Positions 1 through 64,000 of a stretch of 64,000 nucleotides of DNA are shown one piece after another. The stretch's first letter is position 1. Every line of letters begins with the position of its first letter. The stretch is taken from contig NZ_JAFMSZ010000001.1 in NCBI RefSeq assembly GCF_017916505.1, positions 1,178,001 to 1,242,000 of the forward strand. The letters are read 5' to 3'. The stretch comes from Naasia sp. SYSU D00057. Its GTDB lineage: Bacteria > Actinomycetota > Actinomycetes > Actinomycetales > Microbacteriaceae. The notes beneath the pieces are model-generated. The model did no database searches and had not been told where the DNA came from. It saw nothing but the letters and a program-made list of their open reading frames with translations. A program made the translations under genes and the position numbers.

Positions 1-375
1 TCCGCCGGAGCTGGAGGAGGACTCCTCCTCGACGGCCGGTGGGGGCGGGGGCGGCGGAGGCTTCGGCTTCTCGGTGACCGTGAAGTTGTCGCGCGTGATC
101 TGCTCGGCCTCGTACGCGGCCGTCTCGACCTGGAGCAGCTGCTGCGCCTCGACGGACAGGCGGGACGTCGACGTCATGTAGTACGGGGACGCCGTGGCGC
201 CCGCGTACGGGTCCGTCACGTTGACGAGGAGGATGCCGAAGACGGCGACGAACCCGAAGAGGGAGAGGGCGATCCGCCCGTGCATCGGAGCCTTGCGCGC
301 GCGCCGCTGCGGGGGTCGCGTCGGGGACGCCCCGGAAGGCCGGATGGCAATCGCCGTGCTCGAATGCTTACCCAC
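1..375 (-). CDS. Membrane-anchored protein, N-terminal part only
   Basis: The frame begins at a GTG on the minus strand and is still open at the window edge, so only about 125 residues are visible. They show a basic N-terminus (rich in Arg, Pro and Lys), one hydrophobic segment at about residues 37-53, a Thr/Ser/Tyr-rich stretch, and a charged helix rich in Gln and Glu (about 75-100). A polyproline run and a Glu/Ser-rich linker follow. This layout suggests a single-pass protein with an extracytoplasmic C-terminal domain, perhaps a cell-wall peptidase, but that domain lies outside the window. No clear ribosome binding site precedes the GTG. An internal ATG about 31 codons later, just before the membrane segment, is an alternative start. 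Confidence 0.6.
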   Translation of the reverse strand, partial: MGKHSSTAIAIRPSGASPTRPPQRRARKAPMHGRIALSLFGFVAVFGILLVNVTDPYAGATASPYYMTSTSRLSVEAQQLLQVETAAYEAEQITRDNFTVTEKPKPPPPPPPPAVEEESSSSSGG

Positions 376-444
376 GATGAACCGATGGTAGCAAACGGTC
401 CCCGCAAGACCCCGGATAGGGGCCCGCCGCCGTGTCCGCGCCGC

Positions 445-996
445 TCACCGGACGGCGAGCATCACGTCGACGACGGCATCGAGCAGCATGTCGACCTGCC
501 ACTCCTGGTAGCCCCCGCGGCGCGGGCGGAAGGCGACCGTGCGCACCTCGTCGATGCTCATGGGGGTGCCGTCCTTGAAGTACTTCCCCAGCCGCGCGCT
601 GAACCTGTCGACCTCGTCGATGTCGTAGCCGATCGACATGGCGCCCGCGTGCTCGAACCGCTCGCCGTCGGGGCGGCTGACGCGCTCGAGGATCTCTGCG
701 GCCGTGGAACGGGCCTCGCTGAACCACGCCTTCTCGCCCTGCGCCTTCACCGCGTGGTTGCGCTCGCGCAGCGCGAACGCGTCCTCGAGCCGCTCGAGCG
801 CCGCATCCACGTGGGCGGTCGAGTAGCCGCCCTTCTCCATGGGGAAGGCGGTGCGGCGGATCGTGCGGGCGTCGATCCCGGTGATCGTGCCGGCCGGCGA
901 GTCGTACGCCCGGCGCGCGACGGCGAGGAACCGGTCCACGTCCTCCACCCGGTAGCCGAGCTTCGTGCGCCGGCTCCGGGGGAAGGTGTTCGCCAT
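445..996 (-). CDS. DivIVA-domain repeat protein
   Basis: A 183-residue protein with two copies of the short DivIVA-type motif. The first has a GYRVEDVDRFL-like segment followed by GIDARTIRRTAFPMEKGGY; the second has GYDIDEVDRFSARL followed by SIDEVRTVAFRPRRGGY. This tandem arrangement matches the small actinobacterial DivI1A-domain proteins, which are of unclear function and are presumed to be linked to the cell envelope or polar growth. The start is taken at the ATG at 996. An ATG three codons upstream is equally possible, while a further in-frame upstream extension is low-complexity Arg/Pro/Ala sequence and is not believed. It is the last gene after cdsA on the same strand. Confidence 0.8.
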   Translation of the reverse strand: MANTFPRSRRTKLGYRVEDVDRFLAVARRAYDSPAGTITGIDARTIRRTAFPMEKGGYSTAHVDAALERLEDAFALRERNHAVKAQGEKAWFSEARSTAAEILERVSRPDGERFEHAGAMSIGYDIDEVDRFSARLGKYFKDGTPMSIDEVRTVAFRPRRGGYQEWQVDMLLDAVVDVMLAVR

Positions 997-1037
997 GGCC
1001 ACCATTGTGCCGCTGATCGCGCGGGCGGCCGGGAGGC

Positions 1038-2009
1038 TCAGCGGGCGAGGAGGAAGAGCGCGTACGCGGCCACGGCCGAAGGCAGGATCGAGTCGAGCCG
1101 GTCGAGGAAGCCGCCGTGGCCGGGCAGCCACGAGCTGATGTCCTTGATCTCGAGGTCGCGCTTGATCATCGACTCGGTGAGGTCACCGACCGTCGCGGTG
1201 ACGACGAGCACCCCGCCGAAGAGGAGCCCGAACGCCCACGACTCCCCCAGCATGAAGACGCTGATCAGCACACCGGTGATGAGTGCGGCGGCCGCGCTGC
1301 CGGCGAAGCCCTCCCACGTCTTCTTGGGGCTGATCCTGGGTGCCATGGGGTGCTTGCCGAAGGCGACGCCCGCCGCGTACGCGCCGACGTCGCAGGCCAC
1401 CACCACGATGAGGAAGCCGAGCGTCCACCACTGGCCGCCCTCCTCCGCCGTGAGCACGACCGTGAAGCTGCCGAGGAGGGTGAGGTAGAGCTGGATGAAG
1501 GCACCGGCGCCGAGATCGAGCCGGAGGTCCTCCGCCTTCGTCGAGCCGCGGCCGAAGAGCGCCTCGACGAGGCGCCACGCCGTGACGAAGGCCATCGCGG
1601 CGAGCACGCCGAACCACTGCCCGAGGCCGGGGAAGAAGTACGCGGCCGGCAGCACGACCGCCGCCGCGACGACCGAGGCGACGCGCGGCACGTCCCGTCC
1701 GGACCGGCGGAGCGCCCCGGCGAGCTCGACCACCGCGAACGCGACGAGCACGCCCGCGAGGACGAGGAAGAGCTCCTTCACCACCACCAGGCTGAGGATG
1801 AGGATCGCGCCGAGCAGCAGGCCGACCGCCGCCGCGAACAGCAGGTTGCGGCCGGTGCGCGCGTTGATGCGCGCCTGCGTCTCCTCGAACTGCTCGCGGG
1901 CGGCGCGCACCTGCGCCTCGATGTCGGCGCGCCGCTGCTCGACCTGAGCCTGCAGCTCGCCGCGCTTCAGGAAGGGGCGGCGCCGCGCGGGGCCGTTCGG
2001 TGCCGTCAC
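1038..2009 (-). CDS. cdsA: Phosphatidate cytidylyltransferase
   Basis: CDP-diacylglycerol synthase: an integral membrane enzyme converting phosphatidate and CTP to CDP-diacylglycerol for phospholipid synthesis. The 323-residue protein has multiple membrane helices from about residue 55 onward. The CTP transferase signature lies in the C-terminal third: ISPKKTWEG (226-234), GDLTESMIKRD (275-285) and HGGFLDRLDS (298-307). A charged coiled-coil-like segment of about 45 residues precedes the first helix, an N-terminal extension commonly seen in actinobacterial CdsA. It follows frr directly in the conserved tsf-pyrH-frr-cdsA order. Confidence 0.97.
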   Translation of the reverse strand: MTAPNGPARRRPFLKRGELQAQVEQRRADIEAQVRAAREQFEETQARINARTGRNLLFAAAVGLLLGAILILSLVVVKELFLVLAGVLVAFAVVELAGALRRSGRDVPRVASVVAAAVVLPAAYFFPGLGQWFGVLAAMAFVTAWRLVEALFGRGSTKAEDLRLDLGAGAFIQLYLTLLGSFTVVLTAEEGGQWWTLGFLIVVVACDVGAYAAGVAFGKHPMAPRISPKKTWEGFAGSAAAALITGVLISVFMLGESWAFGLLFGGVLVVTATVGDLTESMIKRDLEIKDISSWLPGHGGFLDRLDSILPSAVAAYALFLLAR

Positions 2010-2029
2010 GGCGGGATCCTCGCCGGCCC

Positions 2030-2584
2030 CTACACCTCGAGGAGCTCGGCTTCCTTCCGCTTCAGCGCCTCGTCGATCTGGTCGATGTGCGTCTTGGTGA
2101 TCTGCTCGAGCTCCTTCTCGCCGCGCGACAGGTCGTCGTCGCCGACCTCGCCCTTGAGGGAGTCGAGGTCGTCCTTCGCACGACGGCGGATGTTGCGGAC
2201 CGAGACCTTCGCGTCCTCGCCCTTGCCGCGGGCGATCTTCACGAACTCCTTGCGGCGGTCCTCGGTGAGCTCGGGCAGCACGACGCGGATGATGCTGCCG
2301 TCGTTCGACGGGTTCGCGCCGAGGTTCGGCATCGCGACGATCGCCTTCTCGATCTCCTTGAGGGCGCTCTTGTCGTACGGCGTGACGATGAGCACGCGCG
2401 CCTCGGGCGTCTGCAGGCCGGCCAGCTGCGCGAGCGGCGTCGGCGTCCCGTAGTAGTCCACGGGGATCTTCTGGAAGAGCGCCGGGTTGATGCGGCCGGT
2501 GCGGACCGTGGACAGGTCGTCCTTGGCGACCTCCACGGCCTTCTTCATCCGCTCGGTGGCGTCGGACAGCACATCCGCGATCAC
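2030..2584 (-). CDS. frr: Ribosome recycling factor
   Basis: RRF splits the post-termination ribosome together with EF-G. The protein is 184 residues, the family's normal length, and contains the [10 protein letters not shown] region near the N-terminus and the C-terminal [24 protein letters not shown] helices. The start is chosen at a GTG (V-I-A-D-V-L) because an AAGGAG ribosome binding site sits about 8 nt upstream and this gives the canonical length. A longer in-frame version begins 10 codons earlier but has no binding site. It lies between pyrH and cdsA. Confidence 0.97.
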
Positions 2585-2662
2585 GGGCACACTCCTTCGT
2601 TGTCTGCTCGCCATTCTAGGCGGGGCGGTGGATCGGCCACCGGCGGCGGCGGCGATCGGAGG

Positions 2663-3412
<750 letters not shown>

Positions 3413-3453
3413 TTAGTGCCCGCCGCGACACCCGACCGACGGAGGGAGCCCCC

Positions 3454-4185
3454 GTGGAGATCGCCGGGCCGCCCCGAGGCGCCGTCGCCGTTCCCCTGGC
3501 GGTCGCCCGAGTCGCCGGCGGACCCGTCGAGCCCGTCTGGCGGAGCAGCGAGGGCGGGCTGACCTTCCGGCTCACGGGCGGCCGCTACGCGAAGTGGGCG
3601 CCCGCGGGCACTCCCCTCGACCTGGCGGCGGAGCGCGACCGCATGCTCTGGGCCGGGCCGTTCGCCCGAGTGCCGACGCCGCTCGCGCTCCTCCGGGACG
3701 AGGAGGGCTCGTGCCTGGTCACGACGGCCCTGCCCGGCCGGAGCGCTGTCCACGAGCGCTGGCTCGCCGAGCCGGCCACTGCGGTGCGGGCGATCGGCGC
3801 CGGGCTGCGCGCTCTGCACGAGGCGCTTCCCGTGCAGGACTGCCCGTTCGACTGGTCGGTGGCCGAGCGCCTCGAGCGCGCCCGCCGCTCCGGGCTCCGC
3901 CCCGATTCAGCGCTCGAGGAGGCCCCAACGATCGACCGCCTCGTCGTGTGCCACGGCGACGCCTGCGCGCCGAACACGCTGCTGGACGATGCGGGGCAGT
4001 GGAGCGGGCACGTGGACCTCGGCACGCTCGGCGTCGCCGACCGCTGGGCCGACCTCGCCGTCGCGAGCTGGAGCACCGCCTGGAACTACGGCGACGACTG
4101 GACCGGCGCCCTGCTCGAGGCGTACGGGATCGACCGCGACGAGGAGCGCCTCCGGTACTACCGCGCCCTGTGGGACGCGACCTGA
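3454..4185 (+). CDS. Aminoglycoside phosphotransferase family protein (APH(3')-like)
   Basis: A 243-residue APH/ChoK-fold kinase. The catalytic loop reads CHGDACAPNTLLDD (H167, G168, D169, N174), followed by the metal-binding segment HVDLGTLGVADRWADLAVA (D188). This matches the HGD...PN...DLG...VADRYQD pattern of APH(3') enzymes. The phosphate-anchoring Lys is probably K47 in YAKWAP. The start is a GTG with an upstream GGAGGGAG binding site. It lies antisense within the otherwise minus-strand rpsB-tsf-pyrH-frr operon, with its 3' end facing tsf. APH family membership is well supported; true antibiotic resistance cannot be inferred, because many chromosomal APH-fold proteins act on other small molecules. 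Confidence 0.85.
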   Translation: MEIAGPPRGAVAVPLAVARVAGGPVEPVWRSSEGGLTFRLTGGRYAKWAPAGTPLDLAAERDRMLWAGPFARVPTPLALLRDEEGSCLVTTALPGRSAVHERWLAEPATAVRAIGAGLRALHEALPVQDCPFDWSVAERLERARRSGLRPDSALEEAPTIDRLVVCHGDACAPNTLLDDAGQWSGHVDLGTLGVADRWADLAVASWSTAWNYGDDWTGALLEAYGIDRDEERLRYYRALWDAT

Positions 4186-4236
4186 GCCGGTTCGGGGGCG
4201 CCTGAGGCGCCGCCCCTGGGCTCCGGGGGGGTACCA

Positions 4237-4310
4237 AATCAAGGAGAACTGGCCGCCTGTGCGCCCGCCGATGCCGATCGGGGCGGATCCGCCGGAGATT
4301 CTCCTTGATT
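4237..4310. repeat. 12-bp perfect inverted repeat between APH gene and tsf
   Basis: AATCAAGGAGAA at 4237-4248 is exactly complementary to TTCTCCTTGATT at 4299-4310, separated by 50 GC-rich bases. The arms are markedly AT-rich against the surroundings. It lies between the convergent ends of the APH-like gene and tsf, so a bidirectional terminator or an insertion scar are the main possibilities. Confidence 0.75.
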
Positions 4311-4349
4311 CGTCACGCTCGCACTCCCCAGCGCGACTCCCGGGAACGC

Positions 4350-4383
4350 GGAACGGGAGCCGCCCGAGGGCGACTCCCGTTCC
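4350..4383 (-). terminator. Terminator-like hairpin downstream of tsf
   Basis: GGAACGGGAG (4350-4359) pairs perfectly with CTCCCGTTCC (4374-4383) around a short GC-rich loop, 20 bp beyond the tsf stop. There is no long T-tract, as is common for actinobacterial terminators. Confidence 0.6.
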
Positions 4384-4403
4384 GTCCGATCAGAGCGTCA
4401 GGC

Positions 4404-5231
4404 TCAGACGCCGACCTTCACCCGGGTGAACCCCTGGACGGTGAGGCCCGAGTCCTGCAGGACCTTGCTGACCGTGAGCTTGTTGTCCTTGGCGTACGCC
4501 TGGTCGAGCAGCACGATCTCCTTGAAGAAGCCCGTCAGCCGGCCCTCGATGATCTTGGGCAGCGCCGCCTCCGGCTTGCCCTCGTTCTTCGCGGTCTCGG
4601 TGACGATCTCCCGCTCGCGCTCGACGATGTCCGCGGGGACCTCGTCACGCGTCAGGTAGCGCGGGTTGGCGAACGCGATGTGCTGCGCGATGCTCCGCGC
4701 GGTCTCCGCATCCTCGCCCGTGTAGCCGACGACGACGCCGACCTGCGGAGGCAGGTCCTTGCTCGTCTTGTGCAGGTAGATCGCGAACTTCTCGCCCGGG
4801 ACCTTGACGACGCGGCGCAGCTCGACCTTCTCGCCGATGAGCGCCGCCTCGTCGTTGATGAGCTCGCCGACCGTCTGCGAGCCGGCGGAGGCGGTGAGGC
4901 CCTCCTCGGCGCTCGCGACGCCCGCGGCGTGGACCGCCTCGAGGACCTTGTCCGCGAGCGCGATGAAGCGCTCGTTCTTCGCGACGAAGTCGGTCTCGCT
5001 CGCGAGCTCGATCAGGGTCGCGAAGCCCGCGCCCTCCTTCGCGGCCACGAGGCCCGCGGTGGTGGTGCGGCCCTCGCGCTTGGCGACGCCCTTCAGACCC
5101 TTCACGCGGAGGATCTCGATGGCCTTCTCGATGTCGCCGTCCGCCTCGACGAGGGCGTTCTTGCTGTCGAGCATGCCGGCACCGAGCCGGTCACGCAGCG
5201 TCTTGACGTCGGCTGCGGTGAAGCTTGCCAT
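4404..5231 (-). CDS. tsf: Elongation factor Ts
   Basis: EF-Ts, the guanine-nucleotide exchange factor for EF-Tu. It is 275 residues, normal for actinobacteria. The N-terminal UBA-like domain (KTLRDRLGAGMLDSKNAL...) and the exchange signature (ASETDFVAKNERF) are present. It lies 30 bp downstream of rpsB and is probably co-transcribed with it; a hairpin follows at 4350-4383. Confidence 0.98.
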   Translation of the reverse strand: MASFTAADVKTLRDRLGAGMLDSKNALVEADGDIEKAIEILRVKGLKGVAKREGRTTTAGLVAAKEGAGFATLIELASETDFVAKNERFIALADKVLEAVHAAGVASAEEGLTASAGSQTVGELINDEAALIGEKVELRRVVKVPGEKFAIYLHKTSKDLPPQVGVVVGYTGEDAETARSIAQHIAFANPRYLTRDEVPADIVEREREIVTETAKNEGKPEAALPKIIEGRLTGFFKEIVLLDQAYAKDNKLTVSKVLQDSGLTVQGFTRVKVGV

Positions 5232-5261
5232 TCCTGACTCCTCTTGCTGTTGCTTCGATGC

Positions 5262-6242
5262 TTACTTGGCGGCCTTGGCGGCGCGCGGCGTCTTCTCGTC
5301 CTCGGTCGCGGCGGCCTCGATCTTGGCCTCGGCCTGCTCGTCCGTCTCCGGAGCGTGCTCGGCGACGACGGTCTCGTCGGCCTGGGCGTTGAGGTCGGCG
5401 TCGGCCTTCGCGTCGGCGTCGTTCTCCTCGACCGGGGCCTCCGCGGCAGCGGGCGCCTCGGCGGCAGGGGCGCTCTCGGCCTGGCCGGCCTCGAGGAGCT
5501 CGCGCTCCCACTCGGCCAGCGGCTCGGCGGCCTCGTCACCCTCGGAGGGCTTCTGGTGGCGCTGGATGAGACCCTCGGCGGCGGCGTCCGCGATGATCCG
5601 GGTGAGCAGGGCGACACTGCGGATCGCGTCGTCGTTGCCCGGGATCGGGTAGGCCAGCTCGTCCGGGTCGGCGTTGGTGTCGAGGATGCCGATCACCGGG
5701 ATGCCGAGCTTCTTGGCCTCGTCGACGGCGAGGTGCTCGCGCTTCGAGTCGACGACCCAGATCGCGGACGGGGTCTTGCCGAGGTTGCGGATGCCGCCCA
5801 GCGTCTTCTCGAGCTTGTCGCGCTCGCGGCGCTGGATGAGCAGCTCCTTCTTCGTGTAGCCCTTGCTCGTGTCGTCGAAGTCGACGAGGTCGAGCTCCTT
5901 CAGCCGGTTGAGGCGCTTGTGCACCGTGGTGAAGTTGGTGAGCAGACCGCCGAGCCAGCGCTGGTTGACGTACGGCTGGCCGACGCGCTTCGCCTGCTCG
6001 GCGATGGCCTCCTGGGCCTGCTTCTTGGTGCCGACGAAGAGGATGGTGCCGCCGTGGGCGACCGTCTCCTTGACGAAGTCGTACGCCTTGTCGATGTAGG
6101 CGAGCGACTGCTGCAGGTCGATGATGTGGATCCCGCTGCGCTCCGTGAGGATGAAGCGCTTGACCTTCGGGTTCCACCGGCGGGTCTGGTGCCCGAAGTG
6201 GACGCCGCTGTCGAGCAGCTGGCGGATGGTGACGACGGCCAT
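5262..6242 (-). CDS. rpsB: 30S ribosomal protein S2
   Basis: S2 of the small subunit, 326 residues. The conserved core ([19 protein letters not shown] at the start, [50 protein letters not shown]) ends near residue 245. A tail of about 80 residues rich in Ala and Glu follows, ending in a basic [10 protein letters not shown]. Acidic C-terminal extensions on S2 are usual in this lineage. A GGAGC binding site precedes the ATG. It is the first gene of the rpsB-tsf pair. Confidence 0.98.
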
Positions 6243-6439
6243 GGCCGTGCTCCTGTTCCCGGCGCGCGCCCGCGCGAGCGGGAACGGCGCCGATTCGGTT
6301 GCCTACCGCGACCGGACGGCCGCGGATCCTGGTGCCCGGCACGCAGCCGCCTCCTGTCCGGAGGACCGATGGCTTGCGGAGGCCTGGTGGGCACGCGAAG
6401 TCACCCCGCTGGGCGAGGTGCGGCATCCATGTTACAGGA

Positions 6440-6461
6440 CCGGGCCCGCCGATGGGCCCGG
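6440..6461 (-). terminator. Hairpin downstream of the response regulator gene
   Basis: CCGGGCCC and GGGCCCGG form an 8-bp perfect stem around a 6-nt loop, starting 8 bp after the regulator stop codon and upstream of rpsB. There is no T-tract. The remaining 6243-6439 should carry the rpsB promoter; I see no other convincing element there. Confidence 0.5.
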
Positions 6462-6468
6462 GAGTCGG

Positions 6469-7104
6469 TCAGCGCCGGACGCCGAGGCCGGCCTCCCGGG
6501 CGCGGATGATCGCCTCGGCGCGGTCGCGCACCATCAGCTTGGCGAAGATGGAGCTGACGTAGTTGCGGACCGTCTTCTCGGAGAGGAAGAGACGCCGGGC
6601 GACCTCGGCGTTCGAGAGTCCGGCGGCGAGGAGGTCGAGCACTTCGCGCTCCCGGTCGGCGAGCTCGGGGAACGGTGGTGGCGGCGTGCCGCCCGCCGCG
6701 AAGAGGGCGCGCATCCGCCGTGCGATCTCCGGGCCGTACACCGCCTGTCCGGACGACACCGCGGCGAGCGCGGCAGCGATCTCCTCCTGCCCCGCTCCCT
6801 TGAGCAGGTAGCCCAGGGCACCCGCGTGCAGCGCGGCGCCGACGGCATCGTCGTCCGCGATCATCGTGAGGACGAGCACCCGCACGTCGGGGTCCTCGGC
6901 GACGAGCTGCCGGGTGGCGTCGAGTCCGGACAGCACCGGCATCTGGATGTCCATGAGCACGACGTCCGGCCGGAGGCGCCGCACGAGCTCCACCGCCTCG
7001 GCGCCGTCGGAGGCCTCGGCGACTACCTCGACGTCGAGGTCCTCGAGCAGCACGCGGAGCCCGCGGCGGAAGACGGGGTGGTCGTCGGCGAGCACGGCCT
7101 TCAT
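6469..7104 (-). CDS. NarL/LuxR-family response regulator
   Basis: A 211-residue two-component response regulator. The receiver domain (about 1-120) shows the acidic pocket (ADDH, 6-9), the phospho-acceptor D52 in VVLMDIQMP, and the switch region VLTMIADDD. The C-terminal LuxR-type helix-turn-helix (about 145-205) reads LADREREVLDLLAAGLSNAE, VARRLFLSEKTVRNYVSSIF. It overlaps the upstream histidine kinase gene by 4 bp (ATGA), so the two are translationally coupled and form one signalling pair. The stimulus is unknown. Confidence 0.93.
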   Translation of the reverse strand: MKAVLADDHPVFRRGLRVLLEDLDVEVVAEASDGAEAVELVRRLRPDVVLMDIQMPVLSGLDATRQLVAEDPDVRVLVLTMIADDDAVGAALHAGALGYLLKGAGQEEIAAALAAVSSGQAVYGPEIARRMRALFAAGGTPPPPFPELADREREVLDLLAAGLSNAEVARRLFLSEKTVRNYVSSIFAKLMVRDRAEAIIRAREAGLGVRR

Positions 7105-9080
7105 CGCGGGTCCTCCCAGGGCAGCGCGGCGGCGACGCGGGTGCCGGTCGGCTCCGCGCGGGTGACGGTGCAGCTTCCTCCGAGCTCGGCGGCGCGCTCG
7201 CGCATCGAGGTGAGACCGACGCCGCCCCCGGCGTCCGGGGCGATGCCCGCACCGTCGTCGAGCACCTCCAGCTCGAGCACGCCGGGGCGCGCCTTCACGG
7301 TCACGGCGATCCTCCGGGCTCGGGAGTGCCGGACGGCGTTGAGCATCGCCTCCTGCGCGATGCGCAGAGCGGCGACCTCGACCGCCGCGGGCAGCAGCGG
7401 GAGGCCGTCGGCATCGACGGTGATCTCGGGCCCGCTCCCGCCGTCCCGGCCGGTGAGGGCGGCGGCGCCGGAGCGCAGCGTCTCGGCGAGGCCGAGGTCG
7501 TCGAGCGACGGCGGCCGGAGCCCCTCGACGAGGCGGCGGACGTCGCGCACCGCCTCCCCGATGTCGTCCCGGCCCGCGGACACGAGTCGCCGGGCCCGGT
7601 CGAGGTCCGAGCGGGCGAGAGCGGACGCGGCGGTGTCGAGGGTCATCACGGCAGCGGCGAGCTGGGGCCCGAGACCGTCGTGCAGGTCCCGCCGCAGCCG
7701 CCGTCGCTCGTCCTCACGCGTGGCGAGCAGCTCGGTGCGGGAGCCGTCGAGGGCGTGCGCGAGCCGAAGGGCGTACGCCGGAGCGGCCAGGGCCTCCCCC
7801 AGCTCCTCGAGCGCCCGGCGGTCGGGCGACGCCAGGACTCCCCCGTCCCGCGCACCGGCGCGGAGCACCCCGACGCGCTCCCCGTGCAGTGTCAGGGGCA
7901 CCTCGACGCCTCCTTCCGTGACGGAGGGCCCGGCGGTGAAGGCGCGGCTCCCGTCCGGCAGCGGGACCTCCACGGTGACCGACCCGAGCCGGAGGGCGTC
8001 GGCGACCTCCGCCGTCCCGACCGCGAGCGCCTCGCCGGGGCCCACGGCCGCGCGCACCCGCTCGGCCAGTGCGCGCCGGAGCTCGGCCGGATCGGGGCGG
8101 CGCCCCCGGAACAGCCGGGTCACCGCGCGCCGCACGGCGAGGTGCAGCGGGTGGAACACGAGCGCGACCGCGAAGGCGGCCACGAACCCGGCGACCGGCG
8201 ACGTGGCGCCGAGCAGCGCGCCGGCCCATCCCGTGACCGCGGCGTACACGAGCGCACTGCCCGCGAGCAGGAGGACCCCGACGAGGGCGCGGCCTGCGAC
8301 CAGGTCGATGTCGTAGAGCCGGTACCGGGTGGCCGCGACCGCGAGGCCGAGAGGGAGGCCGAGCACGGCGACGGCGACGGCCCACGGCGGCGCGGTGAAC
8401 GTCGCGATCACGGCGACCAGCAGGCCGAGGCCGACCCAGGCCAGCTGGCGCCGCTCCACCGGCCCGCCCCGTCGCACGCGCACGACGACCGACGCGATCC
8501 CGGACAGGACGAGGAGGAGCAGCGGAACGGTGAACGCCGGGCTCGAGAACGGGTCCGATCGCCCCGTCGTGGCGGCCGTCCCGGCCACGACGAGGGTCGA
8601 CACCGCGGTGAAGGCGACGGCCGCGCCCGCGGCGGTGCGCCCGGCGCCGCCGAGCGATCGGCCGTACGGGACCACGTGCGGCAGCACGGTGGTGGTGACC
8701 AGCAGGCCCGGGAGCCACGCCCAGGCCCGCACCCAGTCGGCGAGGGCGGAGGGACCGGCGGCCGACACGGAGGTGGCGAGGACGTAGGCGGCGGCGGAGG
8801 CGGCGACCACCAGCAGCAGGGCCGCCATCCGCTGCGCGGCGGGCACCCCGGCGAGCACCGCGCCGGCCAGGGCGAACGAGGTCGCCACGACGGGCTCCGG
8901 CGTGCGGAACAGCTGCGGAAGCCAGTCGCCTCCGGTCAGGAGGGGCAGGGCGACCGCGGCGAGCGCCGCGAGGACGGCGAGGGCGGCGATCAGCCGGGCC
9001 GCTGCGACGGCGGCCCGGCTGATCGTGCGCGCCGGAACCGGGACGGGGAGCTCCCGCTCGGCGGCCGCAGGTGCAGTCAT
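7101..9080 (-). CDS. Sensor histidine kinase (HisKA_3 / NarX-like)
   Basis: A 659-residue membrane sensor kinase. About ten hydrophobic segments fill residues 25-320. A GAF-like region follows, then the HisKA_3 dimerisation helix with RRLRRDLHDGLGPQLA (phosphorylated His) near residue 455. The HATPase domain contains QEAMLNAVRHSRA (N box) and DDGAGI / GGGVGLTSMRERA (G boxes). It phosphorylates the regulator encoded immediately downstream. The start is placed at the ATG at 9080; the longer in-frame extension upstream is low-complexity. The heavy membrane content resembles the MASE-like sensors of actinobacteria, whose signals are mostly unknown. Confidence 0.9.
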   Translation of the reverse strand: MTAPAAAERELPVPVPARTISRAAVAAARLIAALAVLAALAAVALPLLTGGDWLPQLFRTPEPVVATSFALAGAVLAGVPAAQRMAALLLVVAASAAAYVLATSVSAAGPSALADWVRAWAWLPGLLVTTTVLPHVVPYGRSLGGAGRTAAGAAVAFTAVSTLVVAGTAATTGRSDPFSSPAFTVPLLLLVLSGIASVVVRVRRGGPVERRQLAWVGLGLLVAVIATFTAPPWAVAVAVLGLPLGLAVAATRYRLYDIDLVAGRALVGVLLLAGSALVYAAVTGWAGALLGATSPVAGFVAAFAVALVFHPLHLAVRRAVTRLFRGRRPDPAELRRALAERVRAAVGPGEALAVGTAEVADALRLGSVTVEVPLPDGSRAFTAGPSVTEGGVEVPLTLHGERVGVLRAGARDGGVLASPDRRALEELGEALAAPAYALRLAHALDGSRTELLATREDERRRLRRDLHDGLGPQLAAAVMTLDTAASALARSDLDRARRLVSAGRDDIGEAVRDVRRLVEGLRPPSLDDLGLAETLRSGAAALTGRDGGSGPEITVDADGLPLLPAAVEVAALRIAQEAMLNAVRHSRARRIAVTVKARPGVLELEVLDDGAGIAPDAGGGVGLTSMRERAAELGGSCTVTRAEPTGTRVAAALPWEDPR

Positions 9081-9103
9081 GGTGAGGGAGAGTATCGGTC
9101 CGG

Positions 9104-9823
9104 TCACCGCGCTGTCGCGACCCCGCCCCGGGCCGCCCGCAGACCGGCCACGGCGGCGCCGGCGCTCGCGGCGAGGAACAGCCAGTGCGGGTCCACCGGA
9201 CCGACCGCGCCGACGGTGAAGTCGACGACGATGAACACCAGCAGGGCCACACCGATCCACCGGGGCAGGACGCGGGTCCAGAGCAGTCCGACGGCGAGCA
9301 GGATCATCCCGATCACGCATCCGGCCAGGAACGGCAGCAGGAACAGCACGGCCAGCACCGGATCGGCCTGAGCGGCGTCGAGGACGGCCGCTGCCGATCC
9401 CGGATCCTCCAGTCCGGCGGCGGGCAGCTGCAGGAGGCCGAGGAGGTGGATGCCGACGAAGCCCCACATCCCGGCGAGCAGGGCGACTCTCGCCGCCATG
9501 GCGAGCCGCCGCGCCCGAGTGCCGAGGACCTGCGTCAGGGCGACGAATGCGATCGCCATGAGCGGGATGGCGAGCGTGCCGAGCACGGCGCGGGTGCCGT
9601 ACAGGGTCGCGTTCTCGGCGACGAGCCGGAGCTGGTCGGCGGTGCCCTCCGGGCGCTCGGGCAGGAACTGCGCGAGCACCGCTTCAGTGGTGTTGAGCAG
9701 AGCGCCGCCGATCAGCGCGACCGCGGCCAGGCGGGGGCCGACGCCCCCGGCTCGGGATCGGGCGGTCGCGGCACCGGCGGCGTCGGGCCGACCGGCGGTG
9801 GAGAGAGCTGCGGTGGTGTCCAT
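9104..9823 (-). CDS. Seven-helix-type membrane protein, DUF4386-like
   Basis: A 239-residue membrane protein with about six or seven hydrophobic segments from residue 28 onward, for example LAAVALIGGALLNTTEAVLAQ and VLFLLPFLAGCVIGMILL. No catalytic motif is visible. The start at 9823 is chosen because an AAGGGG binding site precedes that ATG, whereas the frame upstream is low-complexity. It ends 24 bp before the sensor kinase start and shares its orientation, so it may be an accessory sensor component in the same operon. It resembles the uncharacterised DUF4386-type family, at low certainty. Confidence 0.75.
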   Translation of the reverse strand: MDTTAALSTAGRPDAAGAATARSRAGGVGPRLAAVALIGGALLNTTEAVLAQFLPERPEGTADQLRLVAENATLYGTRAVLGTLAIPLMAIAFVALTQVLGTRARRLAMAARVALLAGMWGFVGIHLLGLLQLPAAGLEDPGSAAAVLDAAQADPVLAVLFLLPFLAGCVIGMILLAVGLLWTRVLPRWIGVALLVFIVVDFTVGAVGPVDPHWLFLAASAGAAVAGLRAARGGVATAR

Positions 9824-9956
9824 GGAGTTTCCCCTTCGTCGGATGGCGAGCGGTGTGCTCGCTGAGAAGAAGGGTCGGGCGGGACGTGTCCCACCCGCCT
9901 GGGATCCTCGTCCCGTCTCCGCTGGGAGATCCGCGGGACGGATCGGGACGGCGCCG

Positions 9957-11417
9957 TCAGGCCCGCCGGGAGGGGGCCGCCGCCTTCTTAGCGCGGCCGA
10001 ACACGAGCCCGCCGACGTCCTCGAGCTCGACGCCCTTCGTCTCCGGGACGAAGAAGAACACGAACAGCAGCGACAGCAGCGCGAACACCGCGTAGAGGCC
10101 GTAGGTGAACGGCAGCGAGAAGTCGGAGAACACGGGGAAGCTGACCGTGACCAGGAAGTTCGCAATCCATTGGGCGGCGGCCGCGACCCCGAGGGCCTTC
10201 GCGCGGATGCGATTCGGGAAGATCTCGCCGAGCAGAACCCACACGAGCGGCCCCCACGTGGCGCCGAACGAGACGACGAACAGGTTCGCGGCGACGAGCG
10301 CGATCATCCCCCACGGCTGCGGCAGGCTGAGCTGCCCGTCCGTCGTGACCGCCTGGCTGAACGACAGGGCCATCGCCGCGAGCGTGACAGCCATGCCGAT
10401 GGAGCCGGCGAGGAGCATCGGGCGCCGGCCGACCTTGTCGACGATGGCGATCGCGACGAAGGTGACCGCCACGTTCACGACCGAGGAGAAGACGGAGATG
10501 AGGAAGGCGTCCTGGAACCCGACCGCGCTCCACAGCGTGGTCGAGTAGTAGAAGATCACGTTGATGCCGACCGCCTGCTGGAACACCGACAGGGCGAGGC
10601 CGATCCAGACGACCGGCGCGAGGCCGAGCGCGGCACCGCGGAGGGACGCCTTCTTCGCGTTCTCCCGGTCCTCCTGTATGTTGCGGCGGATGCGGCCGAC
10701 CTCGTCGTCGATCTCCCCCTGAGGTTGCACGGTGGCGAGCACGTCGCGCGCCTCGCGCTCCCGGTCCACCGCGAGCAGGTAGCGGGGCGACTCGGGCAGG
10801 CGCCACGCAAGGAAGCCGTACACGACCGACGGCACCACGGCGACGAGGAACATCCAGCGCCACGCCTCCAGACCGAGGAGCGGCCGGAGCGCGTCCGGGT
10901 CGCCGATGCCCGCGAGGAGCGCGTCCGAGAGCAGGGCGGCGAAGATGCCGACCGTGATCGCGAGCTGCTGCAGCGACGCGAGCCGGCCGCGCACGGCGGC
11001 AGGCACGATCTCGGCGATGTAGGTGGGCGCGATCACGGACGCGACGCCGATGCCGAGGCCGCCGATGAAGCGCCAGACCATGAAGTCGATGACGCCGAAC
11101 GCGAGGCCCGCGCCGACGGAGCTGACGAAGAAGAGCACGGCACCGATCAGCATCACCTTGCGGCGGCCGATGCGGTCGGCGAGACCGCCGGCGGCGTAGG
11201 CGCCGACCGCGCATCCGATGAGCGCGATCGCGACGGCGAGGCCCTGGATGAGGCCCTCGATCTCGAACTGCTGCTCGATCGCGTCGACCGCGCCGTTGAT
11301 GACGGACGAGTCGAAGCCGAACAGGAAGCCGCCGACCGCGGCCGCCACGGCGAGTGCGGTGACTCGTCGGCGGAGACGGGCGTCGATCTTGCCGGTGGCT
11401 GCGCTGGTTCTGCTCAT
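9957..11417 (-). CDS. Sugar porter family MFS transporter
   Basis: A 486-residue major-facilitator protein of the sugar porter family. It has twelve hydrophobic segments and the hallmark motifs: GFLFGFDSSVINGA in helix 1, GGLADRIGRRKV in the loop between helices 2 and 3, LPESPRYLLAVDRE after helix 6, QQAVGINVIFYYS in helix 7, VDKVGRRPML in the 8-9 loop, and FVPETKGVELED at the C-terminus. QQAVGIN and PESPRYL are diagnostic for proton-coupled hexose or polyol symporters (XylE/GalP/IolT class). The substrate cannot be fixed from sequence. A GGAGGA binding site precedes the ATG. Confidence 0.93.
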   Translation of the reverse strand: MSRTSAATGKIDARLRRRVTALAVAAAVGGFLFGFDSSVINGAVDAIEQQFEIEGLIQGLAVAIALIGCAVGAYAAGGLADRIGRRKVMLIGAVLFFVSSVGAGLAFGVIDFMVWRFIGGLGIGVASVIAPTYIAEIVPAAVRGRLASLQQLAITVGIFAALLSDALLAGIGDPDALRPLLGLEAWRWMFLVAVVPSVVYGFLAWRLPESPRYLLAVDREREARDVLATVQPQGEIDDEVGRIRRNIQEDRENAKKASLRGAALGLAPVVWIGLALSVFQQAVGINVIFYYSTTLWSAVGFQDAFLISVFSSVVNVAVTFVAIAIVDKVGRRPMLLAGSIGMAVTLAAMALSFSQAVTTDGQLSLPQPWGMIALVAANLFVVSFGATWGPLVWVLLGEIFPNRIRAKALGVAAAAQWIANFLVTVSFPVFSDFSLPFTYGLYAVFALLSLLFVFFFVPETKGVELEDVGGLVFGRAKKAAAPSRRA

Positions 11418-11551
11418 GCTTCCTCCGGGGATCGATCCTCCCACCGGCTCCGCTCGGGCGCCGTCCCTCCCCAGGAGGGGTTGCACGGCGACTTCCGCAC
11501 CGATACGGGCGCATGGGGCCGGCGGCGGAGGGGGGCGCGCATCCTCGTCGC

Positions 11552-12141
11552 ATGTCCTCCGCTCGGCGCCTCGTGTGCGTGCTGCTCCTGCTCGCGGCGG
11601 CGCTCGCCCTGCCCGGCGAGGCACCCGCCGCCGCTGAGGCGGAGACGACTGCTGCGGCGACGGGGACGGGCGGAGGCTCACCGTCCTGGGACTGGCCGGT
11701 GCTCCCCCGGCCCGCGATCGAGAGTCCCTACCGGGCGCCGCCGACCGCGTACGCGGCCGGGCACCGGGGCGTCGACCTCGACGTGCCGGTCGGCACGCCG
11801 GTGCTCGCGCCGGATGACGGGGTGGTGCACTTCGCGGGAGTCGTGGGGACGCGGCCCGTGATCTCCCTCCGGCATGCGGGAGGACTGCTGTCGAGCTTCG
11901 AACCCGTGGAGTCGCCGCTCGCGCCCGGTGCACCGGTCCGGCGCGGCGAGCAGGTGGGGCTCGTGGCGCCCGCCGCGGGGCACTGCCCGGCGAGCTGCCT
12001 GCATCTGGGGGCGCGGCTCGACGGGCGGTACCTCTCGCCGCTGGTCCTGCTCGGCGGTGTTCCGCGGGCGGTGCTGCTGCCGCTCGGCACGACGTCCGAG
12101 GGTGGTCCCGCAGGGAGCCCGGCGCATTCCGGGCCGGCTGA
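11552..12141 (+). CDS. Secreted M23-family metallopeptidase, 3' end uncertain
   Basis: The protein begins with a signal peptide (MSSARRLVCVLLLLAAALA), then a short Ala/Thr linker and a LytM/M23 peptidase domain: the zinc-binding GHRGVDLD segment, the GTPVLAPDDGVVHFAGVV strand, and the C-terminal GHCPASCLHLGARL, which corresponds to the actinobacterial CLHWG motif. It probably cleaves or remodels peptidoglycan. In the sequence as given, this frame has no stop after the domain and stays open to 13264, antisense over all of xerC. A TGA in a neighbouring frame at 12139-12141 would give a normal protein of about 195 residues, so a frameshift or sequencing error near 12100-12138 is suspected. The end given here is that inferred stop, not an in-frame one. 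Confidence 0.65.
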
Positions 12142-12163
12142 GTCGCGGTCCGGCGCGGCCCGG

Positions 12164-13066
12164 TCAGGCGCGGGGGTGCGCCTGCTCGTAGGCCCGCTTG
12201 AGGCGCTCGGCGGAGACGTGGGTGTAGATCTGCGTCGTGCCGAGGCTCGCATGGCCGAGCAGCTCCTGCACGGCGCGCAGGTCGGCGCCCCCGTCGAGGA
12301 GGTGCGTCGCCGCGGTGTGGCGGAACGTGTGCGGGCCGGCGGGGCCCGAGCCGGGGATTCCGGCGAGCAGCCGCGCGACCAGCCGGTGCACCGACCGCAC
12401 GCCGAGCCGGCCGCCGCGGTCGCCGAGGAAGAGGGCCGGAGTCGCCTCGACGACGAGGCGGGGACGGCCGGCGCGGAGGTACCGGTCGATGGCCCGCGCC
12501 GCGGGCACGCCGAACGGCACCACCCTCTGGCGGTTGCCCTTGCCCGTGACCGTGACGGTCAGGCGCTCACGGTCGACGTCGTCCACGTCGAGTCCGCAGA
12601 GCTCCGACACCCGCAGCGCGGACGCGTAGAGGAGCTCGACGACGGCGAGATCGCGCAGTCGCTGCGGCTCGTCGTCCGCTGCCTGGGCGGCGAGGTCGGC
12701 GAGGAGATCGCCGACCGCGTTCTGCGGCAGCACCCGCGGCAGGGTGCTGTGGGCCTTCGGGGCCCGCAGGCGCAGCGCGGGGTCGACCGGCACGTAGCCC
12801 TGTCGGGCGAGCCAGTTGCCGAACGTGTGGGCGGACGCGGTCCGCCGCGCGAGCGTGGTGCGGGCGAGGCCGCGCTCGGACGAGTGCCAGAGCCAGTCGC
12901 GCAGCAGGTCGAGGGTGACGCCCTCCACCTCGGGCGTGCCCCGCCGCCGGGCGAAGCCCTCGAGGTCGATCAGGTCGGTGACGTAGCCGCGGACGGTGTT
13001 GTCCGAGAACCCGCGCTCGCCGGCGAGGTGGGCGCGGAACTCCTCGACGGCCTCCGCGATCTGCAT
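12164..13066 (-). CDS. xerC: Tyrosine recombinase XerC
   Basis: A 300-residue site-specific recombinase that resolves chromosome dimers at dif. The N-terminal SAM-like DNA-binding domain (about 1-95) is followed by the catalytic domain with the full set of residues: R152 (ASALRVSELC), K176 (GKGNRQR), H246 and R249 (HTFRHTAATHLL), H272 (LGHASLGTTQ) and Y281 (IYTHVS). The length is standard. In relatives it lies next to dprA and upstream of rpsB; here several lineage-specific genes separate them. Confidence 0.95.
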   Translation of the reverse strand: MQIAEAVEEFRAHLAGERGFSDNTVRGYVTDLIDLEGFARRRGTPEVEGVTLDLLRDWLWHSSERGLARTTLARRTASAHTFGNWLARQGYVPVDPALRLRAPKAHSTLPRVLPQNAVGDLLADLAAQAADDEPQRLRDLAVVELLYASALRVSELCGLDVDDVDRERLTVTVTGKGNRQRVVPFGVPAARAIDRYLRAGRPRLVVEATPALFLGDRGGRLGVRSVHRLVARLLAGIPGSGPAGPHTFRHTAATHLLDGGADLRAVQELLGHASLGTTQIYTHVSAERLKRAYEQAHPRA

Positions 13067-13124
13067 CGCCCCATCGTCCCTCCCCGCCTGCGGCGCGGGC
13101 GGCCGGGACGCCGGTGTGGCGGCG

Positions 13125-13958
13125 CTACACGTCCCAGTCGTCGAAGTAGCCGTCCGGCAGCTGCACGACCGCGGGCGGCTGGTCGAGCGGGAGCAGCGTG
13201 GTCACCACCTGCTCGGGATAGACGACGGCGAGCGCGATCGCCTGGTCGCCGTCCACCCCGGTGAGGCCGAGGTGCGGCGCGTCGACGCGAACCGTGTAGC
13301 TCGTCGCCGGCGCGACCGTGACCGGGATGCCGGCGAGCGAGCCGTGCACCGAGTAGTGCAGGTGGCCGCTCAGCACCGCCCGCACGTCCGTTCCGGCGAG
13401 CACCTCGGCGAGCGCCTCGCTCCCCCGCAGCTGGAACGGCTCGAGCACGCGGACCGTGGTCGGCACGGGCGGGTGGTGCATGGCGAGGATCGTGCCGTGC
13501 TCCGCCGGCTCCGCGAGCACATCGCGCAGCCAGTCGAGCTGCGCCTGATCGAGCTCGCCGTGGCCCTTGCCGGGCACCGAGGTGTCGATTGCGACGACGC
13601 GCAGCCCGCGGACGTCGAGGACGCTGTCGACCGGCTCCGTCGTCGGCGCGACGCCGAGCAGCCCCTCCCGGAGGGGGCCGCGCGAGTCGTGATTGCCCGC
13701 CACCCAGACGACGGGGCAGCCGAGTCGCTCGGCGACCGGGTCCACGAGCTCCCGCACGCGCCGGTAGGCGTCGAGCTCGCCGAGGTCCGCGATGTCGCCG
13801 GTGTGGATGATGGCGTCGACCGTGTACTCGGACTCGACCAGGCGCTCCAGGGCACGGCGGAGGTGCGCGACGGTGTCCACGCTGCCGTGGAGGGGGGCTC
13901 CGCCGTCGAGGAAGTGGGTGTCGCTGAGGTGAGCGAGGACGTGGGTGGGGTTCGGCAC
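13125..13958 (-). CDS. Metallophosphoesterase (cAMP phosphodiesterase CpdA/Rv0805-like)
   Basis: A 277-residue calcineurin-like phosphoesterase. All metal-binding blocks are visible: HLSDTHFLDG (D-x-H), HTGDIADLGE (GD), VAGNHDSRG (GNHD), MHHPPVP and SGHLHYS (GHxH). This order and the overall length match the class III cyclic nucleotide phosphodiesterases of actinobacteria, which hydrolyse 3',5'-cAMP and related phosphodiesters. A cytosolic or membrane-peripheral location is likely because no signal peptide is present. It is a single gene between xerC and the divergently read MOSC gene. Confidence 0.88.
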   Translation of the reverse strand: MPNPTHVLAHLSDTHFLDGGAPLHGSVDTVAHLRRALERLVESEYTVDAIIHTGDIADLGELDAYRRVRELVDPVAERLGCPVVWVAGNHDSRGPLREGLLGVAPTTEPVDSVLDVRGLRVVAIDTSVPGKGHGELDQAQLDWLRDVLAEPAEHGTILAMHHPPVPTTVRVLEPFQLRGSEALAEVLAGTDVRAVLSGHLHYSVHGSLAGIPVTVAPATSYTVRVDAPHLGLTGVDGDQAIALAVVYPEQVVTTLLPLDQPPAVVQLPDGYFDDWDV

Positions 13959-14002
13959 GGGTCCACGCTAGCGAGCACCGCCGACCGCCTAGACTCCCGC
14001 CC

Positions 14003-14548
14003 ATGCCCTCGCTCGTCGCGCCCTGCGTTGTGCACGCCCTACGGCCGGACTCCGGCAGCAACGGGGTCACCGCGATCGACAAGCGGGCCGTCGACGGCCC
14101 CGTCAAGGTGGGCCGGCTCGGCCTGCGGGCCGATGTCCAGGCCAATCGCAAGCACCACGGGGGCCTCGAGAAAGCCGTCTACGCCTACTCGCAGGAGGAC
14201 GCCGAGTTCTGGGAGGCCGAGCTCGGCCGGTCTCTTCCGCCGGGCTGGTTCGGCGAGAACCTGCGCGTCGAGGGGATCGACGCGACCGCCGCTCGTGTCG
14301 GCGAGCGCTGGCAGCTGGGCAAGGTGGTGCTCGAGGCGACCATGCCCCGCACGCCGTGCATGACCTTCGCCCGCTGGGTGGGCGGGGCACAGGCATCCGG
14401 CTGGGTGCGGCGGTTCGCCGCCGAGGGCCGGCTCGGTGCCTACTTCCGCGTCGTGCACACCGGCGCCGTCACGGCGGGCGACCCGATCGAGGTCGTCCCG
14501 GCCGCCGCCGGCGCACCCACGATGCTCGAGGTGTTCCGCGGCGCCTGA
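14003..14548 (+). CDS. MOSC domain-containing protein
   Basis: A 181-residue MOSC protein of the YiiM-like type. The core includes RKHHGGLEKAVYAYSQEDAEFW and WFGENLRVEGID, and the conserved Cys in MPRTPCMTFARW that binds the sulfur or molybdenum-cofactor ligand. Such proteins act on molybdenum cofactor or in reduction of N-hydroxylated base analogues; the substrate here is not known. It ends 8 bp from the convergent csoR stop. Confidence 0.88.
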   Translation: MPSLVAPCVVHALRPDSGSNGVTAIDKRAVDGPVKVGRLGLRADVQANRKHHGGLEKAVYAYSQEDAEFWEAELGRSLPPGWFGENLRVEGIDATAARVGERWQLGKVVLEATMPRTPCMTFARWVGGAQASGWVRRFAAEGRLGAYFRVVHTGAVTAGDPIEVVPAAAGAPTMLEVFRGA

Positions 14549-14555
14549 GCGCCCG

Positions 14556-14849
14556 TCAGGAGCGGACGAGCCGGGCGATCGCCTCGGACGCCTCGCGCAG
14601 CTTGCCCTCGCGCTGGTCGCCGACTGCGTCCACCACGCAGTGGCTCATGTGGTCGTCGAGGAGACCGAGGGCGACCGACTGCAGTGCCTTCGTCATGGCG
14701 GACACCTGCGTGAGGATGTCGATGCAGTACTTCTCGTCCTCGACCATCTTCTGCAGCCCGCGCGCCTGCCCCTCGATGCGCTTCAGCCGGGCCAGGTAGG
14801 CGTCCTTGTCGCTGATATAGCCGTGGTGCGCGCTGCCGTGCTCGTCCAT
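14556..14849 (-). CDS. csoR: Copper-sensing transcriptional repressor CsoR
   Basis: A 97-residue all-helical CsoR/RcnR-family repressor that releases DNA on binding Cu(I). The ligand triad is intact with the exact family spacing: C42 (KYCIDIL), H67 and C71 (DDHMSHCVVD). It reads divergently from the copper ATPase gene, and a palindromic GC-centred operator lies between the two starts. The repressor therefore probably controls itself and the exporter. The ATG at 14849 gives the family length; longer in-frame sequence runs into the operator and the ATPase coding region. Confidence 0.94.
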   Translation of the reverse strand: MDEHGSAHHGYISDKDAYLARLKRIEGQARGLQKMVEDEKYCIDILTQVSAMTKALQSVALGLLDDHMSHCVVDAVGDQREGKLREASEAIARLVRS

Positions 14850-14889
14850 GTCCCGCCTCCTGCGCCCCCGCTTCCCGCGGTCCCTTGCA

Positions 14890-14910
14890 CTATACCCCCG
14901 GGGGGTATAG
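14890..14910. promoter_or_regulatory. CsoR operator between csoR and the copper ATPase gene
   Basis: CTATACCCCCG followed by GGGGGTATAG forms a near-perfect palindrome. TATACCCC...GGGGTATA is the established CsoR operator consensus. It sits 40 bp upstream of csoR and 25 bp upstream of the ATPase ATG, placed to repress both. Confidence 0.88.
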
Positions 14911-14935
14911 AAAGGGAAGCCGACGAGGAGGATCG

Positions 14936-17350
14936 ATGGACCACGAGCGCACCCACGGGGACATCCGGGCGGCCGAGCAGTCGGACACCGAGCACAGCGG
15001 CGGGCCGCTCGAGGACCGCACCGCCGCCGATTCCACCGAACCCGACCACGGTGGACACCACGGTCCTGCGCGCACGCGCGAGCACGCGCACGAGCGGACG
15101 GACCACGAGCACGATCATGCCGGGCCCGAGGCGCACGACTCCGCCGCACACGCCATGCACGACTCCGCGGCTCACGAGTACGCGGGGCACGACCGCGCCG
15201 TCGACTCCGATCACGCGCACCCCGGGCACGACCACGCCGCCCACGCACTCGCCGAGCACGAGCACGCCGGTCACGTCCCGCACGCCGAACACGACCACTC
15301 CGCCCACGGTGCGCACGCCCACGCGGGCCACGCGCACGGCGACCACGGCGGGCACGGCGGCCACGGCGATCACGCTGCGCTCTTCCGCAACCGCTTCTGG
15401 GTGAGCCTCGTGCTCGCGATCCCGGTGGTCGCGTTCAGCCCGATGTTCGCCGAGATCCTCGGCTACCCGGCACCGTCCTTTCCGGGCGCCGAGTGGATCT
15501 CCCCCCTGCTCGGCACCGTCGTCTTCCTCTACGGCGGCTGGCCATTCCTCACGGGCCTGGTCGCCGAGGTGCGCGTGCGGCAGCCCGGGATGATGACGCT
15601 CATCGCCATGGCGATCACAGTGGCGTTCGTCGCGTCCTGGGTGACCTCGCTCGGGCTGTCCGATCTCGACCTCGACTTCTGGTGGGAGCTCGCGCTCCTC
15701 ATCGTCATCATGCTGCTCGGCCACTGGCTCGAGATGCGCGCGCTCGGCGCCGCGTCGAGCGCGCTCGACGCGCTCGCCGCGCTGCTGCCCGACCGCGCCA
15801 TCCGCGTCGACGGGCCGGTGGGGCTGACCGAGGTGCCGCTCGGCGAGCTCCGGGTCGGCGACCTCGTGCTCGTCCGCTCCGGCGCCCGCGTCCCGGCCGA
15901 CGGCACCGTCGTGGACGGGACGGCGGAGTTCGACGAGTCGATGATCACCGGCGAATCGCGGACGGTGGCGCGCGGGGCGGGCGACCGGGTGACCGCGGGC
16001 ACGGTCGCCACCGACAGCGCCGTCCGAGTCCGGGTCGACGCCGTCGGCGCCGACACCGCGCTCGCGGGCATCCAGCGGCTCGTCGCGGACGCCCAGCGCT
16101 CCTCGTCGCGGGCGCAGGCGCTCGCCGATCGCGCCGCCGCCCTGCTCTTCTACTTCGCGGCGGGCGCCGGCGTCCTGACCTTCGCCGTCTGGCTGCTGCT
16201 CGGCAGTCCGGCGGATGCGATCGAGCGGACGGTGACCGTGCTCGTGATCGCCTGCCCGCACGCGCTCGGCCTCGCCATCCCGCTCGTCATCGCGATCTCG
16301 ACCGAGCGCGCCGCCCGCGCGGGCGTGCTCGTGAAGAGCCGCCTCGCCCTCGAGCGGATGCGCACCGTCGACACCGTGCTCTTCGACAAGACGGGCACCC
16401 TGACCCGCGGCGAGCCGGTCGTCACCGACGTGGCGGTCGCGCCCGGCGTCGCCCGCGACAAGGCCCTCGCTATCGCCGCGGCACTGGAGCGGTCGAGCGA
16501 GCACCCCGTCGCGCGCGCGCTCGTGCGGGCGGCCGAGGAGGCCGAGCTCGACGCCGGAATCGAGGTCACCGACTTCCGCTCCCTCACCGCGCGCGGGGTC
16601 GAGGGGCGCATCGCCGGCGAGCTGGTCCGCGTCGGCGGCCCTGCACTCCTGCGCGAGGAGGACGTCGCCGTGCCGTCCGAGCTCGACGAGCCGGTCGCCG
16701 CGTGGTCCGGGGAGGGAGCAGCCGTCCTCTACCTCGTGCAGGCCGGCCGCGCGCGCGCCGCCTTCGCGGTGCGTGACGAGGTGCGGCCGGAGTCCCGCGA
16801 GGTCGTCGACGCCCTGCACCGCCGAGGCGTGCGCGTGGCGATGATCACCGGGGACGCTCGCGCTGTCGCGGAGTCGGTCGGCGCGGAGCTCGGCATCGAC
16901 GAGGTGTTCGCCGAGGTGCGGCCCGAGGACAAGGACGCGAAGGTCGCGGAGCTGCAGAGCCGCGGCGCGAAGGTCGCGATGGTGGGCGACGGGGTGAACG
17001 ATGCGCCCGCGCTGGCCCGCGCGGACGTCGGCATCGCGATCGGCGCCGGCACTGATGTCGCCATCGAATCCGCGGGCGTCGTCCTCGCCGGCAACGATCC
17101 GCGGTCGGTGCTCACGGTGATCGAGCTGTCCCGCTCCGGCTATCGCAAGATGGTGCAGAACCTCGCCTGGGCCACCGGCTACAACGTGCTGTCGGTTCCC
17201 CTGGCCGCGGGCGTGCTCGCGGGGGCGGGCTTCGTCCTCTCCCCCGCCGCCGGCGCGATCCTCATGTCGGTGTCGACGATCGTGGTCGCGCTCAACGCTC
17301 AGCTGCTGCGCCGCGTGCGGCTCCGCCCGGAGGAGCTCGCCCAGCCCTGA
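14936..17350 (+). CDS. Copper-exporting P1B-type ATPase, CPH class (CopB-like)
   Basis: An 804-residue heavy-metal P-type ATPase. The first 145 residues are an exceptionally His/Asp-rich tail (many HxH and HAH repeats) in place of a CxxC metal-binding domain. Next come membrane helices, the actuator TGES motif (ITGESRTVARG), the membrane metal-site motif CPH (IACPHALGLAIPL, near residue 440), the phosphorylation site DKTGTLTRG (near 484), SEHPVARA, and the hinge GDGVNDAPALARADVG. CPH rather than CPC is typical of CopB-type exporters. The ATG at 14936 has a GAGGAG binding site and follows the CsoR operator, so copper-induced expression is expected. The long upstream in-frame extension is the operator region. 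Confidence 0.94.
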   Translation: MDHERTHGDIRAAEQSDTEHSGGPLEDRTAADSTEPDHGGHHGPARTREHAHERTDHEHDHAGPEAHDSAAHAMHDSAAHEYAGHDRAVDSDHAHPGHDHAAHALAEHEHAGHVPHAEHDHSAHGAHAHAGHAHGDHGGHGGHGDHAALFRNRFWVSLVLAIPVVAFSPMFAEILGYPAPSFPGAEWISPLLGTVVFLYGGWPFLTGLVAEVRVRQPGMMTLIAMAITVAFVASWVTSLGLSDLDLDFWWELALLIVIMLLGHWLEMRALGAASSALDALAALLPDRAIRVDGPVGLTEVPLGELRVGDLVLVRSGARVPADGTVVDGTAEFDESMITGESRTVARGAGDRVTAGTVATDSAVRVRVDAVGADTALAGIQRLVADAQRSSSRAQALADRAAALLFYFAAGAGVLTFAVWLLLGSPADAIERTVTVLVIACPHALGLAIPLVIAISTERAARAGVLVKSRLALERMRTVDTVLFDKTGTLTRGEPVVTDVAVAPGVARDKALAIAAALERSSEHPVARALVRAAEEAELDAGIEVTDFRSLTARGVEGRIAGELVRVGGPALLREEDVAVPSELDEPVAAWSGEGAAVLYLVQAGRARAAFAVRDEVRPESREVVDALHRRGVRVAMITGDARAVAESVGAELGIDEVFAEVRPEDKDAKVAELQSRGAKVAMVGDGVNDAPALARADVGIAIGAGTDVAIESAGVVLAGNDPRSVLTVIELSRSGYRKMVQNLAWATGYNVLSVPLAAGVLAGAGFVLSPAAGAILMSVSTIVVALNAQLLRRVRLRPEELAQP

Positions 17351-17357
17351 CTGCGCG

Positions 17358-17417
17358 CTCGCCGCGGCAGAAACGCACTCCCCGCGGGTGTCGTTCCTGC
17401 CGCGGCGAGTGCGTTTC
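17358..17417. repeat. Interleaved inverted repeats between ATPase and nitrilase genes
   Basis: CTCGCCGCGGCAG (17358-17370) is complementary to CTGCCGCGGCGAG (17397-17409), and GAAACGCACTC (17370-17380) is complementary to GAGTGCGTTTC (17407-17417). The order is A-B-A'-B', so the two stems cannot nest and must either compete or form a pseudoknot-like fold. It lies between convergent genes, where it may end transcription both ways. Confidence 0.75.
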
Positions 17418-17478
17418 GGCGGCGGCAACGCCGCTGTCCTCGACACACGAGGGCTGAGCGGGCGGCCCTCCGGCGACT

Positions 17479-18468
17479 TCAGCCCTCCGGGGCGAGGCCG
17501 CCCGACCGCTCCACCCCGGTGCGGCGCGTGGCGTCGACGTGGAGCCGGAGCACGTCGGGCCTGCTGTAGTGGCCGGCGACGTCGAGGTCGGCGTGCGCGT
17601 CGTCGACCTCGCTCAGGTCGAGCTCGGCGACGATGAGCTCTGCGCGCCCACGCACGGGCTCCCGGAGCCAGGTGCCGTCGGGCGCCGCGATCGCCGACCC
17701 GCCGTCGAAGAGCACGCCATCGGCCGGGGCGTCCGGGCCGACTCCCGCGCGGTACGCATCGCGGAGCTCCGGCGGGAGGTCGTCGGTCGTGAGGAAGAGT
17801 CCCGCCGACAGCACGAAGCAGCCGCCCTCCCGCGCATAGGTGCGGGAGGCGAGCTCATGCATCTCCGGGATGTCGGGCCACGCGGCCACGTGGATCTGCT
17901 CGCCGTCCGCGTGCAGCACCTGACGGGCGAGCGGCATCCAGTGCTCCCAGCAGATGAGCCCGCCGACCCGACCGGCCGGTGTGTCGACGGCGCGCAGGCC
18001 TGCACCGTCGCCGGCGCCCCAGAGGATCCGCTCGGCGTGGGTGGGCACCAGCTTGCGGTGCAGGTTGAGCAGGCGGCCATCCGGTCCGAGAGTCGCGAGG
18101 CTGTTGTAGAGCGTCCCGCCGCTCGCGGTCCGCTCGTTGAGCCCGAGGACCACGGTCGTGCGGAAGCGCTCGGCCGCGTCGCGGATCGGGGCGAGGTCGT
18201 CGCCCCGGTCGTCCGCTCCCCCGACGACCGGGCTCTCCCGCGCCAGGCGCCCGTACCAGCGGCGGGCCTCGGGATCACCCCACGCGGCCATCCCGAAGAT
18301 CCACGCCGGGTAGCCGGTCAGCCAGGTCTCGGGGAAGACGACGAGGTCCGCTCCCGCCGCCTCCTCGATCGCGGCCACCGCCCGCTCGAGCGTGGCGGCG
18401 AGGTCGAGGAGCGCGGGCGGCCGCTGCACGATGGCGACAGTGCGGCGGCCGCGGGCGATCGCGGTCAC
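17479..18468 (-). CDS. Nitrilase-superfamily carbon-nitrogen hydrolase
   Basis: A 329-residue C-N hydrolase with the complete Glu-Lys-Cys triad: E47 (VVFPETWLTGYP), K139 (LHRKLVPTHAER) and C173 (GGLICWEHWMPL). The CWEHWMPL context is close to true nitrilases and aliphatic nitrile or amide hydrolases rather than to the biotin or NAD synthesis branches. The start is a GTG whose first bases overlap the stop of the NCS1 permease gene (GTGA), giving translational coupling. Together with the permease, amidase and ureohydrolase upstream it suggests uptake and hydrolysis of a nitrogenous organic compound. The real substrate is unknown. Confidence 0.9.
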   Translation of the reverse strand: MTAIARGRRTVAIVQRPPALLDLAATLERAVAAIEEAAGADLVVFPETWLTGYPAWIFGMAAWGDPEARRWYGRLARESPVVGGADDRGDDLAPIRDAAERFRTTVVLGLNERTASGGTLYNSLATLGPDGRLLNLHRKLVPTHAERILWGAGDGAGLRAVDTPAGRVGGLICWEHWMPLARQVLHADGEQIHVAAWPDIPEMHELASRTYAREGGCFVLSAGLFLTTDDLPPELRDAYRAGVGPDAPADGVLFDGGSAIAAPDGTWLREPVRGRAELIVAELDLSEVDDAHADLDVAGHYSRPDVLRLHVDATRRTGVERSGGLAPEG

Positions 18469-19907
18469 TCGGACCCCGCTCCCTCCAGCACGCGCTGGCT
18501 CTCCTGGCGGACCCGCTCCTCGGCGGCACGGTCCAGGTTGCGGCAGAACAGCCAGTACAGGCCGCCGGCGACCACGAGGCCGATGGCGAACGAGATGTCC
18601 GCACCGCCGATCGCCTCCGCCGCCGGTCCGGTGTAGAGGCCGGGCAGCGAGAAGAACGGGATCATCGCAACGAAGCCGATGCCGTACGCGGCGAGACCCC
18701 GCCACGACCAGCGACCGTAGATGCCGTGCGGGTTGAAGATCTCGGTGATGGCGTACTTCCCGTGGCGCACCGCGTAGAAGTCGACGAGGTTGACCGCCGT
18801 CCACGGCACCAGGAAGTAGAGCATCAGCAGCACGAAGTTGTTGAAGCTGCCGAGGTAGTCGTCGGGGATCAGGAGCGCGACGATCACGGTGACGAGGCCG
18901 ACGGCGACGAGTCCGATCACGCGGGCGCGCACCGTGGGTCGGACCTTCCGGAAGGCGTCGATGCCGCTCACGCTCGTGAGCATCGCCCCGTAGGCGTTGA
19001 CGCCCATGATCGAGATCAGCGCGAGCGTCGAGACGAGCACCACGATCGTGCCGAAGCCCGGGAAGAGGTTGTCGCCCACCTCCTTGAGAGAGCCGATCGC
19101 GTCGACCTCCGGCAGGCGGCTCGCGAGCAGCGAGCCGAGGCCCATCAGCCACACCGCGGAGCCGGCCGCGCCGAGGTAGGTGAAGAAGATGAGCTTCGGC
19201 GCCGACGACCGCGGGGGCAGGTAGCGCGAGTAGTCGGAGACGTACACCGCGTAGCTGATGTTGTAGCCCGCCGCCAGGGAGAACTGGATGAGGAACGCGG
19301 TGCCGTCGAAGCCGCCGGCGGCCTCCCCGGTCGGCGCGGGGAGCGTGACGGCGGCGAGCACCGTCGTGATCGCGAAGGCGACGATCAGCAGGTAGGTGAG
19401 CCACCGCTGCACGAAGTGGAGGAGGTCGTGACCGACGACCGCGATCACGATCGAGAGCGCCGTGATGATCGGGTACCAGAACCACTCGACCGCGGGCAGG
19501 ATCAGCCCGATGCCCTGGGTGGCGAGGATGACGTCGAACACCATGAAGCCGATGTAGACGAACACGGTCGCGGCGAACGGGACGATGACGCCGCGGCTGC
19601 CGAACTGGGCGCGCGACTGGATCATCTGCGGGAGACCCATGCGCGGCCCCTGATTGGCGTGGAACGCCATGAAGAAGGTGCCGAAGCAGGCGCCGAGCAG
19701 GATCGCGAGGAACGAGAACCCGGCGGTCAGCCCGAGCTGGGGACCGATGAAGCCGACGACCATCGTGGGGAGCACGAAGTTGCCGGTGAACCAGAACGGC
19801 GCCTGGTGCCACAGCTTGCCGCGGCGCTCGGACCACGGGACGTAGTCGATCGAGTGCCGCTCGATGACGGGGCCGGCGGCGGTGCCGGTCGCGGGCGCTT
19901 GGGTCAC
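18465..19907 (-). CDS. NCS1-family permease (purine/cytosine/allantoin type)
   Basis: A 480-residue nucleobase:cation symporter-1 transporter with about twelve membrane segments. The family signature is visible near the N-terminus (WSERRGKLWHQAPFWFTGNF, then GPQLGLTAGFSFLAILLG), followed by GPRMGLPQMIQSRAQFGSRG, VSDYSRYLP and FYAVRHGKYAITEIFN. NCS1 members import purines, cytosine, hydantoins or allantoin. It overlaps the nitrilase gene downstream and follows the amidase gene, so its cargo is probably the substrate of those hydrolases. Confidence 0.9.
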   Translation of the reverse strand: MTQAPATGTAAGPVIERHSIDYVPWSERRGKLWHQAPFWFTGNFVLPTMVVGFIGPQLGLTAGFSFLAILLGACFGTFFMAFHANQGPRMGLPQMIQSRAQFGSRGVIVPFAATVFVYIGFMVFDVILATQGIGLILPAVEWFWYPIITALSIVIAVVGHDLLHFVQRWLTYLLIVAFAITTVLAAVTLPAPTGEAAGGFDGTAFLIQFSLAAGYNISYAVYVSDYSRYLPPRSSAPKLIFFTYLGAAGSAVWLMGLGSLLASRLPEVDAIGSLKEVGDNLFPGFGTIVVLVSTLALISIMGVNAYGAMLTSVSGIDAFRKVRPTVRARVIGLVAVGLVTVIVALLIPDDYLGSFNNFVLLMLYFLVPWTAVNLVDFYAVRHGKYAITEIFNPHGIYGRWSWRGLAAYGIGFVAMIPFFSLPGLYTGPAAEAIGGADISFAIGLVVAGGLYWLFCRNLDRAAEERVRQESQRVLEGAGSE

Positions 19908-19989
19908 GGTGTGCTCCTGAGGTCGGGGACTTCGCGGACGGTCGGACGGAGGGGGTGTGGGGCGGGGGCGGGTCGCCGCGGGCCGGGGC

Positions 19990-21399
19990 TCATGCGAACT
20001 CCTCGAACCCGGGCGCCGTGCGCGGCCAGGGGTGCGCCCGCTCCCACCGGGCCGCGAGCTCGAGCAGCGACCGGTCGGCCCAGCGCGGCACGGTGACCTG
20101 CAGCCCGAACGGCATACCGTCGGGGAGCGTGCCCGCGGGCAGCGAGAGGGCGGGCAGGTTCGCCATGTTCTGGATCGCGGTGGAGTAGACCTCCGGCCCG
20201 AGGAGGCCGGCGGAGCCGTCCCCCAGCCTGCCGTCGGCCGACCATCCGGCCGCGGCGACGGTCGGCGTGACGAGCGCGGCGTCAGCGCCGAGCACCTCGT
20301 CCATTCGGGCCACGGCGGCGAACCGGCGGCGCCGGGCCGCCAGGTAGTCGTCGATCGTGACGCCGAGCCCGAAGGCGAGGAACTCCTGCGCGCTGGGATG
20401 CAGGGAGCCGCCGTCGCGCTCGATCCGCTCGCGGCCGAGCTGCAGCGCGTGCTCGGCTGCGGCGAGGACGAACCAGTCCTCGTCCGGGCTCCAGCCGGGG
20501 AAGAACCAGCCGGGCTCGCGGTGCTCGATCGGGACGCCGAGCAGGGCGGCGAGCCGCTCGGCCGCGTCCGAGAACGCCGCCGCGACGTCCGCCGGGAGCG
20601 GGCCGAGCTCGTCCGTGCGCTCCGCCACGATCAGCCGCCGCGGGAGGCGGGCCTGCGGCAGCGGGACGGGAAGCGCGGTCGGGTCGCCGGGCACGGGCCC
20701 GGCGACGACGTCGAGGAGCACGCGCAGGTCGTCGCTGCCGGTGGTCATCAGCCCATCGGTGGAGAAGTCGATCCAGTCGGGCGTGAACCGGTGACCGATC
20801 ACCCCGCCGGTCGGCTTGAAGCCGAGCAGCCCGCAGAAGGCCGCGGGGATGCGGGCGGAGCCGCCGCCGTCCGTGGCGGTCGCGATCGGGGCGAGCCCGG
20901 CCGCGAGCGCGGCCGCGGATCCGCCGCTCGAGCCGCCGGGCGACCGGTCCGGGTTCCACGGGTTGTGGGAGGGCCCGAAGAGGAGGTTGTCGGTGTAGCC
21001 CTCGATGCAGAACTCGGGGACGTTCGTCTTGCCGACCGGGATCGCCCCCGCCGCGCGGAGGCGGCCGATGGTGATGCCGTCGCCCTCGGCGGGCGGCGCG
21101 TCGGCGAACCACCGGGAGCCGTACGTGGTGCGCAGGCCCCGGACGTCGTCGTTGTCCTTGCCGAGCACCGGCAGACCCGCGAGCGGTCCGGGGTCCTCGC
21201 CGCGACGGACGGCGGCGTCCACGGCATCGGCCTCGGCCCGCGCTTCGTCGGCTCGGACCGCGACGACGGCGCCGAGGTCGCGGTGCGCCGCGATGCGTTC
21301 GAGGGACCGCTCGACGAGCTCGCGGGCGCTCGTCCGCCCCTCGCGGACGTCGCCGGAGAGCCGGCGCAGCAGGCCGGGGGCGAGGGACGTCGTCGTCAC
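19990..21399 (-). CDS. Amidase-signature hydrolase
   Basis: A 469-residue amidase-signature enzyme. The Ser-cisSer-Lys triad is intact: K81 (LPVLGKDND), S157 (RSPGGSSGGSAAALAAG) and S181 (TDGGGSARIPAAFCGLLGFKPT). The spacing of 24 residues between the two serines matches the family. These enzymes hydrolyse carboxamides to acids and ammonia. The gene starts 13 bp downstream of the ureohydrolase stop and so belongs to the same operon. It could act on an arylamide, a guanidino-amide or an ureido compound; the sequence does not decide. Confidence 0.92.
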   Translation of the reverse strand: MTTTSLAPGLLRRLSGDVREGRTSARELVERSLERIAAHRDLGAVVAVRADEARAEADAVDAAVRRGEDPGPLAGLPVLGKDNDDVRGLRTTYGSRWFADAPPAEGDGITIGRLRAAGAIPVGKTNVPEFCIEGYTDNLLFGPSHNPWNPDRSPGGSSGGSAAALAAGLAPIATATDGGGSARIPAAFCGLLGFKPTGGVIGHRFTPDWIDFSTDGLMTTGSDDLRVLLDVVAGPVPGDPTALPVPLPQARLPRRLIVAERTDELGPLPADVAAAFSDAAERLAALLGVPIEHREPGWFFPGWSPDEDWFVLAAAEHALQLGRERIERDGGSLHPSAQEFLAFGLGVTIDDYLAARRRRFAAVARMDEVLGADAALVTPTVAAAGWSADGRLGDGSAGLLGPEVYSTAIQNMANLPALSLPAGTLPDGMPFGLQVTVPRWADRSLLELAARWERAHPWPRTAPGFEEFA

Positions 21400-21412
21400 T
21401 GGTCGGAAGTCC

Positions 21413-22348
21413 TCAGCCGAGGGGCACCATCGAGGTGATCAGCTCGTAGGCGACGTGGGACGCCGCGACGCCCGTGAGCTGCGCGTGGTCGTAGGCGGGG
21501 GCGACCTCGACGACGTCGGCGCCGACGATCCGGTGCTGCCGGAGGGCGCGGAGGAACTCGAGCATCTCGCGGCTCGTGAGCCCGCCGGCCTCGGGCGTCC
21601 CGGTGCCGGGCGCGTGCGCGGGGTCGAGCACGTCGATGTCGACCGAGACGTAGACCGGCCGGTCGCCGAGCCGCGCGTGCATCCGCTCGAGGGCGGCGGC
21701 CAGGCCGGCGCGCTCGACCTCGTGCGAGCCGATGATCGCGAAGCCGAGCCGCTCGTCGTCGGCCAGGTCCTCGCGGCCGTAGAGCGGCCCGCGGATGCCG
21801 ACGTGCAGGCTCGCGGTGAGGTCGATCAGCCCCTCCTCGGACGCGCGGCGGAACGGGGTCCCGTGTGTGACGGGGGCGTCGAAGTAGGTGTCCCAGGTGT
21901 CGAGGTGGGCGTCGAAGTGCACGACGGCCACGGGCCCGTGCTTCTTGGCGACGCTGCGCAGCAGGGGCAGCGCGATGGTGTGGTCGCCGCCGATCGTCAG
22001 GAGGCGGGTGCCGTCGGCGGTGAGCTCGTCGGCGCGTGCCTCGATCTGGCGCACGGCCTCGTCGATGCTGAACGGGTTCACGGCGATGTCGCCCGCATCC
22101 GCCACCTGCAGCTCCGCGAACGGGGATACGTCCGCGACCTGGTTGTAGGGGCGCAGCAGCCGCGACGACTCGCGGACGTGGGACGGCCCGAAGCGGGCGC
22201 CCGGCCGATAGCTGACGCCGCTGTCGAAGGGAACGCCGACGACGGCGATGTCCGCGCGCTCCACCTCGTCGAGGCGGGGCAGCAGCGCGAACGTGGCGAA
22301 GCCCGCGTAGCGCGGCGTGCGACTCGAGTCGCGTGGTCCCACAGTCAT
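21413..22348 (-). CDS. Ureohydrolase of the agmatinase/guanidinobutyrase family
   Basis: A 311-residue binuclear manganese hydrolase of the arginase superfamily. All six metal ligands are present: H123 ([11 protein letters not shown]), D145, H147 and D149 ([12 protein letters not shown]), and D237 and D239 (SVDIDVLDP). The [15 protein letters not shown] sequence places it in the SpeB-like group, which includes agmatinase, guanidinobutyrase and guanidinopropionase. The start at 22348 follows a GAGG binding site. It is the first gene of the operon running on through amidase, NCS1 permease and nitrilase, and it diverges from an XRE-cupin regulator with an operator in between. Confidence 0.88.
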
Positions 22349-22385
22349 TCCGACCTCCTCGGCGTCCTCCGGAACGCTACCCCCC

Positions 22386-22404
22386 TGTTGCTTGTGAGGC
22401 AACA
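22386..22404. promoter_or_regulatory. Candidate operator for the divergent XRE regulator
   Basis: TGTTGC and GCAACA form a perfect 6-bp inverted repeat around TTGTGAG, 38 bp from both divergent start codons. TTGC-GCAA palindromes are typical targets of XRE-cupin regulators. Assignment to the adjacent regulator is inferred from position. Confidence 0.65.
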
Positions 22405-22442
22405 AAAGGTGCGTCGCAGTGCCGCGGCTCTACACTCGGCGC

Positions 22443-23027
22443 ATGCGCGCAGTGCATCCGGCCCCGCAGGGCGGTCCCCTCACGATCGGTCCCCGCCTGC
22501 GCGCCACCCGCCTCGCGCAGGGCCTCACCATCGCGCAGCTCGCCGAGGCGACCGGACTGACGAAGGGGTTCGTCAGCCGGGTGGAGCGGGACGAGACGTC
22601 CCCCAGCGTGGCGACCCTCCTGACGCTCTGCCAGGTGCTGTCGCTCCCGATCGGCTCGCTGTTCGAGGCGCCCGAGCACGAGGTGATCCGCCTCGACGAG
22701 GCGCCCCACATCAACTTCGGCGGCTCGCTGGTCGAGGAGCGGCTGCTCACCCCACGCTCCGAGGCCGGAATCCAGCTGCTGCGCTCCGTGCTCGACCCGG
22801 GCGCGAGCGGCGGCGACGACTTCTACACGATCACGTGCGAGCTCGAGGTGCTGCACGTCCTGAGCGGCGGCATCACCCTCCGCTTCCCGCAGCACGATGT
22901 GGAGCTCGCCGCCGGCGACACCGTCACGCTGAAGGGACGGGAGCCGCACACCTGGGTGAACGCGACCGGCGGGCGCAGCGAGGTGCTGTGGGCGATCGTG
23001 CCCGCGGCCTGGAGCGGCTCCCGCTGA
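22443..23027 (+). CDS. XRE-family transcriptional regulator with cupin sensor domain
   Basis: A 194-residue protein with an N-terminal XRE helix-turn-helix (LRATRLAQGLTIAQLAEATG, then LTKGFVSRVERDETSPSVATL; about 17-68) and a C-terminal cupin fold (about 115-190, with VLHVLSGGITLRF, LAAGDTVTLKGREPHTWVN). Regulators of this PuuR-like form often bind a small amine or amino-acid derivative in the cupin and control its catabolic genes. It diverges from the ureohydrolase operon and probably represses it through the palindrome at 22386-22404. The start at 22443 is preferred over an ATG 8 codons upstream because the domain begins soon after. Confidence 0.88.
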   Translation: MRAVHPAPQGGPLTIGPRLRATRLAQGLTIAQLAEATGLTKGFVSRVERDETSPSVATLLTLCQVLSLPIGSLFEAPEHEVIRLDEAPHINFGGSLVEERLLTPRSEAGIQLLRSVLDPGASGGDDFYTITCELEVLHVLSGGITLRFPQHDVELAAGDTVTLKGREPHTWVNATGGRSEVLWAIVPAAWSGSR

Positions 23028-23033
23028 CCTCCC

Positions 23034-23067
23034 GCTGCGGTGGCGGCGACGCCGCCGACACCGCAGC
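23034..23067 (+). terminator. Hairpin after the XRE regulator gene
   Basis: GCTGCGGTG (23034-23042) pairs with CACCGCAGC (23059-23067), and the inner GCGGCG/CGCCGC continues the stem, giving a long GC hairpin 7 bp past the stop. No T-tract. The rest of 23068-23248 contains a CCTAT-N8-ATAGG repeat at 23146-23163 and the CotH gene's ribosome binding site. Confidence 0.55.
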
Positions 23068-23248
23068 TCCGACCGGCGTTGCATGGTGCGCCGCGAGCAG
23101 CCGGGCAGCGGCGAGCGCCCATCCTGAAGATCCCCTGGCGAAACCCCTATTTCCCCTGATAGGTTGGCGCAGCGCCGTCTACCCGAAGCGGCGCGGGCGG
23201 TATCGGCTACCCACCGCGCGCCCTCATTTCCTCCCGGAGGGCTCCCCC

Positions 23249-25768
23249 ATGCCCGTTTCCCGTCGACGCCGACGGACGCCATACGTCCTCACCGGCTCGG
23301 TCCTCGCCGTCGGACTCGTGGTCGGCGCACTCGTCGCCGCCCCCCTCGTGCTCCCGCCGCGCGCGACGGCCGATCCGGACGGCGTGGTGATCTCTGAGAT
23401 CAACTACCACTCCCCCGACTTCGACGACCCCGGCCTCGACGACAGCCTGGGCGACTTCGTGGAGGTGACCAACACCTCCTCCGCCGCCGTCGACATGTCC
23501 GGGTGGACCTTCAGCTCGGGCATCCGGGGCCGGATTCCGGACGGGACGGTGCTCGAGCCGGACGCCCGATTCGTGGCTGCGAAGGACGCCAAGCAGTTCC
23601 GGGCGATCCACGGGGTCGCCCCCGACTTCGTCTACGACGGCCACCTCTCCAACGGCGGTGAGACGATCACGCTGTCGACCGCCGACCCCGAGTCGGCCTC
23701 GGACGCGACGACGGTCGACACGGTGACCTATGACGACGCCCCCGGGTCCGGCTGGGCACCCTCGGCGGACGGCGACGGGCCGACCCTCGAGCTCCGCGAC
23801 CTGTCCTCCGACAACGCTCTCCCCGAGAGCTGGGGCGCCAGCGAGATCGCCGGCGGCACCCCGGGCGCCCCGAACTCGAACAGGAACACCCCCGCCCCCG
23901 ACGCCGTCACCGGGGTGACCGCCACCCCGCAGCGCCCGTCGGCCGACCAGGACATCGTGGTCACCGCCGAGCTTCCGGTCGGGTCGACCGCCGACCTCAA
24001 GTACAAGGTCATGTTCGGCCCCGACACCGCCATCCCGTTCACCGACGCCGCGGCGGGCGCCGCGGAGGACGGCCTCTTCGGCGCCACGATCCCCCGCCAG
24101 GCCGCCGGCGCGCTCGTGCGCTACCGGATCGACGCCGCCCGCGCCGGCGCGACCTTCTCCGCCCCGGCGGCCGACGACAGCATCACCTATCGAGGCGTGG
24201 TCGTCACCGATCCGAGCTACGCCTCGCAGCTTCCGGTGATCGAGTGGTTCATGGAGGACGCGGTCTACGACGACCTCCGCGCGAACCACCGCACCGACGA
24301 CGTCCAGGGCCCCGCGGTGTGGTCGTACAACGGCGAGGTCATCGACAACGTGCTGATGAACGTCCGCGGCGGCTCGTCCCGCACCCTCGACAAGAACAAC
24401 TGGAAGGTCGAGCTGCCGAAGGGCCACGGGTTCGACCTCGGCGGGCAGCTGCCCTACCCGCTCACCGAGTTCGCCCTGCAGAACTACCAGTACAACCAGC
24501 CGGACATCGCCTGGGCCACCGTGAAGGAGGCCGGCGCGCGGGGCCTCAACATCCTCCCCGTGCGGACGCAGCGCAACGGCCAGTTCTGGAGCCTGGGCCG
24601 GCTCATGGAGACCCAGGACGGCGAGTGGCGGGAGGACCAGGGCGTCGAGGACTGGGCCATCTACAAGGGCGAGTCCGGGGCGGTCGGCGCCACCGATTCG
24701 CCGGAAGCCCTCGAGGCGAGCGGCTGGCTCGACAAGAAGACACGGCAGGACGAGGACTACACCGACGTCTGGACCCTCGGCAACATGGTCGACGGTCCCG
24801 CCTCCCCCGAGCAGCGGGCGTGGATCTACCAGAACGTCAACGTGCCCGAGCTGATCAACTACATGGCGATCAACTCGATCCTCCGCAACTCCGACACGGG
24901 CCCGCACAACTGGTGGCTCGCCCGCGACTCGGAGGGCACGCAGCGCTGGGAGATGTGGCACTGGGACCTCGACCTGACGCTCGGGCGGATCAAGCCGAGT
25001 GACACGGGTCCGTTCCTGACTCCCGACACCGACAACAAGTTCACCCGGGCGATGCTCGCGTACCCGGAGTTCCGGGAGATGTTCTTCCGGCGGCTGCGAA
25101 CGCTCGCCGACCAGTTCTACCCGCCGGGGCGGCTGGAGGCGCAGTGGGACGCGATCAGCGCCCGCACGCTCGCCGACTGGCAGCTCGACAGCGCCCGGTG
25201 GAACCTCGGCGCACCGACCCGCGCCAACTTCGACGAGGCACTGGCCGAGCGGCGCAGCACGATCCTCGGCAGCCGCGAACTGCCCGCGCCCCAGGCCGCG
25301 GACGCCCCGGTGGTGATCAGCGAGATCCAGCACCACGCCAGGGCTCTCGGCGAGGACTGGATCGAGCTCGCGAACCCCGGCTCAACCGCGGTGGACGTCT
25401 CCGGCTGGGTGATCTCCGGAGGGATCGACCTCACGATCCAGGCGGGGACCGTGATCCCGGCCGGCGGGCGCATCCTCTTCGTCGAGGACGACGTCGCCTT
25501 CCGGCGGGCCTTCCCGCAGGCGACTCCTCTCGTCGGCGGGCAGTTCGAGGGCGGGCTCAGCCGCGAGGGCGAGAAGATCACGGTGAGCGCCGGGGACCGC
25601 GTCGTGGATGAGGTGTCCTACGGGGACGGCGTCGACGACGAGTGGCCGACGCCGGCGAACGGGGCATCGCTCCAGCTCGACTCCCTGACGGCGGACAACG
25701 CCGACCCGTCGAACTGGCGGACCACGGCCACGAGAGGCGGCACACCCGGATCCGCGCCGCGTGAGTGA
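23249..25768 (+). CDS. Secreted CotH-kinase/lamin-tail-domain protein
   Basis: An 839-residue exported protein. A signal peptide (basic RRRRR start, hydrophobic 14-32) is followed by a lamin-tail domain (about 45-190; VVISEINYHSP, FVEVTNTSSAAVDMSGW), a linker and Ig-like segment, then a CotH-type kinase-like domain (about 330-670; NVLMNVRGGSS, NWKVELPKGHGFD, and the metal-site-like MWHWDLDLTLGRI). A second lamin-tail domain closes the protein (VVISEIQHHA, DWIELANPGSTAVDVSGW). CotH kinases phosphorylate secreted proteins in spore formers; in actinobacteria the LTD-CotH-LTD type is a surface protein of unknown target. The ATG at 23249 has a CGGAGG binding site. Upstream in-frame sequence overlaps the regulator and ureohydrolase and is rejected. 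Confidence 0.87.
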   Translation: MPVSRRRRRTPYVLTGSVLAVGLVVGALVAAPLVLPPRATADPDGVVISEINYHSPDFDDPGLDDSLGDFVEVTNTSSAAVDMSGWTFSSGIRGRIPDGTVLEPDARFVAAKDAKQFRAIHGVAPDFVYDGHLSNGGETITLSTADPESASDATTVDTVTYDDAPGSGWAPSADGDGPTLELRDLSSDNALPESWGASEIAGGTPGAPNSNRNTPAPDAVTGVTATPQRPSADQDIVVTAELPVGSTADLKYKVMFGPDTAIPFTDAAAGAAEDGLFGATIPRQAAGALVRYRIDAARAGATFSAPAADDSITYRGVVVTDPSYASQLPVIEWFMEDAVYDDLRANHRTDDVQGPAVWSYNGEVIDNVLMNVRGGSSRTLDKNNWKVELPKGHGFDLGGQLPYPLTEFALQNYQYNQPDIAWATVKEAGARGLNILPVRTQRNGQFWSLGRLMETQDGEWREDQGVEDWAIYKGESGAVGATDSPEALEASGWLDKKTRQDEDYTDVWTLGNMVDGPASPEQRAWIYQNVNVPELINYMAINSILRNSDTGPHNWWLARDSEGTQRWEMWHWDLDLTLGRIKPSDTGPFLTPDTDNKFTRAMLAYPEFREMFFRRLRTLADQFYPPGRLEAQWDAISARTLADWQLDSARWNLGAPTRANFDEALAERRSTILGSRELPAPQAADAPVVISEIQHHARALGEDWIELANPGSTAVDVSGWVISGGIDLTIQAGTVIPAGGRILFVEDDVAFRRAFPQATPLVGGQFEGGLSREGEKITVSAGDRVVDEVSYGDGVDDEWPTPANGASLQLDSLTADNADPSNWRTTATRGGTPGSAPRE

Positions 25769-25812
25769 GGCGAGCGCGCGCGGGTCGGGCTCGCGGGGTC
25801 CCGGCGTCGTCG

Positions 25813-26250
25813 TCATGCCCGCCGCCACCCGGCGGGGGTCTCCTCGACCAGTCCCTCCAGCTCCAGGAGGCCCAGGGCGGAGCGGACGGCCGCAAGGCTG
25901 AGACCGGAGTGCCGCGCCAGCTCCTCCACCGGCCGGGGCCGCGAGGAGAGGGCGTCGAGCAGGCGTCCCTGCTCGGGATCGCGCCGCGCCTCCGCCGGTG
26001 CCGGGTCCGCCGGACCGAGGACGAGCTCGGCCATCTCGTCGGCGTTGGTCACGCAGACCGCGTCGAACTCGCGGAGCAGCCGGTGGCACCCGGTTGAAGT
26101 CGCCGATGTGACGGGTCCGGGGACGGCGCCGAGCGGACGCCCGAGGGCCGCCGCGTGCCCGGCTGTGTTGAGGGAGCCGGACCGCATCCCGGCCTCGACC
26201 ACGATCGTCGCGAGCGACGCCGCCGCGATGAGCCGGTTCCGCTGCGGGAA
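25813..26250 (-). pseudogene. dprA: dprA, 3' fragment cut off by the mobile element
   Basis: This frame encodes the C-terminal part of the DNA-processing protein: FPQRNRLIAAASLATIVVEA, GSLNTAGHAAALGRPLGAVPG, and a winged-helix-like end (LARHSGLSLAAVRSALGLLELEGLVEETPAGW). QRNRLIA...A..GS..TA..A...GR...AVPG is the diagnostic second half of the DprA Rossmann fold. The rest of the gene lies at 37093-37865. The frame continues into the element up to 26376, but those residues belong to the integrase region. No start is available for a functional product. Confidence 0.93.
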
Positions 26251-26266
26251 ACGTAGGCTGTATACG
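26243..26266. other. attL: left junction of the element
   Basis: The shared core TGCGGGAA (26243-26250) joins dprA 3' sequence to element sequence. The arm TGTATACG (26259-26266) is the inverted partner of CGTATACA at the right end. The arm touches the integrase GTG start, so integrase binding could also affect its own expression. Confidence 0.8.
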
Positions 26267-27729
26267 TGTCCGCCACCCGTGCCGCTGTCTACCTCCGGAT
26301 CTCGCGCGACGCTGAAGCCCTCGGGCTCGCCGTCGACCGGCAGCGAGAGGACTGCAAGCGCCTCGTCGCCGCGCACGGCTGGACCTTGACCGAAGAGTAC
26401 GTCGACAACTCGATCTCGGCCTCAAAGAGGACGGTCTTCCGCCCGGCCTACGATCGCCTCGTCCGCGACTACGCCGCCGGCCGCTTCGACGCCCTGGTCG
26501 TCTACGATCTCGACCGCCTGACGAGGCAGCCGCGCCAGCTTGAGGACTGGATCGACGCCGCAGAGGAGCGCGGGCTCGTCATCCTCACGGCGAACGGCGA
26601 GGCGGATCTCTCCACCGACAACGGACGGCTCTTCGCCCGCATCAAGGCCTCGGTCGCCCGCGCAGAGATCGAGCGCAAAGGTGCTCGGCAGAAGCGCGCG
26701 AACGTCCAGCGGGGCGAGCAGGGACGCCCCATCCCCGGCCGACGCCGCTACGGCTATGAGTCGGACGGCGTGACGCCCCGAGAGGGCGAGGCGGCAGTCG
26801 TTCGGCGAATGTTCGACCACGTCGCGACGGGGGGCTCGATCCGCTCCCTGTACCTCGCTCTCGAAGGGGAAGGCGTTGACCCGGCGCCGGGCAAGGAGTG
26901 GAGCCCCCGCCGTGTCCGCGACATCCTGACAAACGAGCACTACGCGGGGTACGTCCGCCACCGAGGAGCGGTCCTCAAGTCCGACGTCGTCGAGCCGATC
27001 GTGGATGAGGCGCTCGCCGCCGACGTCCGAGCACTCCTCGCCGACCCCACCCGCAAGACAACCCCCGGCAACGCCCCCCGGCACCTCGCGAGCGGGATCG
27101 CCCGGTGCGGAGTTTGCGGTGACGCGATCATCTGGATGCGCGAGTATCGGTGCCGCCGGACGACTCACCCGTCCATCACCGGACCGCGGCTTGAAGGGCG
27201 CATCCGGCAGGAGATCGCCCGTGCCCTTCTGACCTCCGGCCCGGACGTGTTTGACGGCGCCGAAGTAGGCACGATCGCCGCTCTGGTCGAGCGTCGCCGT
27301 CGCAATGCAGAGGCGGTCGCAGCCGTTCTCGCCGACCGCGACGAGGGGCTCGTCCCTGCCGACGTTGCTCGCTCCCGGCTTCTCGGCCTTCGCACCGCCC
27401 GTGAGGGAATCGAGGCCGCGCTCGACGCCGCTCGCTCATCGCACACCTCCTCCGGCGCCCTCGCGACGATCGCGCATGAGTTGCTCGGTGAGGCCACCGA
27501 ATGGCCGAAGGAGGATTTCGCCACTCTCGAGGCGACCATCATCGCCCGCTTCGACGCCCTCGACCTCGACCGTCGGCGAGAGGTCCTGCGCGCGCTCCTC
27601 CACGTCGAGATCGGCCCCGGTCGGCACCCGTCGCGGGTGCGGGTCGAGCACCGCCTGGCCACTCACCTCAATCCCCTCGACCAGGCCGGGAACCCCCAGG
27701 ACGAGGACGCGCGCTACTACACCGACTAG
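26266..27729 (+). CDS. Large serine recombinase (element integrase)
   Basis: A 487-residue site-specific integrase of the large serine family. The resolvase-type catalytic domain (about 1-145) starts AAVYLRISRDAEALG with nucleophile S13, then shows VVYDLDRLTRQPRQLEDWI and RAEIERKGARQKRAN. The recombinase domain (about 160-260) includes GKEWSPRRVRDILTNEHYAGY. A zinc-ribbon-like patch (ARCGVCGDAIIW) and a long charged coiled-coil region (about 340-440) follow, as in phiC31- and Bxb1-type enzymes. The GTG start lies at the very end of the attL arm. It inserts the element into dprA; no excision factor was identified. Confidence 0.95.
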   Translation: MSATRAAVYLRISRDAEALGLAVDRQREDCKRLVAAHGWTLTEEYVDNSISASKRTVFRPAYDRLVRDYAAGRFDALVVYDLDRLTRQPRQLEDWIDAAEERGLVILTANGEADLSTDNGRLFARIKASVARAEIERKGARQKRANVQRGEQGRPIPGRRRYGYESDGVTPREGEAAVVRRMFDHVATGGSIRSLYLALEGEGVDPAPGKEWSPRRVRDILTNEHYAGYVRHRGAVLKSDVVEPIVDEALAADVRALLADPTRKTTPGNAPRHLASGIARCGVCGDAIIWMREYRCRRTTHPSITGPRLEGRIRQEIARALLTSGPDVFDGAEVGTIAALVERRRRNAEAVAAVLADRDEGLVPADVARSRLLGLRTAREGIEAALDAARSSHTSSGALATIAHELLGEATEWPKEDFATLEATIIARFDALDLDRRREVLRALLHVEIGPGRHPSRVRVEHRLATHLNPLDQAGNPQDEDARYYTD

Positions 27730-28184
27730 GCCGCTCCCCGCCGGCCGCCCTAGTCCATGTAGCGCTGGCCCGCTCCCTTGCAGGGGAAGGAGGTTGGCGT
27801 ACGCCCGGCCCATTCCTTCAGCAGAGGAAGAGACCTTGTCCCGCGACCGCGGCCCACTCCTCCAGTAGAGGAAGAAACGCGCTCTCCATCGTCGCGCCGC
27901 GCGGATCTCCCCCGGCGCGCGGCCGGACGTGCTCTCCGAGGGGCTCGGCCCGTCTGGCGAAGGTGCCGCCCCGGCTTCTGGGGCTCGATCGAGATACGTG
28001 ACCCTGGGCGCGATCCCTGACGCCCGCCGCGGGCGGCACCTTCCCCCCTGCCCGATCTGGGCGGATCTCGCGTCGCCGGCCCACTCCTAACTAGGGCACG
28101 CCACCGCCCTCGACGGGCGCCCTCGGCGTTCCCTTGCTTCTTTGCCCTCGATCCGCTCGCACACCTTCTGAGAGGAGGCGCCGC
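27730..28184. other. Structured non-coding stretch after the integrase gene
   Basis: This 455-bp gap has no credible gene. It holds three spaced hairpin units (27767-27877), a 12-bp perfect inverted repeat AAGGTGCCGCCC / GGGCGGCACCTT (27960-27971 and 28031-28042, 59-nt spacer), a direct repeat GCGGATCTC (27901 and 28061), and a fourth GGCCCACTCCT (28078-28088). The density of repeats suggests a structured RNA, an origin or transfer-like region, or a binding array. An AGAGGAGG binding site at 28171-28178 serves the next gene. Confidence 0.65.
27767..27877. repeat. Three imperfect repeats with internal hairpins
   Basis: Units begin GGCCC at 27767, 27807 and 27851 (40 and 44 bp apart). The second and third share GGCCCAYTCCTYCAGYAGAGG followed by AAGA; the first is more diverged. 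Each contains a short stem: CCCT-TGC-AGGG, TTCCT-TCAGCAG-AGGAA and TCCTC-CAGTA-GAGGA. The stems are kept although the sequence varies, which suggests a role in RNA or in protein binding. Confidence 0.65.
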
Positions 28185-28406
28185 GTGCCCACCATTCACC
28201 GATGCGCGGTCTGCGACCGCATCTACCGAGCGCGCGTCGACTCCCGGACCTGCTCGGCCTCCTGCCGGGCCGTCGCCCATCGGACGAAGCGGAACGCCGA
28301 GATCCTCGCCCTCATCGAAGCCGAGCAGCGGGCCGCGCTGACGGGCGACTTCGCGCAGCTACAAGCCCTCGAACGGCGCGCCCGCGACCTCCTCGGCGAC
28401 CGATGA
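28185..28406 (+). CDS. Small zinc-ribbon-like orphan protein
   Basis: A 73-residue protein starting at a GTG with an AGAGGAGG binding site 6 bp upstream. Its first half holds CAVC and CSASC motifs (VPTIHRCAVCDRIYRARVD; TCSASCRA), a four-cysteine zinc-ribbon pattern. Its second half is a charged helix (HRTKRNAEILALIEAEQRAA). Many small element-encoded DNA-binding proteins, including excision factors and regulators, look like this, but no family is recognised. It overlaps the next gene by ATGA. Confidence 0.72.
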   Translation: MPTIHRCAVCDRIYRARVDSRTCSASCRAVAHRTKRNAEILALIEAEQRAALTGDFAQLQALERRARDLLGDR

Positions 28407-28762
28407 GCGACGACACCGACGCCGCGCGCACCCGACGCAGCCGACGCAGCCGACGACCTCGGCTACATGAACCCCCGCGCCGGACGGCCTCCGGCACACC
28501 CGCGACTCCGACCACACCAGGAGCCCCAGACGTGACACGCCATTTCTTCCGCAGCACCGAATTTCGCGACCGCGCCGAGAAGCTCCTCGGCAAGGGGATC
28601 GGCGAGAACCACTGGATCGCCGCCGGCCTCGCCGTGGTGGTCGACCGCCTCGACAAGGTGATCGACCGGCTCGACGTCCTGGTCGACGCGCCCGCCGCGC
28701 CCGTCCCCTCCTTCGGGGAGGAGGCGGACGCCGCCGCCGAGGACGACTCGCCCATCTACTGA
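28403..28762 (+). CDS. Orphan protein coupled to the zinc-ribbon gene
   Basis: A 119-residue protein whose ATG overlaps the previous stop (ATGA). The N-terminal 45 residues are a low-complexity Arg/Pro/Thr tail. A compact helical part follows (TRHFFRSTEFRDRAEKLLGK, then WIAAGLAVVVDRLDKVIDRL), and the C-terminus is very acidic. No family is recognised. The heptad-like VDRLDKVIDRLDVLVD suggests oligomerisation. Confidence 0.6.
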   Translation: MSDDTDAARTRRSRRSRRPRLHEPPRRTASGTPATPTTPGAPDVTRHFFRSTEFRDRAEKLLGKGIGENHWIAAGLAVVVDRLDKVIDRLDVLVDAPAAPVPSFGEEADAAAEDDSPIY

Positions 28763-28832
28763 CCGACGCCGAGGAGACGCCGGAGCGGGCGAACCGTGCA
28801 GCAGCTTGCGACGCTGACGGAACGGACATCTT

Positions 28833-28870
28833 CCTATATAGGTGTTCAAGAGTCTCTCTCTCTCTTGAAC
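28833..28870. promoter_or_regulatory. AT-rich palindrome and hairpin upstream of the 299-residue orphan gene
   Basis: CCTATATAGG (28833-28842) is a perfect palindrome. It is followed at once by GTTCAAGAG (28844-28852), a TC-repeat loop, and CTCTTGAAC (28862-28870), a perfect 9-bp inverted repeat. A further ACCT-N7-AGGT repeat lies near 28908-28925. This is the most AT-rich pocket in the element and fits a promoter/operator or a melting region of an origin. Confidence 0.7.
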
Positions 28871-28964
28871 AACTAATAGAGAAGAAGTCCGAAGCGTCAC
28901 CGTTTCTACCTGTTACATAGGTCGCCCCGCTCCCGGCACCTCGGCCCATCCCCGAGAGCCCCCG

Positions 28965-29864
28965 ATGACCCACTCCGCCCTCGAGGCCCTCGCCGCCCTC
29001 GAGCTGGACCTCCGTCACCGTGACAAGCGTGACCGCCTCCGCGACCGGCGCGGCCTCCTCGAGCCCGACGCCGACGGACACGCCCTCGGCTACCGCATCC
29101 CGAGCCCCTTCCGGCTCGCGAGCGTCTACGTCGGCCCGTTGCTCCGCGAGGTCTACGACCTCCGACGCCGAGGCTCCGACGTCGTCGCTCGGCGCCTAGA
29201 CGCCCCCGAGGACCATTTCCAGCCGATCAAGCCCGAGGTGCTCGCCGACGTGCTCCTCGGGCGCCTCCGCGATCTCCCCGAGCGACACGACGCCCGCGAC
29301 TACTACCGCGACCTCCGCGCCTTCGCGTCCCTCGGCGCGCCACACCGCGTCAGCCGCTACCTCGCCGACACCGTCGCCGCGCTCCCGCGGACCGGCCTCC
29401 CGACCTACCGGGAGCGCGCAATTCGACCGCCCGCCGCGACGCCGGCCGAGCGGCTCGCGAAGCACCGGCAGAAGCTCGCGGACCGAGAACGCCTCTCCTC
29501 TGCATGGTGGCTCGAGGACTTCCTCGAGCCCGAGGACGAAACCGACCGCCCAAAGCCTGGCGCCCGATTCCACGCGCGGCAGCTCCTCGAGGACGCCCGC
29601 CACATCCTCGCCGACCTCGAGACGGACGAGGAGCCGATCGACGACGACGACGAGAACCCGCTCCGCTTCAAGTCACCTCGCGGCCCGATCTTCTACGCCG
29701 AGGCCGACCGCCTCATCGCCCCGCGCCGCCGCTCCGCCTCCGGCTACTACTACGAGATCCCCGCGCAACCAAAGGAGAACGTTCTGCCCACCGCAACCGC
29801 CGACCTCGGAGCCGTCGTCCTCGACCGCGCCCTCGACCGAGGTCGCCGACTCAATCGCCCCTAA
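28965..29864 (+). CDS. Orphan protein of the element, 299 residues
   Basis: A charged soluble protein with no recognised family. It begins MTHSALEALAALELDLRHRD, is rich in Arg, Asp and Leu throughout, and has helical stretches (SVYVGPLLREVYDLRRRGSD; EVLADVLLGRLRDLPERHD). An acidic region (ETDEEPIDDDDENPL, about 225-240) precedes a short hydrophobic/aromatic patch (SASGYYYEIP). No signal peptide or membrane segment. Its place after the AT-rich hairpin region, and its length, would suit a replication or regulatory protein, but no motif proves it. Confidence 0.7.
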   Translation: MTHSALEALAALELDLRHRDKRDRLRDRRGLLEPDADGHALGYRIPSPFRLASVYVGPLLREVYDLRRRGSDVVARRLDAPEDHFQPIKPEVLADVLLGRLRDLPERHDARDYYRDLRAFASLGAPHRVSRYLADTVAALPRTGLPTYRERAIRPPAATPAERLAKHRQKLADRERLSSAWWLEDFLEPEDETDRPKPGARFHARQLLEDARHILADLETDEEPIDDDDENPLRFKSPRGPIFYAEADRLIAPRRRSASGYYYEIPAQPKENVLPTATADLGAVVLDRALDRGRRLNRP

Positions 29865-29865
29865 C

Positions 29866-30006
29866 GTGCGATCCCAGATCCGCCACCCCCTCGCATCCGG
29901 CGACCGCGTCGGCGCCCTCCGCCTGCAAGAGGAGGAAATCCGCCGCACCGGCACGACCGCCCCTGCCGTCATCGACCTCGACTCTCGTCGCCGCCCCCGC
30001 GGCTGA
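29866..30006 (+). CDS. Possible 46-residue small protein
   Basis: A short frame starting at GTG one base after the preceding stop. It reads VRSQIRHPLASGDRVGALRL and then a helix with QEEEIRR, and ends in SRRRPRG. It is supported only by tight packing between two better genes and by lack of an alternative in this gap; no binding site is obvious. Confidence 0.35.
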   Translation: MRSQIRHPLASGDRVGALRLQEEEIRRTGTTAPAVIDLDSRRRPRG

Positions 30007-30066
30007 CGTGACCCGCAACCGCTCCCCTCGGCGCTTGCATTCGCCCCTCTCACCGAAGGACCCCTC

Positions 30067-30690
30067 TTGAACCTCCTGATCTCCCAGACCAGCACGCCCC
30101 GCCGCGTCTCGGCCTCGCACGGCACCGCGAATTACCCGCACCCGACCGACGCCCCGCCCGAGTGGCTTTGGCGTGGCATCGCTCGCGCACCCGAAGCCCG
30201 CGACGCATGGCTCGAAGCGAACGCGCTCGGCGAGCAGCTCCGGCGCGACTGGCGCCGGGCGGGCTCGAAGCTCGCCGACCTTCGCGACTCGAACCCCCTC
30301 GCCGCTGTCCTCGAGCAGGCGCAGCGCGAGTTCGACGCCCTGGAGCACCAGCTCGCCGACCAGACCCGCCGCAGCAAAGAGGCGCTCCAGGCGTTCGACC
30401 GCATCGTCTCCAGCGGGACCGTCGGCGTCGAAGAGCGGAAGCAGCTCGCCGCCCGCTACGCCCTTGACCAGCAGCACCGCGCCGAGCAAGCGCTCGCCGA
30501 ACTGACTGAGGCCCTCGACTCCCGCGACCAGGCCTACCGCATAGCTGGCACGCCCGGCGTCGACTGGCGTCTCCGCCCAGGTTGCGACTACGGCAAGCAG
30601 CGCTTCGCCCTTGAGACCGTCGGCAAGCGCGTCTCCTACTTCGACTCCCGCACGGTCCTCGCCGCCGCCGAGGGCGAGGTCTCGGCATGA
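30067..30690 (+). CDS. Orphan protein with coiled-coil centre, 207 residues
   Basis: Starts at a TTG with a GAAGGA binding site about 7 bp upstream. The middle (about 50-150) is a continuous charged helix (LEQAQREFDALEHQLADQTR, ERKQLAARYALDQQHRAEQA) likely to form a coiled coil, and the C-terminal part is more compact (VDWRLRPGCDYGKQRFALE, VSYFDSRTVLAA). No family is recognised. It overlaps the next gene by ATGA and so belongs to a tightly packed operon. Confidence 0.65.
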   Translation: MNLLISQTSTPRRVSASHGTANYPHPTDAPPEWLWRGIARAPEARDAWLEANALGEQLRRDWRRAGSKLADLRDSNPLAAVLEQAQREFDALEHQLADQTRRSKEALQAFDRIVSSGTVGVEERKQLAARYALDQQHRAEQALAELTEALDSRDQAYRIAGTPGVDWRLRPGCDYGKQRFALETVGKRVSYFDSRTVLAAAEGEVSA

Positions 30691-30830
30691 GCCCCAACAT
30701 CGTCGCCCGCATCGTCGTCGAGGTGCTGGAGAGCGCCCCGAATCCTTACGAGACCGCCCGCACCCGGCAGACCGCGGAGGCCGCAGCCGGCGCCGAGGCG
30801 ACCCGCATCGCGAAGGAGATCGGCCGATGA
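30687..30830 (+). CDS. Small orphan protein, 47 residues
   Basis: The ATG overlaps the previous stop (ATGA), and its own stop overlaps the next ATG (ATGA), so coupling on both sides supports it as real. The sequence MSPNIVARIVVEVLESAPNP followed by an Ala/Thr-rich helix (ETARTRQTAEAAAGAEATRI) has no recognised family. Confidence 0.55.
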   Translation: MSPNIVARIVVEVLESAPNPYETARTRQTAEAAAGAEATRIAKEIGR

Positions 30831-31420
30831 CCCCTGCCCCCGCCACCGCGACCGCCTCCGGCGAATTGACGCCGCAGCAGACCGCGTTCCGCGATTCGCT
30901 GATCGCAGCTCGGCAGCGCGGGGCCGTCCGCTTCGCCTCCTCCCGAGAGGCCTCCCGGACGCCCCCGGCGCTTCGCACGCCGTACTCACGCGACGCCTGG
31001 CTCGGGCTCCACCTGAGCGAACGGGAGGCGCACCTCAGAACGGCCGTCAGGGAGCGCGCGACGAGGGAGGCCGTCCTCCTCGGCGCCGCTCCGCCCGTCG
31101 CCGAGCCGATGCTCGCGTCGCCGGCCGAGAGGGCGCGGCCAGAGCCCGAGCGCAGGCCTAGCTCGAAGGTCGCATCGCCCTACGTGGTTACGTGTGCCGG
31201 GCTATGCGGCCGATGGCTCCCGGCGTCCGGCCCGCGACCCGTCGTCCGCTTCTGCGGCGGCTTCGCGACTGCGGCTCCAGCCCCGCGCAGGCACGAGGAT
31301 TCGCTCGAAGCCGTGGTTCGCGCTCTCCGGGCGGAACGTGACGACGACGAGCGCGCCCCCAGGCCGATGCCGCCGAGCGGGCGCAAGGCACGCCGCCGGC
31401 CGAGGTGCCTCGGCGACTAG
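30827..31420 (+). CDS. Orphan protein with a C-terminal cysteine patch, 197 residues
   Basis: Last gene of the left operon. A helical N-terminal half (LTPQQTAFRDSLIAARQRGA; LHLSEREAHLRTAVRERATR) leads to a Pro/Arg-rich linker and a small segment with CAGLCGRW and RFCGG, which could bind zinc like the cysteine motifs of the first gene of the run. The tail is strongly basic (RKARRRPR). No family is recognised. Confidence 0.6.
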   Translation: MTPAPATATASGELTPQQTAFRDSLIAARQRGAVRFASSREASRTPPALRTPYSRDAWLGLHLSEREAHLRTAVRERATREAVLLGAAPPVAEPMLASPAERARPEPERRPSSKVASPYVVTCAGLCGRWLPASGPRPVVRFCGGFATAAPAPRRHEDSLEAVVRALRAERDDDERAPRPMPPSGRKARRRPRCLGD

Positions 31421-31457
31421 ACCAGGAGGAGAGCGGGCTCTCGTCGGCCCGCTCTTC

Positions 31458-31874
31458 CTACCGCCCGAAGTCGATTGTCAGATCGAAGCGCCGGTCGAGG
31501 TCGATGCCATCAATGTTGACGATGCCCTCCGCCGGAACCTGACCTCTCAGCCTGTGGCTCGCGAACCACTCTTCCGGGAAGAACGCCACCGTCTGGCGGG
31601 CGTTCGCGCCGACCTTCACATCGGCCGAAGCGGACGTCTTCTGCTCGCTGATCCCGTGATTGAACAGGAACACCACCGGGTCCTCGCCGCGGATGAGTTT
31701 GAGCCCGAACTGCAGCGCTCCCTGCTCGCGCGGGACCCATACGCTCAGAAGCAGAGTCTCGAAGCCTGCTGAGGGCGGAGGACCGTTCGTCTCCCACGTC
31801 ACCTCCAGCTCGCCAGTAGTGGGCGAGACGACAGCCCACACTCCTTCGATCTCGGGGACGCTATCCTCTGCCAT
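31458..31874 (-). CDS. Beta-rich protein of unknown function, 138 residues
   Basis: A soluble protein beginning MAEDSVPEIEGVWAVVSPTT, with alternating hydrophobic strands (ELEVTWETN, FGLKLIRGEDPVVFLFNHG, RQTVAFFPEEWF, NIDGIDLDRRFDLTIDFG). No family or catalytic motif is recognised. It is the most downstream gene on the minus strand after the ATPase and HEPN-like genes, separated from the latter by 179 bp that include two hairpin repeats, so it may be separately expressed. Confidence 0.65.
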   Translation of the reverse strand: MAEDSVPEIEGVWAVVSPTTGELEVTWETNGPPPSAGFETLLLSVWVPREQGALQFGLKLIRGEDPVVFLFNHGISEQKTSASADVKVGANARQTVAFFPEEWFASHRLRGQVPAEGIVNIDGIDLDRRFDLTIDFGR

Positions 31875-31968
31875 GACCCGAGCGTAGCTCGACGCGCGCG
31901 TCCCCCTGGGGGCCCCCTCCCCCCTCCCCGGTCGGCCCCAGCCCGGTACGGCATAGCAAGGCGGAACG

Positions 31969-32023
31969 CGCGCGAATCTCAGGTTCCGCGAAGGGAACCG
32001 CGCGAATCTCGGGTTCCGCGAAA
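31969..32023. repeat. Two 30-bp-spaced repeats with internal inverted repeat
   Basis: CGCGCGAATCTCAGGTTCCG and its one-mismatch copy start 30 bp apart, the first followed by CGAAGGGAACC. GGTTCC and GGAACC form a perfect inverted repeat within and between the units. Located between the HEPN-like gene and the 138-residue gene; may be an operator or attenuator. Confidence 0.6.
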
Positions 32024-32053
32024 GCAGCCGAACTGCGCGTGACGAGGGGGCGA

Positions 32054-32674
32054 TTAGTCCGCGTCCACGCCCTGCTCCTCGGCTGTCCTGCGATGTCCGC
32101 CCGTGACGATCGAGATACCTTCCCCCGTGAAGTTGGCGCGGGCGTAGGCGACTGGCGCTACATGCGGATCGGGACGCGCGGGGCGCACGACTTGAGAACC
32201 CCACCGGTCCGGGAAGCTGAACCCACCCTCGCCAGCCTCGGCGCGGCCGAGGGCCAGGACCACCTCTTCCCAGCAGTGGCGTACGAGCCGACACGCGTTC
32301 TGCACCCGGAGGAGTGCCACTCGCACGTTTTCAGCCGAGACCTCCATATGGAACCCGATTCCCCTCCCCCGCACCTGCACATTCTCGGAGGCCCATCGTG
32401 AGTGCAAGATTTCGTTGCGCCCTCGCATCGCCTCCGCTGAGCCTGAAACCGCGCTGAGGAGTAGCTCGACGGCTGCCGCCGGCAGGCCCTGAGCGCGAGC
32501 AAGCGGCTCGACGAGTTCGAGCATCCTCGCGAAGCCCGGGTTCCCTATCGCCGTTGCCGAGACTTCCGGGCTGTCGCTGACGAGCTCGTAGACCAGGGTC
32601 CGCAGGAGACTCTCCAACTCGGCTGCAGCAACGGCCATCCTGCCGAGCTCCATGAGCGTCTCGTCGTCCGGCAC
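32054..32674 (-). CDS. HEPN-like protein, candidate RNase partner of the ATPase
   Basis: A 206-residue, mainly helical protein. The first part (about 9-95) is a bundle of amphipathic helices ending in AEAMRGRNEILHSRW. RNEILH (R86 to H91) matches the R-N-x-x-x-H catalytic motif of HEPN ribonucleases such as those in Cas13 and many toxin and abortive-infection proteins. The C-terminal part is less structured. The GTG at 32674 is chosen; an ATG 7 codons later is possible. It lies 37 bp downstream of the P-loop ATPase gene in the same direction, so an ATPase-gated HEPN effector is a reasonable model. Assignment rests on one motif and the helical context. Confidence 0.6.
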   Translation of the reverse strand: MPDDETLMELGRMAVAAAELESLLRTLVYELVSDSPEVSATAIGNPGFARMLELVEPLARAQGLPAAAVELLLSAVSGSAEAMRGRNEILHSRWASENVQVRGRGIGFHMEVSAENVRVALLRVQNACRLVRHCWEEVVLALGRAEAGEGGFSFPDRWGSQVVRPARPDPHVAPVAYARANFTGEGISIVTGGHRRTAEEQGVDAD

Positions 32675-32711
32675 TCCCGCTCCGCATCCCGCCCGCCGTT
32701 CGGCGGAGCGC

Positions 32712-34010
32712 TCAGTCCTCGTCGAAGAAATCCAGCGGCTGGTCACCCGCCAGGTCGTTAGTGATCTCGTCCGGCTCATCCCAGGGCCACGTCGCCCCTC
32801 CGTACTTCCGGAAGAAGAGGAAGGAGCGGTCGATGAGTTGAACTCTCTTCCCGGCACGGTGGTAGGTCAGCACCGGCGGCCGGATCTTGATCTTGACCTG
32901 AAGCCGATCAACACGCTCCAGCGCCTGAGTGAGGTCGCTCGCTCGAATACCGGAGTCGCCGATCGCCGTGAGAACTTCTCGAGACTCGACGCCTCGGGAA
33001 AGCAACTGCTCGTCGGGCAGGGACGTGTAGGCGCGGAGCAGATGGCGGTACACCACCAGGCCCTCGCGCATCCGACGCATGCCGCCGACGAAATTCGAGG
33101 CGAAGGTCTCGAATCGCCCACGCATCTGGTCTGCGACCTCGGCGCGGGCCTGGGTCAAGCTTTCGCCAACCTCGAGGACCACGTGCTCCCGTCGGTCATC
33201 GATCCCCTCCGCGATGAGGAGGCGCTCGACCAGCCGGTGGAGAAGACCTACGTTCCCGTACGCGTCCGCTATCAGAGCGTCCGCGAGGGGCTGCGAGAAG
33301 GTGATGTTGAGCGGCTCCTCCCCGTTCTGCAGGACCTGCCGAAGCTCGGGCTCGGTCCACTGCAGGTGGAAGTCCTCGATCCGGCCCTCCAGATCACCGT
33401 TGAAGTACGTGAGCAGATGACTCTGCGCCCAGACGCCCATGATGATGACGAACAGGCCGTACTCGCCGAGCGCCTTCATCCAGGAGGCGAAGACCTCCTG
33501 CTCGGACTCCTTCAGGTAGTGGAAGTCCTCGACAACCAGGCGTAGGCCAGAAGCGGCCAGGATCGTTGCTACCCATCGAAGGTTCCCGGTGGATTGTCCG
33601 ATGAACTCCTCGGTGATCTGCACCTCCTTCGACGCTGTTCCTGATGCCTTCGCACCAACCTTGAAACGAGCGAGAACCTTGCCAACATCGAGGTTCGCAT
33701 TCAGGTCCAGCGTCCCCTTGAGCGCCCCGGTGCCGGTTCGGGTCAGCTGAGCAGTGATTCCGAGGGCGCCGAGAGCCTCCTCGAGAACCGATGCGGCCGT
33801 CGCGGTCGTCGTGGCCTGAACGACGAGCATGTCGTCGATCGCCAGTCCCTTCTCGCGCAGCCACGACTTGCCCTGCTTGCTTCCGCCGTGAACGCTGATG
33901 TGCCGGTTCGTCTCGAGAGCGCGTGCGAAGGCGTCATCGAGACGCCCCCGGTCGACGTAGGCCGGCGAGGTGACCGGAACGCCGATGCCGTACACGTCGG
34001 CGACCTTCAT
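32712..34010 (-). CDS. P-loop ATPase (AAA/STAND-like), candidate defence sensor
   Basis: A 432-residue NTPase. Walker A is GGSKQGKS (42-49) after a VDRGRLDDAFARAL helix; Walker B is LRLVVED (156-162). A sensor-like strand follows (GLFVIIMGVWAQS), then ERHITE-type helices and a C-terminal all-helical half (about 270-432) ending in an acidic tail. The region between Walker A and B is unusually long and contains a Gly/Ala/Lys-rich insert (residues 90-130). The overall order resembles AAA/STAND ATPases of prokaryotic conflict systems. The start at 34010 is chosen; a longer form begins at 34052. It leads a two-gene unit with the HEPN-like gene and diverges from the small gene at 34129. Confidence 0.75.
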   Translation of the reverse strand: MKVADVYGIGVPVTSPAYVDRGRLDDAFARALETNRHISVHGGSKQGKSWLREKGLAIDDMLVVQATTTATAASVLEEALGALGITAQLTRTGTGALKGTLDLNANLDVGKVLARFKVGAKASGTASKEVQITEEFIGQSTGNLRWVATILAASGLRLVVEDFHYLKESEQEVFASWMKALGEYGLFVIIMGVWAQSHLLTYFNGDLEGRIEDFHLQWTEPELRQVLQNGEEPLNITFSQPLADALIADAYGNVGLLHRLVERLLIAEGIDDRREHVVLEVGESLTQARAEVADQMRGRFETFASNFVGGMRRMREGLVVYRHLLRAYTSLPDEQLLSRGVESREVLTAIGDSGIRASDLTQALERVDRLQVKIKIRPPVLTYHRAGKRVQLIDRSFLFFRKYGGATWPWDEPDEITNDLAGDQPLDFFDED

Positions 34011-34108
34011 CTTCGTCAACTTCAACCGCCCCCGCCGCGCACCCGAGCACATCGCATTGCCGACAACCCTACGGGCAACCCCGAACGGCGATCTGTCGGC
34101 ACTCCGCG

Positions 34109-34126
34109 TTCGAAGGTATGTTCGAA
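34109..34126. promoter_or_regulatory. SOS-box-like sequence before the 96-residue gene
   Basis: TTCGAAGGTATGTTCGAA contains TCGAAG-GTAT-GTTCGA, one base from the mycobacterial/actinobacterial LexA consensus TCGAAC-N4-GTTCGA. It ends 2 bp before the ATG at 34129 and lies about 100 bp from the divergent ATPase start, so LexA could control either gene. Confidence 0.55.
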
Positions 34127-34128
34127 AG

Positions 34129-34419
34129 ATGGGGAAGAACCAGCGCTACGGAAGCGACCTCTCTGAGGAGGCGATCCTGGAGGCGATCCTCCGTCCGCAA
34201 CCGGTCAGCCTCACTAGGCGCGAGGTCGGCGAGGAGATAATCGTGCCCGAAACGGGCGCTCCGCTGGTTCGCGCCTGGGTCAGGTTCCCAGAGACGTCGG
34301 TGGAGCTATCGGGCCGGGCAATCGCCTGGACAAAGAAAGCAGTTTGCGTTGAGTTCACGCTTCGTGACGGACAAGTCCGCCGCGCGTGGGTCTGGGCGAG
34401 CGCAGTGAGCCGCGCCTAG
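34129..34419 (+). CDS. Small conserved-looking protein, 96 residues
   Basis: Starts MGKNQRYGSDLSEEAILEAI and continues PQPVSLTRREVGEEI, then a strand-rich half with ETGAPLVRAWVRFPE and ending RDGQVRRAWVWASAVSRA. Proteins with the (M)xKNQRYGxDL opening are, as I recall, widespread hypothetical proteins of actinobacteria and their mobile elements, with no assigned function. The SOS-box-like site overlaps its leader. It overlaps the HNH gene by 4 bp tail to tail. Confidence 0.68.
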   Translation: MGKNQRYGSDLSEEAILEAILRPQPVSLTRREVGEEIIVPETGAPLVRAWVRFPETSVELSGRAIAWTKKAVCVEFTLRDGQVRRAWVWASAVSRA

Positions 34420-35420
34420 GCGCCGGGTGACACCCGGAAGTCGGTCGCAAGATGATGCGCGTAGTAGCGGCGGCTCCCTGGATTCTTCGACCAGTGCTCC
34501 GAGGTCGCCCCCCGCAGGTACTCATCCACGTAGGCACTCGACGGTCCCCCTGGCAGTTGAGTACTGATATGGAAGGCACCATCAGGACCGACGCCGACGA
34601 ATCCGCGCCCGAACAACTCGTCGCATCCAAAGCGGCAATTCAGCATCGCGATGTTGGTGAAGTCGAGTTTCTCTTCGGCACTGCATTGCGACCGGCGCTT
34701 GATATGCGCCGCGACAAGGAACTCGGACGAGAAGGTCCGCCGGCAGAGCGAACACCGCCCGAACGGCCCGGGCACGAGCAATTTCCGAAGGTACCCTTGC
34801 TCAGCTCGCCGGAGAGAGACAACCTCCTGCTCCAACTGCTCAAACGCTGGCGTGGCGACCAGTTCCGAGTATTCCTCTGGAGAGTTGATGCGGTGCGGCG
34901 CCGCCTCGAGAGACTCCAGCAGGGCAACAAGAGCGTTGCTCTCTCCCTCAGGGAGGACGGTGAACTCACGCACCTGCGCACCTGGCGCTCGGCCAATGGC
35001 GTCGTTCATCACCCCGTACTCGATATCAATGTCAATGGGGGTGGTCATGGAAAACATGTACTCCCATGTCTGCATATCGCCATTGGCAGTAGGGCTGTGC
35101 CCCCAAAGATGCGCGGCTGCTTCCGGGCTGTGAAAAACGTGGGTGATCACAGCAGTGCGCGACAACCGACCGCTCCCGGCGAAAACGACGACATCTCCTG
35201 CCGCCAGCCTGAGCCAGCGCGACACCATCTGACGCCTTTCGCCAGGCCGCGTCCCCCAAACCGGCACGAGACCGTCAGGGTGCGCTAGTCGCAGGGCCGC
35301 AAGGTCCGCTTCGCCGACTAATGGTCGGAGAGTGTCAATCGACACCGGCCTATCCACTGTCGCTGCAAGATGCGCCTGTGAGAGGGCATTGGCCGACGGC
35401 TGAAGGGCAACCCTTGTCAT
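34416..35420 (-). CDS. EVE-like plus HNH endonuclease (candidate modification-dependent restriction)
   Basis: A 334-residue protein with two parts. The N-terminal region (about 50-125) has VPVWGTRPGERRQMVSRWL, AAGDVVVFAGSGRLSRTAVI and a late LWG...TWEYMFSM, which resembles the EVE/PUA-like fold that reads modified bases. A helical linker follows. The C-terminal region is an HNH nuclease: GRCSLCRRTF (C223, C226), LVAAHIKRRSQC (H239), then FTNIAMLNCRFGCDELFGRG. C-x2-C, AAHI and LF.RG are diagnostic of the HNH restriction group. The fusion suggests cleavage of DNA with modified bases, such as phage DNA. The HNH assignment is strong; the EVE-like one is tentative. It overlaps the pyrophosphohydrolase gene by ATGA. 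Confidence 0.82.
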   Translation of the reverse strand: MTRVALQPSANALSQAHLAATVDRPVSIDTLRPLVGEADLAALRLAHPDGLVPVWGTRPGERRQMVSRWLRLAAGDVVVFAGSGRLSRTAVITHVFHSPEAAAHLWGHSPTANGDMQTWEYMFSMTTPIDIDIEYGVMNDAIGRAPGAQVREFTVLPEGESNALVALLESLEAAPHRINSPEEYSELVATPAFEQLEQEVVSLRRAEQGYLRKLLVPGPFGRCSLCRRTFSSEFLVAAHIKRRSQCSAEEKLDFTNIAMLNCRFGCDELFGRGFVGVGPDGAFHISTQLPGGPSSAYVDEYLRGATSEHWSKNPGSRRYYAHHLATDFRVSPGA

Positions 35421-35782
35421 TTCTTCTCTTCCCCTGGGTGTTCGCGCTTCACGGCTTGACCTCTCACGAGATCGATCGGATAGCGAACTGCATTCTGGAT
35501 AAGTTTGCGCTCCGCGACCGAGATTAGGTCCGCGCCGACGACATCGGCGAGCCTCACCAGGTAGATCAGTACATCGGCGAGTTCATCCTCCAGCGACCGT
35601 AGATGATTCGGGTCACGCAACCATTCCTCGATCTCGTTGTCGTGCACCCATTGAAAGAGTTCATTCAGTTCGCCTACTTCGCCGGTTAAGGCCATAGTCA
35701 GGTTGCGGGGGGTGTGAAACTGCTCCCAATCACGCTCCCTCGCGAAGGCGCGGATCTTGTCCCGGAGATCGTCGATGGTCAT
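35417..35782 (-). CDS. MazG-type nucleotide pyrophosphohydrolase
   Basis: A 121-residue all-alpha NTP pyrophosphatase. The metal-binding pattern E-x2-E ... E-x2-D is present: GEVGELNELFQW (E35, E38) and LEDELADVLIYLVRLAD (E67, D70). This size matches the RS21-C6/dCTPase branch, which hydrolyses (d)NTPs, including modified ones, to monophosphates. It is translated just before the EVE-like/HNH gene with an ATGA overlap. The pair could act together, one on the modified nucleotide pool and the other on modified DNA; that link is inferred. Confidence 0.9.
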   Translation of the reverse strand: MTIDDLRDKIRAFARERDWEQFHTPRNLTMALTGEVGELNELFQWVHDNEIEEWLRDPNHLRSLEDELADVLIYLVRLADVVGADLISVAERKLIQNAVRYPIDLVRGQAVKREHPGEEKK

Positions 35783-36031
35783 CTCGCCTTCCTAGTCCAC
35801 GTCAAGGTCATGAGCAGCGCCACACACCGGGAGCGACGGCACCCTGGGCCGCGATCGCGATCCTTCTCGGACGCCTAGGAGTGCGAACCTAGGTGTTTCT
35901 CCGGCGCCGTGCCGCCTCCTGCACGATGGCTCACTCCGATCACGCCCTGATCGCGAACCACGGGGGCGCTATCCTCGTCGAGGGGGAACTGGCTAGCCGC
36001 GCTGGACCTCCGCAGGTATCTGGAGGGGACC

Positions 36032-37069
36032 GTGTCGAGTACTCCCACGGTTGAATACGGGTCGTTCTACAAGTTCGTCACCTCCATCGGAGTGTTCTTC
36101 ATCGCCGCCGCCGGCCTAGTCCCGTGGGCCGCGTTGCAACTTCACCCGGCCCTTCTGGTATCCACCGAGACGTTGTCCGGGCTCACGAATCAGGGCGAGC
36201 ACGCCGTGCGAGAGCAGCAGAGGCTGCTGTCGGCGATAATCGACGACCTTCCTGCGACGTCCTTCTCGCTGTTCGCTCTGGGCGTGGTCGTCCTGCTCCT
36301 AGGGCTCATTCCCTGGTACCCGCGGCAACGCAAGGCGGACGAGCGTGAGGATGCAGAGACGGAGGAGGCGAGACTCCGCATCCAGGCCATGACACCTGCT
36401 CAGACTCACGAGAAGGACGTGCTGGAGGCCGAGTCTGCGGTTCAAGAGGCGGAGTCAGCCAGCACCGAGCCCGAGGCGCCGCAACTCGAAGAGCCTCCTG
36501 TGTCCCGCGCCGTTCAAAGCCGTATCGCATTGGACAACTACATCCGAGTAGAGGGACTCTTTGTCGAGAAGCTGCAGGCGGCTCTCCGAGAGTCGCACAG
36601 CGTTCGCCGCAACGTGCGCATCTCCGGACAAGCCAACTTCAGTTTCGATGCAGACGCCCTGGCGGAGCCGCTGCGACGCGACGGGCGCACCATCCTCGTC
36701 GAGGTCAAGGTCGGCAAGCGCATGATCCCTCTGGCTTTGGTGAGTACCGCCCTCAGAAGAACCGCGGAGGCGGCTCGGCGGCTGAGCGACTCGTCTGGCG
36801 CACCCGCGACGGGACTTGCAATCTTTGTCTCGGTCGAAGGCGACGACAGGTTGCTGGATGCAGTATCGAGAAGGATCACCCGCCATCTGTACCGTCAAGG
36901 GGGGCTCCCTCCAGAGGCGATTGCGCTCCTGGCCACGGAGTCGGGACTTCAGTCGCTCGAGCCCGGCGAGTTGAGGCGAGCGCTCCAAACCTTCGAAGGC
37001 ACAGCCCCCTCCGTCCTTCAGCTGAAAGATGGGCACATCGACGCAGCCGTCGACGTCGCGGAAGACTGA
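36032..37069 (+). CDS. Membrane-anchored PD-(D/E)XK-like nuclease protein
   Basis: A 345-residue protein starting at a GTG with a GGAGGGG binding site. Two membrane segments lie at about 12-33 and 76-95 (VTSIGVFFIAAAGLVPW; FSLFALGVVVLLLGLIPW), with a short extracytoplasmic loop between. An acidic, Ala/Glu-rich coiled-coil linker (about 100-160) leads to a cytosolic domain. That domain contains FSFDADALAEPL (D206, D208) and TILVEVKVGKR (E224, K226), the spacing and strand pattern of a PD-(D/E)XK nuclease core. Membrane-tethered nucleases of this design occur in anti-phage systems, but the exact family is not recognised. It ends 2 bp before the right attachment arm. Confidence 0.7.
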   Translation: MSSTPTVEYGSFYKFVTSIGVFFIAAAGLVPWAALQLHPALLVSTETLSGLTNQGEHAVREQQRLLSAIIDDLPATSFSLFALGVVVLLLGLIPWYPRQRKADEREDAETEEARLRIQAMTPAQTHEKDVLEAESAVQEAESASTEPEAPQLEEPPVSRAVQSRIALDNYIRVEGLFVEKLQAALRESHSVRRNVRISGQANFSFDADALAEPLRRDGRTILVEVKVGKRMIPLALVSTALRRTAEAARRLSDSSGAPATGLAIFVSVEGDDRLLDAVSRRITRHLYRQGGLPPEAIALLATESGLQSLEPGELRRALQTFEGTAPSVLQLKDGHIDAAVDVAED

Positions 37070-37070
37070 G

Positions 37071-37100
37071 CGTATACAAGTCGACTTTCTGGTGCAGGAA
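37071..37100. other. attR: right junction of the element
   Basis: The element arm CGTATACA (37071-37078) is followed by 14 bp and the shared core TGCAGGAA (37093-37100), where dprA sequence resumes. In the excised circle this arm would face TGTATACG of the left end at nearly equal distance from the core (14 and 13 bp). Confidence 0.8.
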
Positions 37101-37865
37101 GCGCCAGCGGGTCGGTGACGAGCCGCAGGGCAGCTCCGACACGACCGCGCCCGACTCGGCGATGCGGGCGAGCAGCGCCTCGTGCCCGCTCGGGTAGAAC
37201 CGGTCGACGCCGCCGGCGAGGAACGCGACCGTCGCTCCCCCGCCGGCCAGCGCAGCGCGGTGGGCCATGCCGTCGATGCCGTACGCCGCGCCCGACACGA
37301 TGGCGAAGCCCCGATCGGCGAGGCCGCTCGCCGCCTCGGCGCAGACGTGCTCGCCGTAGCCGGTGGCCGCTCGGGCGCCGACGAGGGCGATCGGCAGCGG
37401 CGCACGGAGCAGGGACGGGTCCCCCAGGCACCACAGGGCCATCGGCCCGTGCGGCCCGAGGTCCGCCAGTCCCGGCGGCCAGGCGGGATCGTCGGGCAGC
37501 ACCAGCCGGACGCCGCGCGCGGCGGCCGCGGTGAGGAACCGCACGGCGTCCGCCGCCACGAGCCGCGGGCGCCAGCGCTCCTCGGCGGCCCGCACCGCCT
37601 CCGTCGTCAGCGGCTCGCCGGTGGCCTGAGCGACCTCGCGGGCGAGGCCGGCCGGGTCGTGGTCCTCGAGCACCGCGGCGAGCGCGCCGGCGGCGCCGAG
37701 GACGTCGACCAGGAGTCCCGCTACCGAGTCCCCCGGCTCCGCGATCCCGCTCCACGCCGCTCGGGCGAGCGCCTCGCCCAGCGTGTCGGCGCCGAGCGGC
37801 TCGCCGGCCGGCCGCACCGCCGCAACGGCGCGGCGCACCTCCTTCTCGTCCAGCCCCAGAATCAC
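37093..37865 (-). pseudogene. dprA: dprA, 5' fragment truncated by the mobile element
   Basis: This carries the GTG start and the first 257 or so residues of DprA, the protein that loads RecA on incoming single-stranded DNA during transformation. Visible are the N-terminal SAM-like region, and the Rossmann part with ALVGARAATGYGEHVC, IVSGAAYGIDGMAHRAAL (SGxAxGID motif), FLAGGVDRFYPSGHEALL and SELPCGSSPTRWRFL. Past the junction the frame runs on to 36876 through unrelated, low-complexity residues antisense to the membrane nuclease gene. Its start overlaps the comM stop (GTGA), the usual comM-dprA coupling. The second half lies at 25813-26250. Confidence 0.95.
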
Positions 37866-39394
37866 GTCACGGACCTCCTCAGCAGCAGGGCCCGGCCCAC
37901 CTGCTCGGAGCCGGGGTGGTCGACGGCGTCGAGGTCGGCCAGCGTCCACGCGATGCGGAGGACGCGGTCGTACCCGCGCATGGTGATGAGCCCGCGCTCG
38001 AGCGCCCGGTCGACGGGCGCGAGCACGGAGCGGCCGAGGGCCAGAGCCGGCGAGCGCAGCACCGGACCCGGCACCTCGGCGTTCGCCCGCCATGCCGTGC
38101 CACCGAGCCGCGAGGCGGCCCGATCCCGTGCGGCGGCGACCCTCGCGCGGGCGGTCGCGGAGTCGAGCCGGGGCTGCTCGTCGCGGAGCCGCAGCTGCGC
38201 GGCGGTGACCCGGGCGACACGGATCCGGATGTCGATCCGGTCCAGGAGCGGGCCGGAGAGCCGCTTGAGGTAGCGCATCCGCACCGCGACCGGGCACGTG
38301 CAGCGGTTCTCGGGGCCGCCCCACTCCCCGCACGGGCACGGGTTGGCGGCGAGCACGAGTTGGAACCGGCCGGGGAAGCGGGCGACGGCGCTCGCGCGCG
38401 CGATGGTGATCTCGCCGGATTCGAGCGGCTGGCGCAGCGTCTCCAGGGCGGCGGAGCTGAACTCGGGAGCCTCGTCGAGGAACAGGACCCCCGACGAGGC
38501 GCGCGCCGCCGCACCGGGGCGGATCACCGCGCTGCCGCCGCCCACCATGGCTGCTGCGGTGGCGGTGTGGTGCGGGTTCTCGAACGGCGGCTCCGTGACG
38601 AGCGCGCCGCCGATCGGCAGCCCGCACAGCGACCGGAGGGAGGTCGCCTCGAGTGCCGCCTCCCCATCGAGCGGCGGCAGGATGCCCGGCAGGCGGGCGG
38701 CGAGCATAGTCTTTCCGGCACCGGGCGGTCCGACCATGAGCAGGTGGTGTCCGCCTGCCGCGGCGACCACCAGGGCCTCGACGGCCTCGTCGTTGCCGAC
38801 GACGTCGGAGAGATCCCCGGCCGGCGAGGCCGGCGGCGGTACGGGCGGCGGCTGCAGCTCGTCGACCGGCTGGGGCTCGAGCTCGGCGCCGTGCCAGATG
38901 GCGGCATCCCGCAGGCTCGCGACCCCGACCACGCGGATGCCGGGCACGAGCTCGGCCTCGGCGCGGTTCGCCGACGGGACGAGCACGGTAGGGACCCCGG
39001 CGCGCGCCGCGGCGAGCACGGCGGGCAGCACGCCCCGCATCGGCCGCAGCCGGCCGTCGAGGGCGAGTTCGCCGAGATGCGCGGCGCGCCCCGCAGACCC
39101 GACGGGCACCTGCCCGGCGGTGGCGAGGGTCGCGACGGCGATCGCGAGGTCGAAGGCGGAGCCCTGCTTGGGCAGGTCGGCCGGCGAGAGGTTGACCGTG
39201 AGCTTCCGCTTCGGCCACTCGAGGCCGGAGTTCCCTATGGCCGCGCGCACGCGCTGCTCCGCCTCACGGAGGGCGGAGTCGGGCAGGCCGATGAGCTTGA
39301 AGCCGGGACTCTGATTGGACAGCTCGGCCTCGACGTCGACGAGGGCGCCGGACAGCCCGACGAGGGCGACCGAGCGGGCGCGACCGACGGGCAT
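37862..39394 (-). CDS. comM: YifB/ComM family Mg-chelatase-like ATPase
   Basis: A 510-residue AAA+ protein; ComM is a hexameric helicase aiding branch migration of incoming DNA in natural transformation. The N-terminal half has the Lon-like fold (GFKLIGLPDSALREAEQRVR; NLSPADLPKQGSAFDLAIAV). The ATPase part has Walker A VGPPGAGKTMLAARLPG, Walker B VLFLDEAPEF, and the zinc cluster NPCPCGEWGGPENRCTCP typical of YifB. The C-terminal domain contains LSGPLLDRIDI. It is coupled to yraN and dprA by short overlaps. The start at 39394 is preferred to the longer Arg-rich extension. Confidence 0.95.
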   Translation of the reverse strand: MPVGRARSVALVGLSGALVDVEAELSNQSPGFKLIGLPDSALREAEQRVRAAIGNSGLEWPKRKLTVNLSPADLPKQGSAFDLAIAVATLATAGQVPVGSAGRAAHLGELALDGRLRPMRGVLPAVLAAARAGVPTVLVPSANRAEAELVPGIRVVGVASLRDAAIWHGAELEPQPVDELQPPPVPPPASPAGDLSDVVGNDEAVEALVVAAAGGHHLLMVGPPGAGKTMLAARLPGILPPLDGEAALEATSLRSLCGLPIGGALVTEPPFENPHHTATAAAMVGGGSAVIRPGAAARASSGVLFLDEAPEFSSAALETLRQPLESGEITIARASAVARFPGRFQLVLAANPCPCGEWGGPENRCTCPVAVRMRYLKRLSGPLLDRIDIRIRVARVTAAQLRLRDEQPRLDSATARARVAAARDRAASRLGGTAWRANAEVPGPVLRSPALALGRSVLAPVDRALERGLITMRGYDRVLRIAWTLADLDAVDHPGSEQVGRALLLRRSVT

Positions 39395-39750
39395 CAGAAC
39401 ACGTCCGTCATCAGCTCGACGACCGGCTCGTCGCCGACGGCGCCGACGACCGCGACGACGTCGACCCGGATGCGGCCGTGCCGCCCCGGATGCTCGCGGC
39501 ACCACGCGAGGGCGAGCGCGTGCAGCCGAGCGAGCTTCGCCGTCGTGACCGCTTCGAACGGGTGCCCGAAGGCGGTCGATGTGCGGGTCTTCACCTCGAC
39601 GAAGGCGGTGCCGCCGCGGACGCGGGCGACGATGTCCAGCTCACCCCGCGGGCATCGCCAGTTGCGGTCGACGATGTCGTAGCCGAGCGCCGTCAGCCTC
39701 GCTGCGGCGACATCCTCGCCCCACCGCCCCAGCACGTCCTTCTTCGCCAC
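39394..39750 (-). CDS. yraN: UPF0102 (YraN) family nuclease-like protein
   Basis: A 118-residue protein of the restriction-endonuclease-like fold: GRWGEDVAAARLTALGYDIV, RNWRCPRGELDIVARV and VEVKTRTSTAFG, keeping the E-x-K and upstream D (ELD) expected for the core. The biological role is unresolved. The stop overlaps the comM start, and the order rnhB-DUF2469-yraN-comM-dprA is the usual actinobacterial one. Confidence 0.93.
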   Translation of the reverse strand: MAKKDVLGRWGEDVAAARLTALGYDIVDRNWRCPRGELDIVARVRGGTAFVEVKTRTSTAFGHPFEAVTTAKLARLHALALAWCREHPGRHGRIRVDVVAVVGAVGDEPVVELMTDVF

Positions 39751-39888
39751 ACCGACCTCCCGAGGAGAGGGTGGCGAGTCGGCGACCCCCGCGCGGAGCG
39801 CAGGAGCCAGTCGGTGTGAGGCGGGCGCGCGGGCGGGGGTGGGGAGGGCGGGCAGCCGCTTCTCGCGGGTCTCACACCGGCCATCCTC

Positions 39889-40047
39889 TTCAGCAGGAAC
39901 GCCGGCGACTCAGCAGGCGAAACTCATGCGGAAAACGCCTGCTGAACCCGTTGCATGCCTGCTGAAGCCGACGGGTGCCTGCTGAACACGACGGGTGCCT
40001 GCTGAACACGACGGGTGCCTGCCGAGCACGACGGGTGCCCCCTCAGC
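39889..40047. repeat. 20-bp-period inverted and tandem repeat array
   Basis: CAGCAGG occurs at 39891 and 39911. Its inverted form CCTGCTGAA occurs at 39939, 39959, 39979 and 39999, with decayed copies at 40019 and 40039, all exactly 20 bp apart. The later units share GACGGGTGCC between repeats. The 332-bp gap 39751-40082 holds this array plus the upstream region of yraN, and no gene. Confidence 0.85.
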
Positions 40048-40082
40048 CCCGAGCGCCGGGAGGGCGACCAGACGCGCCGGGA

Positions 40083-40310
40083 TCACTCGTCCTCGGTCGG
40101 CGGCGGCTTCTGGCCCAGATCCCGGGCCGCCCGCGGCGCGATCCAGAACAGGGCGACAGCGCCGATCACGGCGCGGAGGAACACGAAGACGAGCAGGTAC
40201 CAGCCGGCCGTCTCGTCGCTCCAGAGCAGGGCGACGGCGATCGCGGCGAGCAGGAAGTCGCCCGCGAAGGACAGCTGCAGCCAGAAGACGAGCCGCCGTT
40301 CGCCGGCCAC
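40083..40310 (-). CDS. Small two-helix membrane protein
   Basis: A 75-residue protein with two hydrophobic segments (LVFWLQLSFAGDFLLAAIAV, about 7-29; YLLVFVFLRAVIGAVALFWI, about 38-57) and a short Pro/Glu-rich tail. It has no recognised family. It lies 15 bp downstream of the DUF2469 gene on the same strand, so co-expression is likely. Confidence 0.7.
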   Translation of the reverse strand: MAGERRLVFWLQLSFAGDFLLAAIAVALLWSDETAGWYLLVFVFLRAVIGAVALFWIAPRAARDLGQKPPPTEDE

Positions 40311-40325
40311 CCGCGCCTCCCCCGG

Positions 40326-40649
40326 CTACTCGTCGAGCGCGAGCTCCTGCGGGAGCTCCAGCTCCTTCGAGGAGAGCTCCTCGACGTTGACGTCCTTGAA
40401 GGTGAGCACGCGCACCGACTTCACGAAGCGGTCGGCACGGTAGACGTCCCAGACCCACACGTCGTGCATGCTCAGCTCGAAGTAGAAGTCGTGCTCGGTG
40501 TCGCGGCGGACGAGCTCCACCTCGTTCGCCAGGTAGAACCGGCGCTCGGTCTCCACGACGTACTTGAACTGGCCGACGATGTCCCGGTACTCGCGGTACA
40601 GCGCCAGCTCGACCTCGCGGTCGTAGTCCTCGAACTCGTCCTCATCCAT
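40326..40649 (-). CDS. DUF2469 family protein
   Basis: A 107-residue acidic protein nearly identical in layout to the actinobacterial DUF2469 family: EDYDREVELALYREYRDIVG, FKYVVETERRFYLANEVE, YFELSMHDVWVWDVYRADRF. The function is unknown; the gene is constantly found beside rnhB, as here. Confidence 0.93.
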   Translation of the reverse strand: MDEDEFEDYDREVELALYREYRDIVGQFKYVVETERRFYLANEVELVRRDTEHDFYFELSMHDVWVWDVYRADRFVKSVRVLTFKDVNVEELSSKELELPQELALDE

Positions 40650-40715
40650 CGCGACAATCCTACGTCGGCGGAAGGAGCGTCCGGCCCGGCCGGAAGCCCC
40701 GAACCGGCGCGCCGG

Positions 40716-41570
40716 TCAGCGGACCGCGGGCTCCGCGAGCGAGGCGTCCTCGAGGTCGAGCACGTCGTCGTCGGACTCCTCGGCACCGGAGTCTCCGGCA
40801 TCGGCGAATCCGGCGTCGTCGACGTCCGAGGCGTCGAATGGCCCCTCCTCGGTCGCCTCCCCCGCGTCCTCGAGGTCGAACAGGGACGGCGTGCGCAGCC
40901 AGGTGTGCCGGTGCAGGTCGGTGGCGCCGAACTCGTCGATGGCGGCCCAGTGCGCGCTCGAGCCGTAGCCCTTGTTGCTCACCCAGTTGTAGGGCGGGTA
41001 GTCGTCGTGGTGGCCGATCATCAGGGTGTCGCGGGCGACCTTCGCGAGCACCGAGGCGCCCGAGACGGACGCGCAGGTCATGTCTGCCTTGATCGTCGTC
41101 GTGACCCGGGGGCGGTCGGCGATGCCGTACGCGGCGAGCCCCGCGGTCAGGTAGTCGAACTTGCCGTCGAGCAGCACGACGACGTCCTCCGAGCAGGGCA
41201 GCCCGTCGTCGATCAGCGCGGCCAGCGCCCGCGCGCCGGCGAGCCCGAGGGCGGCGGTCAGCCCGAGCTCGTCGATCTCGACGTTGCTCGCCATGCCGAC
41301 GGAGGAATGCGTCGCCCAGCGGCTCACCAGCGGCTGCAGCTCGACCCGGCGCTTCTCCGGCAGCAGCTTCGAGTCGCGGAGCCCCCGGGGGACGCGGCGC
41401 TCGAGGTCGACGACGCAGAGCCCCAGCGCGACCGGACCGGCGATCGCGCCGCGACCCACCTCGTCGCAGCCGATCACGAACCGGGCGCCCTCGGCGACGA
41501 GCGCTCTCTCGCGGCGCAGCGACGGAGGCCGCGACGACGCCGGCTTGCGGGCGGTCGTGCGCTCAGCCAC
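40716..41570 (-). CDS. rnhB: Ribonuclease HII
   Basis: Type II RNase H, cutting the RNA strand of RNA-DNA hybrids and single ribonucleotides in DNA. 284 residues with the catalytic acids in context: VIGCDEVGRGAIAGP (D-E-x-G-R-G), LLDGKFDYL and IKADMTCASVSGASVLAKVA. The last 60 residues are a Glu/Asp/Ala-rich tail beyond the usual fold. Its start overlaps the lepB stop by 8 bp. Confidence 0.95.
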   Translation of the reverse strand: MAERTTARKPASSRPPSLRRERALVAEGARFVIGCDEVGRGAIAGPVALGLCVVDLERRVPRGLRDSKLLPEKRRVELQPLVSRWATHSSVGMASNVEIDELGLTAALGLAGARALAALIDDGLPCSEDVVVLLDGKFDYLTAGLAAYGIADRPRVTTTIKADMTCASVSGASVLAKVARDTLMIGHHDDYPPYNWVSNKGYGSSAHWAAIDEFGATDLHRHTWLRTPSLFDLEDAGEATEEGPFDASDVDDAGFADAGDSGAEESDDDVLDLEDASLAEPAVR

Positions 41571-42348
41571 TCGCCTCGTCCACCCCCCGGAAGGTGTCCG
41601 GATAGTCGTCGAGCCAGCCCCAGCGGTCGAGCGGCCAGCTCACCACGAAGGCGCGGCCGACGACGTTGTCGATCGGCACGAAGCCGTCGCCCGGCTTGTC
41701 CGTGTTGTACCGGGAGTCGCGCGAGTTGTAGCGGTTGTCGCCCATCACCCACAGGTACCCCTCGGGCACCGTGACGTCGAAGTCGAGGTCGCTGACCTTC
41801 GTGATGCCGTCCGGCAGCTTCACGTACGGCTCGTCGAGCGGGACGCCGTTGACCGACATCTGGCCGAGGGCGTTGCAGCAGGTGACGTGGTCGCCGGGCA
41901 GCCCGATGACGCGCTTGATGAGGTGGTCGTTGCTGTCCGGGGCGGAGAGGCCGACGACGGACAGGACCCAGTCGAGCGCGGCGACGAGCGGCGGCTGCTC
42001 GACGGGCGTCGAGGGCGGCAGCCAGCCGCCCGGGTCGCGGAACACGACCACGTCGCCGTGGTCGACCGGGAACACGGACGGCTCGAGCTGATTGACGATG
42101 ATCCGGTCGTTGATCGCGAGGGTCTCCTCCATCGACGCCGACGGGATGTAGAAGGACCTGATCAGGAAGGTCTTGATGAGGAAGGAGACGAGGATCGCGA
42201 CGACGAGGATGACGAGGACGTCGCGGAGGAACAGCACCGCGCTCTTGCGGCGACGCTCCGAGCGGCGGGCGTCGCGGCGGGTCCCCGAGTCACCCGACTC
42301 GGCATCCTGCTCGGGTCCGGGCACCGCGGGAGCGGCACTTTCGGTCAC
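41563..42348 (-). CDS. lepB: Signal peptidase I
   Basis: Type I leader peptidase, removing signal peptides from secreted proteins at the membrane. 261 residues with one N-terminal membrane anchor (VLVILVVAILVSFLIKTFLI, about 44-63). The Ser-Lys dyad is clear: S72 in YIPSASMEETL and K145 in DHLIKRVIGLPGD. The MGDNRYNSRDSR box is also present. It lies between rplS and rnhB. Confidence 0.96.
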   Translation of the reverse strand: MTESAAPAVPGPEQDAESGDSGTRRDARRSERRRKSAVLFLRDVLVILVVAILVSFLIKTFLIRSFYIPSASMEETLAINDRIIVNQLEPSVFPVDHGDVVVFRDPGGWLPPSTPVEQPPLVAALDWVLSVVGLSAPDSNDHLIKRVIGLPGDHVTCCNALGQMSVNGVPLDEPYVKLPDGITKVSDLDFDVTVPEGYLWVMGDNRYNSRDSRYNTDKPGDGFVPIDNVVGRAFVVSWPLDRWGWLDDYPDTFRGVDEASG

Positions 42349-42395
42349 TTGCCCACCCGTCGTCCGTGCCGGCCGGGGAGGCGCCGGCCAAGAAA

Positions 42396-42436
42396 AGAGG
42401 ACCCCCGCGACAGTGTATGTCGCGGGGGTCCTTTTC
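42396..42436 (-). terminator. Intrinsic terminator downstream of rplS
   Basis: GGACCCCCGCGACA pairs with TGTCGCGGGGGTCC around a 4-nt loop. On the minus strand it is followed by TCTTTTCTT, and on the plus strand by TTTTCG, so it can stop transcription both ways. It separates rplS from lepB. Confidence 0.85.
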
Positions 42437-42455
42437 GCTTTCGTCAGCGGGACGC

Positions 42456-42806
42456 TCAGGCGTCGCGCTTCTCCTTGATCTTGGCCTTCTTGCCACGCAG
42501 ACCGCGGAGGTAGTACAGCTTCGCGCGACGGACGTCACCGCGGGTCACGACCTCGATGTGGTCGATGACCGGCGAGTGCACCGGGAAGGTGCGCTCCACG
42601 CCGACCTGGAAGCTGATCTTGCGGACCGTGAAGGTCTCGCGCACGCCCTGGCCCTGGCGGGCGATGACGACGCCCTGGAAGACCTGGACGCGGCTGCGGT
42701 TGCCTTCGACGATGTTGACGTGCACCTTGACGGTGTCGCCGGGGCGGAAGTCGGGGATGTCCGACTTGAGCGAGGCCGCGTCGACCTGGTCGAGGAGATT
42801 GCTCAT
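42456..42806 (-). CDS. rplS: 50S ribosomal protein L19
   Basis: L19 of the subunit interface, 116 residues, standard length. [54 protein letters not shown] and [20 protein letters not shown] are all canonical. A strong terminator follows at 42396-42436. The 280-bp region upstream (42807-43087) presumably holds its promoter; no further element is clear to me. Confidence 0.97.
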
Positions 42807-43087
42807 GAGAGTGCTGCTTCCTGTACCCGCCGCAGGTCGAATACTGTCGTCGATCCCGCGCGAAAGCGGCGGGACCGGGAGATCGTCAGTGAGAAGGCCG
42901 CGGAAGAAGCTGGCTCCCCTGCGGCAGAACCGGCCGCGGCACGATCGTCAATTGTGTCACAGCTCGGCCGATACCGGCAATCGCGCGCGCTCACACGGAT
43001 GGGCCCGCGAGATGCCGGTCGATGCTGTCACCCGCGCGAATGGGCGCACCAAGTGACATCTCGGCGGAAGGAACGAGCGGGGAATCG

Positions 43088-43570
43088 TCAGCGGGGCGGG
43101 TCGGGCGGGCGGATGACGACGTACTCGCCCGCGTCGAGCGGCTGCTGCTTCGGGCGGTAGGGCACGGCCCCGCCGTTCTGCATCGTCTCGAAGACGCGGC
43201 GCACCCGCCTGCGGGTCTCGTCGACGAGCTGCCAGGCGGCGCTCCAGAACGCGCCGATGCCGAGCGCGACGGAGAGGGCGGCGAACGCCGCCGTGCCGTC
43301 GCCGAAGAAGCCGGTCGCGATCAGGGCGGCGTGCCAGGCGCCGGCGACCCCGACATCCAGCCAGGAGGCCGTGTGCTTCTCCCGCGCGGACTTGCGGGCG
43401 AAGGTGAGCCCGGCGACGCCGAGCAGGGCGAGGACGAGGAGGGGCGCCGAGATGGCGACCCCGGCGAAGTCGCCGGCGCGACCCCAGATCGCCCAGCCGA
43501 GCAGGAGCCATGCGGGCAGGACGGCGACCGCGGCGAACTGCCAGTAGTAGAAGGCCTTGCGCACCACCAT
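43088..43570 (-). CDS. Membrane protein of unknown function, 160 residues
   Basis: Four predicted membrane segments (about 8-28, 36-56, 70-90 and 94-112; e.g. FAAVAVLPAWLLLGWAIWG, ISAPLLVLALLGVAGLTF), then a cytosolic basic stretch (ETRRRVRRVFETM) and a Pro-rich end (YVVIRPPDPPR). No recognised family. Reads away from the map gene, with a shared upstream region of about 120 bp. Confidence 0.7.
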   Translation of the reverse strand: MVVRKAFYYWQFAAVAVLPAWLLLGWAIWGRAGDFAGVAISAPLLVLALLGVAGLTFARKSAREKHTASWLDVGVAGAWHAALIATGFFGDGTAAFAALSVALGIGAFWSAAWQLVDETRRRVRRVFETMQNGGAVPYRPKQQPLDAGEYVVIRPPDPPR

Positions 43571-43691
43571 GACGGAAGCCTAAGCCGCGGCCCCCGTGCG
43601 GCGGCAGTGTGTTCGCGGGGAGCGTTCCGCCCCGGAAGGGCCGCGCGGTCAGGGGCGTTAGGGTCGAGGGAGCACACGAGCAGGGAGACCG

Positions 43692-44462
43692 ATGATCGAG
43701 CTGAGGACCGCCGCGGAGATCGAGGCCATGCGGCCGGCGGGAGCGTTCGTCGCGAGCGTGCTCGAGCGCCTCCGCGATGAGATCAAGGTGGGGGTCAACC
43801 TGCTCGAGCTCGACGCGATCGCGCACCGCATGATCAAGGAGCGCGGCGCGGAGAGCTGCTACATCGACTACCACCCCTCCTTCGGCGCGATGCCGTTCGG
43901 CAAGGTGCTCTGCACGTCGGTCAACGACGCAGTGCTGCACGGCCTCCCCCACGACTACGCGATCCAGGACGGCGACGTGGTCAGCATCGACTTCGCCGCC
44001 TCCGTCGACGGCTGGGTCGCCGACTCCGCGCTCACCGTCGTCGCCGGCACCGCGCTCGACGCCGACCTGCGCCTCATCGCCACCACGGAGCGCGCCCTCG
44101 AGGCCGCGATCGCGAAGGCCGTCCCGGGCAACAAGCTCGGCGACATCTCCGCCGCGATCGGCGACGTCTGCGAGGCGGCCGGCTACTCGGTGAACCTCGA
44201 CTTCGGCGGCCACGGCGTCGGCCGCACCATGCACGGCGACCCGCACGTGCCCAACAACGGCCGCGCCGGCCGCGGCCTCAAGCTGCGCCCCGGCCTGGTG
44301 ATCGCGATCGAGCCGTGGCTGCTCGCGACCACCGACGAGCTCTACACGGACGAGGACGGCTGGACGCTGCGCAGCGCCGACGGATCCCGCGGCGCGCACA
44401 GCGAGCACACGGTCGCGATCACCGAGAACGGGCCGCTCATCCTCACCCAGCGCTCGAGGTAA
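43692..44462 (+). CDS. map: Type I methionine aminopeptidase
   Basis: Removes the N-terminal Met from nascent proteins. 256 residues with the pita-bread-fold metal site: HPSFGAMPFGKVLCTSVNDA, VVSIDFAASVDGWVADSA (two Asp ligands), GHGVGRTMHGDPHVPNN (His), LVIAIEPWL (Glu) and SEHTVAITENGPLIL (Glu). On the plus strand between rplS and trmD, convergent with trmD. Actinobacteria often have more than one map gene, so this may be a second copy. Confidence 0.94.
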   Translation: MIELRTAAEIEAMRPAGAFVASVLERLRDEIKVGVNLLELDAIAHRMIKERGAESCYIDYHPSFGAMPFGKVLCTSVNDAVLHGLPHDYAIQDGDVVSIDFAASVDGWVADSALTVVAGTALDADLRLIATTERALEAAIAKAVPGNKLGDISAAIGDVCEAAGYSVNLDFGGHGVGRTMHGDPHVPNNGRAGRGLKLRPGLVIAIEPWLLATTDELYTDEDGWTLRSADGSRGAHSEHTVAITENGPLILTQRSR

Positions 44463-44473
44463 GGGCACGTCGG

Positions 44474-44578
44474 GTTGCGCGGATCAGGAGATCCGCCGCG
44501 ACATGCCGCCGCGGGTCCTGAACCGCGTGCGGAACCGCCGGCGCCTCCTGATCGGAGTGGAGACTCCTGATCCGCGAG
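44474..44578. repeat. Intergenic repeat, copy 1 (map-trmD gap)
   Basis: Starts GGTTGCGCGGATCAGGAGAT and ends CTCCTGATCCGCG. TCCTGAACCGCGTGC lies 33 bp after ATCAGGA; TCCTGATC repeats follow at 30 and then 19 bp. The same words and spacings occur at 56265-56370, so the two gaps hold members of one dispersed repeat. Possible bidirectional terminator between convergent genes. Confidence 0.8.
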
Positions 44579-44601
44579 GACGGCGGAACGGGCGCGGCGG
44601 G

Positions 44602-45291
44602 TCAGTCCTGCAGGAGGTCCGGGCGGACGCGGCGCGTGCGCTCCTCCTGCTGGGCGCGGCGCCAGCGCGCGATCGCACCGTGGTTGCCGCTCAGCAGGAC
44701 GTCCGGGACCTCGAGGCCGCGCCAGGCGGCGGGCTTCGTGTAGCTCGGGTACTCGAGGAGGCCCAGCTCGCTGTGGCTCTCCTCGTCGAGGCTCGCCGGA
44801 TTGCCGATGACGCCGGGCACGAGCCGCGCGATCGCCTCGATCATCGCGAGCGCGGCCACCTCGCCGCCGTTCAGGACGTAGTCGCCGAGGCTCAGCTCGC
44901 GGACGCGGGCCCGCTGGGCGGTGTGCTCCACGACCCTCTGGTCGATGCCCTCGTACCGCCCGCATGCGAAGACGAGGTGCCCCTCCTGCGCGAGCTCCGC
45001 CGCGATCGGCTGCGAGAACCGCTCCCCCGCCGGGCTCGGGAAGATCACGACCGGGTCGCCGTCCTCGGCGAGCACGTCGTCGAGCGCCTCGCCCCACGGC
45101 TCGGGCCGCATCACCATGCCGGCCCCGCCGCCGTACGGGGTGTCGTCCACCGTGCGGTGCCGGTCGTGCGTGTAGTCGCGCAGGTCGTGGGCGCGCACCT
45201 GCAGCAGCCCCTGCAGGCGGGCCTTGCCGAGGAGCGAGACGTCGAGGACGTCGAAGAAGCCGGGGAAGATCGTGACGATGTCGATGCGCAC
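44602..45291 (-). CDS. trmD: tRNA (guanine-N1-)-methyltransferase
   Basis: Makes m1G37 in tRNAs, preventing frameshifts. 229 residues with the SPOUT trefoil-knot core: [20 protein letters not shown] at the start, [28 protein letters not shown] and [20 protein letters not shown]. Follows rimM by 11 bp in the conserved rpsP-KH-rimM-trmD operon. Confidence 0.97.
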
Positions 45292-45302
45292 GCGGGCGCC
45301 GA

Positions 45303-46052
45303 TCAGTCGCGCGGAGCGGACGCGGGAGCGTCGGCCGAGGCGCCGTCCTCGGCAGGAGCATCCTGCTGGGCGTCCTCCGCGGCCGCCGACTCGCCGGCGT
45401 CGTCGGGCCCGGCGCCCGAGGTGGCCTGGGACTCGGCCTCGGCGGCATCCGCGTCAGCCGCGTCTTCGTTCCCCGCCCGGGGTGCGTCGTCGTCGTCAGG
45501 CAGGTCCTCGAAGAGGCCGGCGGGCGGGGTCACGGTGACCACGCCGGCCGCGGTGTCGACGGACGGGACGATCGCCTTGACGAACGGCACCATCACCTCG
45601 CGGTCGCCCACCTTGACGACGAGGAGGTCCTGCGCGGGCAGGTGCTCGACGCGGGCGATCGCGCCGATGCGCTCACCGTCGCGGACGACGGCCAGGCCGA
45701 CCAGCTGGTGGTCGTACCAGGCGTCCTCCTCCTGGGGCTCGTCCGGCGACTGGTCGACCCAGAGGATCGCCTTGACGAGGCTCTCGGCCCCGGCGCGGTC
45801 GGTGACGCCCTCGAAGAACCCGACCGGCTGGCCGTTGTACCAGCGCAGCTCGGTCAGCGCGATGCGCTTGCCGTGCCAGGGGGACGACGTCGGCACCTGC
45901 AGCGCGAACTCGGCGCCGGGCACGAAGCGCCGCTCGGGGTCGTCGGTGAACAGCTCGAGCTTGAGGGCGCCCTTGAGGCCGTGGGCCTTCGTCAGGCGCC
46001 CTACTCGCAGCTGCGTCTGAGCGGACTGGCCGCTCGATTGCTTCTTCGCCAT
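45303..46052 (-). CDS. rimM: Ribosome maturation factor RimM
   Basis: 30S maturation factor binding S19 through a PRC-barrel. 249 residues: the N-terminal RimM domain ([32 protein letters not shown]) and PRC-barrel ([32 protein letters not shown]) end near residue 178. A tail of about 70 Ala/Asp/Glu-rich residues follows, longer than in most bacteria. Located between the KH gene and trmD. Confidence 0.95.
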
Positions 46053-46064
46053 CGCTGGCGGGAC

Positions 46065-46301
46065 CTACTCGTCGGTGTCGACGACGTCGACGCGGATGCG
46101 CCGGCCGTCGGCGAGGGCGGTCACCAGGGTGCGCAGCGCCTTCGCCGTCCGGCCGGAGCGGCCGATCACACGACCGAGGTCGTCGGGGTGCACCCGCACC
46201 TCGAGCAGGTCGCCGCGCGGCGTCGAGCGCTCCGAGACCTGGACCTGGTCCGGGTTGTCGACGATCCCCTTGACGAGATGCTCGAGTGCGTCAGCGAGCA
46301 C
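46065..46301 (-). CDS. khpA: KH-domain RNA-binding protein (KhpA-like)
   Basis: A 78-residue single KH-domain protein with the loop GRVIGRSGRTAKALRTLV (GxxG type) preceded by LEVRVHPDDL. Such proteins bind RNA together with KhpB/Jag. It lies 4 bp after rpsP, as is conserved. Confidence 0.93.
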   Translation of the reverse strand: MLADALEHLVKGIVDNPDQVQVSERSTPRGDLLEVRVHPDDLGRVIGRSGRTAKALRTLVTALADGRRIRVDVVDTDE

Positions 46302-46305
46302 GGTA

Positions 46306-46722
46306 CTACTGGGCGCTCTCGTTGGCGGACGCCGCGGCGTCCTCGGCCGGGGCGGCGGCGGGAGCCGGAGCCTCGGTCTTCGGCCGGAGCACCGGCTTCT
46401 TCTTCTCGTCGGCGACGAAGGCGGCCTTCGGCTCCTTGGTGCGGACGGTGCTCACGGCGTTGGCGTCGCCCTTGAACTTGCCCCAGTCACCGGTGAGCTT
46501 GAGGAGCGCCGCGACCTGCTCGGTCGGCTGCGCGCCGACGCCGAGCCAGTACTGGGCACGCTCGGAGTTCACCTCGATGAGCGAGGGCTCCTCGGTGGGG
46601 TGGTACTTGCCGATCTCCTCGATGACACGACCATCGCGCTTGGTGCGCGAGTCGGCGACGACGATGCGGTAGTAGGGCGCGCGGATCTTGCCCAGGCGCT
46701 TGAGACGGATCTTGACAGCCAC
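46306..46722 (-). CDS. rpsP: 30S ribosomal protein S16
   Basis: 138 residues starting at GTG with an AGGAGA binding site. The core is canonical ([57 protein letters not shown]). A C-terminal extension of about 50 residues rich in Ala, Lys and Glu is common in actinobacterial S16. First gene of the rpsP-KH-rimM-trmD operon; 46723-46914 upstream holds its promoter. Confidence 0.96.
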
Positions 46723-46914
46723 AATTCTCCTGTGTGCGTGTAGAGGTTGAGAAAACCGCGCCGGACGCGTGGGGGCACACTCGGCGGAAGTTCGATGTGG
46801 AGTCCGCTCGCCTGATAGAGGGTCGGGCGTCCGGGACTCGACCAACAATTGTGACAGATCGCGAGGCCGGTTGCTAACCGCCCCGGCCCCGCGCTCCCGG
46901 GCGCGGCGCCTGAG

Positions 46915-47850
46915 TCACTCCGCGGCGGCCTTCGCCCGCTTCCGGGAAAGCGCCACGCCCCCGAGGCACAGCACGCCGCCGAGGATCGCGAGCGGGCCGG
47001 GCACCTCGCCGAAGGCCGCGAGCGCGAGCAGGATCGCGATCGGCGGCACCAGGTAGGTGGTGAGCCCGAGGCGCGCGGCGGGCATCCGCTGCAGGGCGTA
47101 CGCCCACGTGCTGAACGCGATCGCGGTCGGCACGATACCGAGGTAGACGCCGCCGACGACGGCCGCGACCGGGGCGACCTGCAGCTCGGCGACGAGCGCG
47201 GGCAGGAACGGCAGACACACGATCGCTCCCGCCAGGGCACCGAGGAATGTCACCTGGGCGGCGGGCAGGCGGACGAGCAGCGGCTTCTGGAACAGCACGC
47301 CGGCCGTGTAGACGACGGCGGCGAGCACCGCGGCCAGCACGCCGACGGTGTCGTCGAACCCGCCCGCGCCGCTCTGCACGCCGATGAGGAGGACGCCGGC
47401 GAAGGAGACCGCGGCGCCGAGGATCACGCGTCCGGTCAGCCGCTCGCCGAGGACCAGTGCGGCGCCGATGGCGAGCAGGATCGGGCCGATGTTGACGACC
47501 ATCGACGCGGTGCCGGCGTCGAGGGTCTGCTCGGCGAAGTTGAGACCGATGTTGTAGGCGCCGAACCAGAGCACGCCGAACGCGGCGAGGAAGCCCCACT
47601 CGCGACCGGATGGGCGCACCCAGGCGCGGCCGAGCTGGAACAGCCCCAGCGCCGCGGCGCCGACGAGGAGGCGGAGCAGAGCGAGCGGTCCCGGCGACAG
47701 GGACTCGCCGACCGCCCGGATGACGACGAAGGCGCTCGCCCACGCCAGGACGGTGACGCCGATCGCGATGGGCAGAGCGAAGGAGCGGGCCGCGCGCGCC
47801 TCCGGAGCGGTGTCGGCGGAGGGGACGGCGGTTCGCGGGGTGGTGCTCAC
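46915..47850 (-). CDS. EamA/DMT-superfamily transporter
   Basis: A 311-residue membrane protein with ten hydrophobic segments arranged as two EamA repeats (first about 30-150, second about 165-295). Typical features are VLAWASAFVVIRAVGESLSP in helix 1 and LTTYLVPPIAILLALAAFGE in the second repeat. The family exports metabolites such as amino acids or drugs; the substrate is unknown. Confidence 0.9.
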   Translation of the reverse strand: MSTTPRTAVPSADTAPEARAARSFALPIAIGVTVLAWASAFVVIRAVGESLSPGPLALLRLLVGAAALGLFQLGRAWVRPSGREWGFLAAFGVLWFGAYNIGLNFAEQTLDAGTASMVVNIGPILLAIGAALVLGERLTGRVILGAAVSFAGVLLIGVQSGAGGFDDTVGVLAAVLAAVVYTAGVLFQKPLLVRLPAAQVTFLGALAGAIVCLPFLPALVAELQVAPVAAVVGGVYLGIVPTAIAFSTWAYALQRMPAARLGLTTYLVPPIAILLALAAFGEVPGPLAILGGVLCLGGVALSRKRAKAAAE

Positions 47851-47981
47851 CCGTTCACGCTAGTTCCGCCGCAGAGCTCCGCACCGGCGGCGATCGGACG
47901 CGGCATCGACTCGACGGACGCTGGCAGGAACGGCACGGTCGTCGCGGTACCGCCGAGGGGGCGACCGGCTCTCCCATCCCT

Positions 47982-48052
47982 CAACAGGCAGGAATGCCTC
48001 CAACAGGCGGAAACCGGACCTTTCTGCCTGTTCGAGGGAGAAACGCCTGTTG
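47982..48052. repeat. 19-bp-period double inverted repeat in a divergent promoter region
   Basis: CAACAGGC at 47982 and 48001 (19 bp apart) is followed by GCCTGTT at 48026 and 48045 (19 bp apart). It sits between the divergent EamA and glutamate-cysteine ligase genes, 65 bp before the latter. Confidence 0.85.
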
Positions 48053-48116
48053 AGGGAAAGGAGAAGCGGCGCCGCAACCCGGGGGCGGAACGGGGGCGCC
48101 GTGGAAGGATGGCGCC

Positions 48117-49259
48117 GTGGCTATCGAATTCGCCCGGTCGGCGCGCTCGGACCTCGGCATCGAGTGGGAGCTCGCCCTCGTCGACCACGCGAGCGGGGAC
48201 CTCTCGCCCGCCGCCCCGGAGATCCTGCACGGGCTCGACCTCTCCGACGAGGACGGCTTCTCCCCCATCACCGCCGAGCTGCTGACCAACACCGTCGAGG
48301 TGGTGTCGCGGGTGCACGACACCGTGCGGCAGGCGACCGAGGACCTCGAGGGCACGATCGAGCAGGTGCGCGCCGCGGCGGAGCCGCTCGGCGTCGACCT
48401 CATGTGCGCGGGAACCCATCCCTTCGCTCAGTGGAGCCAGCAGCGGGTGACCGACAAGGAGCGCTACGCGACCCTCATCGACCGCACGCAGTGGTGGGGC
48501 CGGCAGATGCTCATCTGGGGCGTGCACATGCACGTCGGCATCGAGGACCGCCGCAAGGTGCTGCCGATCCTCGACGGGCTGCTCCCCTACTACCCGCACC
48601 TGCAGGCGCTCTCCGCCTCGAGCCCGTTCTGGTCGGGCGAGGCCACCGGGTACGCGTCGAACCGGGCGATGATGTTCCAGCAGCTCCCGACCGCCGGCCT
48701 CCCTCCCCAGTTCACCGAGTGGAGCGAGTACGAGTCGATGGTCGACGACCTCCTGCACGTCGGCGTCATCGACTCCTACGACGAGATCCGCTGGGACATC
48801 CGCCCCTCGCCGCGCTGGGGCACCATCGAGGTCCGCGCCTGCGACGGGCTCTCCACCGTCGCCGAGGTGCGCGCGATGACGGCGCTCGTCCAGTGCCTCG
48901 TCGAGGAGCTGTCCGGGATGCTCGACCGCGGCATCGTGCCGCCCGCGATGCAGCCGTGGTTCGTCAAGGAGAACAAGTGGCGCGCCGCCCGGTACGGGAT
49001 GGAGACCATCCTCATCACGAACGCCGCCGGCGACGAGCGCCTCGTGACGGACGACACGCGCGACCTGATCGCGCGGCTCGAGCCGGTCGCGGAGCGCCTC
49101 GGCTGCCTCGACGAGCTGCACGAGCTCGACACCATCCTCGAGCGCGGGGCGAGCTACGAGCGCCAGCTGCTCACCGCCGCGCGCAACAACGGCAGCTTGA
49201 AGTCGGTGGTCGCGTCGCTGGTCGCCGAGCTGCGGGACGGCCTGCCGCCGCAGAGGTGA
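48117..49259 (+). CDS. Carboxylate-amine ligase, glutamate-cysteine ligase YbdK type
   Basis: A 380-residue member of the GCS2 family, ATP-dependent ligases of the glutamine-synthetase-like fold. Motifs: GIEWELALVD at the start (metal and ATP site), DLMCAGTHPFAQWS, VHMHVGIEDRRK, WDIRPSPRWGTIEVRACDG and KENKWRAARYGMET. YbdK proteins have weak glutamate-cysteine ligase activity; in actinobacteria EgtA-like roles in ergothioneine synthesis are also known. Length and motifs fit YbdK rather than EgtA. Starts at a GTG. Confidence 0.9.
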   Translation: MAIEFARSARSDLGIEWELALVDHASGDLSPAAPEILHGLDLSDEDGFSPITAELLTNTVEVVSRVHDTVRQATEDLEGTIEQVRAAAEPLGVDLMCAGTHPFAQWSQQRVTDKERYATLIDRTQWWGRQMLIWGVHMHVGIEDRRKVLPILDGLLPYYPHLQALSASSPFWSGEATGYASNRAMMFQQLPTAGLPPQFTEWSEYESMVDDLLHVGVIDSYDEIRWDIRPSPRWGTIEVRACDGLSTVAEVRAMTALVQCLVEELSGMLDRGIVPPAMQPWFVKENKWRAARYGMETILITNAAGDERLVTDDTRDLIARLEPVAERLGCLDELHELDTILERGASYERQLLTAARNNGSLKSVVASLVAELRDGLPPQR

Positions 49260-49304
49260 GAGACGGCCGCTGCGCGGCCTCCTCGATCACCGGGGCGGGA
49301 CGGA

Positions 49305-50156
49305 TCAGGCGCTGGCGCGTACGTCCGCCGGTTCGGCGTCCGCGTTGCGGCGGTCGCGCCAGGCGAGGAGCGCCTTCACCGGCTCAAGGTCGTAGTCCGG
49401 GCCGGACAGGCCGACCGTGAACAGGCGGACGCCGAGGGCGTACTGCGCGTCCAGCACCCGGGACTCGTCGACGGCGCCGTTGAAGCGGGCGCCGACGCCC
49501 GTCGAGATCTCGATCTCCGACACGTCCCGGCCCACGACCTTCGCGTGCTCCTGCAGGATGCCGAGCTTGCGCTCGAGCGTCTCGGTGTCGGAGAAGCTGT
49601 GCCAGATGTCCGCGTGCTCGGCGACGATGCGCAGCGTCTTCTTCTCACCACCGCCGCCGATCAGGATCGGGATGCGGCGCACGGGCGGCGGGTTCAGCTT
49701 CTCCCACCGCTCGCGGATGACGGGCAGGTCCTGCGCGAGCGCCGCGAGGCGCGTGCCCGGGGTGCCGAACTCGTAGCCGTACTCGTCGTAGTCGCGCTGG
49801 AACCAGCCGGCGCCCGTGCCGAAGATGAGGCGGCCGCCGCTGATGTGGTCGATCGTCCGGGCGATGTCCGCCTGCAGGTTCGCGTTCCGGTAGCTGTTGC
49901 AGTTGACGAGCGGGCCGAGCTCGATCCTCGAGGTCTGCTCCGCCCACGCCGCGAGCAGCGACCAGGCCTCGAAGTGCAGGCCGTCCGGGTCGCCGTGCAG
50001 CGGGAAGAAGTGGTCCCAGTTGAACAGCACGTCGACGCCGAGCTCCTCGACGGCGGCGACCGTCTCCCGCATCTTCGGGTAGAGCGCGTGCTGCGGAGCG
50101 ACCTGCACTCCGACGCGGACGGGACGGGACGTGGCGGCGAATGCGTCGATGCTCAT
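49305..50156 (-). CDS. LLM-class F420-dependent oxidoreductase
   Basis: A 283-residue luciferase-like TIM-barrel protein. VGVQVAPQHALYPKMRETVA, VLFNWDHFFPLHGDP, ISGGRLIFGTGAGWFQRDYD and RIPILIGGGGEKKTLRIVAE match the actinobacterial F420-dependent LLM group (WDHFFPL; GTGAGWFxxDYxEYGY). The reaction is unknown. The ATG at 50156 is chosen; a GTG two codons upstream is possible. Confidence 0.88.
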   Translation of the reverse strand: MSIDAFAATSRPVRVGVQVAPQHALYPKMRETVAAVEELGVDVLFNWDHFFPLHGDPDGLHFEAWSLLAAWAEQTSRIELGPLVNCNSYRNANLQADIARTIDHISGGRLIFGTGAGWFQRDYDEYGYEFGTPGTRLAALAQDLPVIRERWEKLNPPPVRRIPILIGGGGEKKTLRIVAEHADIWHSFSDTETLERKLGILQEHAKVVGRDVSEIEISTGVGARFNGAVDESRVLDAQYALGVRLFTVGLSGPDYDLEPVKALLAWRDRRNADAEPADVRASA

Positions 50157-50278
50157 CCCCACCAGTATCCGCGCTCGCCCGACGCGGTCCGAACCGGCGG
50201 GGGCACCGCCGCGACCGCACTACGCTGTTGCGGCGGCCGCGGAAGCGCCGCAGCCGAATGCCGTCACGAGGGAGTGCT

Positions 50279-51229
50279 GTGCGGAGGATCGTGCTCGACA
50301 CCGATCTGTCGATGGGGGAACCGGGATCCGAGATCGACGACGGGTTCGCGCTGGCCCTCGCCGCGGCGGACCCGGACCTGCGGATCGAGCTCGTCACCAC
50401 GGTGAACGGCAACACGGATGTGGAGACGGCGACCCTGCTGTCGCTGCACCTCGTCGAGCGCCTCGGCATCGCCGGCACGCGCGTCGTCCGCGGGGCGGCC
50501 GCGCCGCTCACCCGACCCGACCGCGCCCGCTCGGCCTCAGCCGAGACCGTGCGCGAGTACGGCCGGCCCATCCCCGCCGGCTACGCCGCCGCCGAGATCG
50601 CGCGGCTCGTGATGACGAACCCCGGGGAGATCACGATCGTCGCAATCGGCCCGCTGACGAACGTGGCCGCCGCCCTCGCCCTCGAGCCGGAGCTGGCGCG
50701 GAACGTGCAGGAGATCGTCGTCATGGGCGGCGTCTTCCTCGGTCAGACGCTGCAGAGCGGGATGCCCGGCGAGTTCAACGTGTGGATCGACCCGGAGGCG
50801 GCGGACGCCGTCCTGCACTCGGGAGCGCCGCTGCGCTTCGTGGGCCTCGACGTGACGACGCGGGTGCGCCTCACGCGCGAGCACGCCGAGCGGATGGGCG
50901 CGGCGCCGGGCGGTTTCGGCGCGTTCGCGAGCGAGGCGACACGCACCTGGATCGACCGGATGCGGCAGGAGCACCCGGGCGACCCCGAGCTCGCCGACTC
51001 CTGCGCGATGCACGATCCGCTCGCGGTCGCCGTCGTGACGCGCCCCGATCTCGTCACCTGGCGGGACGCCCACGTCTCCGTCGTGACCGGGGACGGCGTG
51101 GCCCGCGGTGTCATGGTGACCGACCTGCTCTCGTCGGCCGAGCCGCCGGCCGCGAACTGCCGCATCGCGGTCGACGTGGACGTCGACGCGTTCATGGCGC
51201 TCTTCGTCGAGCGGATCAGCGGACTGTGA
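50279..51229 (+). CDS. Inosine-uridine-type nucleoside hydrolase
   Basis: A 316-residue N-ribohydrolase, cleaving nucleosides to ribose and base. The calcium site motif near the start reads VLDTDLSMGEPGSEIDDGFAL; here DTDLSMGEPGSEIDD replaces the usual DTDPGxDDA, an insertion seen in some family branches. VAIGPLTNVAAAL, VVMGGVF, PGEFNVWIDPEAADAVL and MHDPLAVAV are conserved. The GTG start has a GAGGGAG binding site. Convergent with the TetR gene. Confidence 0.88.
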   Translation: MRRIVLDTDLSMGEPGSEIDDGFALALAAADPDLRIELVTTVNGNTDVETATLLSLHLVERLGIAGTRVVRGAAAPLTRPDRARSASAETVREYGRPIPAGYAAAEIARLVMTNPGEITIVAIGPLTNVAAALALEPELARNVQEIVVMGGVFLGQTLQSGMPGEFNVWIDPEAADAVLHSGAPLRFVGLDVTTRVRLTREHAERMGAAPGGFGAFASEATRTWIDRMRQEHPGDPELADSCAMHDPLAVAVVTRPDLVTWRDAHVSVVTGDGVARGVMVTDLLSSAEPPAANCRIAVDVDVDAFMALFVERISGL

Positions 51230-51271
51230 CCGCGAAGCAGCGGGTCGCCGGTCCGCGGGCGCGCGAACGGA

Positions 51272-51904
51272 TCAGCGGTCGGTGACGGCCGGCTCCGCCG
51301 CGGCGAGCCGCGCGGTCAGCGAGTCGAGGAAGTGACCGAAGGAGCGCTCGAGGTCGAACGTGGGGTCGAGGAGGAACTGGATCTCGAGCCCGTCCATGGT
51401 CGCGAGCAGCCACTCCGCCTCGCGCGCGATCTCGTCCTCGCTCATCGGCGCGAAGGCGCCCTGCTCGACGGCGTCCCGGAAGACACCGCGCATCGTCTCG
51501 AGCGTGCGGCGGTAGCGGTCGGTCATGAACTCGTGCGCGGGATGCTTCGGCGAGGTCGCCTCCGCCGCCATGGTGATGTACAGGTCGAGCAGCCCGCGGT
51601 GCTGCACGTGGTAGGACATGAGGCGGCGGAAGCCGTCGAGGAGGTCCATTCCGCGGGCCTCGGGGCCGATCACCTCGGTCGTCAGCTCGCCCCAGTGGTA
51701 GAGCACCGCGACGAGCAGGCCCTCCTTGTTGCCGAACAGCTTGTCGATCGCGGCCGGCGTCACACCGACCCGGTCGGCGACCCGCTGCACCGTGCCGGCG
51801 GCGAACCCGAACTCGCCGAAGACGTCGATCGCGGCGGTCACCACCTGGAGGCGGCGCGCGATCCCGGACTTGTACGGACCGCGCAGCTGTCCCGTCTTCG
51901 GCAT
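51272..51904 (-). CDS. TetR/AcrR-family transcriptional regulator
   Basis: A 210-residue repressor: N-terminal helix-turn-helix (RRLQVVTAAIDVFGEFGFAA, VADRVGVTPAAIDKLFGNKE; about 20-65) and an all-helical ligand domain. Divergent from the ABC operon with an inverted repeat between, so probably its regulator. A GTG two codons upstream is an alternative start. Confidence 0.9.
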   Translation of the reverse strand: MPKTGQLRGPYKSGIARRLQVVTAAIDVFGEFGFAAGTVQRVADRVGVTPAAIDKLFGNKEGLLVAVLYHWGELTTEVIGPEARGMDLLDGFRRLMSYHVQHRGLLDLYITMAAEATSPKHPAHEFMTDRYRRTLETMRGVFRDAVEQGAFAPMSEDEIAREAEWLLATMDGLEIQFLLDPTFDLERSFGHFLDSLTARLAAAEPAVTDR

Positions 51905-51979
51905 GTGCACAGCATGCCAGCCCCGGCCCGCCCCACCGCAACACGGGTTTCCCTAAGTGACCGGAGCGTCTGTTGCGCG

Positions 51980-52003
51980 AAAGGTAAAAGGTGACATACC
52001 TTT
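51980..52003. promoter_or_regulatory. Inverted repeat operator before the ABC transporter operon
   Basis: AAAGGTA and TACCTTT form a perfect 7-bp inverted repeat around 10 bp, between the divergent TetR gene and the substrate-binding protein gene. Likely an operator for the TetR protein or a carbohydrate regulator elsewhere. Confidence 0.6.
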
Positions 52004-52059
52004 GGCGTGCCCTGAGCGATGAAGCTCGGGGATCCATCCGAACAATAAAGGAGTTGTCG

Positions 52060-53358
52060 GTGAAGAAGCGTTCGTCGAGGAGGCTGATCCCGCTCGCCGC
52101 GGCGATCACTGTCCTGAGCCTCACGGCCTGTGGCGGCCAGTCCGGCAGCTCCGCAGGTCAGGGATCCGGCCCGGTCGAGGACCCGGAGCAGGAGGTGACC
52201 ATCTCCTTCGCCTCGTGGATCGGCGAGTCGGACGAGATGGCCCAGATCAAGAAGGCGTTCGAGAAGGAGCACCCCACCATCAAGGTGGAGCTGCGGGCCG
52301 TGCCCGCGGACTCGATGACGCAGACCCTCACGACCCAGATCGCCGGCAACAACCCGCCCGACGTCGCGTTCGTCGACGCGAGCACCGTCGCCGCGTTCGC
52401 CTCGCGCGGCGCGCTCGTCAACCTCGACAACTACATCTCGCGCAGCGACGTCGTCGACCCGGACGACTACGTCGACGTGTTCCGCACCTTCGCGACGTTC
52501 GAGGACAGCATGTACGGGCTGCCCATCGACGGCGAGTCGACCGCCCTCTTCTACCGCACCGACATGTTCGAGGCGGCCGGCATCGACGGCCCGCCCACCA
52601 CGTGGGAGGAGCTCGAGGAGACCGCCGCGAAGCTCACCCAGCCCGACAAGAAGCAGTACGGACTCGCGATGTTCGCCCCCGAGTCGGCGTACTACTGGTA
52701 CCCCTTCCTCTGGCAGAACGGCGGCAACGTCCTCGACGACGAGGGCAAACCGGTCTTCGACAGCCTGGAGGCGCAGGAGGCGGCCGAGTACTACGTCGGC
52801 CTCACCGACTACGCGGCGCCGGACTACCTCAACTCGAACTCGTACGACGCCCGCCTCGGCTTTTTCCAGGGCCAGATGGGCATGTACATCGCGGGCGCCT
52901 GGTTCGCCGGGGTCATCGCGGAGGAGGCGCCGGACCTCGAGGGCAAGTGGGCCACCGCCAACCTGCCCGAGGGTGAGGCCGGCTGCGCCACCACCGTCGC
53001 GAGCGACTCGCTCGTCCTCTTCGAGGGCTCGGACAACACCGACGCCGGCTGGCAGTGGATCGAGTACCTCTCGCAGCCCGAGAACATGGCGCTGCTGACC
53101 TACGGCAGCCCGAACGGAACGCTGCTGCCCACCACGGAGTCGCTCCTCGACTCCCCCGAGCTCCTGGAGAAGAAGCCGCAGCTCGAGGGCTTCGCCGAGG
53201 CGATGAAGTGCGGCGTCAGCAACGTGCAGGTCAACGAGGTCTGGCCGCAGATGGAGGCCGAGCTCAACACCCAGCTCGGGCTCGCCATGTACGGCGAGAT
53301 CGAGGTGGACGAGGCCCTCGCGAACGCGAAGGCGGAAGCCGAGAAGCTCCTCCGGTGA
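52060..53358 (+). CDS. Carbohydrate ABC transporter substrate-binding lipoprotein
   Basis: A 432-residue family-1 binding protein. A lipoprotein signal (RRLIPLAAAITVLSLTACGG; lipobox LTAC) is followed by EVTISFASWIGESDEM, NNPPDVAFVDASTVAAFASR, YGLPIDGESTALFYRTDMFE, and a C-terminal region lined with aromatic residues (AYYWYPFLWQNGG). These features fit sugar and oligosaccharide binders. The GTG start has an AAAGGAG site. First gene of a three-gene import operon lacking its own ATPase, which in actinobacteria is often a shared MsiK-like protein. Confidence 0.93.
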   Translation: MKKRSSRRLIPLAAAITVLSLTACGGQSGSSAGQGSGPVEDPEQEVTISFASWIGESDEMAQIKKAFEKEHPTIKVELRAVPADSMTQTLTTQIAGNNPPDVAFVDASTVAAFASRGALVNLDNYISRSDVVDPDDYVDVFRTFATFEDSMYGLPIDGESTALFYRTDMFEAAGIDGPPTTWEELEETAAKLTQPDKKQYGLAMFAPESAYYWYPFLWQNGGNVLDDEGKPVFDSLEAQEAAEYYVGLTDYAAPDYLNSNSYDARLGFFQGQMGMYIAGAWFAGVIAEEAPDLEGKWATANLPEGEAGCATTVASDSLVLFEGSDNTDAGWQWIEYLSQPENMALLTYGSPNGTLLPTTESLLDSPELLEKKPQLEGFAEAMKCGVSNVQVNEVWPQMEAELNTQLGLAMYGEIEVDEALANAKAEAEKLLR

Positions 53359-53456
53359 TCCCCCGCCGCCGGCTCCGACCCCACCGGTCGGGGCCGGCGG
53401 CACCCTCGCGTCCGGCGGAGGCCGGACATCCAGAACGACGTACGAAGGAGTTCGTC

Positions 53457-54449
53457 ATGGCGGTGGACACCGCTCGGCCCGCGTCGCGGACGCGGCCATC
53501 CGGACCGCGGAGGGTCCCCGCGGCCCGCCGCCCCTCCGGCTCCCGCCCCTCCCCGACCCGCTCCACGTCTCTCGCGGGGCGGATGGGCCGCGCGTGGCGC
53601 GCCTACCTCTTCCTCTCCCCCGGCCTGATCGTGTTCTCGCTGTTCACGGTGTTCGCGCTGCTGTTCGGCTTCTATCTGACCTTCCACGAGTGGAACCTGA
53701 TCAGCCAGGACAAGCCGTTCGTCGGCCTGCAGAACTACATGGACCTGGCGGAGGACGAGAGCTTCCTCAAGTCGATCGTCAACACCTTCTACTTCACCGG
53801 CGCCTCCGTGCCGATCACGATGGCGATCGGGTTCTGCCTCGCGCTCCTGCTCAACCAGGCGATCAAGTTCAAGGGGCTCTTCCGCACCCTGTTCTTCCTG
53901 CCCCAGGTCACCCCGTTCGTCGTCGTCGCGATCATCTGGAAGTGGCTCTACAACGGCGACTACGGGCTCTTCAACTTCTACCTGCTGAAGACGCAGCTCA
54001 TCCGCGAGCCCCTGCTCTGGCTGTCCGACCAGAACCTCGCGATGCCGGCGGTCATCCTGATGAGCGTCTGGTCGGGCGTCGGCTTCTCGATGGTCATCTA
54101 CCTGGCGGGCCTGCAGGGCATCCCGCATGAGCTGCAGGAGGCCGCCAAGGTCGACGGTGCCGGCAGCTGGCAGCGGCTCTGGAACGTCACCATCCCGCAG
54201 CTGGCCCCGACCACCCTGTTCCTCCTGGTCATGGGCATCATCGGCTCGCTGCAGGTCTTCACCCAGATCTTCGTCATGACGAAGGGCGGGCCCGTGGAGC
54301 GGACCAGCACGATGGTCTATTACATCTACGAGGCCGCCTTCAAGTTCTACGAGATGGGCTACGCGACGACCCTCGCGTTCGTCCTCTTCGCCATCACGCT
54401 GGTGTTCACCTGGATCCAGCTCCGGCTCTACCGAAAGGCCGACCTGTGA
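53457..54449 (+). CDS. Carbohydrate ABC transporter permease 1 (MalF-like)
   Basis: A 330-residue inner-membrane permease. After a basic Pro/Arg-rich N-terminus of about 45 residues, six membrane segments follow (YLFLSPGLIVFSLFTVFALL first). The coupling motif EAAKVDGAGSWQRLWNVTIP (EAA loop) contacts the ATPase. Starts at an ATG with GAAGGAG; overlaps the next gene by 4 bp (GTGA). Confidence 0.93.
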   Translation: MAVDTARPASRTRPSGPRRVPAARRPSGSRPSPTRSTSLAGRMGRAWRAYLFLSPGLIVFSLFTVFALLFGFYLTFHEWNLISQDKPFVGLQNYMDLAEDESFLKSIVNTFYFTGASVPITMAIGFCLALLLNQAIKFKGLFRTLFFLPQVTPFVVVAIIWKWLYNGDYGLFNFYLLKTQLIREPLLWLSDQNLAMPAVILMSVWSGVGFSMVIYLAGLQGIPHELQEAAKVDGAGSWQRLWNVTIPQLAPTTLFLLVMGIIGSLQVFTQIFVMTKGGPVERTSTMVYYIYEAAFKFYEMGYATTLAFVLFAITLVFTWIQLRLYRKADL

Positions 54450-55387
54450 GTGCCACCGTCGAGGTCCTGCAGCCTCAGGAGCTGGACCGCCGCTCCGAGC
54501 TGCGCCCCGAGGGCGCGGGCGACCGGAAGCGGCGCTGGATCCGCTACGCCCTCATCTACCTGATCCTCATCCCCGGCGCGATCCTCTTCGTCGGGCCGTT
54601 CGCCTGGCTGGTGAGCGCGTCGTTCCAGCGCACCGGCGACATCTTCTCCTGGCCGCCGCAGTGGATCCCGCAGGACCCGACCGTCGAGGGGTACGCCGAG
54701 TTCGCGCAGACGGGGGCCCTGCGCTGGTTCGCGAACAGCGCGTTCGTGGCGACGAGCGTCACCGTGCTGCAGCTGCTGCTCAACTCGATGTGCGCGTTCG
54801 CGTTCGCGAAGCTGAAGTTCCCCGGTCGGGAGCCGCTGTTCCTGCTGGTGCTCGCCACCATGATGGTGCCGCCGCAGATCACGATGATCCCGAACTACCT
54901 GATCCTGCAGCGCATCCCGCTGTTCGGCGGCAACGACCTCTTCGGCAACGGGGGTCACGGGATGCTCGACTCGTACGCGGGCCTCATCCTGCCCGGCGCG
55001 GTGAGCGCGTTCGGCATCTTCCTGCTCCGCCAGTTCATGATGACGATCCCCGACGAGCTGCTCGACGCCGCACGCGTCGACGGAGCGTCCGAGTTCCGGG
55101 TCTACCGGCAGATCATGCTGCCGCTCTGCCGCCCGGTGCTCGCCGCGACCGCGATCTTCACGTTCATGGCCGCGTGGGAGGACTTCCTCTGGCCGCTCAT
55201 CATCCTGAGCGACCCCGGGAAGTTCACGGCGCCGCTCGGGCTCGCGATGTTCGTGATGAAGAACCAGACCGAGTGGGGCATGCTGCTCGCCGGGTCCGTG
55301 ATCGCGACCCTGCCGATGGTGATCGTGTTCATGATCTTCCAGCGGCAGTTCGTGCAGGGCGTCGCGATGAGCGGCATCAAGGGCTGA
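54446..55387 (+). CDS. Carbohydrate ABC transporter permease 2 (MalG-like)
   Basis: A 313-residue permease with six membrane segments (YALIYLILIPGAILFVGPFA first) and the EAA-type loop DAARVDGASEFRVYRQIMLP. The GTG start overlaps the preceding stop. Together the three proteins form a CUT1-type importer. Confidence 0.93.
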   Translation: MSATVEVLQPQELDRRSELRPEGAGDRKRRWIRYALIYLILIPGAILFVGPFAWLVSASFQRTGDIFSWPPQWIPQDPTVEGYAEFAQTGALRWFANSAFVATSVTVLQLLLNSMCAFAFAKLKFPGREPLFLLVLATMMVPPQITMIPNYLILQRIPLFGGNDLFGNGGHGMLDSYAGLILPGAVSAFGIFLLRQFMMTIPDELLDAARVDGASEFRVYRQIMLPLCRPVLAATAIFTFMAAWEDFLWPLIILSDPGKFTAPLGLAMFVMKNQTEWGMLLAGSVIATLPMVIVFMIFQRQFVQGVAMSGIKG

Positions 55388-55444
55388 ACCGGCTCGTAGC
55401 GCCGGTCCCGGTTCGGGTCCTGGGCCGGCGCTACGCTCCTCCGG

Positions 55445-56263
55445 GTGATCGAACCCGTCGTCCCCGTCTCCTGGCTCCGCGAGCACCGGGAGGAGGTGAT
55501 CGTCGCCGACGTCCGCTGGTACCTCGACGGGCGCTCCGGCCGCGCCGCCTACGACGGCGGCCACCTCCCGGGCGCGATCTTCGTCGAGCTCGAGGAGGCG
55601 CTGAGCGGGCACGCCGATGAGACGACGGGTCGGCATCCGCTGCCCACGCCGGAGGCGTTCGCGGCCGCGCTGTCGGCGCTCGGCATCGGCGACGACGCGA
55701 CGGTCATCGCCTACGACGACGAGGGCGGCGTGATCGCGGCGCGGCTCGTGTGGATGCTGCGCGCGCTCGGCCGGGACGCGGCGATCCTCGACGGCGGCAT
55801 CGCGGCCTGGGACGGCCCGCTGGAGACCGAGGCGACGGTGCTGCCGGCCGCCGCCGCGACCGCGGCGCCGTGGCCCGACGAGCTGCTCGCCGCCATCGAC
55901 GAGCTCGCCACCACCGACGCGGTGATCGTCGACGCGCGCAACGGCGACCGCTACCGCGGGGAGAACGAGCCCGTGGACCCCCGCGCCGGTCACGTGCCGG
56001 GCGCGGTGAGCGTGCCCTGCCGCGAGAACCTCGACGGGAGCGGCCGGCTCCTCCCCCGCGACGAGCTGCGCCGCCGCTTCGAGGCGGCAGGGGTCACCGC
56101 GGATCGGCCGGTCCTCTCCTACTGCGGGTCCGGCGTGACCGCGACCCACAACCTGCTCACGCTCGAGTACGCGGGCCTCGGCCGCGGCCGGCTCTATCCG
56201 GGCTCGTGGTCCCAGTACAGCCGCGCGGCCGGCCGCCCGGTCGAGACCGGGGACCGCCGGTAG
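55445..56263 (+). CDS. Sulfurtransferase (tandem rhodanese)
   Basis: A 272-residue two-domain rhodanese. The N-terminal domain is catalytically inactive (VADVRWYLDGR, GGHLPGAIFVELEEALSG). The C-terminal domain holds the active Cys C227 in the loop YCGSGVTATHN, matching 3-mercaptopyruvate sulfurtransferases (CGSGVTA) rather than thiosulfate:cyanide enzymes. Acts in cytosolic sulfur transfer. Confidence 0.9.
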   Translation: MIEPVVPVSWLREHREEVIVADVRWYLDGRSGRAAYDGGHLPGAIFVELEEALSGHADETTGRHPLPTPEAFAAALSALGIGDDATVIAYDDEGGVIAARLVWMLRALGRDAAILDGGIAAWDGPLETEATVLPAAAATAAPWPDELLAAIDELATTDAVIVDARNGDRYRGENEPVDPRAGHVPGAVSVPCRENLDGSGRLLPRDELRRRFEAAGVTADRPVLSYCGSGVTATHNLLTLEYAGLGRGRLYPGSWSQYSRAAGRPVETGDRR

Positions 56264-56264
56264 C

Positions 56265-56370
56265 GGTTGCGCGCATCAGGAGATCCGCTCCGCGAGCCGG
56301 CGTGTCGTCCTGAACCGCGTGCAATACCGGTCGGAAGTCCTGATCCGGCCCGGATCTCCTGATCCGCGCG
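56265..56370. repeat. Intergenic repeat, copy 2 (rhodanese-ffh gap)
   Basis: Begins GGTTGCGCGCATCAGGAGAT. ATCAGGAGATCCG (56275-56287) is perfectly complementary to CGGATCTCCTGAT (56351-56363). TCCTGAACCGCGTGC at 56308, then TCCTGATCC at 56338 and 56357, repeat the 33, 30 and 19 bp spacings seen at 44474-44578. It lies between convergent genes. Confidence 0.82.
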
Positions 56371-56382
56371 GGTGGCGGGAGG

Positions 56383-57939
56383 TCAGCGGCCGAGGAGCTT
56401 CTGCAGGGCCGCCATGTCCTCTTCGCTCGGGGCGCCCTTCGCGCCGCCCCCGCCGAGGCCGAAGCCGGAGCCGCCGGAGGTCTTCGGCTCCTTCGCGCCC
56501 GCCAGGAGCGCGGCGTTCTCCGCTGCCCGCTTGGCCGGGTTGCCGGACTTCGAGCCCTGCACCTTCTTCTTCTGCGGCTTGCCGCGGTAGCCGCCGCCGG
56601 GCATCGGTCCCATGCCGGGCACCTGCGGGACCCCGCCCTTCGCGACCGTCTTCATCATCTTGGCGGCCTGCTCGAAGCGCTGGACGAGCTGGTTCACGTC
56701 GGTGACGGTCATGCCCGAGCCTCGGGCGATGCGGAGGCGGCGGGAGCCGTTGAGGATCTTCGGGTTGAGGCGCTCGGCGCGCGTCATCGACTGGATGATC
56801 GCCTCGGTGCGCACGATCTCGCGCTCGTCGAAGTTGTCGAGCTGCTCGCGCATCCCACGGGCGCCGGGCAGCATGCCGATCATCTTCTTGATCGAGCCCA
56901 TGTTGCGCAGCTGCTGCATCTGCCCGAGGAAGTCCTCGAGGGTGAAGCTGTCGGTCGCGAACTTCTCGGCGACCTTGCGGGCCTCCTCCTCGTCGAACGC
57001 CTGCTGAGCCTGCTCGATGAGGGTGAGGATGTCGCCGAGGTCGAGGATGCGGCTCGCCATGCGGTCCGGGTGGAAGGGCTCGAAGTCCTCGAGCCGCTCG
57101 CCCGTCGAGGCGAAGATGATCGGGCGGCCGGTGACCGAGGCGACCGACAGCGCCGCGCCACCACGGGCGTCGCCGTCGAGCTTCGTGAGGACGACGCCGG
57201 TGAAGTCGACGCCCTCCTGGAAGGCGCGCGCCGTGGCGACGGCGTCCTGGCCGATCATCGCGTCGATGACGAACAGCACCTCGTCCGGGTCGGTCGCCCG
57301 GCGGATGTCCGCGGCCTGCTTCATCATGTCCGCGTCGACGCCGAGGCGGCCCGCGGTGTCGACGACGACCACGTCGTACTGCTTGTCGGTGGCGAACCGC
57401 ATGGAGTCGGTGGCCACGCGGACCGGATCGCCGACGCCGTTGCCCGGCTCGGGCGCGTAGACGGCGGCGCCCGCCTGCTCGCCGACCACCTGCAGCTGGG
57501 TCACGGCGTTCGGGCGCTGCAGGTCGGCGGCGACGAGGAGGGGGCGGTGGCCCTCCTTGACGAGCCAGCGCGCGAGCTTGCCGGCGAGGGTCGTCTTCCC
57601 GGCGCCCTGGAGGCCCGCGAGCATGATCACGGTCGGCGGGTTCTTCGCGAAGCTGAGACGGCGCTGCTCACCGCCGAGGATCGAGACGAGCTCGTCGTTG
57701 ACGATCTTCACGACCTGCTGGGCCGGGTTGAGCGCCTGGCTCGCCGCGGCCTCGAGGGCGCGCTCACGGATGTCGGCGGTGAACTTCTTCACCACGTCGA
57801 GGTTGACGTCGGCCTCGAGGAGGGCGCGGCGGATCTCGCGGACGGTCGAGTCCACATCCGCGGGGCTGAGGCGCCCCTTGTTGCGCAGGTTGGCGAGGGC
57901 GGCGGTGAGCCGATCCGACAGGGACGCGAAGGTAGCCAT
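56383..57939 (-). CDS. ffh: Signal recognition particle protein Ffh
   Basis: SRP54 GTPase targeting membrane proteins with 4.5S RNA and FtsY. 518 residues: N domain (1-90), G domain with P-loop GLQGAGKTTLAGKLA (109-123), DTAGRLGVD and TKLDGDARGGAALS, and the Met-rich M domain (about 320-470; MGSIKKMIGMLPGARG, SRRLRIARGSGMTVTDV). A Gly/Lys-rich tail follows. Confidence 0.97.
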   Translation of the reverse strand: MATFASLSDRLTAALANLRNKGRLSPADVDSTVREIRRALLEADVNLDVVKKFTADIRERALEAAASQALNPAQQVVKIVNDELVSILGGEQRRLSFAKNPPTVIMLAGLQGAGKTTLAGKLARWLVKEGHRPLLVAADLQRPNAVTQLQVVGEQAGAAVYAPEPGNGVGDPVRVATDSMRFATDKQYDVVVVDTAGRLGVDADMMKQAADIRRATDPDEVLFVIDAMIGQDAVATARAFQEGVDFTGVVLTKLDGDARGGAALSVASVTGRPIIFASTGERLEDFEPFHPDRMASRILDLGDILTLIEQAQQAFDEEEARKVAEKFATDSFTLEDFLGQMQQLRNMGSIKKMIGMLPGARGMREQLDNFDEREIVRTEAIIQSMTRAERLNPKILNGSRRLRIARGSGMTVTDVNQLVQRFEQAAKMMKTVAKGGVPQVPGMGPMPGGGYRGKPQKKKVQGSKSGNPAKRAAENAALLAGAKEPKTSGGSGFGLGGGGAKGAPSEEDMAALQKLLGR

Positions 57940-57999
57940 GGTCGGGCCAGTTTAGCGAGCGCGTCCGGGCGCTTCCCGGGTGCCGATTAGCCTGAGCGG

Positions 58000-58962
58000 A
58001 TGCGGAAGGTGCAGCTGGGTCGCTCAGGGATCGAGGTGACCGAGCTCTTCTTTGGGGCGGGCGGGATCGGCGGCATCGGCTCGTCGCTCGCGACACGCGG
58101 CAAGGGGCTCACCCTGGCGCAGGGCGTGGAGCGGATGGACGAGGCGTACGACCTCGGGATCCGCGTCGTCGACACCGCCAACTCGTATGCCGGCGGGCGC
58201 AGCGAGGAGGCCGTCGGGCGGTGGCTGGGTGAGCGGGAGCCGGAGGACGAGCTCGTCGCCACGAAGGTCGGCGGGCTCGTCGAGCCCGGCCAGGACCGCA
58301 TCGATCTGTCCGGGGCGCACATCGGCCGCCAGCTGGCGGCGAGCATCCGCCGCCTCGGTCGCGTCGACCTCTACCTCTCGCAGGGCACCGACCCCTCCAC
58401 TCCGCTCGCCGAGACCCTCGCCGCGTTCGCGGCCGCCGTCGAGGCGCGCACGATCCGCGCCTACGGCCTCAGCAACGTGACCCCGCGTCAGCTCGAGGAG
58501 GTGCTGTCGGTCGCCGACCGCGAGCGGCTGCCGCGGCCGGAGTGGGTGCAGAACTCGTTCAGCCTCCTCGTCCGCACCGACGAGCGCGACCTGCTGCCCC
58601 TCGCGGCGGCGGAGGGGCTCGGCTACACGCCCTACTCGCCGCTCGCGGGCGGCCTCCTGTCGGACCGCTACCTGCACGGCGCCGAGCCGAAGCCGGGCAG
58701 CCGGATCGCGCTCGCCGGCGCCATCTACGCCCAGGTGAACACGCCGGGCGGGCTGGAGCGGGTGGAGCGCCTCGCCGCCCGCGCCCGCGACTTCGACGTG
58801 AGCACCGCGGCGCTCGCCCTCGCCTGGCTGCGCCGGCATCCGCACGTCACGGCGCCGATCGTGTCGCCCCGCTCGAGCGGCCAGTGGGACGCCGTCCACG
58901 AGGCGCTCGCCCTCGACCTCACCGACGGCGATGCGGCCGGCATCGCGGAGCTCTTCGACTGA
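58000..58962 (+). CDS. Aldo/keto reductase
   Basis: A 320-residue AKR-fold protein: N-terminal LGRSGIEVTELFFGAGGIGG, catalytic Asp and Tyr region VVDTANSYAGGRSEEAVGRW, KVGG with the active Lys, QNSFSLLVR and YTPYSPLAGGLL near the cofactor site, and ALAWLRRHPHVTAPIVSPRS. Typical NADPH-dependent reductase of unknown substrate. Confidence 0.9.
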   Translation: MRKVQLGRSGIEVTELFFGAGGIGGIGSSLATRGKGLTLAQGVERMDEAYDLGIRVVDTANSYAGGRSEEAVGRWLGEREPEDELVATKVGGLVEPGQDRIDLSGAHIGRQLAASIRRLGRVDLYLSQGTDPSTPLAETLAAFAAAVEARTIRAYGLSNVTPRQLEEVLSVADRERLPRPEWVQNSFSLLVRTDERDLLPLAAAEGLGYTPYSPLAGGLLSDRYLHGAEPKPGSRIALAGAIYAQVNTPGGLERVERLAARARDFDVSTAALALAWLRRHPHVTAPIVSPRSSGQWDAVHEALALDLTDGDAAGIAELFD

Positions 58963-58982
58963 CGGCATCCGGTTCTTCCTGG

Positions 58983-59041
58983 ACGCAACCGGAGGCGCAC
59001 CACGCAACGCTCCCCGGTTGCGTTCTGCACCGCACGTTGCG
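58983..59041. repeat. 19-bp-period double inverted repeat before the carbonic anhydrase gene
   Basis: ACGCAAC at 58983 and 59002 is followed by GTTGCG at 59017 and 59036, each pair 19 bp apart. Also ACGCAACCGG is complementary to CCGGTTGCGT. Sits between two co-oriented genes. Confidence 0.82.
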
Positions 59042-59080
59042 CTTCTCCGTCGGGTGGGGGGCGGGGGCTAGCGTGAGGGC

Positions 59081-59629
59081 ATGGCGCTGCTGCTCCCCTT
59101 CGACGGACACCATCCCGAGGTCGCGGAGGACGCGTTCGTCGCGCCGAACGCGACGCTGATCGGGCGGGTCGCCCTCGCCGCAGGGTCCGGCGTGTTCTTC
59201 GGGGCGGTGCTGCGGGCCGATCGGGACGCCATCACCCTCGGCGAGCGGAGCAACCTGCAGGACAACGTCGTCGTGCACGGCGACCCCGGCGCCCCTGTGC
59301 GGATCGGCAGCGGCGTCAGCGTCGGCCACGGCGCCGTCGTGCACGGCTGCACCATCGAGGACGACTGCCTCATCGGGATGGGCGCCACCGTGCTCAACCG
59401 CGCGGTCATCGGCGCGGGATCGCTCGTGGCGGCCGGCGCGGTCGTGCTCGAGGACACCGTGGTGCCGCCCGGCTCCCTCGTGGCCGGGGTGCCGGCGAAG
59501 GTGCGCCGGGAACTCACCGAGGAGGAGCGCGCGGGGATCCGCGCCAACGCCGACACCTACGTCGCGCTCAGCCGCACCTACCTCGGCGCCGCGCACGCCG
59601 GCCGGTCCGCCGGACCGGACCTGGGCTGA
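59081..59629 (+). CDS. Gamma-carbonic anhydrase family protein
   Basis: A 182-residue left-handed beta-helix protein. The three zinc-ligand histidines are in place: VVVHGDPGAPV and SVGHGAVVHGCTI. Hexapeptide repeats run through residues 18-140. Members hydrate CO2 or act as PaaY/YrdA-like proteins. Its stop is 2 bp before the LLM gene start. Confidence 0.9.
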   Translation: MALLLPFDGHHPEVAEDAFVAPNATLIGRVALAAGSGVFFGAVLRADRDAITLGERSNLQDNVVVHGDPGAPVRIGSGVSVGHGAVVHGCTIEDDCLIGMGATVLNRAVIGAGSLVAAGAVVLEDTVVPPGSLVAGVPAKVRRELTEEERAGIRANADTYVALSRTYLGAAHAGRSAGPDLG

Positions 59630-59631
59630 CC

Positions 59632-60498
59632 GTGCGGCACGGCATCGTCCTCCTGCCGGAGCAGCCGTGGGCGGAGGCCCGCCGCCGGTGGAGCAGCGCC
59701 GAGGGGCTCGGCTTCGACTCGGCGTGGACCTACGACCACCTCTCCTGGCGCTCCCTCGCGGACGGGCCGTGGCACGCCACGATCCCGACGCTCGTGGCCG
59801 CGTCGACCGTGACGACGGACATCCGGCTCGGCACGTTCGTCGCCTCCCCCAACTTCCGCCATCCGGTGCCGTTCGCCAAGGAGATCGCGACGCTCGACGA
59901 CATCTCCGGCGGCCGCGTGCTGCTCGGCGTCGGCTCAGGCGGCACGGGCTTCGACGCGTCGGTGCTCGGTCAGCCGGCCCTCTCCCCCGGCCAGCGGCAC
60001 CGGCGGTTCGTGGAGTTCGTCGACGCGCTCGACCGCCTGCTGCGGCACGAGAGCGACGGCGAGCGCGGCATCGACTTCGACGGCGAGTGGTTCACCGCGG
60101 TGGGCGCCCGGATGGTGGGCAGTCCCCGGCAGACCCCGCGCGTCCCCCTGCTCGTCGCTGCCGACGGACCGAAGGGCATCGCGCTCGCCGCCGAGCGCGG
60201 CGACGGCTGGATCACCCTCGGCAGCCACACCGACGACCTCGACGAGTGGTGGCGCGGCGTGCGGGAGCGGACGGAGCGCCTCGCCGAGCAGGAGGAGCGC
60301 ACCGGCCGCCGGCTGCAGCGCGTGCTGAACCTCGACTCCGCCCCGCGCTTCTCCCTGGAGAGCGTCGACGCGTTCGAGGACGCCGAGGGCCGCGCCCGCG
60401 AGCTCGGCTTCGACGAGGTGATCGTGCACTGGCCGCGCCGGGAGGGCGTCTACGCCGGCGACGAGGAAGTGCTGTACGAGGTCGCGTCCCGGTTCTGA
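59632..60498 (+). CDS. LLM-class flavin-dependent oxidoreductase
   Basis: A 288-residue luciferase-like protein: GIVLLPEQPWAEARRRWSSA, FDSAWTYDHLSWRSLADGPW, IRLGTFVASPNFRHPVPFAK, ISGGRVLLGVGSGGTGFDAS and PLLVAADGPKGIALAAERGD. The WTYDHLSWR motif marks a distinct LLM subgroup common in actinobacteria. GTG start, 2 bp after the carbonic anhydrase gene, so co-transcribed. Substrate unknown. Confidence 0.88.
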   Translation: MRHGIVLLPEQPWAEARRRWSSAEGLGFDSAWTYDHLSWRSLADGPWHATIPTLVAASTVTTDIRLGTFVASPNFRHPVPFAKEIATLDDISGGRVLLGVGSGGTGFDASVLGQPALSPGQRHRRFVEFVDALDRLLRHESDGERGIDFDGEWFTAVGARMVGSPRQTPRVPLLVAADGPKGIALAAERGDGWITLGSHTDDLDEWWRGVRERTERLAEQEERTGRRLQRVLNLDSAPRFSLESVDAFEDAEGRARELGFDEVIVHWPRREGVYAGDEEVLYEVASRF

Positions 60499-60506
60499 CC
60501 GGCGGC

Positions 60507-60564
60507 CGCAACAGGACGACCGTTTCGCTACCGCGTGCCGTTGCGAAACGGTCGTTCGGTTGCG
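60507..60564. repeat. 19-bp-period double inverted repeat between LLM gene and ftsY
   Basis: CGCAAC (60507) and CGCTAC (60526) are 19 bp apart; GTTGCG at 60540 and 60559 are 19 bp apart. In addition ACGACCGTTTCG (60517-60528) is perfectly complementary to CGAAACGGTCGT (60544-60555). Between convergent genes. Confidence 0.85.
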
Positions 60565-60578
60565 AGAGGCGCGCTCGG

Positions 60579-61568
60579 TTAGACGCCGACCAGGTTCTGG
60601 GCGAAGACGTGCGGGGTGAAGCCCGTGAGGTCCCCGATGCCCTCGCCCTGGCCGATCAGCTTGATGGGCAGGCCGGTGCGCTCCTGCACGGCGAGCACGA
60701 AGCCGCCCTTCGCCGAGCCGTCGAGCTTCGTCAGCACGAGCCCGGTCACACCGGCCGACTCGAGGAACGCCTCCGCCTGCATCAGCCCGTTCTGACCGGT
60801 CGTGGCGTCGAGCACGAGCAGCACCTCGGCGATCGGCGCCTGCTTCTCGATGACGCGCTTGATCTTGGTCATCTCGTCCATCAGCCCGCCCTTGGTGTGC
60901 AGGCGGCCGGCGGTGTCGATGATGACGATCTCGGTGCCGTTCCGCTTCGCCTGCTCGACGGTCTGGAAGGCGACGGAGGCGGGGTCCTGGCCCTGGTGCT
61001 GGGGCCGGACGATGTCGGCGCCGGCCCGCTCCGCCCAGGTGGTGAGCTGCTCGACGGCGGCGGCGCGGAACGTGTCGGCCGCGCCGACGACGACGGTGCG
61101 GCCGTAGTTGCGGACGAACTTGGCGAACTTGCCGATGGTCGTCGTCTTGCCCACGCCGTTGACGCCCACGACCAGGACGACCGCGGGACGGTCGGTGAGG
61201 CGGAGGGTCGGGTCGAACTTGGCGAGCCGCTCCTCGAGCGACTCCCGCAGCATCCTCTGCAGGTCGCGCGGATCCGTGGTGCGGAAGCGGTCGACCTTGC
61301 CCCGCAGGTCCTCGATGGTCTCCTCGGTCACCGTCGGCCCGAAATCGGCGCTGATCAGCGCGGCTTCGAGGCCGTCCCAGGTGTCCTCGTCGATGACGCG
61401 CTTGACGGGCACGGCGGGCGGCGCGGCCGGAAGCGCGGCCGGCGTGGTGCCCGCCGCCTCGGCGGGAGCCGCGGCCTCGGCGGGAGCCGCGGCGGGAGCG
61501 TCGGCACTGCCGCCGCCGAAGAGGTTGCGGAGGCGGCCGGCAAGCGACCAGGGGGTGCGATCTGCCAC
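60579..61568 (-). CDS. ftsY: Signal recognition particle receptor FtsY
   Basis: SRP receptor GTPase. 329 residues: an Ala/Pro-rich N-terminal A domain (about 15-55), the N domain, and the G domain with VGVNGVGKTTTIGKFAKFVR (P-loop), DTFRAAAVEQL, DTAGRLHTKGGLMDEM and TKLDGSAKGGFVL. Short acidic region compared with E. coli, as usual in actinobacteria. Acts with the ffh product encoded nearby. Confidence 0.97.
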   Translation of the reverse strand: MADRTPWSLAGRLRNLFGGGSADAPAAAPAEAAAPAEAAGTTPAALPAAPPAVPVKRVIDEDTWDGLEAALISADFGPTVTEETIEDLRGKVDRFRTTDPRDLQRMLRESLEERLAKFDPTLRLTDRPAVVLVVGVNGVGKTTTIGKFAKFVRNYGRTVVVGAADTFRAAAVEQLTTWAERAGADIVRPQHQGQDPASVAFQTVEQAKRNGTEIVIIDTAGRLHTKGGLMDEMTKIKRVIEKQAPIAEVLLVLDATTGQNGLMQAEAFLESAGVTGLVLTKLDGSAKGGFVLAVQERTGLPIKLIGQGEGIGDLTGFTPHVFAQNLVGV

Positions 61569-61672
61569 GCCATCAGCCTATCCGCGTCAACCCCGGCGGC
61601 CGGATCTGTGCGACCCCGGCCGCCGCCGCTAGGTTGGCAGCACCTCCTGCCCGGCGACGAACGGACCCCTGC

Positions 61673-62650
61673 ATGACGGTTCTCGGATTCCACGCCTCCC
61701 ACGAGCAGATCCCCCCGCGCGAGCTGCTGCGAGCGGTCCGCCGGGCCGAGGAGGTGGGCTTCACCGGCGGCATGTGCTCCGACCACATCGCCCCGTGGAG
61801 TGAGCGGCAGGGCGAGTCCGGGTTCGCCTGGTCCTGGCTCGGGTCGGCGATGGAGGCGACCGAGCTGCCGTTCGGCGTCGTCAACGCGCCGGGGCAGCGC
61901 TACCACCCGGCGATCGTCGCGCAGGCGGCGGCCACGCTGCAGTCCATGTACCCCGGCCGGCTGTGGGTCGCCCTCGGCTCGGGCGAGAACATCAACGAGC
62001 ACATCACCGGCGAGCGCTGGCCGCGCAAGGAGCTGCGCAATCAGCGGCTCCTCGAGTGCGTCGGAATCATCCGCGCCCTGCTCGCGGGCGAGGAGGTGAG
62101 CCACGAGGGCCTCGTCACCGTCGACCGGGCGAAGCTGTGGAGCCTTCCGCAGACTCCTCCGCCCCTGATCGGCGCGGCCGTCAGCGAGGAGACCGCGCGC
62201 TGGGTCGCCTCCTGGGCGGACGGCCTCGCCACCCTGGCGATCCCCGGCGACTCCGCGAAGCGGGTCGTCGACGCCTATCGCGACGCCGGGGGCCGCGGGC
62301 CCATCGTGCTCCAGCTGCATCTCAGCTACGCCAGCACCGAGGAGGAGGCGCTCGCCATCGCGCACGACCAGTGGCGCGCGGTCACCGTGTCGCCGCCCGC
62401 TGCGTGGGACCTCGACAGCACCGCCGCCTTCGACAATGCGACAGCGCTCATTCCCGCCGAGGCGATGCGCAGCAGCGTGCTCGTCAGCGCCGACCCCGCA
62501 CGGCACCGGGCCGCGATCGAGGAGGCGATCGCGCTCGGGGCGGACGAGCTGTATCTGCACCACGTGGGCCAGCAGCAGGACGAGTTCCTCGACGTGTTCG
62601 GGGAGCACGTCCTCCCCCAGCTGCCGGTGACGAGGCGGGCCCTCCGATGA
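61673..62650 (+). CDS. LLM-class oxidoreductase, TIGR03885-like
   Basis: A 325-residue luciferase-like protein: VLGFHASHEQIPPRELLRAV, GFTGGMCSDHIAPWSERQGE, LPFGVVNAPGQRYHPAIVAQ, LWVALGSGENINEHITGERW and TPPPLIGAAVSEETARWVAS. HASHEQ, SDHIAPWSERQG and GEN.NEH.TG fit the TIGR03885 group, which is usually found beside a trehalose-synthase-like amylase, as here. The stop overlaps that gene's ATG (ATGA). The start at 61673 follows the motif start rather than the longer frame. Confidence 0.87.
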   Translation: MTVLGFHASHEQIPPRELLRAVRRAEEVGFTGGMCSDHIAPWSERQGESGFAWSWLGSAMEATELPFGVVNAPGQRYHPAIVAQAAATLQSMYPGRLWVALGSGENINEHITGERWPRKELRNQRLLECVGIIRALLAGEEVSHEGLVTVDRAKLWSLPQTPPPLIGAAVSEETARWVASWADGLATLAIPGDSAKRVVDAYRDAGGRGPIVLQLHLSYASTEEEALAIAHDQWRAVTVSPPAAWDLDSTAAFDNATALIPAEAMRSSVLVSADPARHRAAIEEAIALGADELYLHHVGQQQDEFLDVFGEHVLPQLPVTRRALR

Positions 62651-64000
62651 GGATCACCGACACCAGCGACCTCTGGTGGAAGTCCGCCGTCATCTACTGC
62701 CTCGACGTCGAGACCTTCCTCGACGCGAACGGGGACGGACGGGGCGACTTCGTGGGCCTCGCCCACCGCATCGATCACCTCGCCACCCTCGGGGTGACGT
62801 GCCTCTGGCTGATGCCCTTCTATCCGACGGCCGAACGCGACGACGGCTACGACATCACCGACTTCTACGGGGTCGATCCGCGGCTCGGCTCGCACGGCGA
62901 GCTCGTCGAGGTGCTGCGCCTCGCGGCGGACCGCGGGATGCGGGTGATCGTCGACCTGGTCGTCAACCACACCTCCGACCAGCACCCCTGGTTCCGGTCC
63001 GCCCGCTCGAGCCGCGAGTCGCCGTACCGCGACTGGTACATCTGGCGCGACGAGCCGCCGCCCGGCAGCGCCGAGAACGTCTTCCCCGACAAGGAGGACG
63101 GCGTCTGGCAGCTGGACGAGAAGACGGGCCAGTACTACCAGCACAGCTTCTACCGGCAGCAGCCCGACCTCAACGTCACCAACCCGGCCGTCCGGGACGA
63201 GGTGGCGAAGATCATGGGGTTCTGGCTGCAGCTCGGCATCTCCGGCTTCCGGGTGGACGCCGTCCCGTTCTTCCTCGACACGGCGGGCGTCGAGAACGCG
63301 TCCGAGCTGCTCGCCGACCCGCACGAGTACCTGCGCGACCTGCGCGCGTTCATGAACCGGCGGTCGGGGCAGTCGATCCTGCTCGGCGAGGTGAACCTGC
63401 CCTACGACGACCAGCTGGCGTTCTTCGGGGGCCCGCTCGGCGGCGAGCTGACCATGCAGTTCGACTTCAACGCCATGCAGCGGATGTACCTCTCGTTCGC
63501 ACGGCAGGACGCGCGCCCGCTCATCGAGGCGCTGCGCGCCCGTCCGGCTCTCCCCGACGGGGCGCAGTGGGCGATCTTCGTGCGCAACCACGACGAGCTG
63601 ACCCTCGACAAGCTGAGCGAGGAGGAGCGCCAGGAGGTGTTCGCCGCGTTCGGCCCGGACCCGTCGATGCAGCTGTACGGGCGTGGCCTGCGCCGTCGCC
63701 TGCCGCCGATGGTGGACGGGGACCCGCGCCGCATCCGCCTCGCCTACAGCCTGCTGTTCGCCCTGCCCGGAACCCCCACGCTGTTCTACGGCGAGGAGAT
63801 CGGCATGGGCGAGAACCTCGCGATCGAGGGCCGCTCGTCCGTGCGCACGCCGATGCAGTGGACGCCCGGGGTGAACGGGGGATTCTCGACCGCGCCGGCG
63901 AAGAGGCTCCCCGCTCCGGTGACCGAGGGCGGCTACGGTCCCGAGTTCGTCAACGTCGAGGCGCAGCGGAACGACCCCGACTCGCTGCTCTCCTTCCTGC
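62647..64000 (+). CDS. Alpha-amylase family protein, trehalose-synthase-like, 3' end missing
   Basis: GH13 enzyme open at the window end, with about 451 residues visible. Starts MRITDTSDLWWKSAVIYCLD. The four GH13 regions are seen: DLVVNHTSD (I), GFRVDAVPFF (II, nucleophile D), LLGEVNLP (III, acid E) and FVRNHDELTL (IV, D). ANGDGRGDFVGL and DGYDITDFYGVDP match trehalose synthases (maltose isomerising) and their uncharacterised relatives. It is translationally coupled to the preceding LLM gene. Confidence 0.92.
   Translation, partial: MRITDTSDLWWKSAVIYCLDVETFLDANGDGRGDFVGLAHRIDHLATLGVTCLWLMPFYPTAERDDGYDITDFYGVDPRLGSHGELVEVLRLAADRGMRVIVDLVVNHTSDQHPWFRSARSSRESPYRDWYIWRDEPPPGSAENVFPDKEDGVWQLDEKTGQYYQHSFYRQQPDLNVTNPAVRDEVAKIMGFWLQLGISGFRVDAVPFFLDTAGVENASELLADPHEYLRDLRAFMNRRSGQSILLGEVNLPYDDQLAFFGGPLGGELTMQFDFNAMQRMYLSFARQDARPLIEALRARPALPDGAQWAIFVRNHDELTLDKLSEEERQEVFAAFGPDPSMQLYGRGLRRRLPPMVDGDPRRIRLAYSLLFALPGTPTLFYGEEIGMGENLAIEGRSSVRTPMQWTPGVNGGFSTAPAKRLPAPVTEGGYGPEFVNVEAQRNDPDSLLSFL

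Follow-up and report, generated by a model that had tools for sequence, protein, structure and literature searches.

A probably satellite-like element with a large serine recombinase interrupts dprA in Naasia sp. SYSU D00057

In the 64,000-nucleotide stretch of Naasia sp. SYSU D00057 DNA analysed here (hereafter the window), dprA lies in two separate pieces, which raises the question of what divided the gene and what the division means for the host. That mobile genetic elements (MGEs) break competence genes to avoid curing by transformation is a published idea (PMC4774983, in the text available), and a survey of large serine recombinases (LSRs) found, in its section on targets, that DNA competence genes are strongly enriched among them (Durrant et al. 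2022, PMC10083194). The class to which this locus belongs is therefore not unknown. The preliminary description could match an element targeting dprA to no named family; this has to be revised as regards the class, and it stands as regards a dprA-dedicated lineage, which did not turn up in the open papers searched and would be the new feature relative to known LSR targeting of competence genes.

Structure of the interrupted dprA locus

The insert of 10,850 bp carries the dinucleotide TG at both ends (Table 1). Joining the 60-bp host flanks at TG gave the in-frame WRFLQRNRLIAA, matching intact congeners, and the reading across the junction, also in frame, is SGAVVSELPCGSSPTRWRFLQRNRLIAAASLATIVVEAGM. 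Against the intact DprA of a congener (G004, 401 aa), the N-terminal piece aligned over residues 1-268 (71 % identity, window 37865..37062) and the C-terminal piece over residues 254-381 (87 % identity, window 26256..25876). Coordinates and junction thus agree with the earlier proposal of two halves on one strand, in the right order and 10,850 bp apart, and the fragments align end to end with an intact protein. In 8/8 congeners searched (G001-G008), dprA was a single continuous match. The frame of the N-terminal half continues for ~70 codons inside the element. Its neighbour comM, already pointed out in the preliminary description, is intact and 86 % identical to G004 comM (residues 1-499).

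Only two matches to PF02481 (DprA) were found in the host genome (E ≤ 0.001); they lie on one strand with ~10.8 kb between them and cover model positions 4-147 (134 bits) and 142-207 (73 bits). Because the insert interrupts the conserved domain and no further dprA match was found in the genome, the loss of DprA supposed earlier is, judging from the sequence, very likely.

Table 1 Features of the interrupted dprA locus (window coordinates)
Feature	Coordinates	Strand	Evidence and remarks
dprA C-terminal half	25813..26244	-	QRNRLIAAA to natural stop
Whole integrated element	26243..37094	.	10,850 bp core to core; core TG at 26243-26244 and 37093-37094
attL element arm with GTATAC	26243..26266	.	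directly before LSR start codon
LSR, 487 aa	26266..27729	+	PF00239 (Resolvase) 5.6e-28; PF07508 (Recombinase) 7.1e-13; phrog_95 integrase 6e-81
Small Cys-rich protein, 90 aa	28134..28406	+	weak matches only, phrog_1271 HNH E 0.004
Backbone protein w299	28965..29864	+	relatives in dprA-site elements ISL-48, IMG/VR L200; no family
Backbone protein w207	30067..30690	+	relatives in dprA-site elements G314, EPSL27, ISL-48
Cys-containing ORF, 269 aa, start uncertain	30611..31420	+	relatives in dprA-site elements G314, EPSL27; no family
Cargo-cluster ORF	31458..32294	-	by eye coding only in last ~138 codons; no family
Cargo ORF, 267 aa	32054..32857	-	RNEILH stretch; no family
PDC-S59 candidate anti-phage protein, 446 aa	32712..34052	-	PADLOC PDLC05049 E 1.3e-109
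Small conserved protein, start likely near 34129	33970..34419	+	common to dprA-site elements G314, M. zhadangensis
HNH / Cys-rich nuclease-like protein, 334 aa	34416..35420	-	PADLOC HNH 2.7e-4; phrog_14240 7e-28 (unknown function)
MazG-like pyrophosphatase, 121 aa	35417..35782	-	PF12643 3.1e-9; phrog_3301 3e-14
345-aa protein, membrane-like N-terminal part by eye	36032..37069	+	last gene before attR; no family
attR element arm with GTATAC	37070..37094	.	pairs with left arm as attP-like inverted repeat
dprA N-terminal half	37093..37865	-	~residues 1-260, end ...CGSSPTRWRFL
comM (host)	37865..39361	-	intact, directly upstream of dprA

Recombinase, attachment sites and cargo

The recombinase described at one end of the insert was found at the end next to the C-terminal half, its start 22 bp from one core. 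A Resolvase catalytic domain is followed by a Recombinase domain, the order that characterises LSRs of the phage integrase type, and, again as in LSR systems, attL and attR have their central dinucleotide in common, and it lies within an attP inverted repeat. This attP-like repeat is best centred on the core (12/21 positions, equalled by 3/2000 shuffles). Reconstructed attPs were best centred on the core in 10/12 cases (the window and nine others), the exceptions being Glutamicibacter, where codon anchoring failed, and Curtobacterium, with an Ala codon; the set leaves out ISL-28, for which the N-side position used missed the junction. The window attP did not fit a profile built from seven others (leave-one-out score -0.7, against 27-42 for the others), and the LSRs closest to that of the window are only ~59 % identical. 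Crossover at the GTATAC hexamer common to both ends was rejected: by eye the frame shifts there and is kept at the core TG, on which the attP repeat is centred instead.

The cargo had been called defence-like. This holds for the PDC-S59 candidate, whereas a second protein has only a weak match to an HNH type II restriction enzyme model. A P-loop-like stretch is visible by eye in the PDC-S59 candidate, and the RNEILH stretch of the 267-aa ORF is one that we take to be HEPN-like. Among the loci compared, matches to w299 and w207 were confined to dprA-site elements. The predicted structure of w299 (mean pLDDT 64.6) matched nothing in BFVD or PDB when searched with Foldseek (E ≤ 0.001), and a viral-contig scan with w299 alone returned no relative. 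The small conserved protein also has a weak match in L155, which is not a dprA locus. In the circular form, the gene of the 345-aa protein is oriented towards the LSR. No capsid, terminase, portal, relaxase or replicase was recognised in the insert (10 ORFs compared with Pfam and PHROGs, and three more ORFs).

Related elements, prophages and phages at the site

A dprA match was present in 388/398 Microbacteriaceae genomes. Coordinates were inspected for 263 of these 388, i.e. 150 listed matches (one per genome), 33 matched among 37 genomes chosen for odd-looking or missing dprA scores, and 80/80; the remaining 125 gave weaker matches and were not counted as intact. In at least 11 genomes, more than 8 kb separate two dprA parts on a single contig, and 7/11 are cut, by LSRs of one clade, at the same codon as in the window. 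Other elements at this codon, for which the preliminary description had suggested a search, are thus present in other genera. Chance or an assembly artefact as the cause of the split was rejected on the recurrence of the same codon with related LSRs in many genera.

For the LSR tree, 137 sequences were extracted, five repeats (L213, L250, L150, L150_b and L172) being dropped, as were five LSRs for their length (L159, L162, L182, L197 and L199). All 21 dprA-codon rows fall inside one 32-row clade (support 100), where the window LSR groups with other dprA-site LSRs; the tree was built by a quick method and has long branches (e.g. L169), and we assigned the target labels from locus comparisons. 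The clade reaches Micrococcaceae and includes the integrases of five isolated phages. Four changes of the dprA-site label are needed on the tree (three of them forced), so it is not strictly one block, and dprA is not the sole target, since the clade also holds an LSR located in comM in Leifsonia Root227 (L175) and one next to another gene in Microbacterium Root53 (L143). The LSRs of L248 and L179 are identical and probably represent one strain.

Scanning genome contigs for LSRs placed 12/62 loci at the dprA codon, a share biased upward because the scan patterns came from the dprA lineage. The same scan gave 12 loci at the 3' end of comM, next door to dprA, three of which (L193, L194 and L198) were assigned because dprA there is intact, with an LSR immediately upstream. 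Away from the window codon, dprA is broken at residues ~150, ~195 and ~280, near 280 by LSRs of another lineage (G159, G329) and near 195 by tyrosine-recombinase ORFs (G126). A ComEC-family gene with an open frame was found in 14/14 genomes tested.

The dprA site is occupied by elements of 8-11 kb and by prophages of 17-18 kb. A capsid gene was recognised in 5/11 of the 8-11 kb elements and 5/12 of the both-ended elements, counts from tblastn with two query capsids, so that unrelated capsids would be missed; the four tested match phrog_283. Relatives in G353 and F. faeni have terminase and portal matches, some below the curated cut-off. In the window insert itself, neither the terminase, portal, capsid and tail genes of a prophage nor the own capsid, portal and terminase of a cf-PICI-type satellite using helper tails were recognised; five relatives have a capsid; 'satellite' therefore rests on relatives. 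An ICE/AICE was rejected, relaxase, FtsK/Tra and replication genes being unmatched in the same 10 ORFs and three more. Like phage satellites (PICI, cf-PICI, P4-like; Streptomyces MulchRoom/MiniFlayer, PMC10690885, in the text available), the elements measure ~8-11 kb, have an integrase at one end and in some cases a capsid gene, and bear defence-type cargo. In contrast to those satellites, as that text presents them, no capsid was recognised in the window insert, and among the scanned ORFs of its capsid-bearing relative G033 none was recognised as a terminase, portal or tail gene. The G033 capsid model is poor (pLDDT 36).

Related LSRs, 50-54 % identical, occur in the Microbacterium/Arthrobacter phages Soondubu, SuMoo, Percival, Caron, Barnstormer, UtzChips and Gretchen, which at 45-49 kb are unlike the window insert; the annotations examined give no integration site. 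Immediately ahead of the integrase gene, the first five, which were the ones scanned, have a dprA-type attP motif, with a core that by eye is TG in Soondubu, SuMoo and Percival and TT in Caron and Barnstormer. In many related bacteria, the exact and highly conserved dprA position occupied in the window is used by related elements and small prophages, and probably by some free phages.

Proposed consequences of dprA occupation for host and element

We take the window insert to be a defence-bearing and probably satellite-like element, with DprA inactive for as long as it stays integrated. We consider it reasonably probable that it is site-specific, the usual attB of its LSR lineage being the Gln codon of dprA (WRFL-Q-RNRLIAA), and that it acts as follows. 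The LSR would recombine attP with attB, and DprA would be lost during residence. Single-stranded DNA entering via ComEC would no longer be passed to RecA, so the host could hardly remove the element by homologous replacement, and the defence genes would be the benefit offered in return. Movement would probably be in phage particles, in the manner of a satellite, other family members encoding a capsid protein; excision, restoring dprA, is probably within reach. Insertion would thereby block transformation, and selection may have favoured that block.

Precedents exist in the MGEs that disrupt comM, comYC or ssbB, read as anti-curing defence (PMC4774983, PMC11472951, PMC12637031); those at comM in Acinetobacter often carry defence systems, comparable to the candidate defence cargo here. 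The present element differs in its target and its actinobacterial hosts, dprA being absent as an insertion target from the available text of these papers. The competence-gene elements of the LSR survey (PMC10083194) similarly have an LSR beside the att site and lie inside conserved coding sequence, but its main text does not name dprA (0 occurrences; the supplements may list it) and its section on targets describes neither a dprA-dedicated lineage nor satellite-like elements. More generally, no report of dprA as an integration site, or of such a lineage, was found in open PMC text.

A substantial but lesser possibility is that dprA, being conserved, near-universal and dispensable, offers LSRs specialised on it a target everywhere and is hit for that reason only, losing transformation being a by-product that brings no advantage. 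Its near-universal presence in the family and the common targeting of conserved coding sites by LSRs (PMC10083194, in part) speak for this reading, whereas the breakage of dprA at other residues by LSRs of a different lineage and tyrosine-recombinase ORFs, the insertions in adjacent comM and the survey's enrichment for competence genes speak against it. That conserved dispensable genes attract LSRs anyway counts against the anti-curing explanation.

It is unlikely that the element serves as a dprA switch, with timed excision restoring the gene, a behaviour resembling that of the comK prophage of Listeria. The C-terminal half is open in 12/12 split loci and the N-terminal half in 11/12 (those a motif recovered), and dN/dS of the window halves against the two nearest congeners (0.11-0.21) is similar to that of those two intact congeners as a pair (0.16 for N, 0.21 for C), values that are coarse because dS is near saturation. 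Neither half having decayed, the insertion would be recent or reversible, which argues against a permanent lock-out; recent insertion, however, explains the open halves equally well, and no recombination directionality factor was identified. A dead remnant, immobile and with dprA gone for good, is very improbable, for despite the lack of a recognised capsid or terminase and the distance to the closest LSRs, the LSR is open and full length, attL and attR match and both dprA halves are intact.

Returning to the anti-curing explanation, dprA may, as a tentative extension, be a dedicated actinobacterial docking site for phages, mini-prophages and satellite-like relatives, whose holder disables the route to its own deletion while excision returns dprA. 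If so, one LSR lineage would have become dedicated to a single codon in the gene of the RecA loader DprA. The locus also yields site-specific recombinases of one lineage whose target is short and conserved, and integration sites are predicted for isolated phages, most confidently for Arthrobacter phage Soondubu. Recombinases of more than one kind target dprA, and two other genera of the same family have been found to undergo natural transformation (PMC11577799, in the text available). One gene with a precise site would offer a clean test of whether mobile elements act against transformation.

Interruption of dprA and its recurrence

The preliminary description held that the two dprA halves flanking the window insert make up one gene. 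This was borne out: joining the host flanks at the core dinucleotide TG (+ strand, 26243-26244 and 37093-37094) gave PTRWRFLQRNRLIAA in frame, a stretch identical in the congeners G004 and G006, and against the intact DprA of G004 (401 aa) the halves aligned at residues 1-268 and 254-381. An uninterrupted dprA in related genomes was likewise found, with a continuous match in 8/8 congeners searched. The insert interrupts dprA within its conserved domain, and the PF02481 search of the 3.36-Mb host genome (21 contigs) gave two matches, the two halves of a single dprA, and no further dprA match.

A dprA match was obtained in 388 of 398 Microbacteriaceae genomes, and 263 of these 388 were inspected by coordinates. 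Among the latter, 11 genomes had a dprA whose pieces lay on a single contig more than 8 kb apart, seven of them split at the codon of the window insert (see table). The genome_contigs set was also scanned with an alignment of large serine recombinases (LSR), yielding 62 loci, 12 at the dprA codon. Three of the 12 are Agromyces allii, Mycetocola zhadangensis and Frigoribacterium faeni; the remaining nine are Arthrobacter sp. ISL-28, ISL-48 and EPSL27, Glutamicibacter soli, Agromyces sp. H66, Curtobacterium sp. MCPF17_052, Microbacterium sp. SMR1 and cf332, and a Solirubrobacterales MAG. Other elements at the same codon, as sought from the outset, occur in other genera.

Genomes with dprA split at the codon of the window insert
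Genome	Feature	Length
Window	dprA-codon split	10.9 kb
G033	dprA-codon split	9.2 kb
G314	dprA-codon split	10.4 kb
G369 (Agromyces allii)	dprA-codon split	9.0 kb
G272 (Mycetocola zhadangensis)	dprA-codon split	8.4 kb
G353	dprA-codon split	17.1 kb
G381 (Frigoribacterium faeni)	dprA-codon split	18.0 kb

Elsewhere in the gene, dprA was split near residue 280 in G159 and G329 (pieces 60 and 32 kb apart, other-lineage LSR at the C-half), near residue 150 in G335 (9.6 kb) and near residue 195 in G126 (24 kb apart). Three consecutive large ORFs adjoin the G126 break (L130, 1451-6920): a tyrosine-recombinase match was obtained for the first (4e-8) and, weakly and below cut-off, for the third (2e-4), and the second gave no such match. 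We take this trio to be reminiscent of recombinase-in-trio elements.

Gene ends at contig edges in G247 (C220, L136; residue 264, near where the elements insert) and G326 (C289, L137; residue 212), and a dprA in two contigs in G176 (C28 and C20), are perhaps insertions hidden by assembly breaks. In G150 (C1:1849676-1855639, L133), a full-length dprA is followed by a partial second one (residues 128-270) and, 4 kb on, by residues 294-399, an arrangement suggestive of an element that introduced or duplicated dprA. Extra DprA-like matches (G072, G376, G400 and others; many ~330-350 aa, up to 7 matches per genome) are possibly carried by mobile elements.

Recombinase lineage and attachment sites

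In the LSR tree (127 rows, quick method), all 21 dprA-codon rows fell within one 32-row clade (support 100), whose other members are five isolated phages, L175 from a comM-sited element, and five rows without assigned site. The dprA label required 4 changes versus a shuffled mean of 14.7. The specialisation on dprA is therefore old, though not absolute: L143, a member of this clade, adjoins another gene. LSR preference for competence genes (PMC10083194) and disruption of comM, comYC and ssbB by mobile elements (PMC4774983, PMC11472951, PMC12637031) have been reported. A recombinase lineage with the dprA codon as usual site, common to phages, prophages and small defence-bearing elements, was not found in the open-access papers searched; the supplements of PMC10083194, outside this scope, may list dprA.

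Of 15 comM-site rows, 13 lay in another 21-row clade, L232 beside it and L175 (Leifsonia sp. Root227) in the dprA clade; L175 sits in mid-comM (residue ~329), with dprA intact. A second LSR group targets the comM 3' end (~residue 473-477 of 499), next to dprA (L053/L103 in G033, L054/L105 in G012, L171, L181, L187 and others). Elements at the comM end and at the dprA codon lie side by side in G033 and Microbacterium sp. SMR1 (L181, L183). In G110 (C1:1785140-1787866) and G302 (C21:26263-29020), dprA is intact and an LSR lies ~0.7 kb upstream of it; these are possibly further comM-site elements.

Junctions were compared for 12 elements. On the dprA strand, they read TTCCTG|CA on the N side and CA|GCG(G/C)AAC on the C side in most. 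When element ends were joined, the best attP inverted-repeat match was centred exactly at the core in 10/12, as LSR recombination predicts: 12/21 repeat positions matched in the window attP (3/2000 shuffles equally good), and 0-39/2000 shuffles did as well for the other nine. The exceptions were Glutamicibacter soli (codon anchoring wrong) and Curtobacterium (codon GCC, Ala), whose core, by eye, is a different dinucleotide, yet the same at both ends.

Related LSRs (50-54 % identity) were found in Microbacterium phages Caron, Barnstormer, UtzChips, SuMoo, Gretchen and Percival and Arthrobacter phage Soondubu. A profile built from eight dprA-element attPs was run on 5.4-kb stretches of five of these seven phages; the best site lay directly before the integrase gene in 5/5 (Soondubu 32.0, SuMoo 25.0, Barnstormer 20.2, Caron 19.3, Percival 19.0), the top score anywhere else in these stretches being 6.2. 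Read by eye, Soondubu, SuMoo and Percival have a TG core, Caron and Barnstormer a TT core. Two points count against this match: the window attP scores only -0.7 against a profile built without it, and L143, which among genomic LSRs is closest to those of the Microbacterium phages, lies outside dprA.

Element types and cargo

Two elements, those of G353 and F. faeni, are small prophages that encode terminase, portal, capsid and tail-type proteins (terminase and portal matches below Pfam cut-off in G353). The remaining 11 both-ended elements measure 7.6-10.9 kb; tblastn detected a capsid protein in five, and all four of these that were checked against PHROGs matched phrog_283, major head protein (8e-28 to 1e-30). 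Among the four large non-LSR ORFs scanned in G033, the capsid was present and no terminase, portal or tail match was found. The Curtobacterium element, with a tail-type match, may be a prophage remnant.

Cargo varied between the elements looked at: G033 carries an N6-methylase, A. allii an Eco57I-like methylase, the G353 prophage a TIR effector, and the G335 insert, at a different dprA site, a FokI/AlwI-like nuclease. Besides PDC-S59, the window insert encodes an HNH protein and a MazG-like protein; no capsid was recognised in it. Across the loci compared, the only relatives of its backbone proteins w299 and w207 were in further dprA-codon elements, and the IMG/VR contig L200 encodes relatives of both the capsid and w299, which links capsid-bearing and window-type elements. 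Judged by these relatives, the window insert would be satellite-like.

Putative integrase control and natural transformation

Only 22 bp separate the core from the LSR start codon, leaving hardly any room for a promoter inside the integrated element. In the circular form, gene 36032-37069 would read across attP into the LSR; from this sequence arrangement, integration would be expected to turn the integrase down.

Reading frames of the dprA halves were open in 12/12 cases for the C-half and 11/12 for the N-half, i.e. all those recovered. Compared with the nearest congeners, the window halves displayed no excess of amino-acid replacements (dN/dS 0.17-0.21 for N and 0.11-0.13 for C, versus 0.16 and 0.21 for an intact congener pair, dS being near saturation). 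The break is therefore either young or frequently undone.

A ComEC-family gene with an open frame was present in 14/14 genomes tested, 11 of them with a split dprA. Natural transformability is reported for two Microbacteriaceae, Rhodoluna lacicola and Aurantimicrobium photophilum (PMC11577799). DprA is described as protecting incoming single-stranded DNA and recruiting RecA (PMC11472951), and transformation may cure cells of mobile elements (PMC4774983, PMC12637031). A resident element at the dprA codon would block chromosomal transformation of its host.
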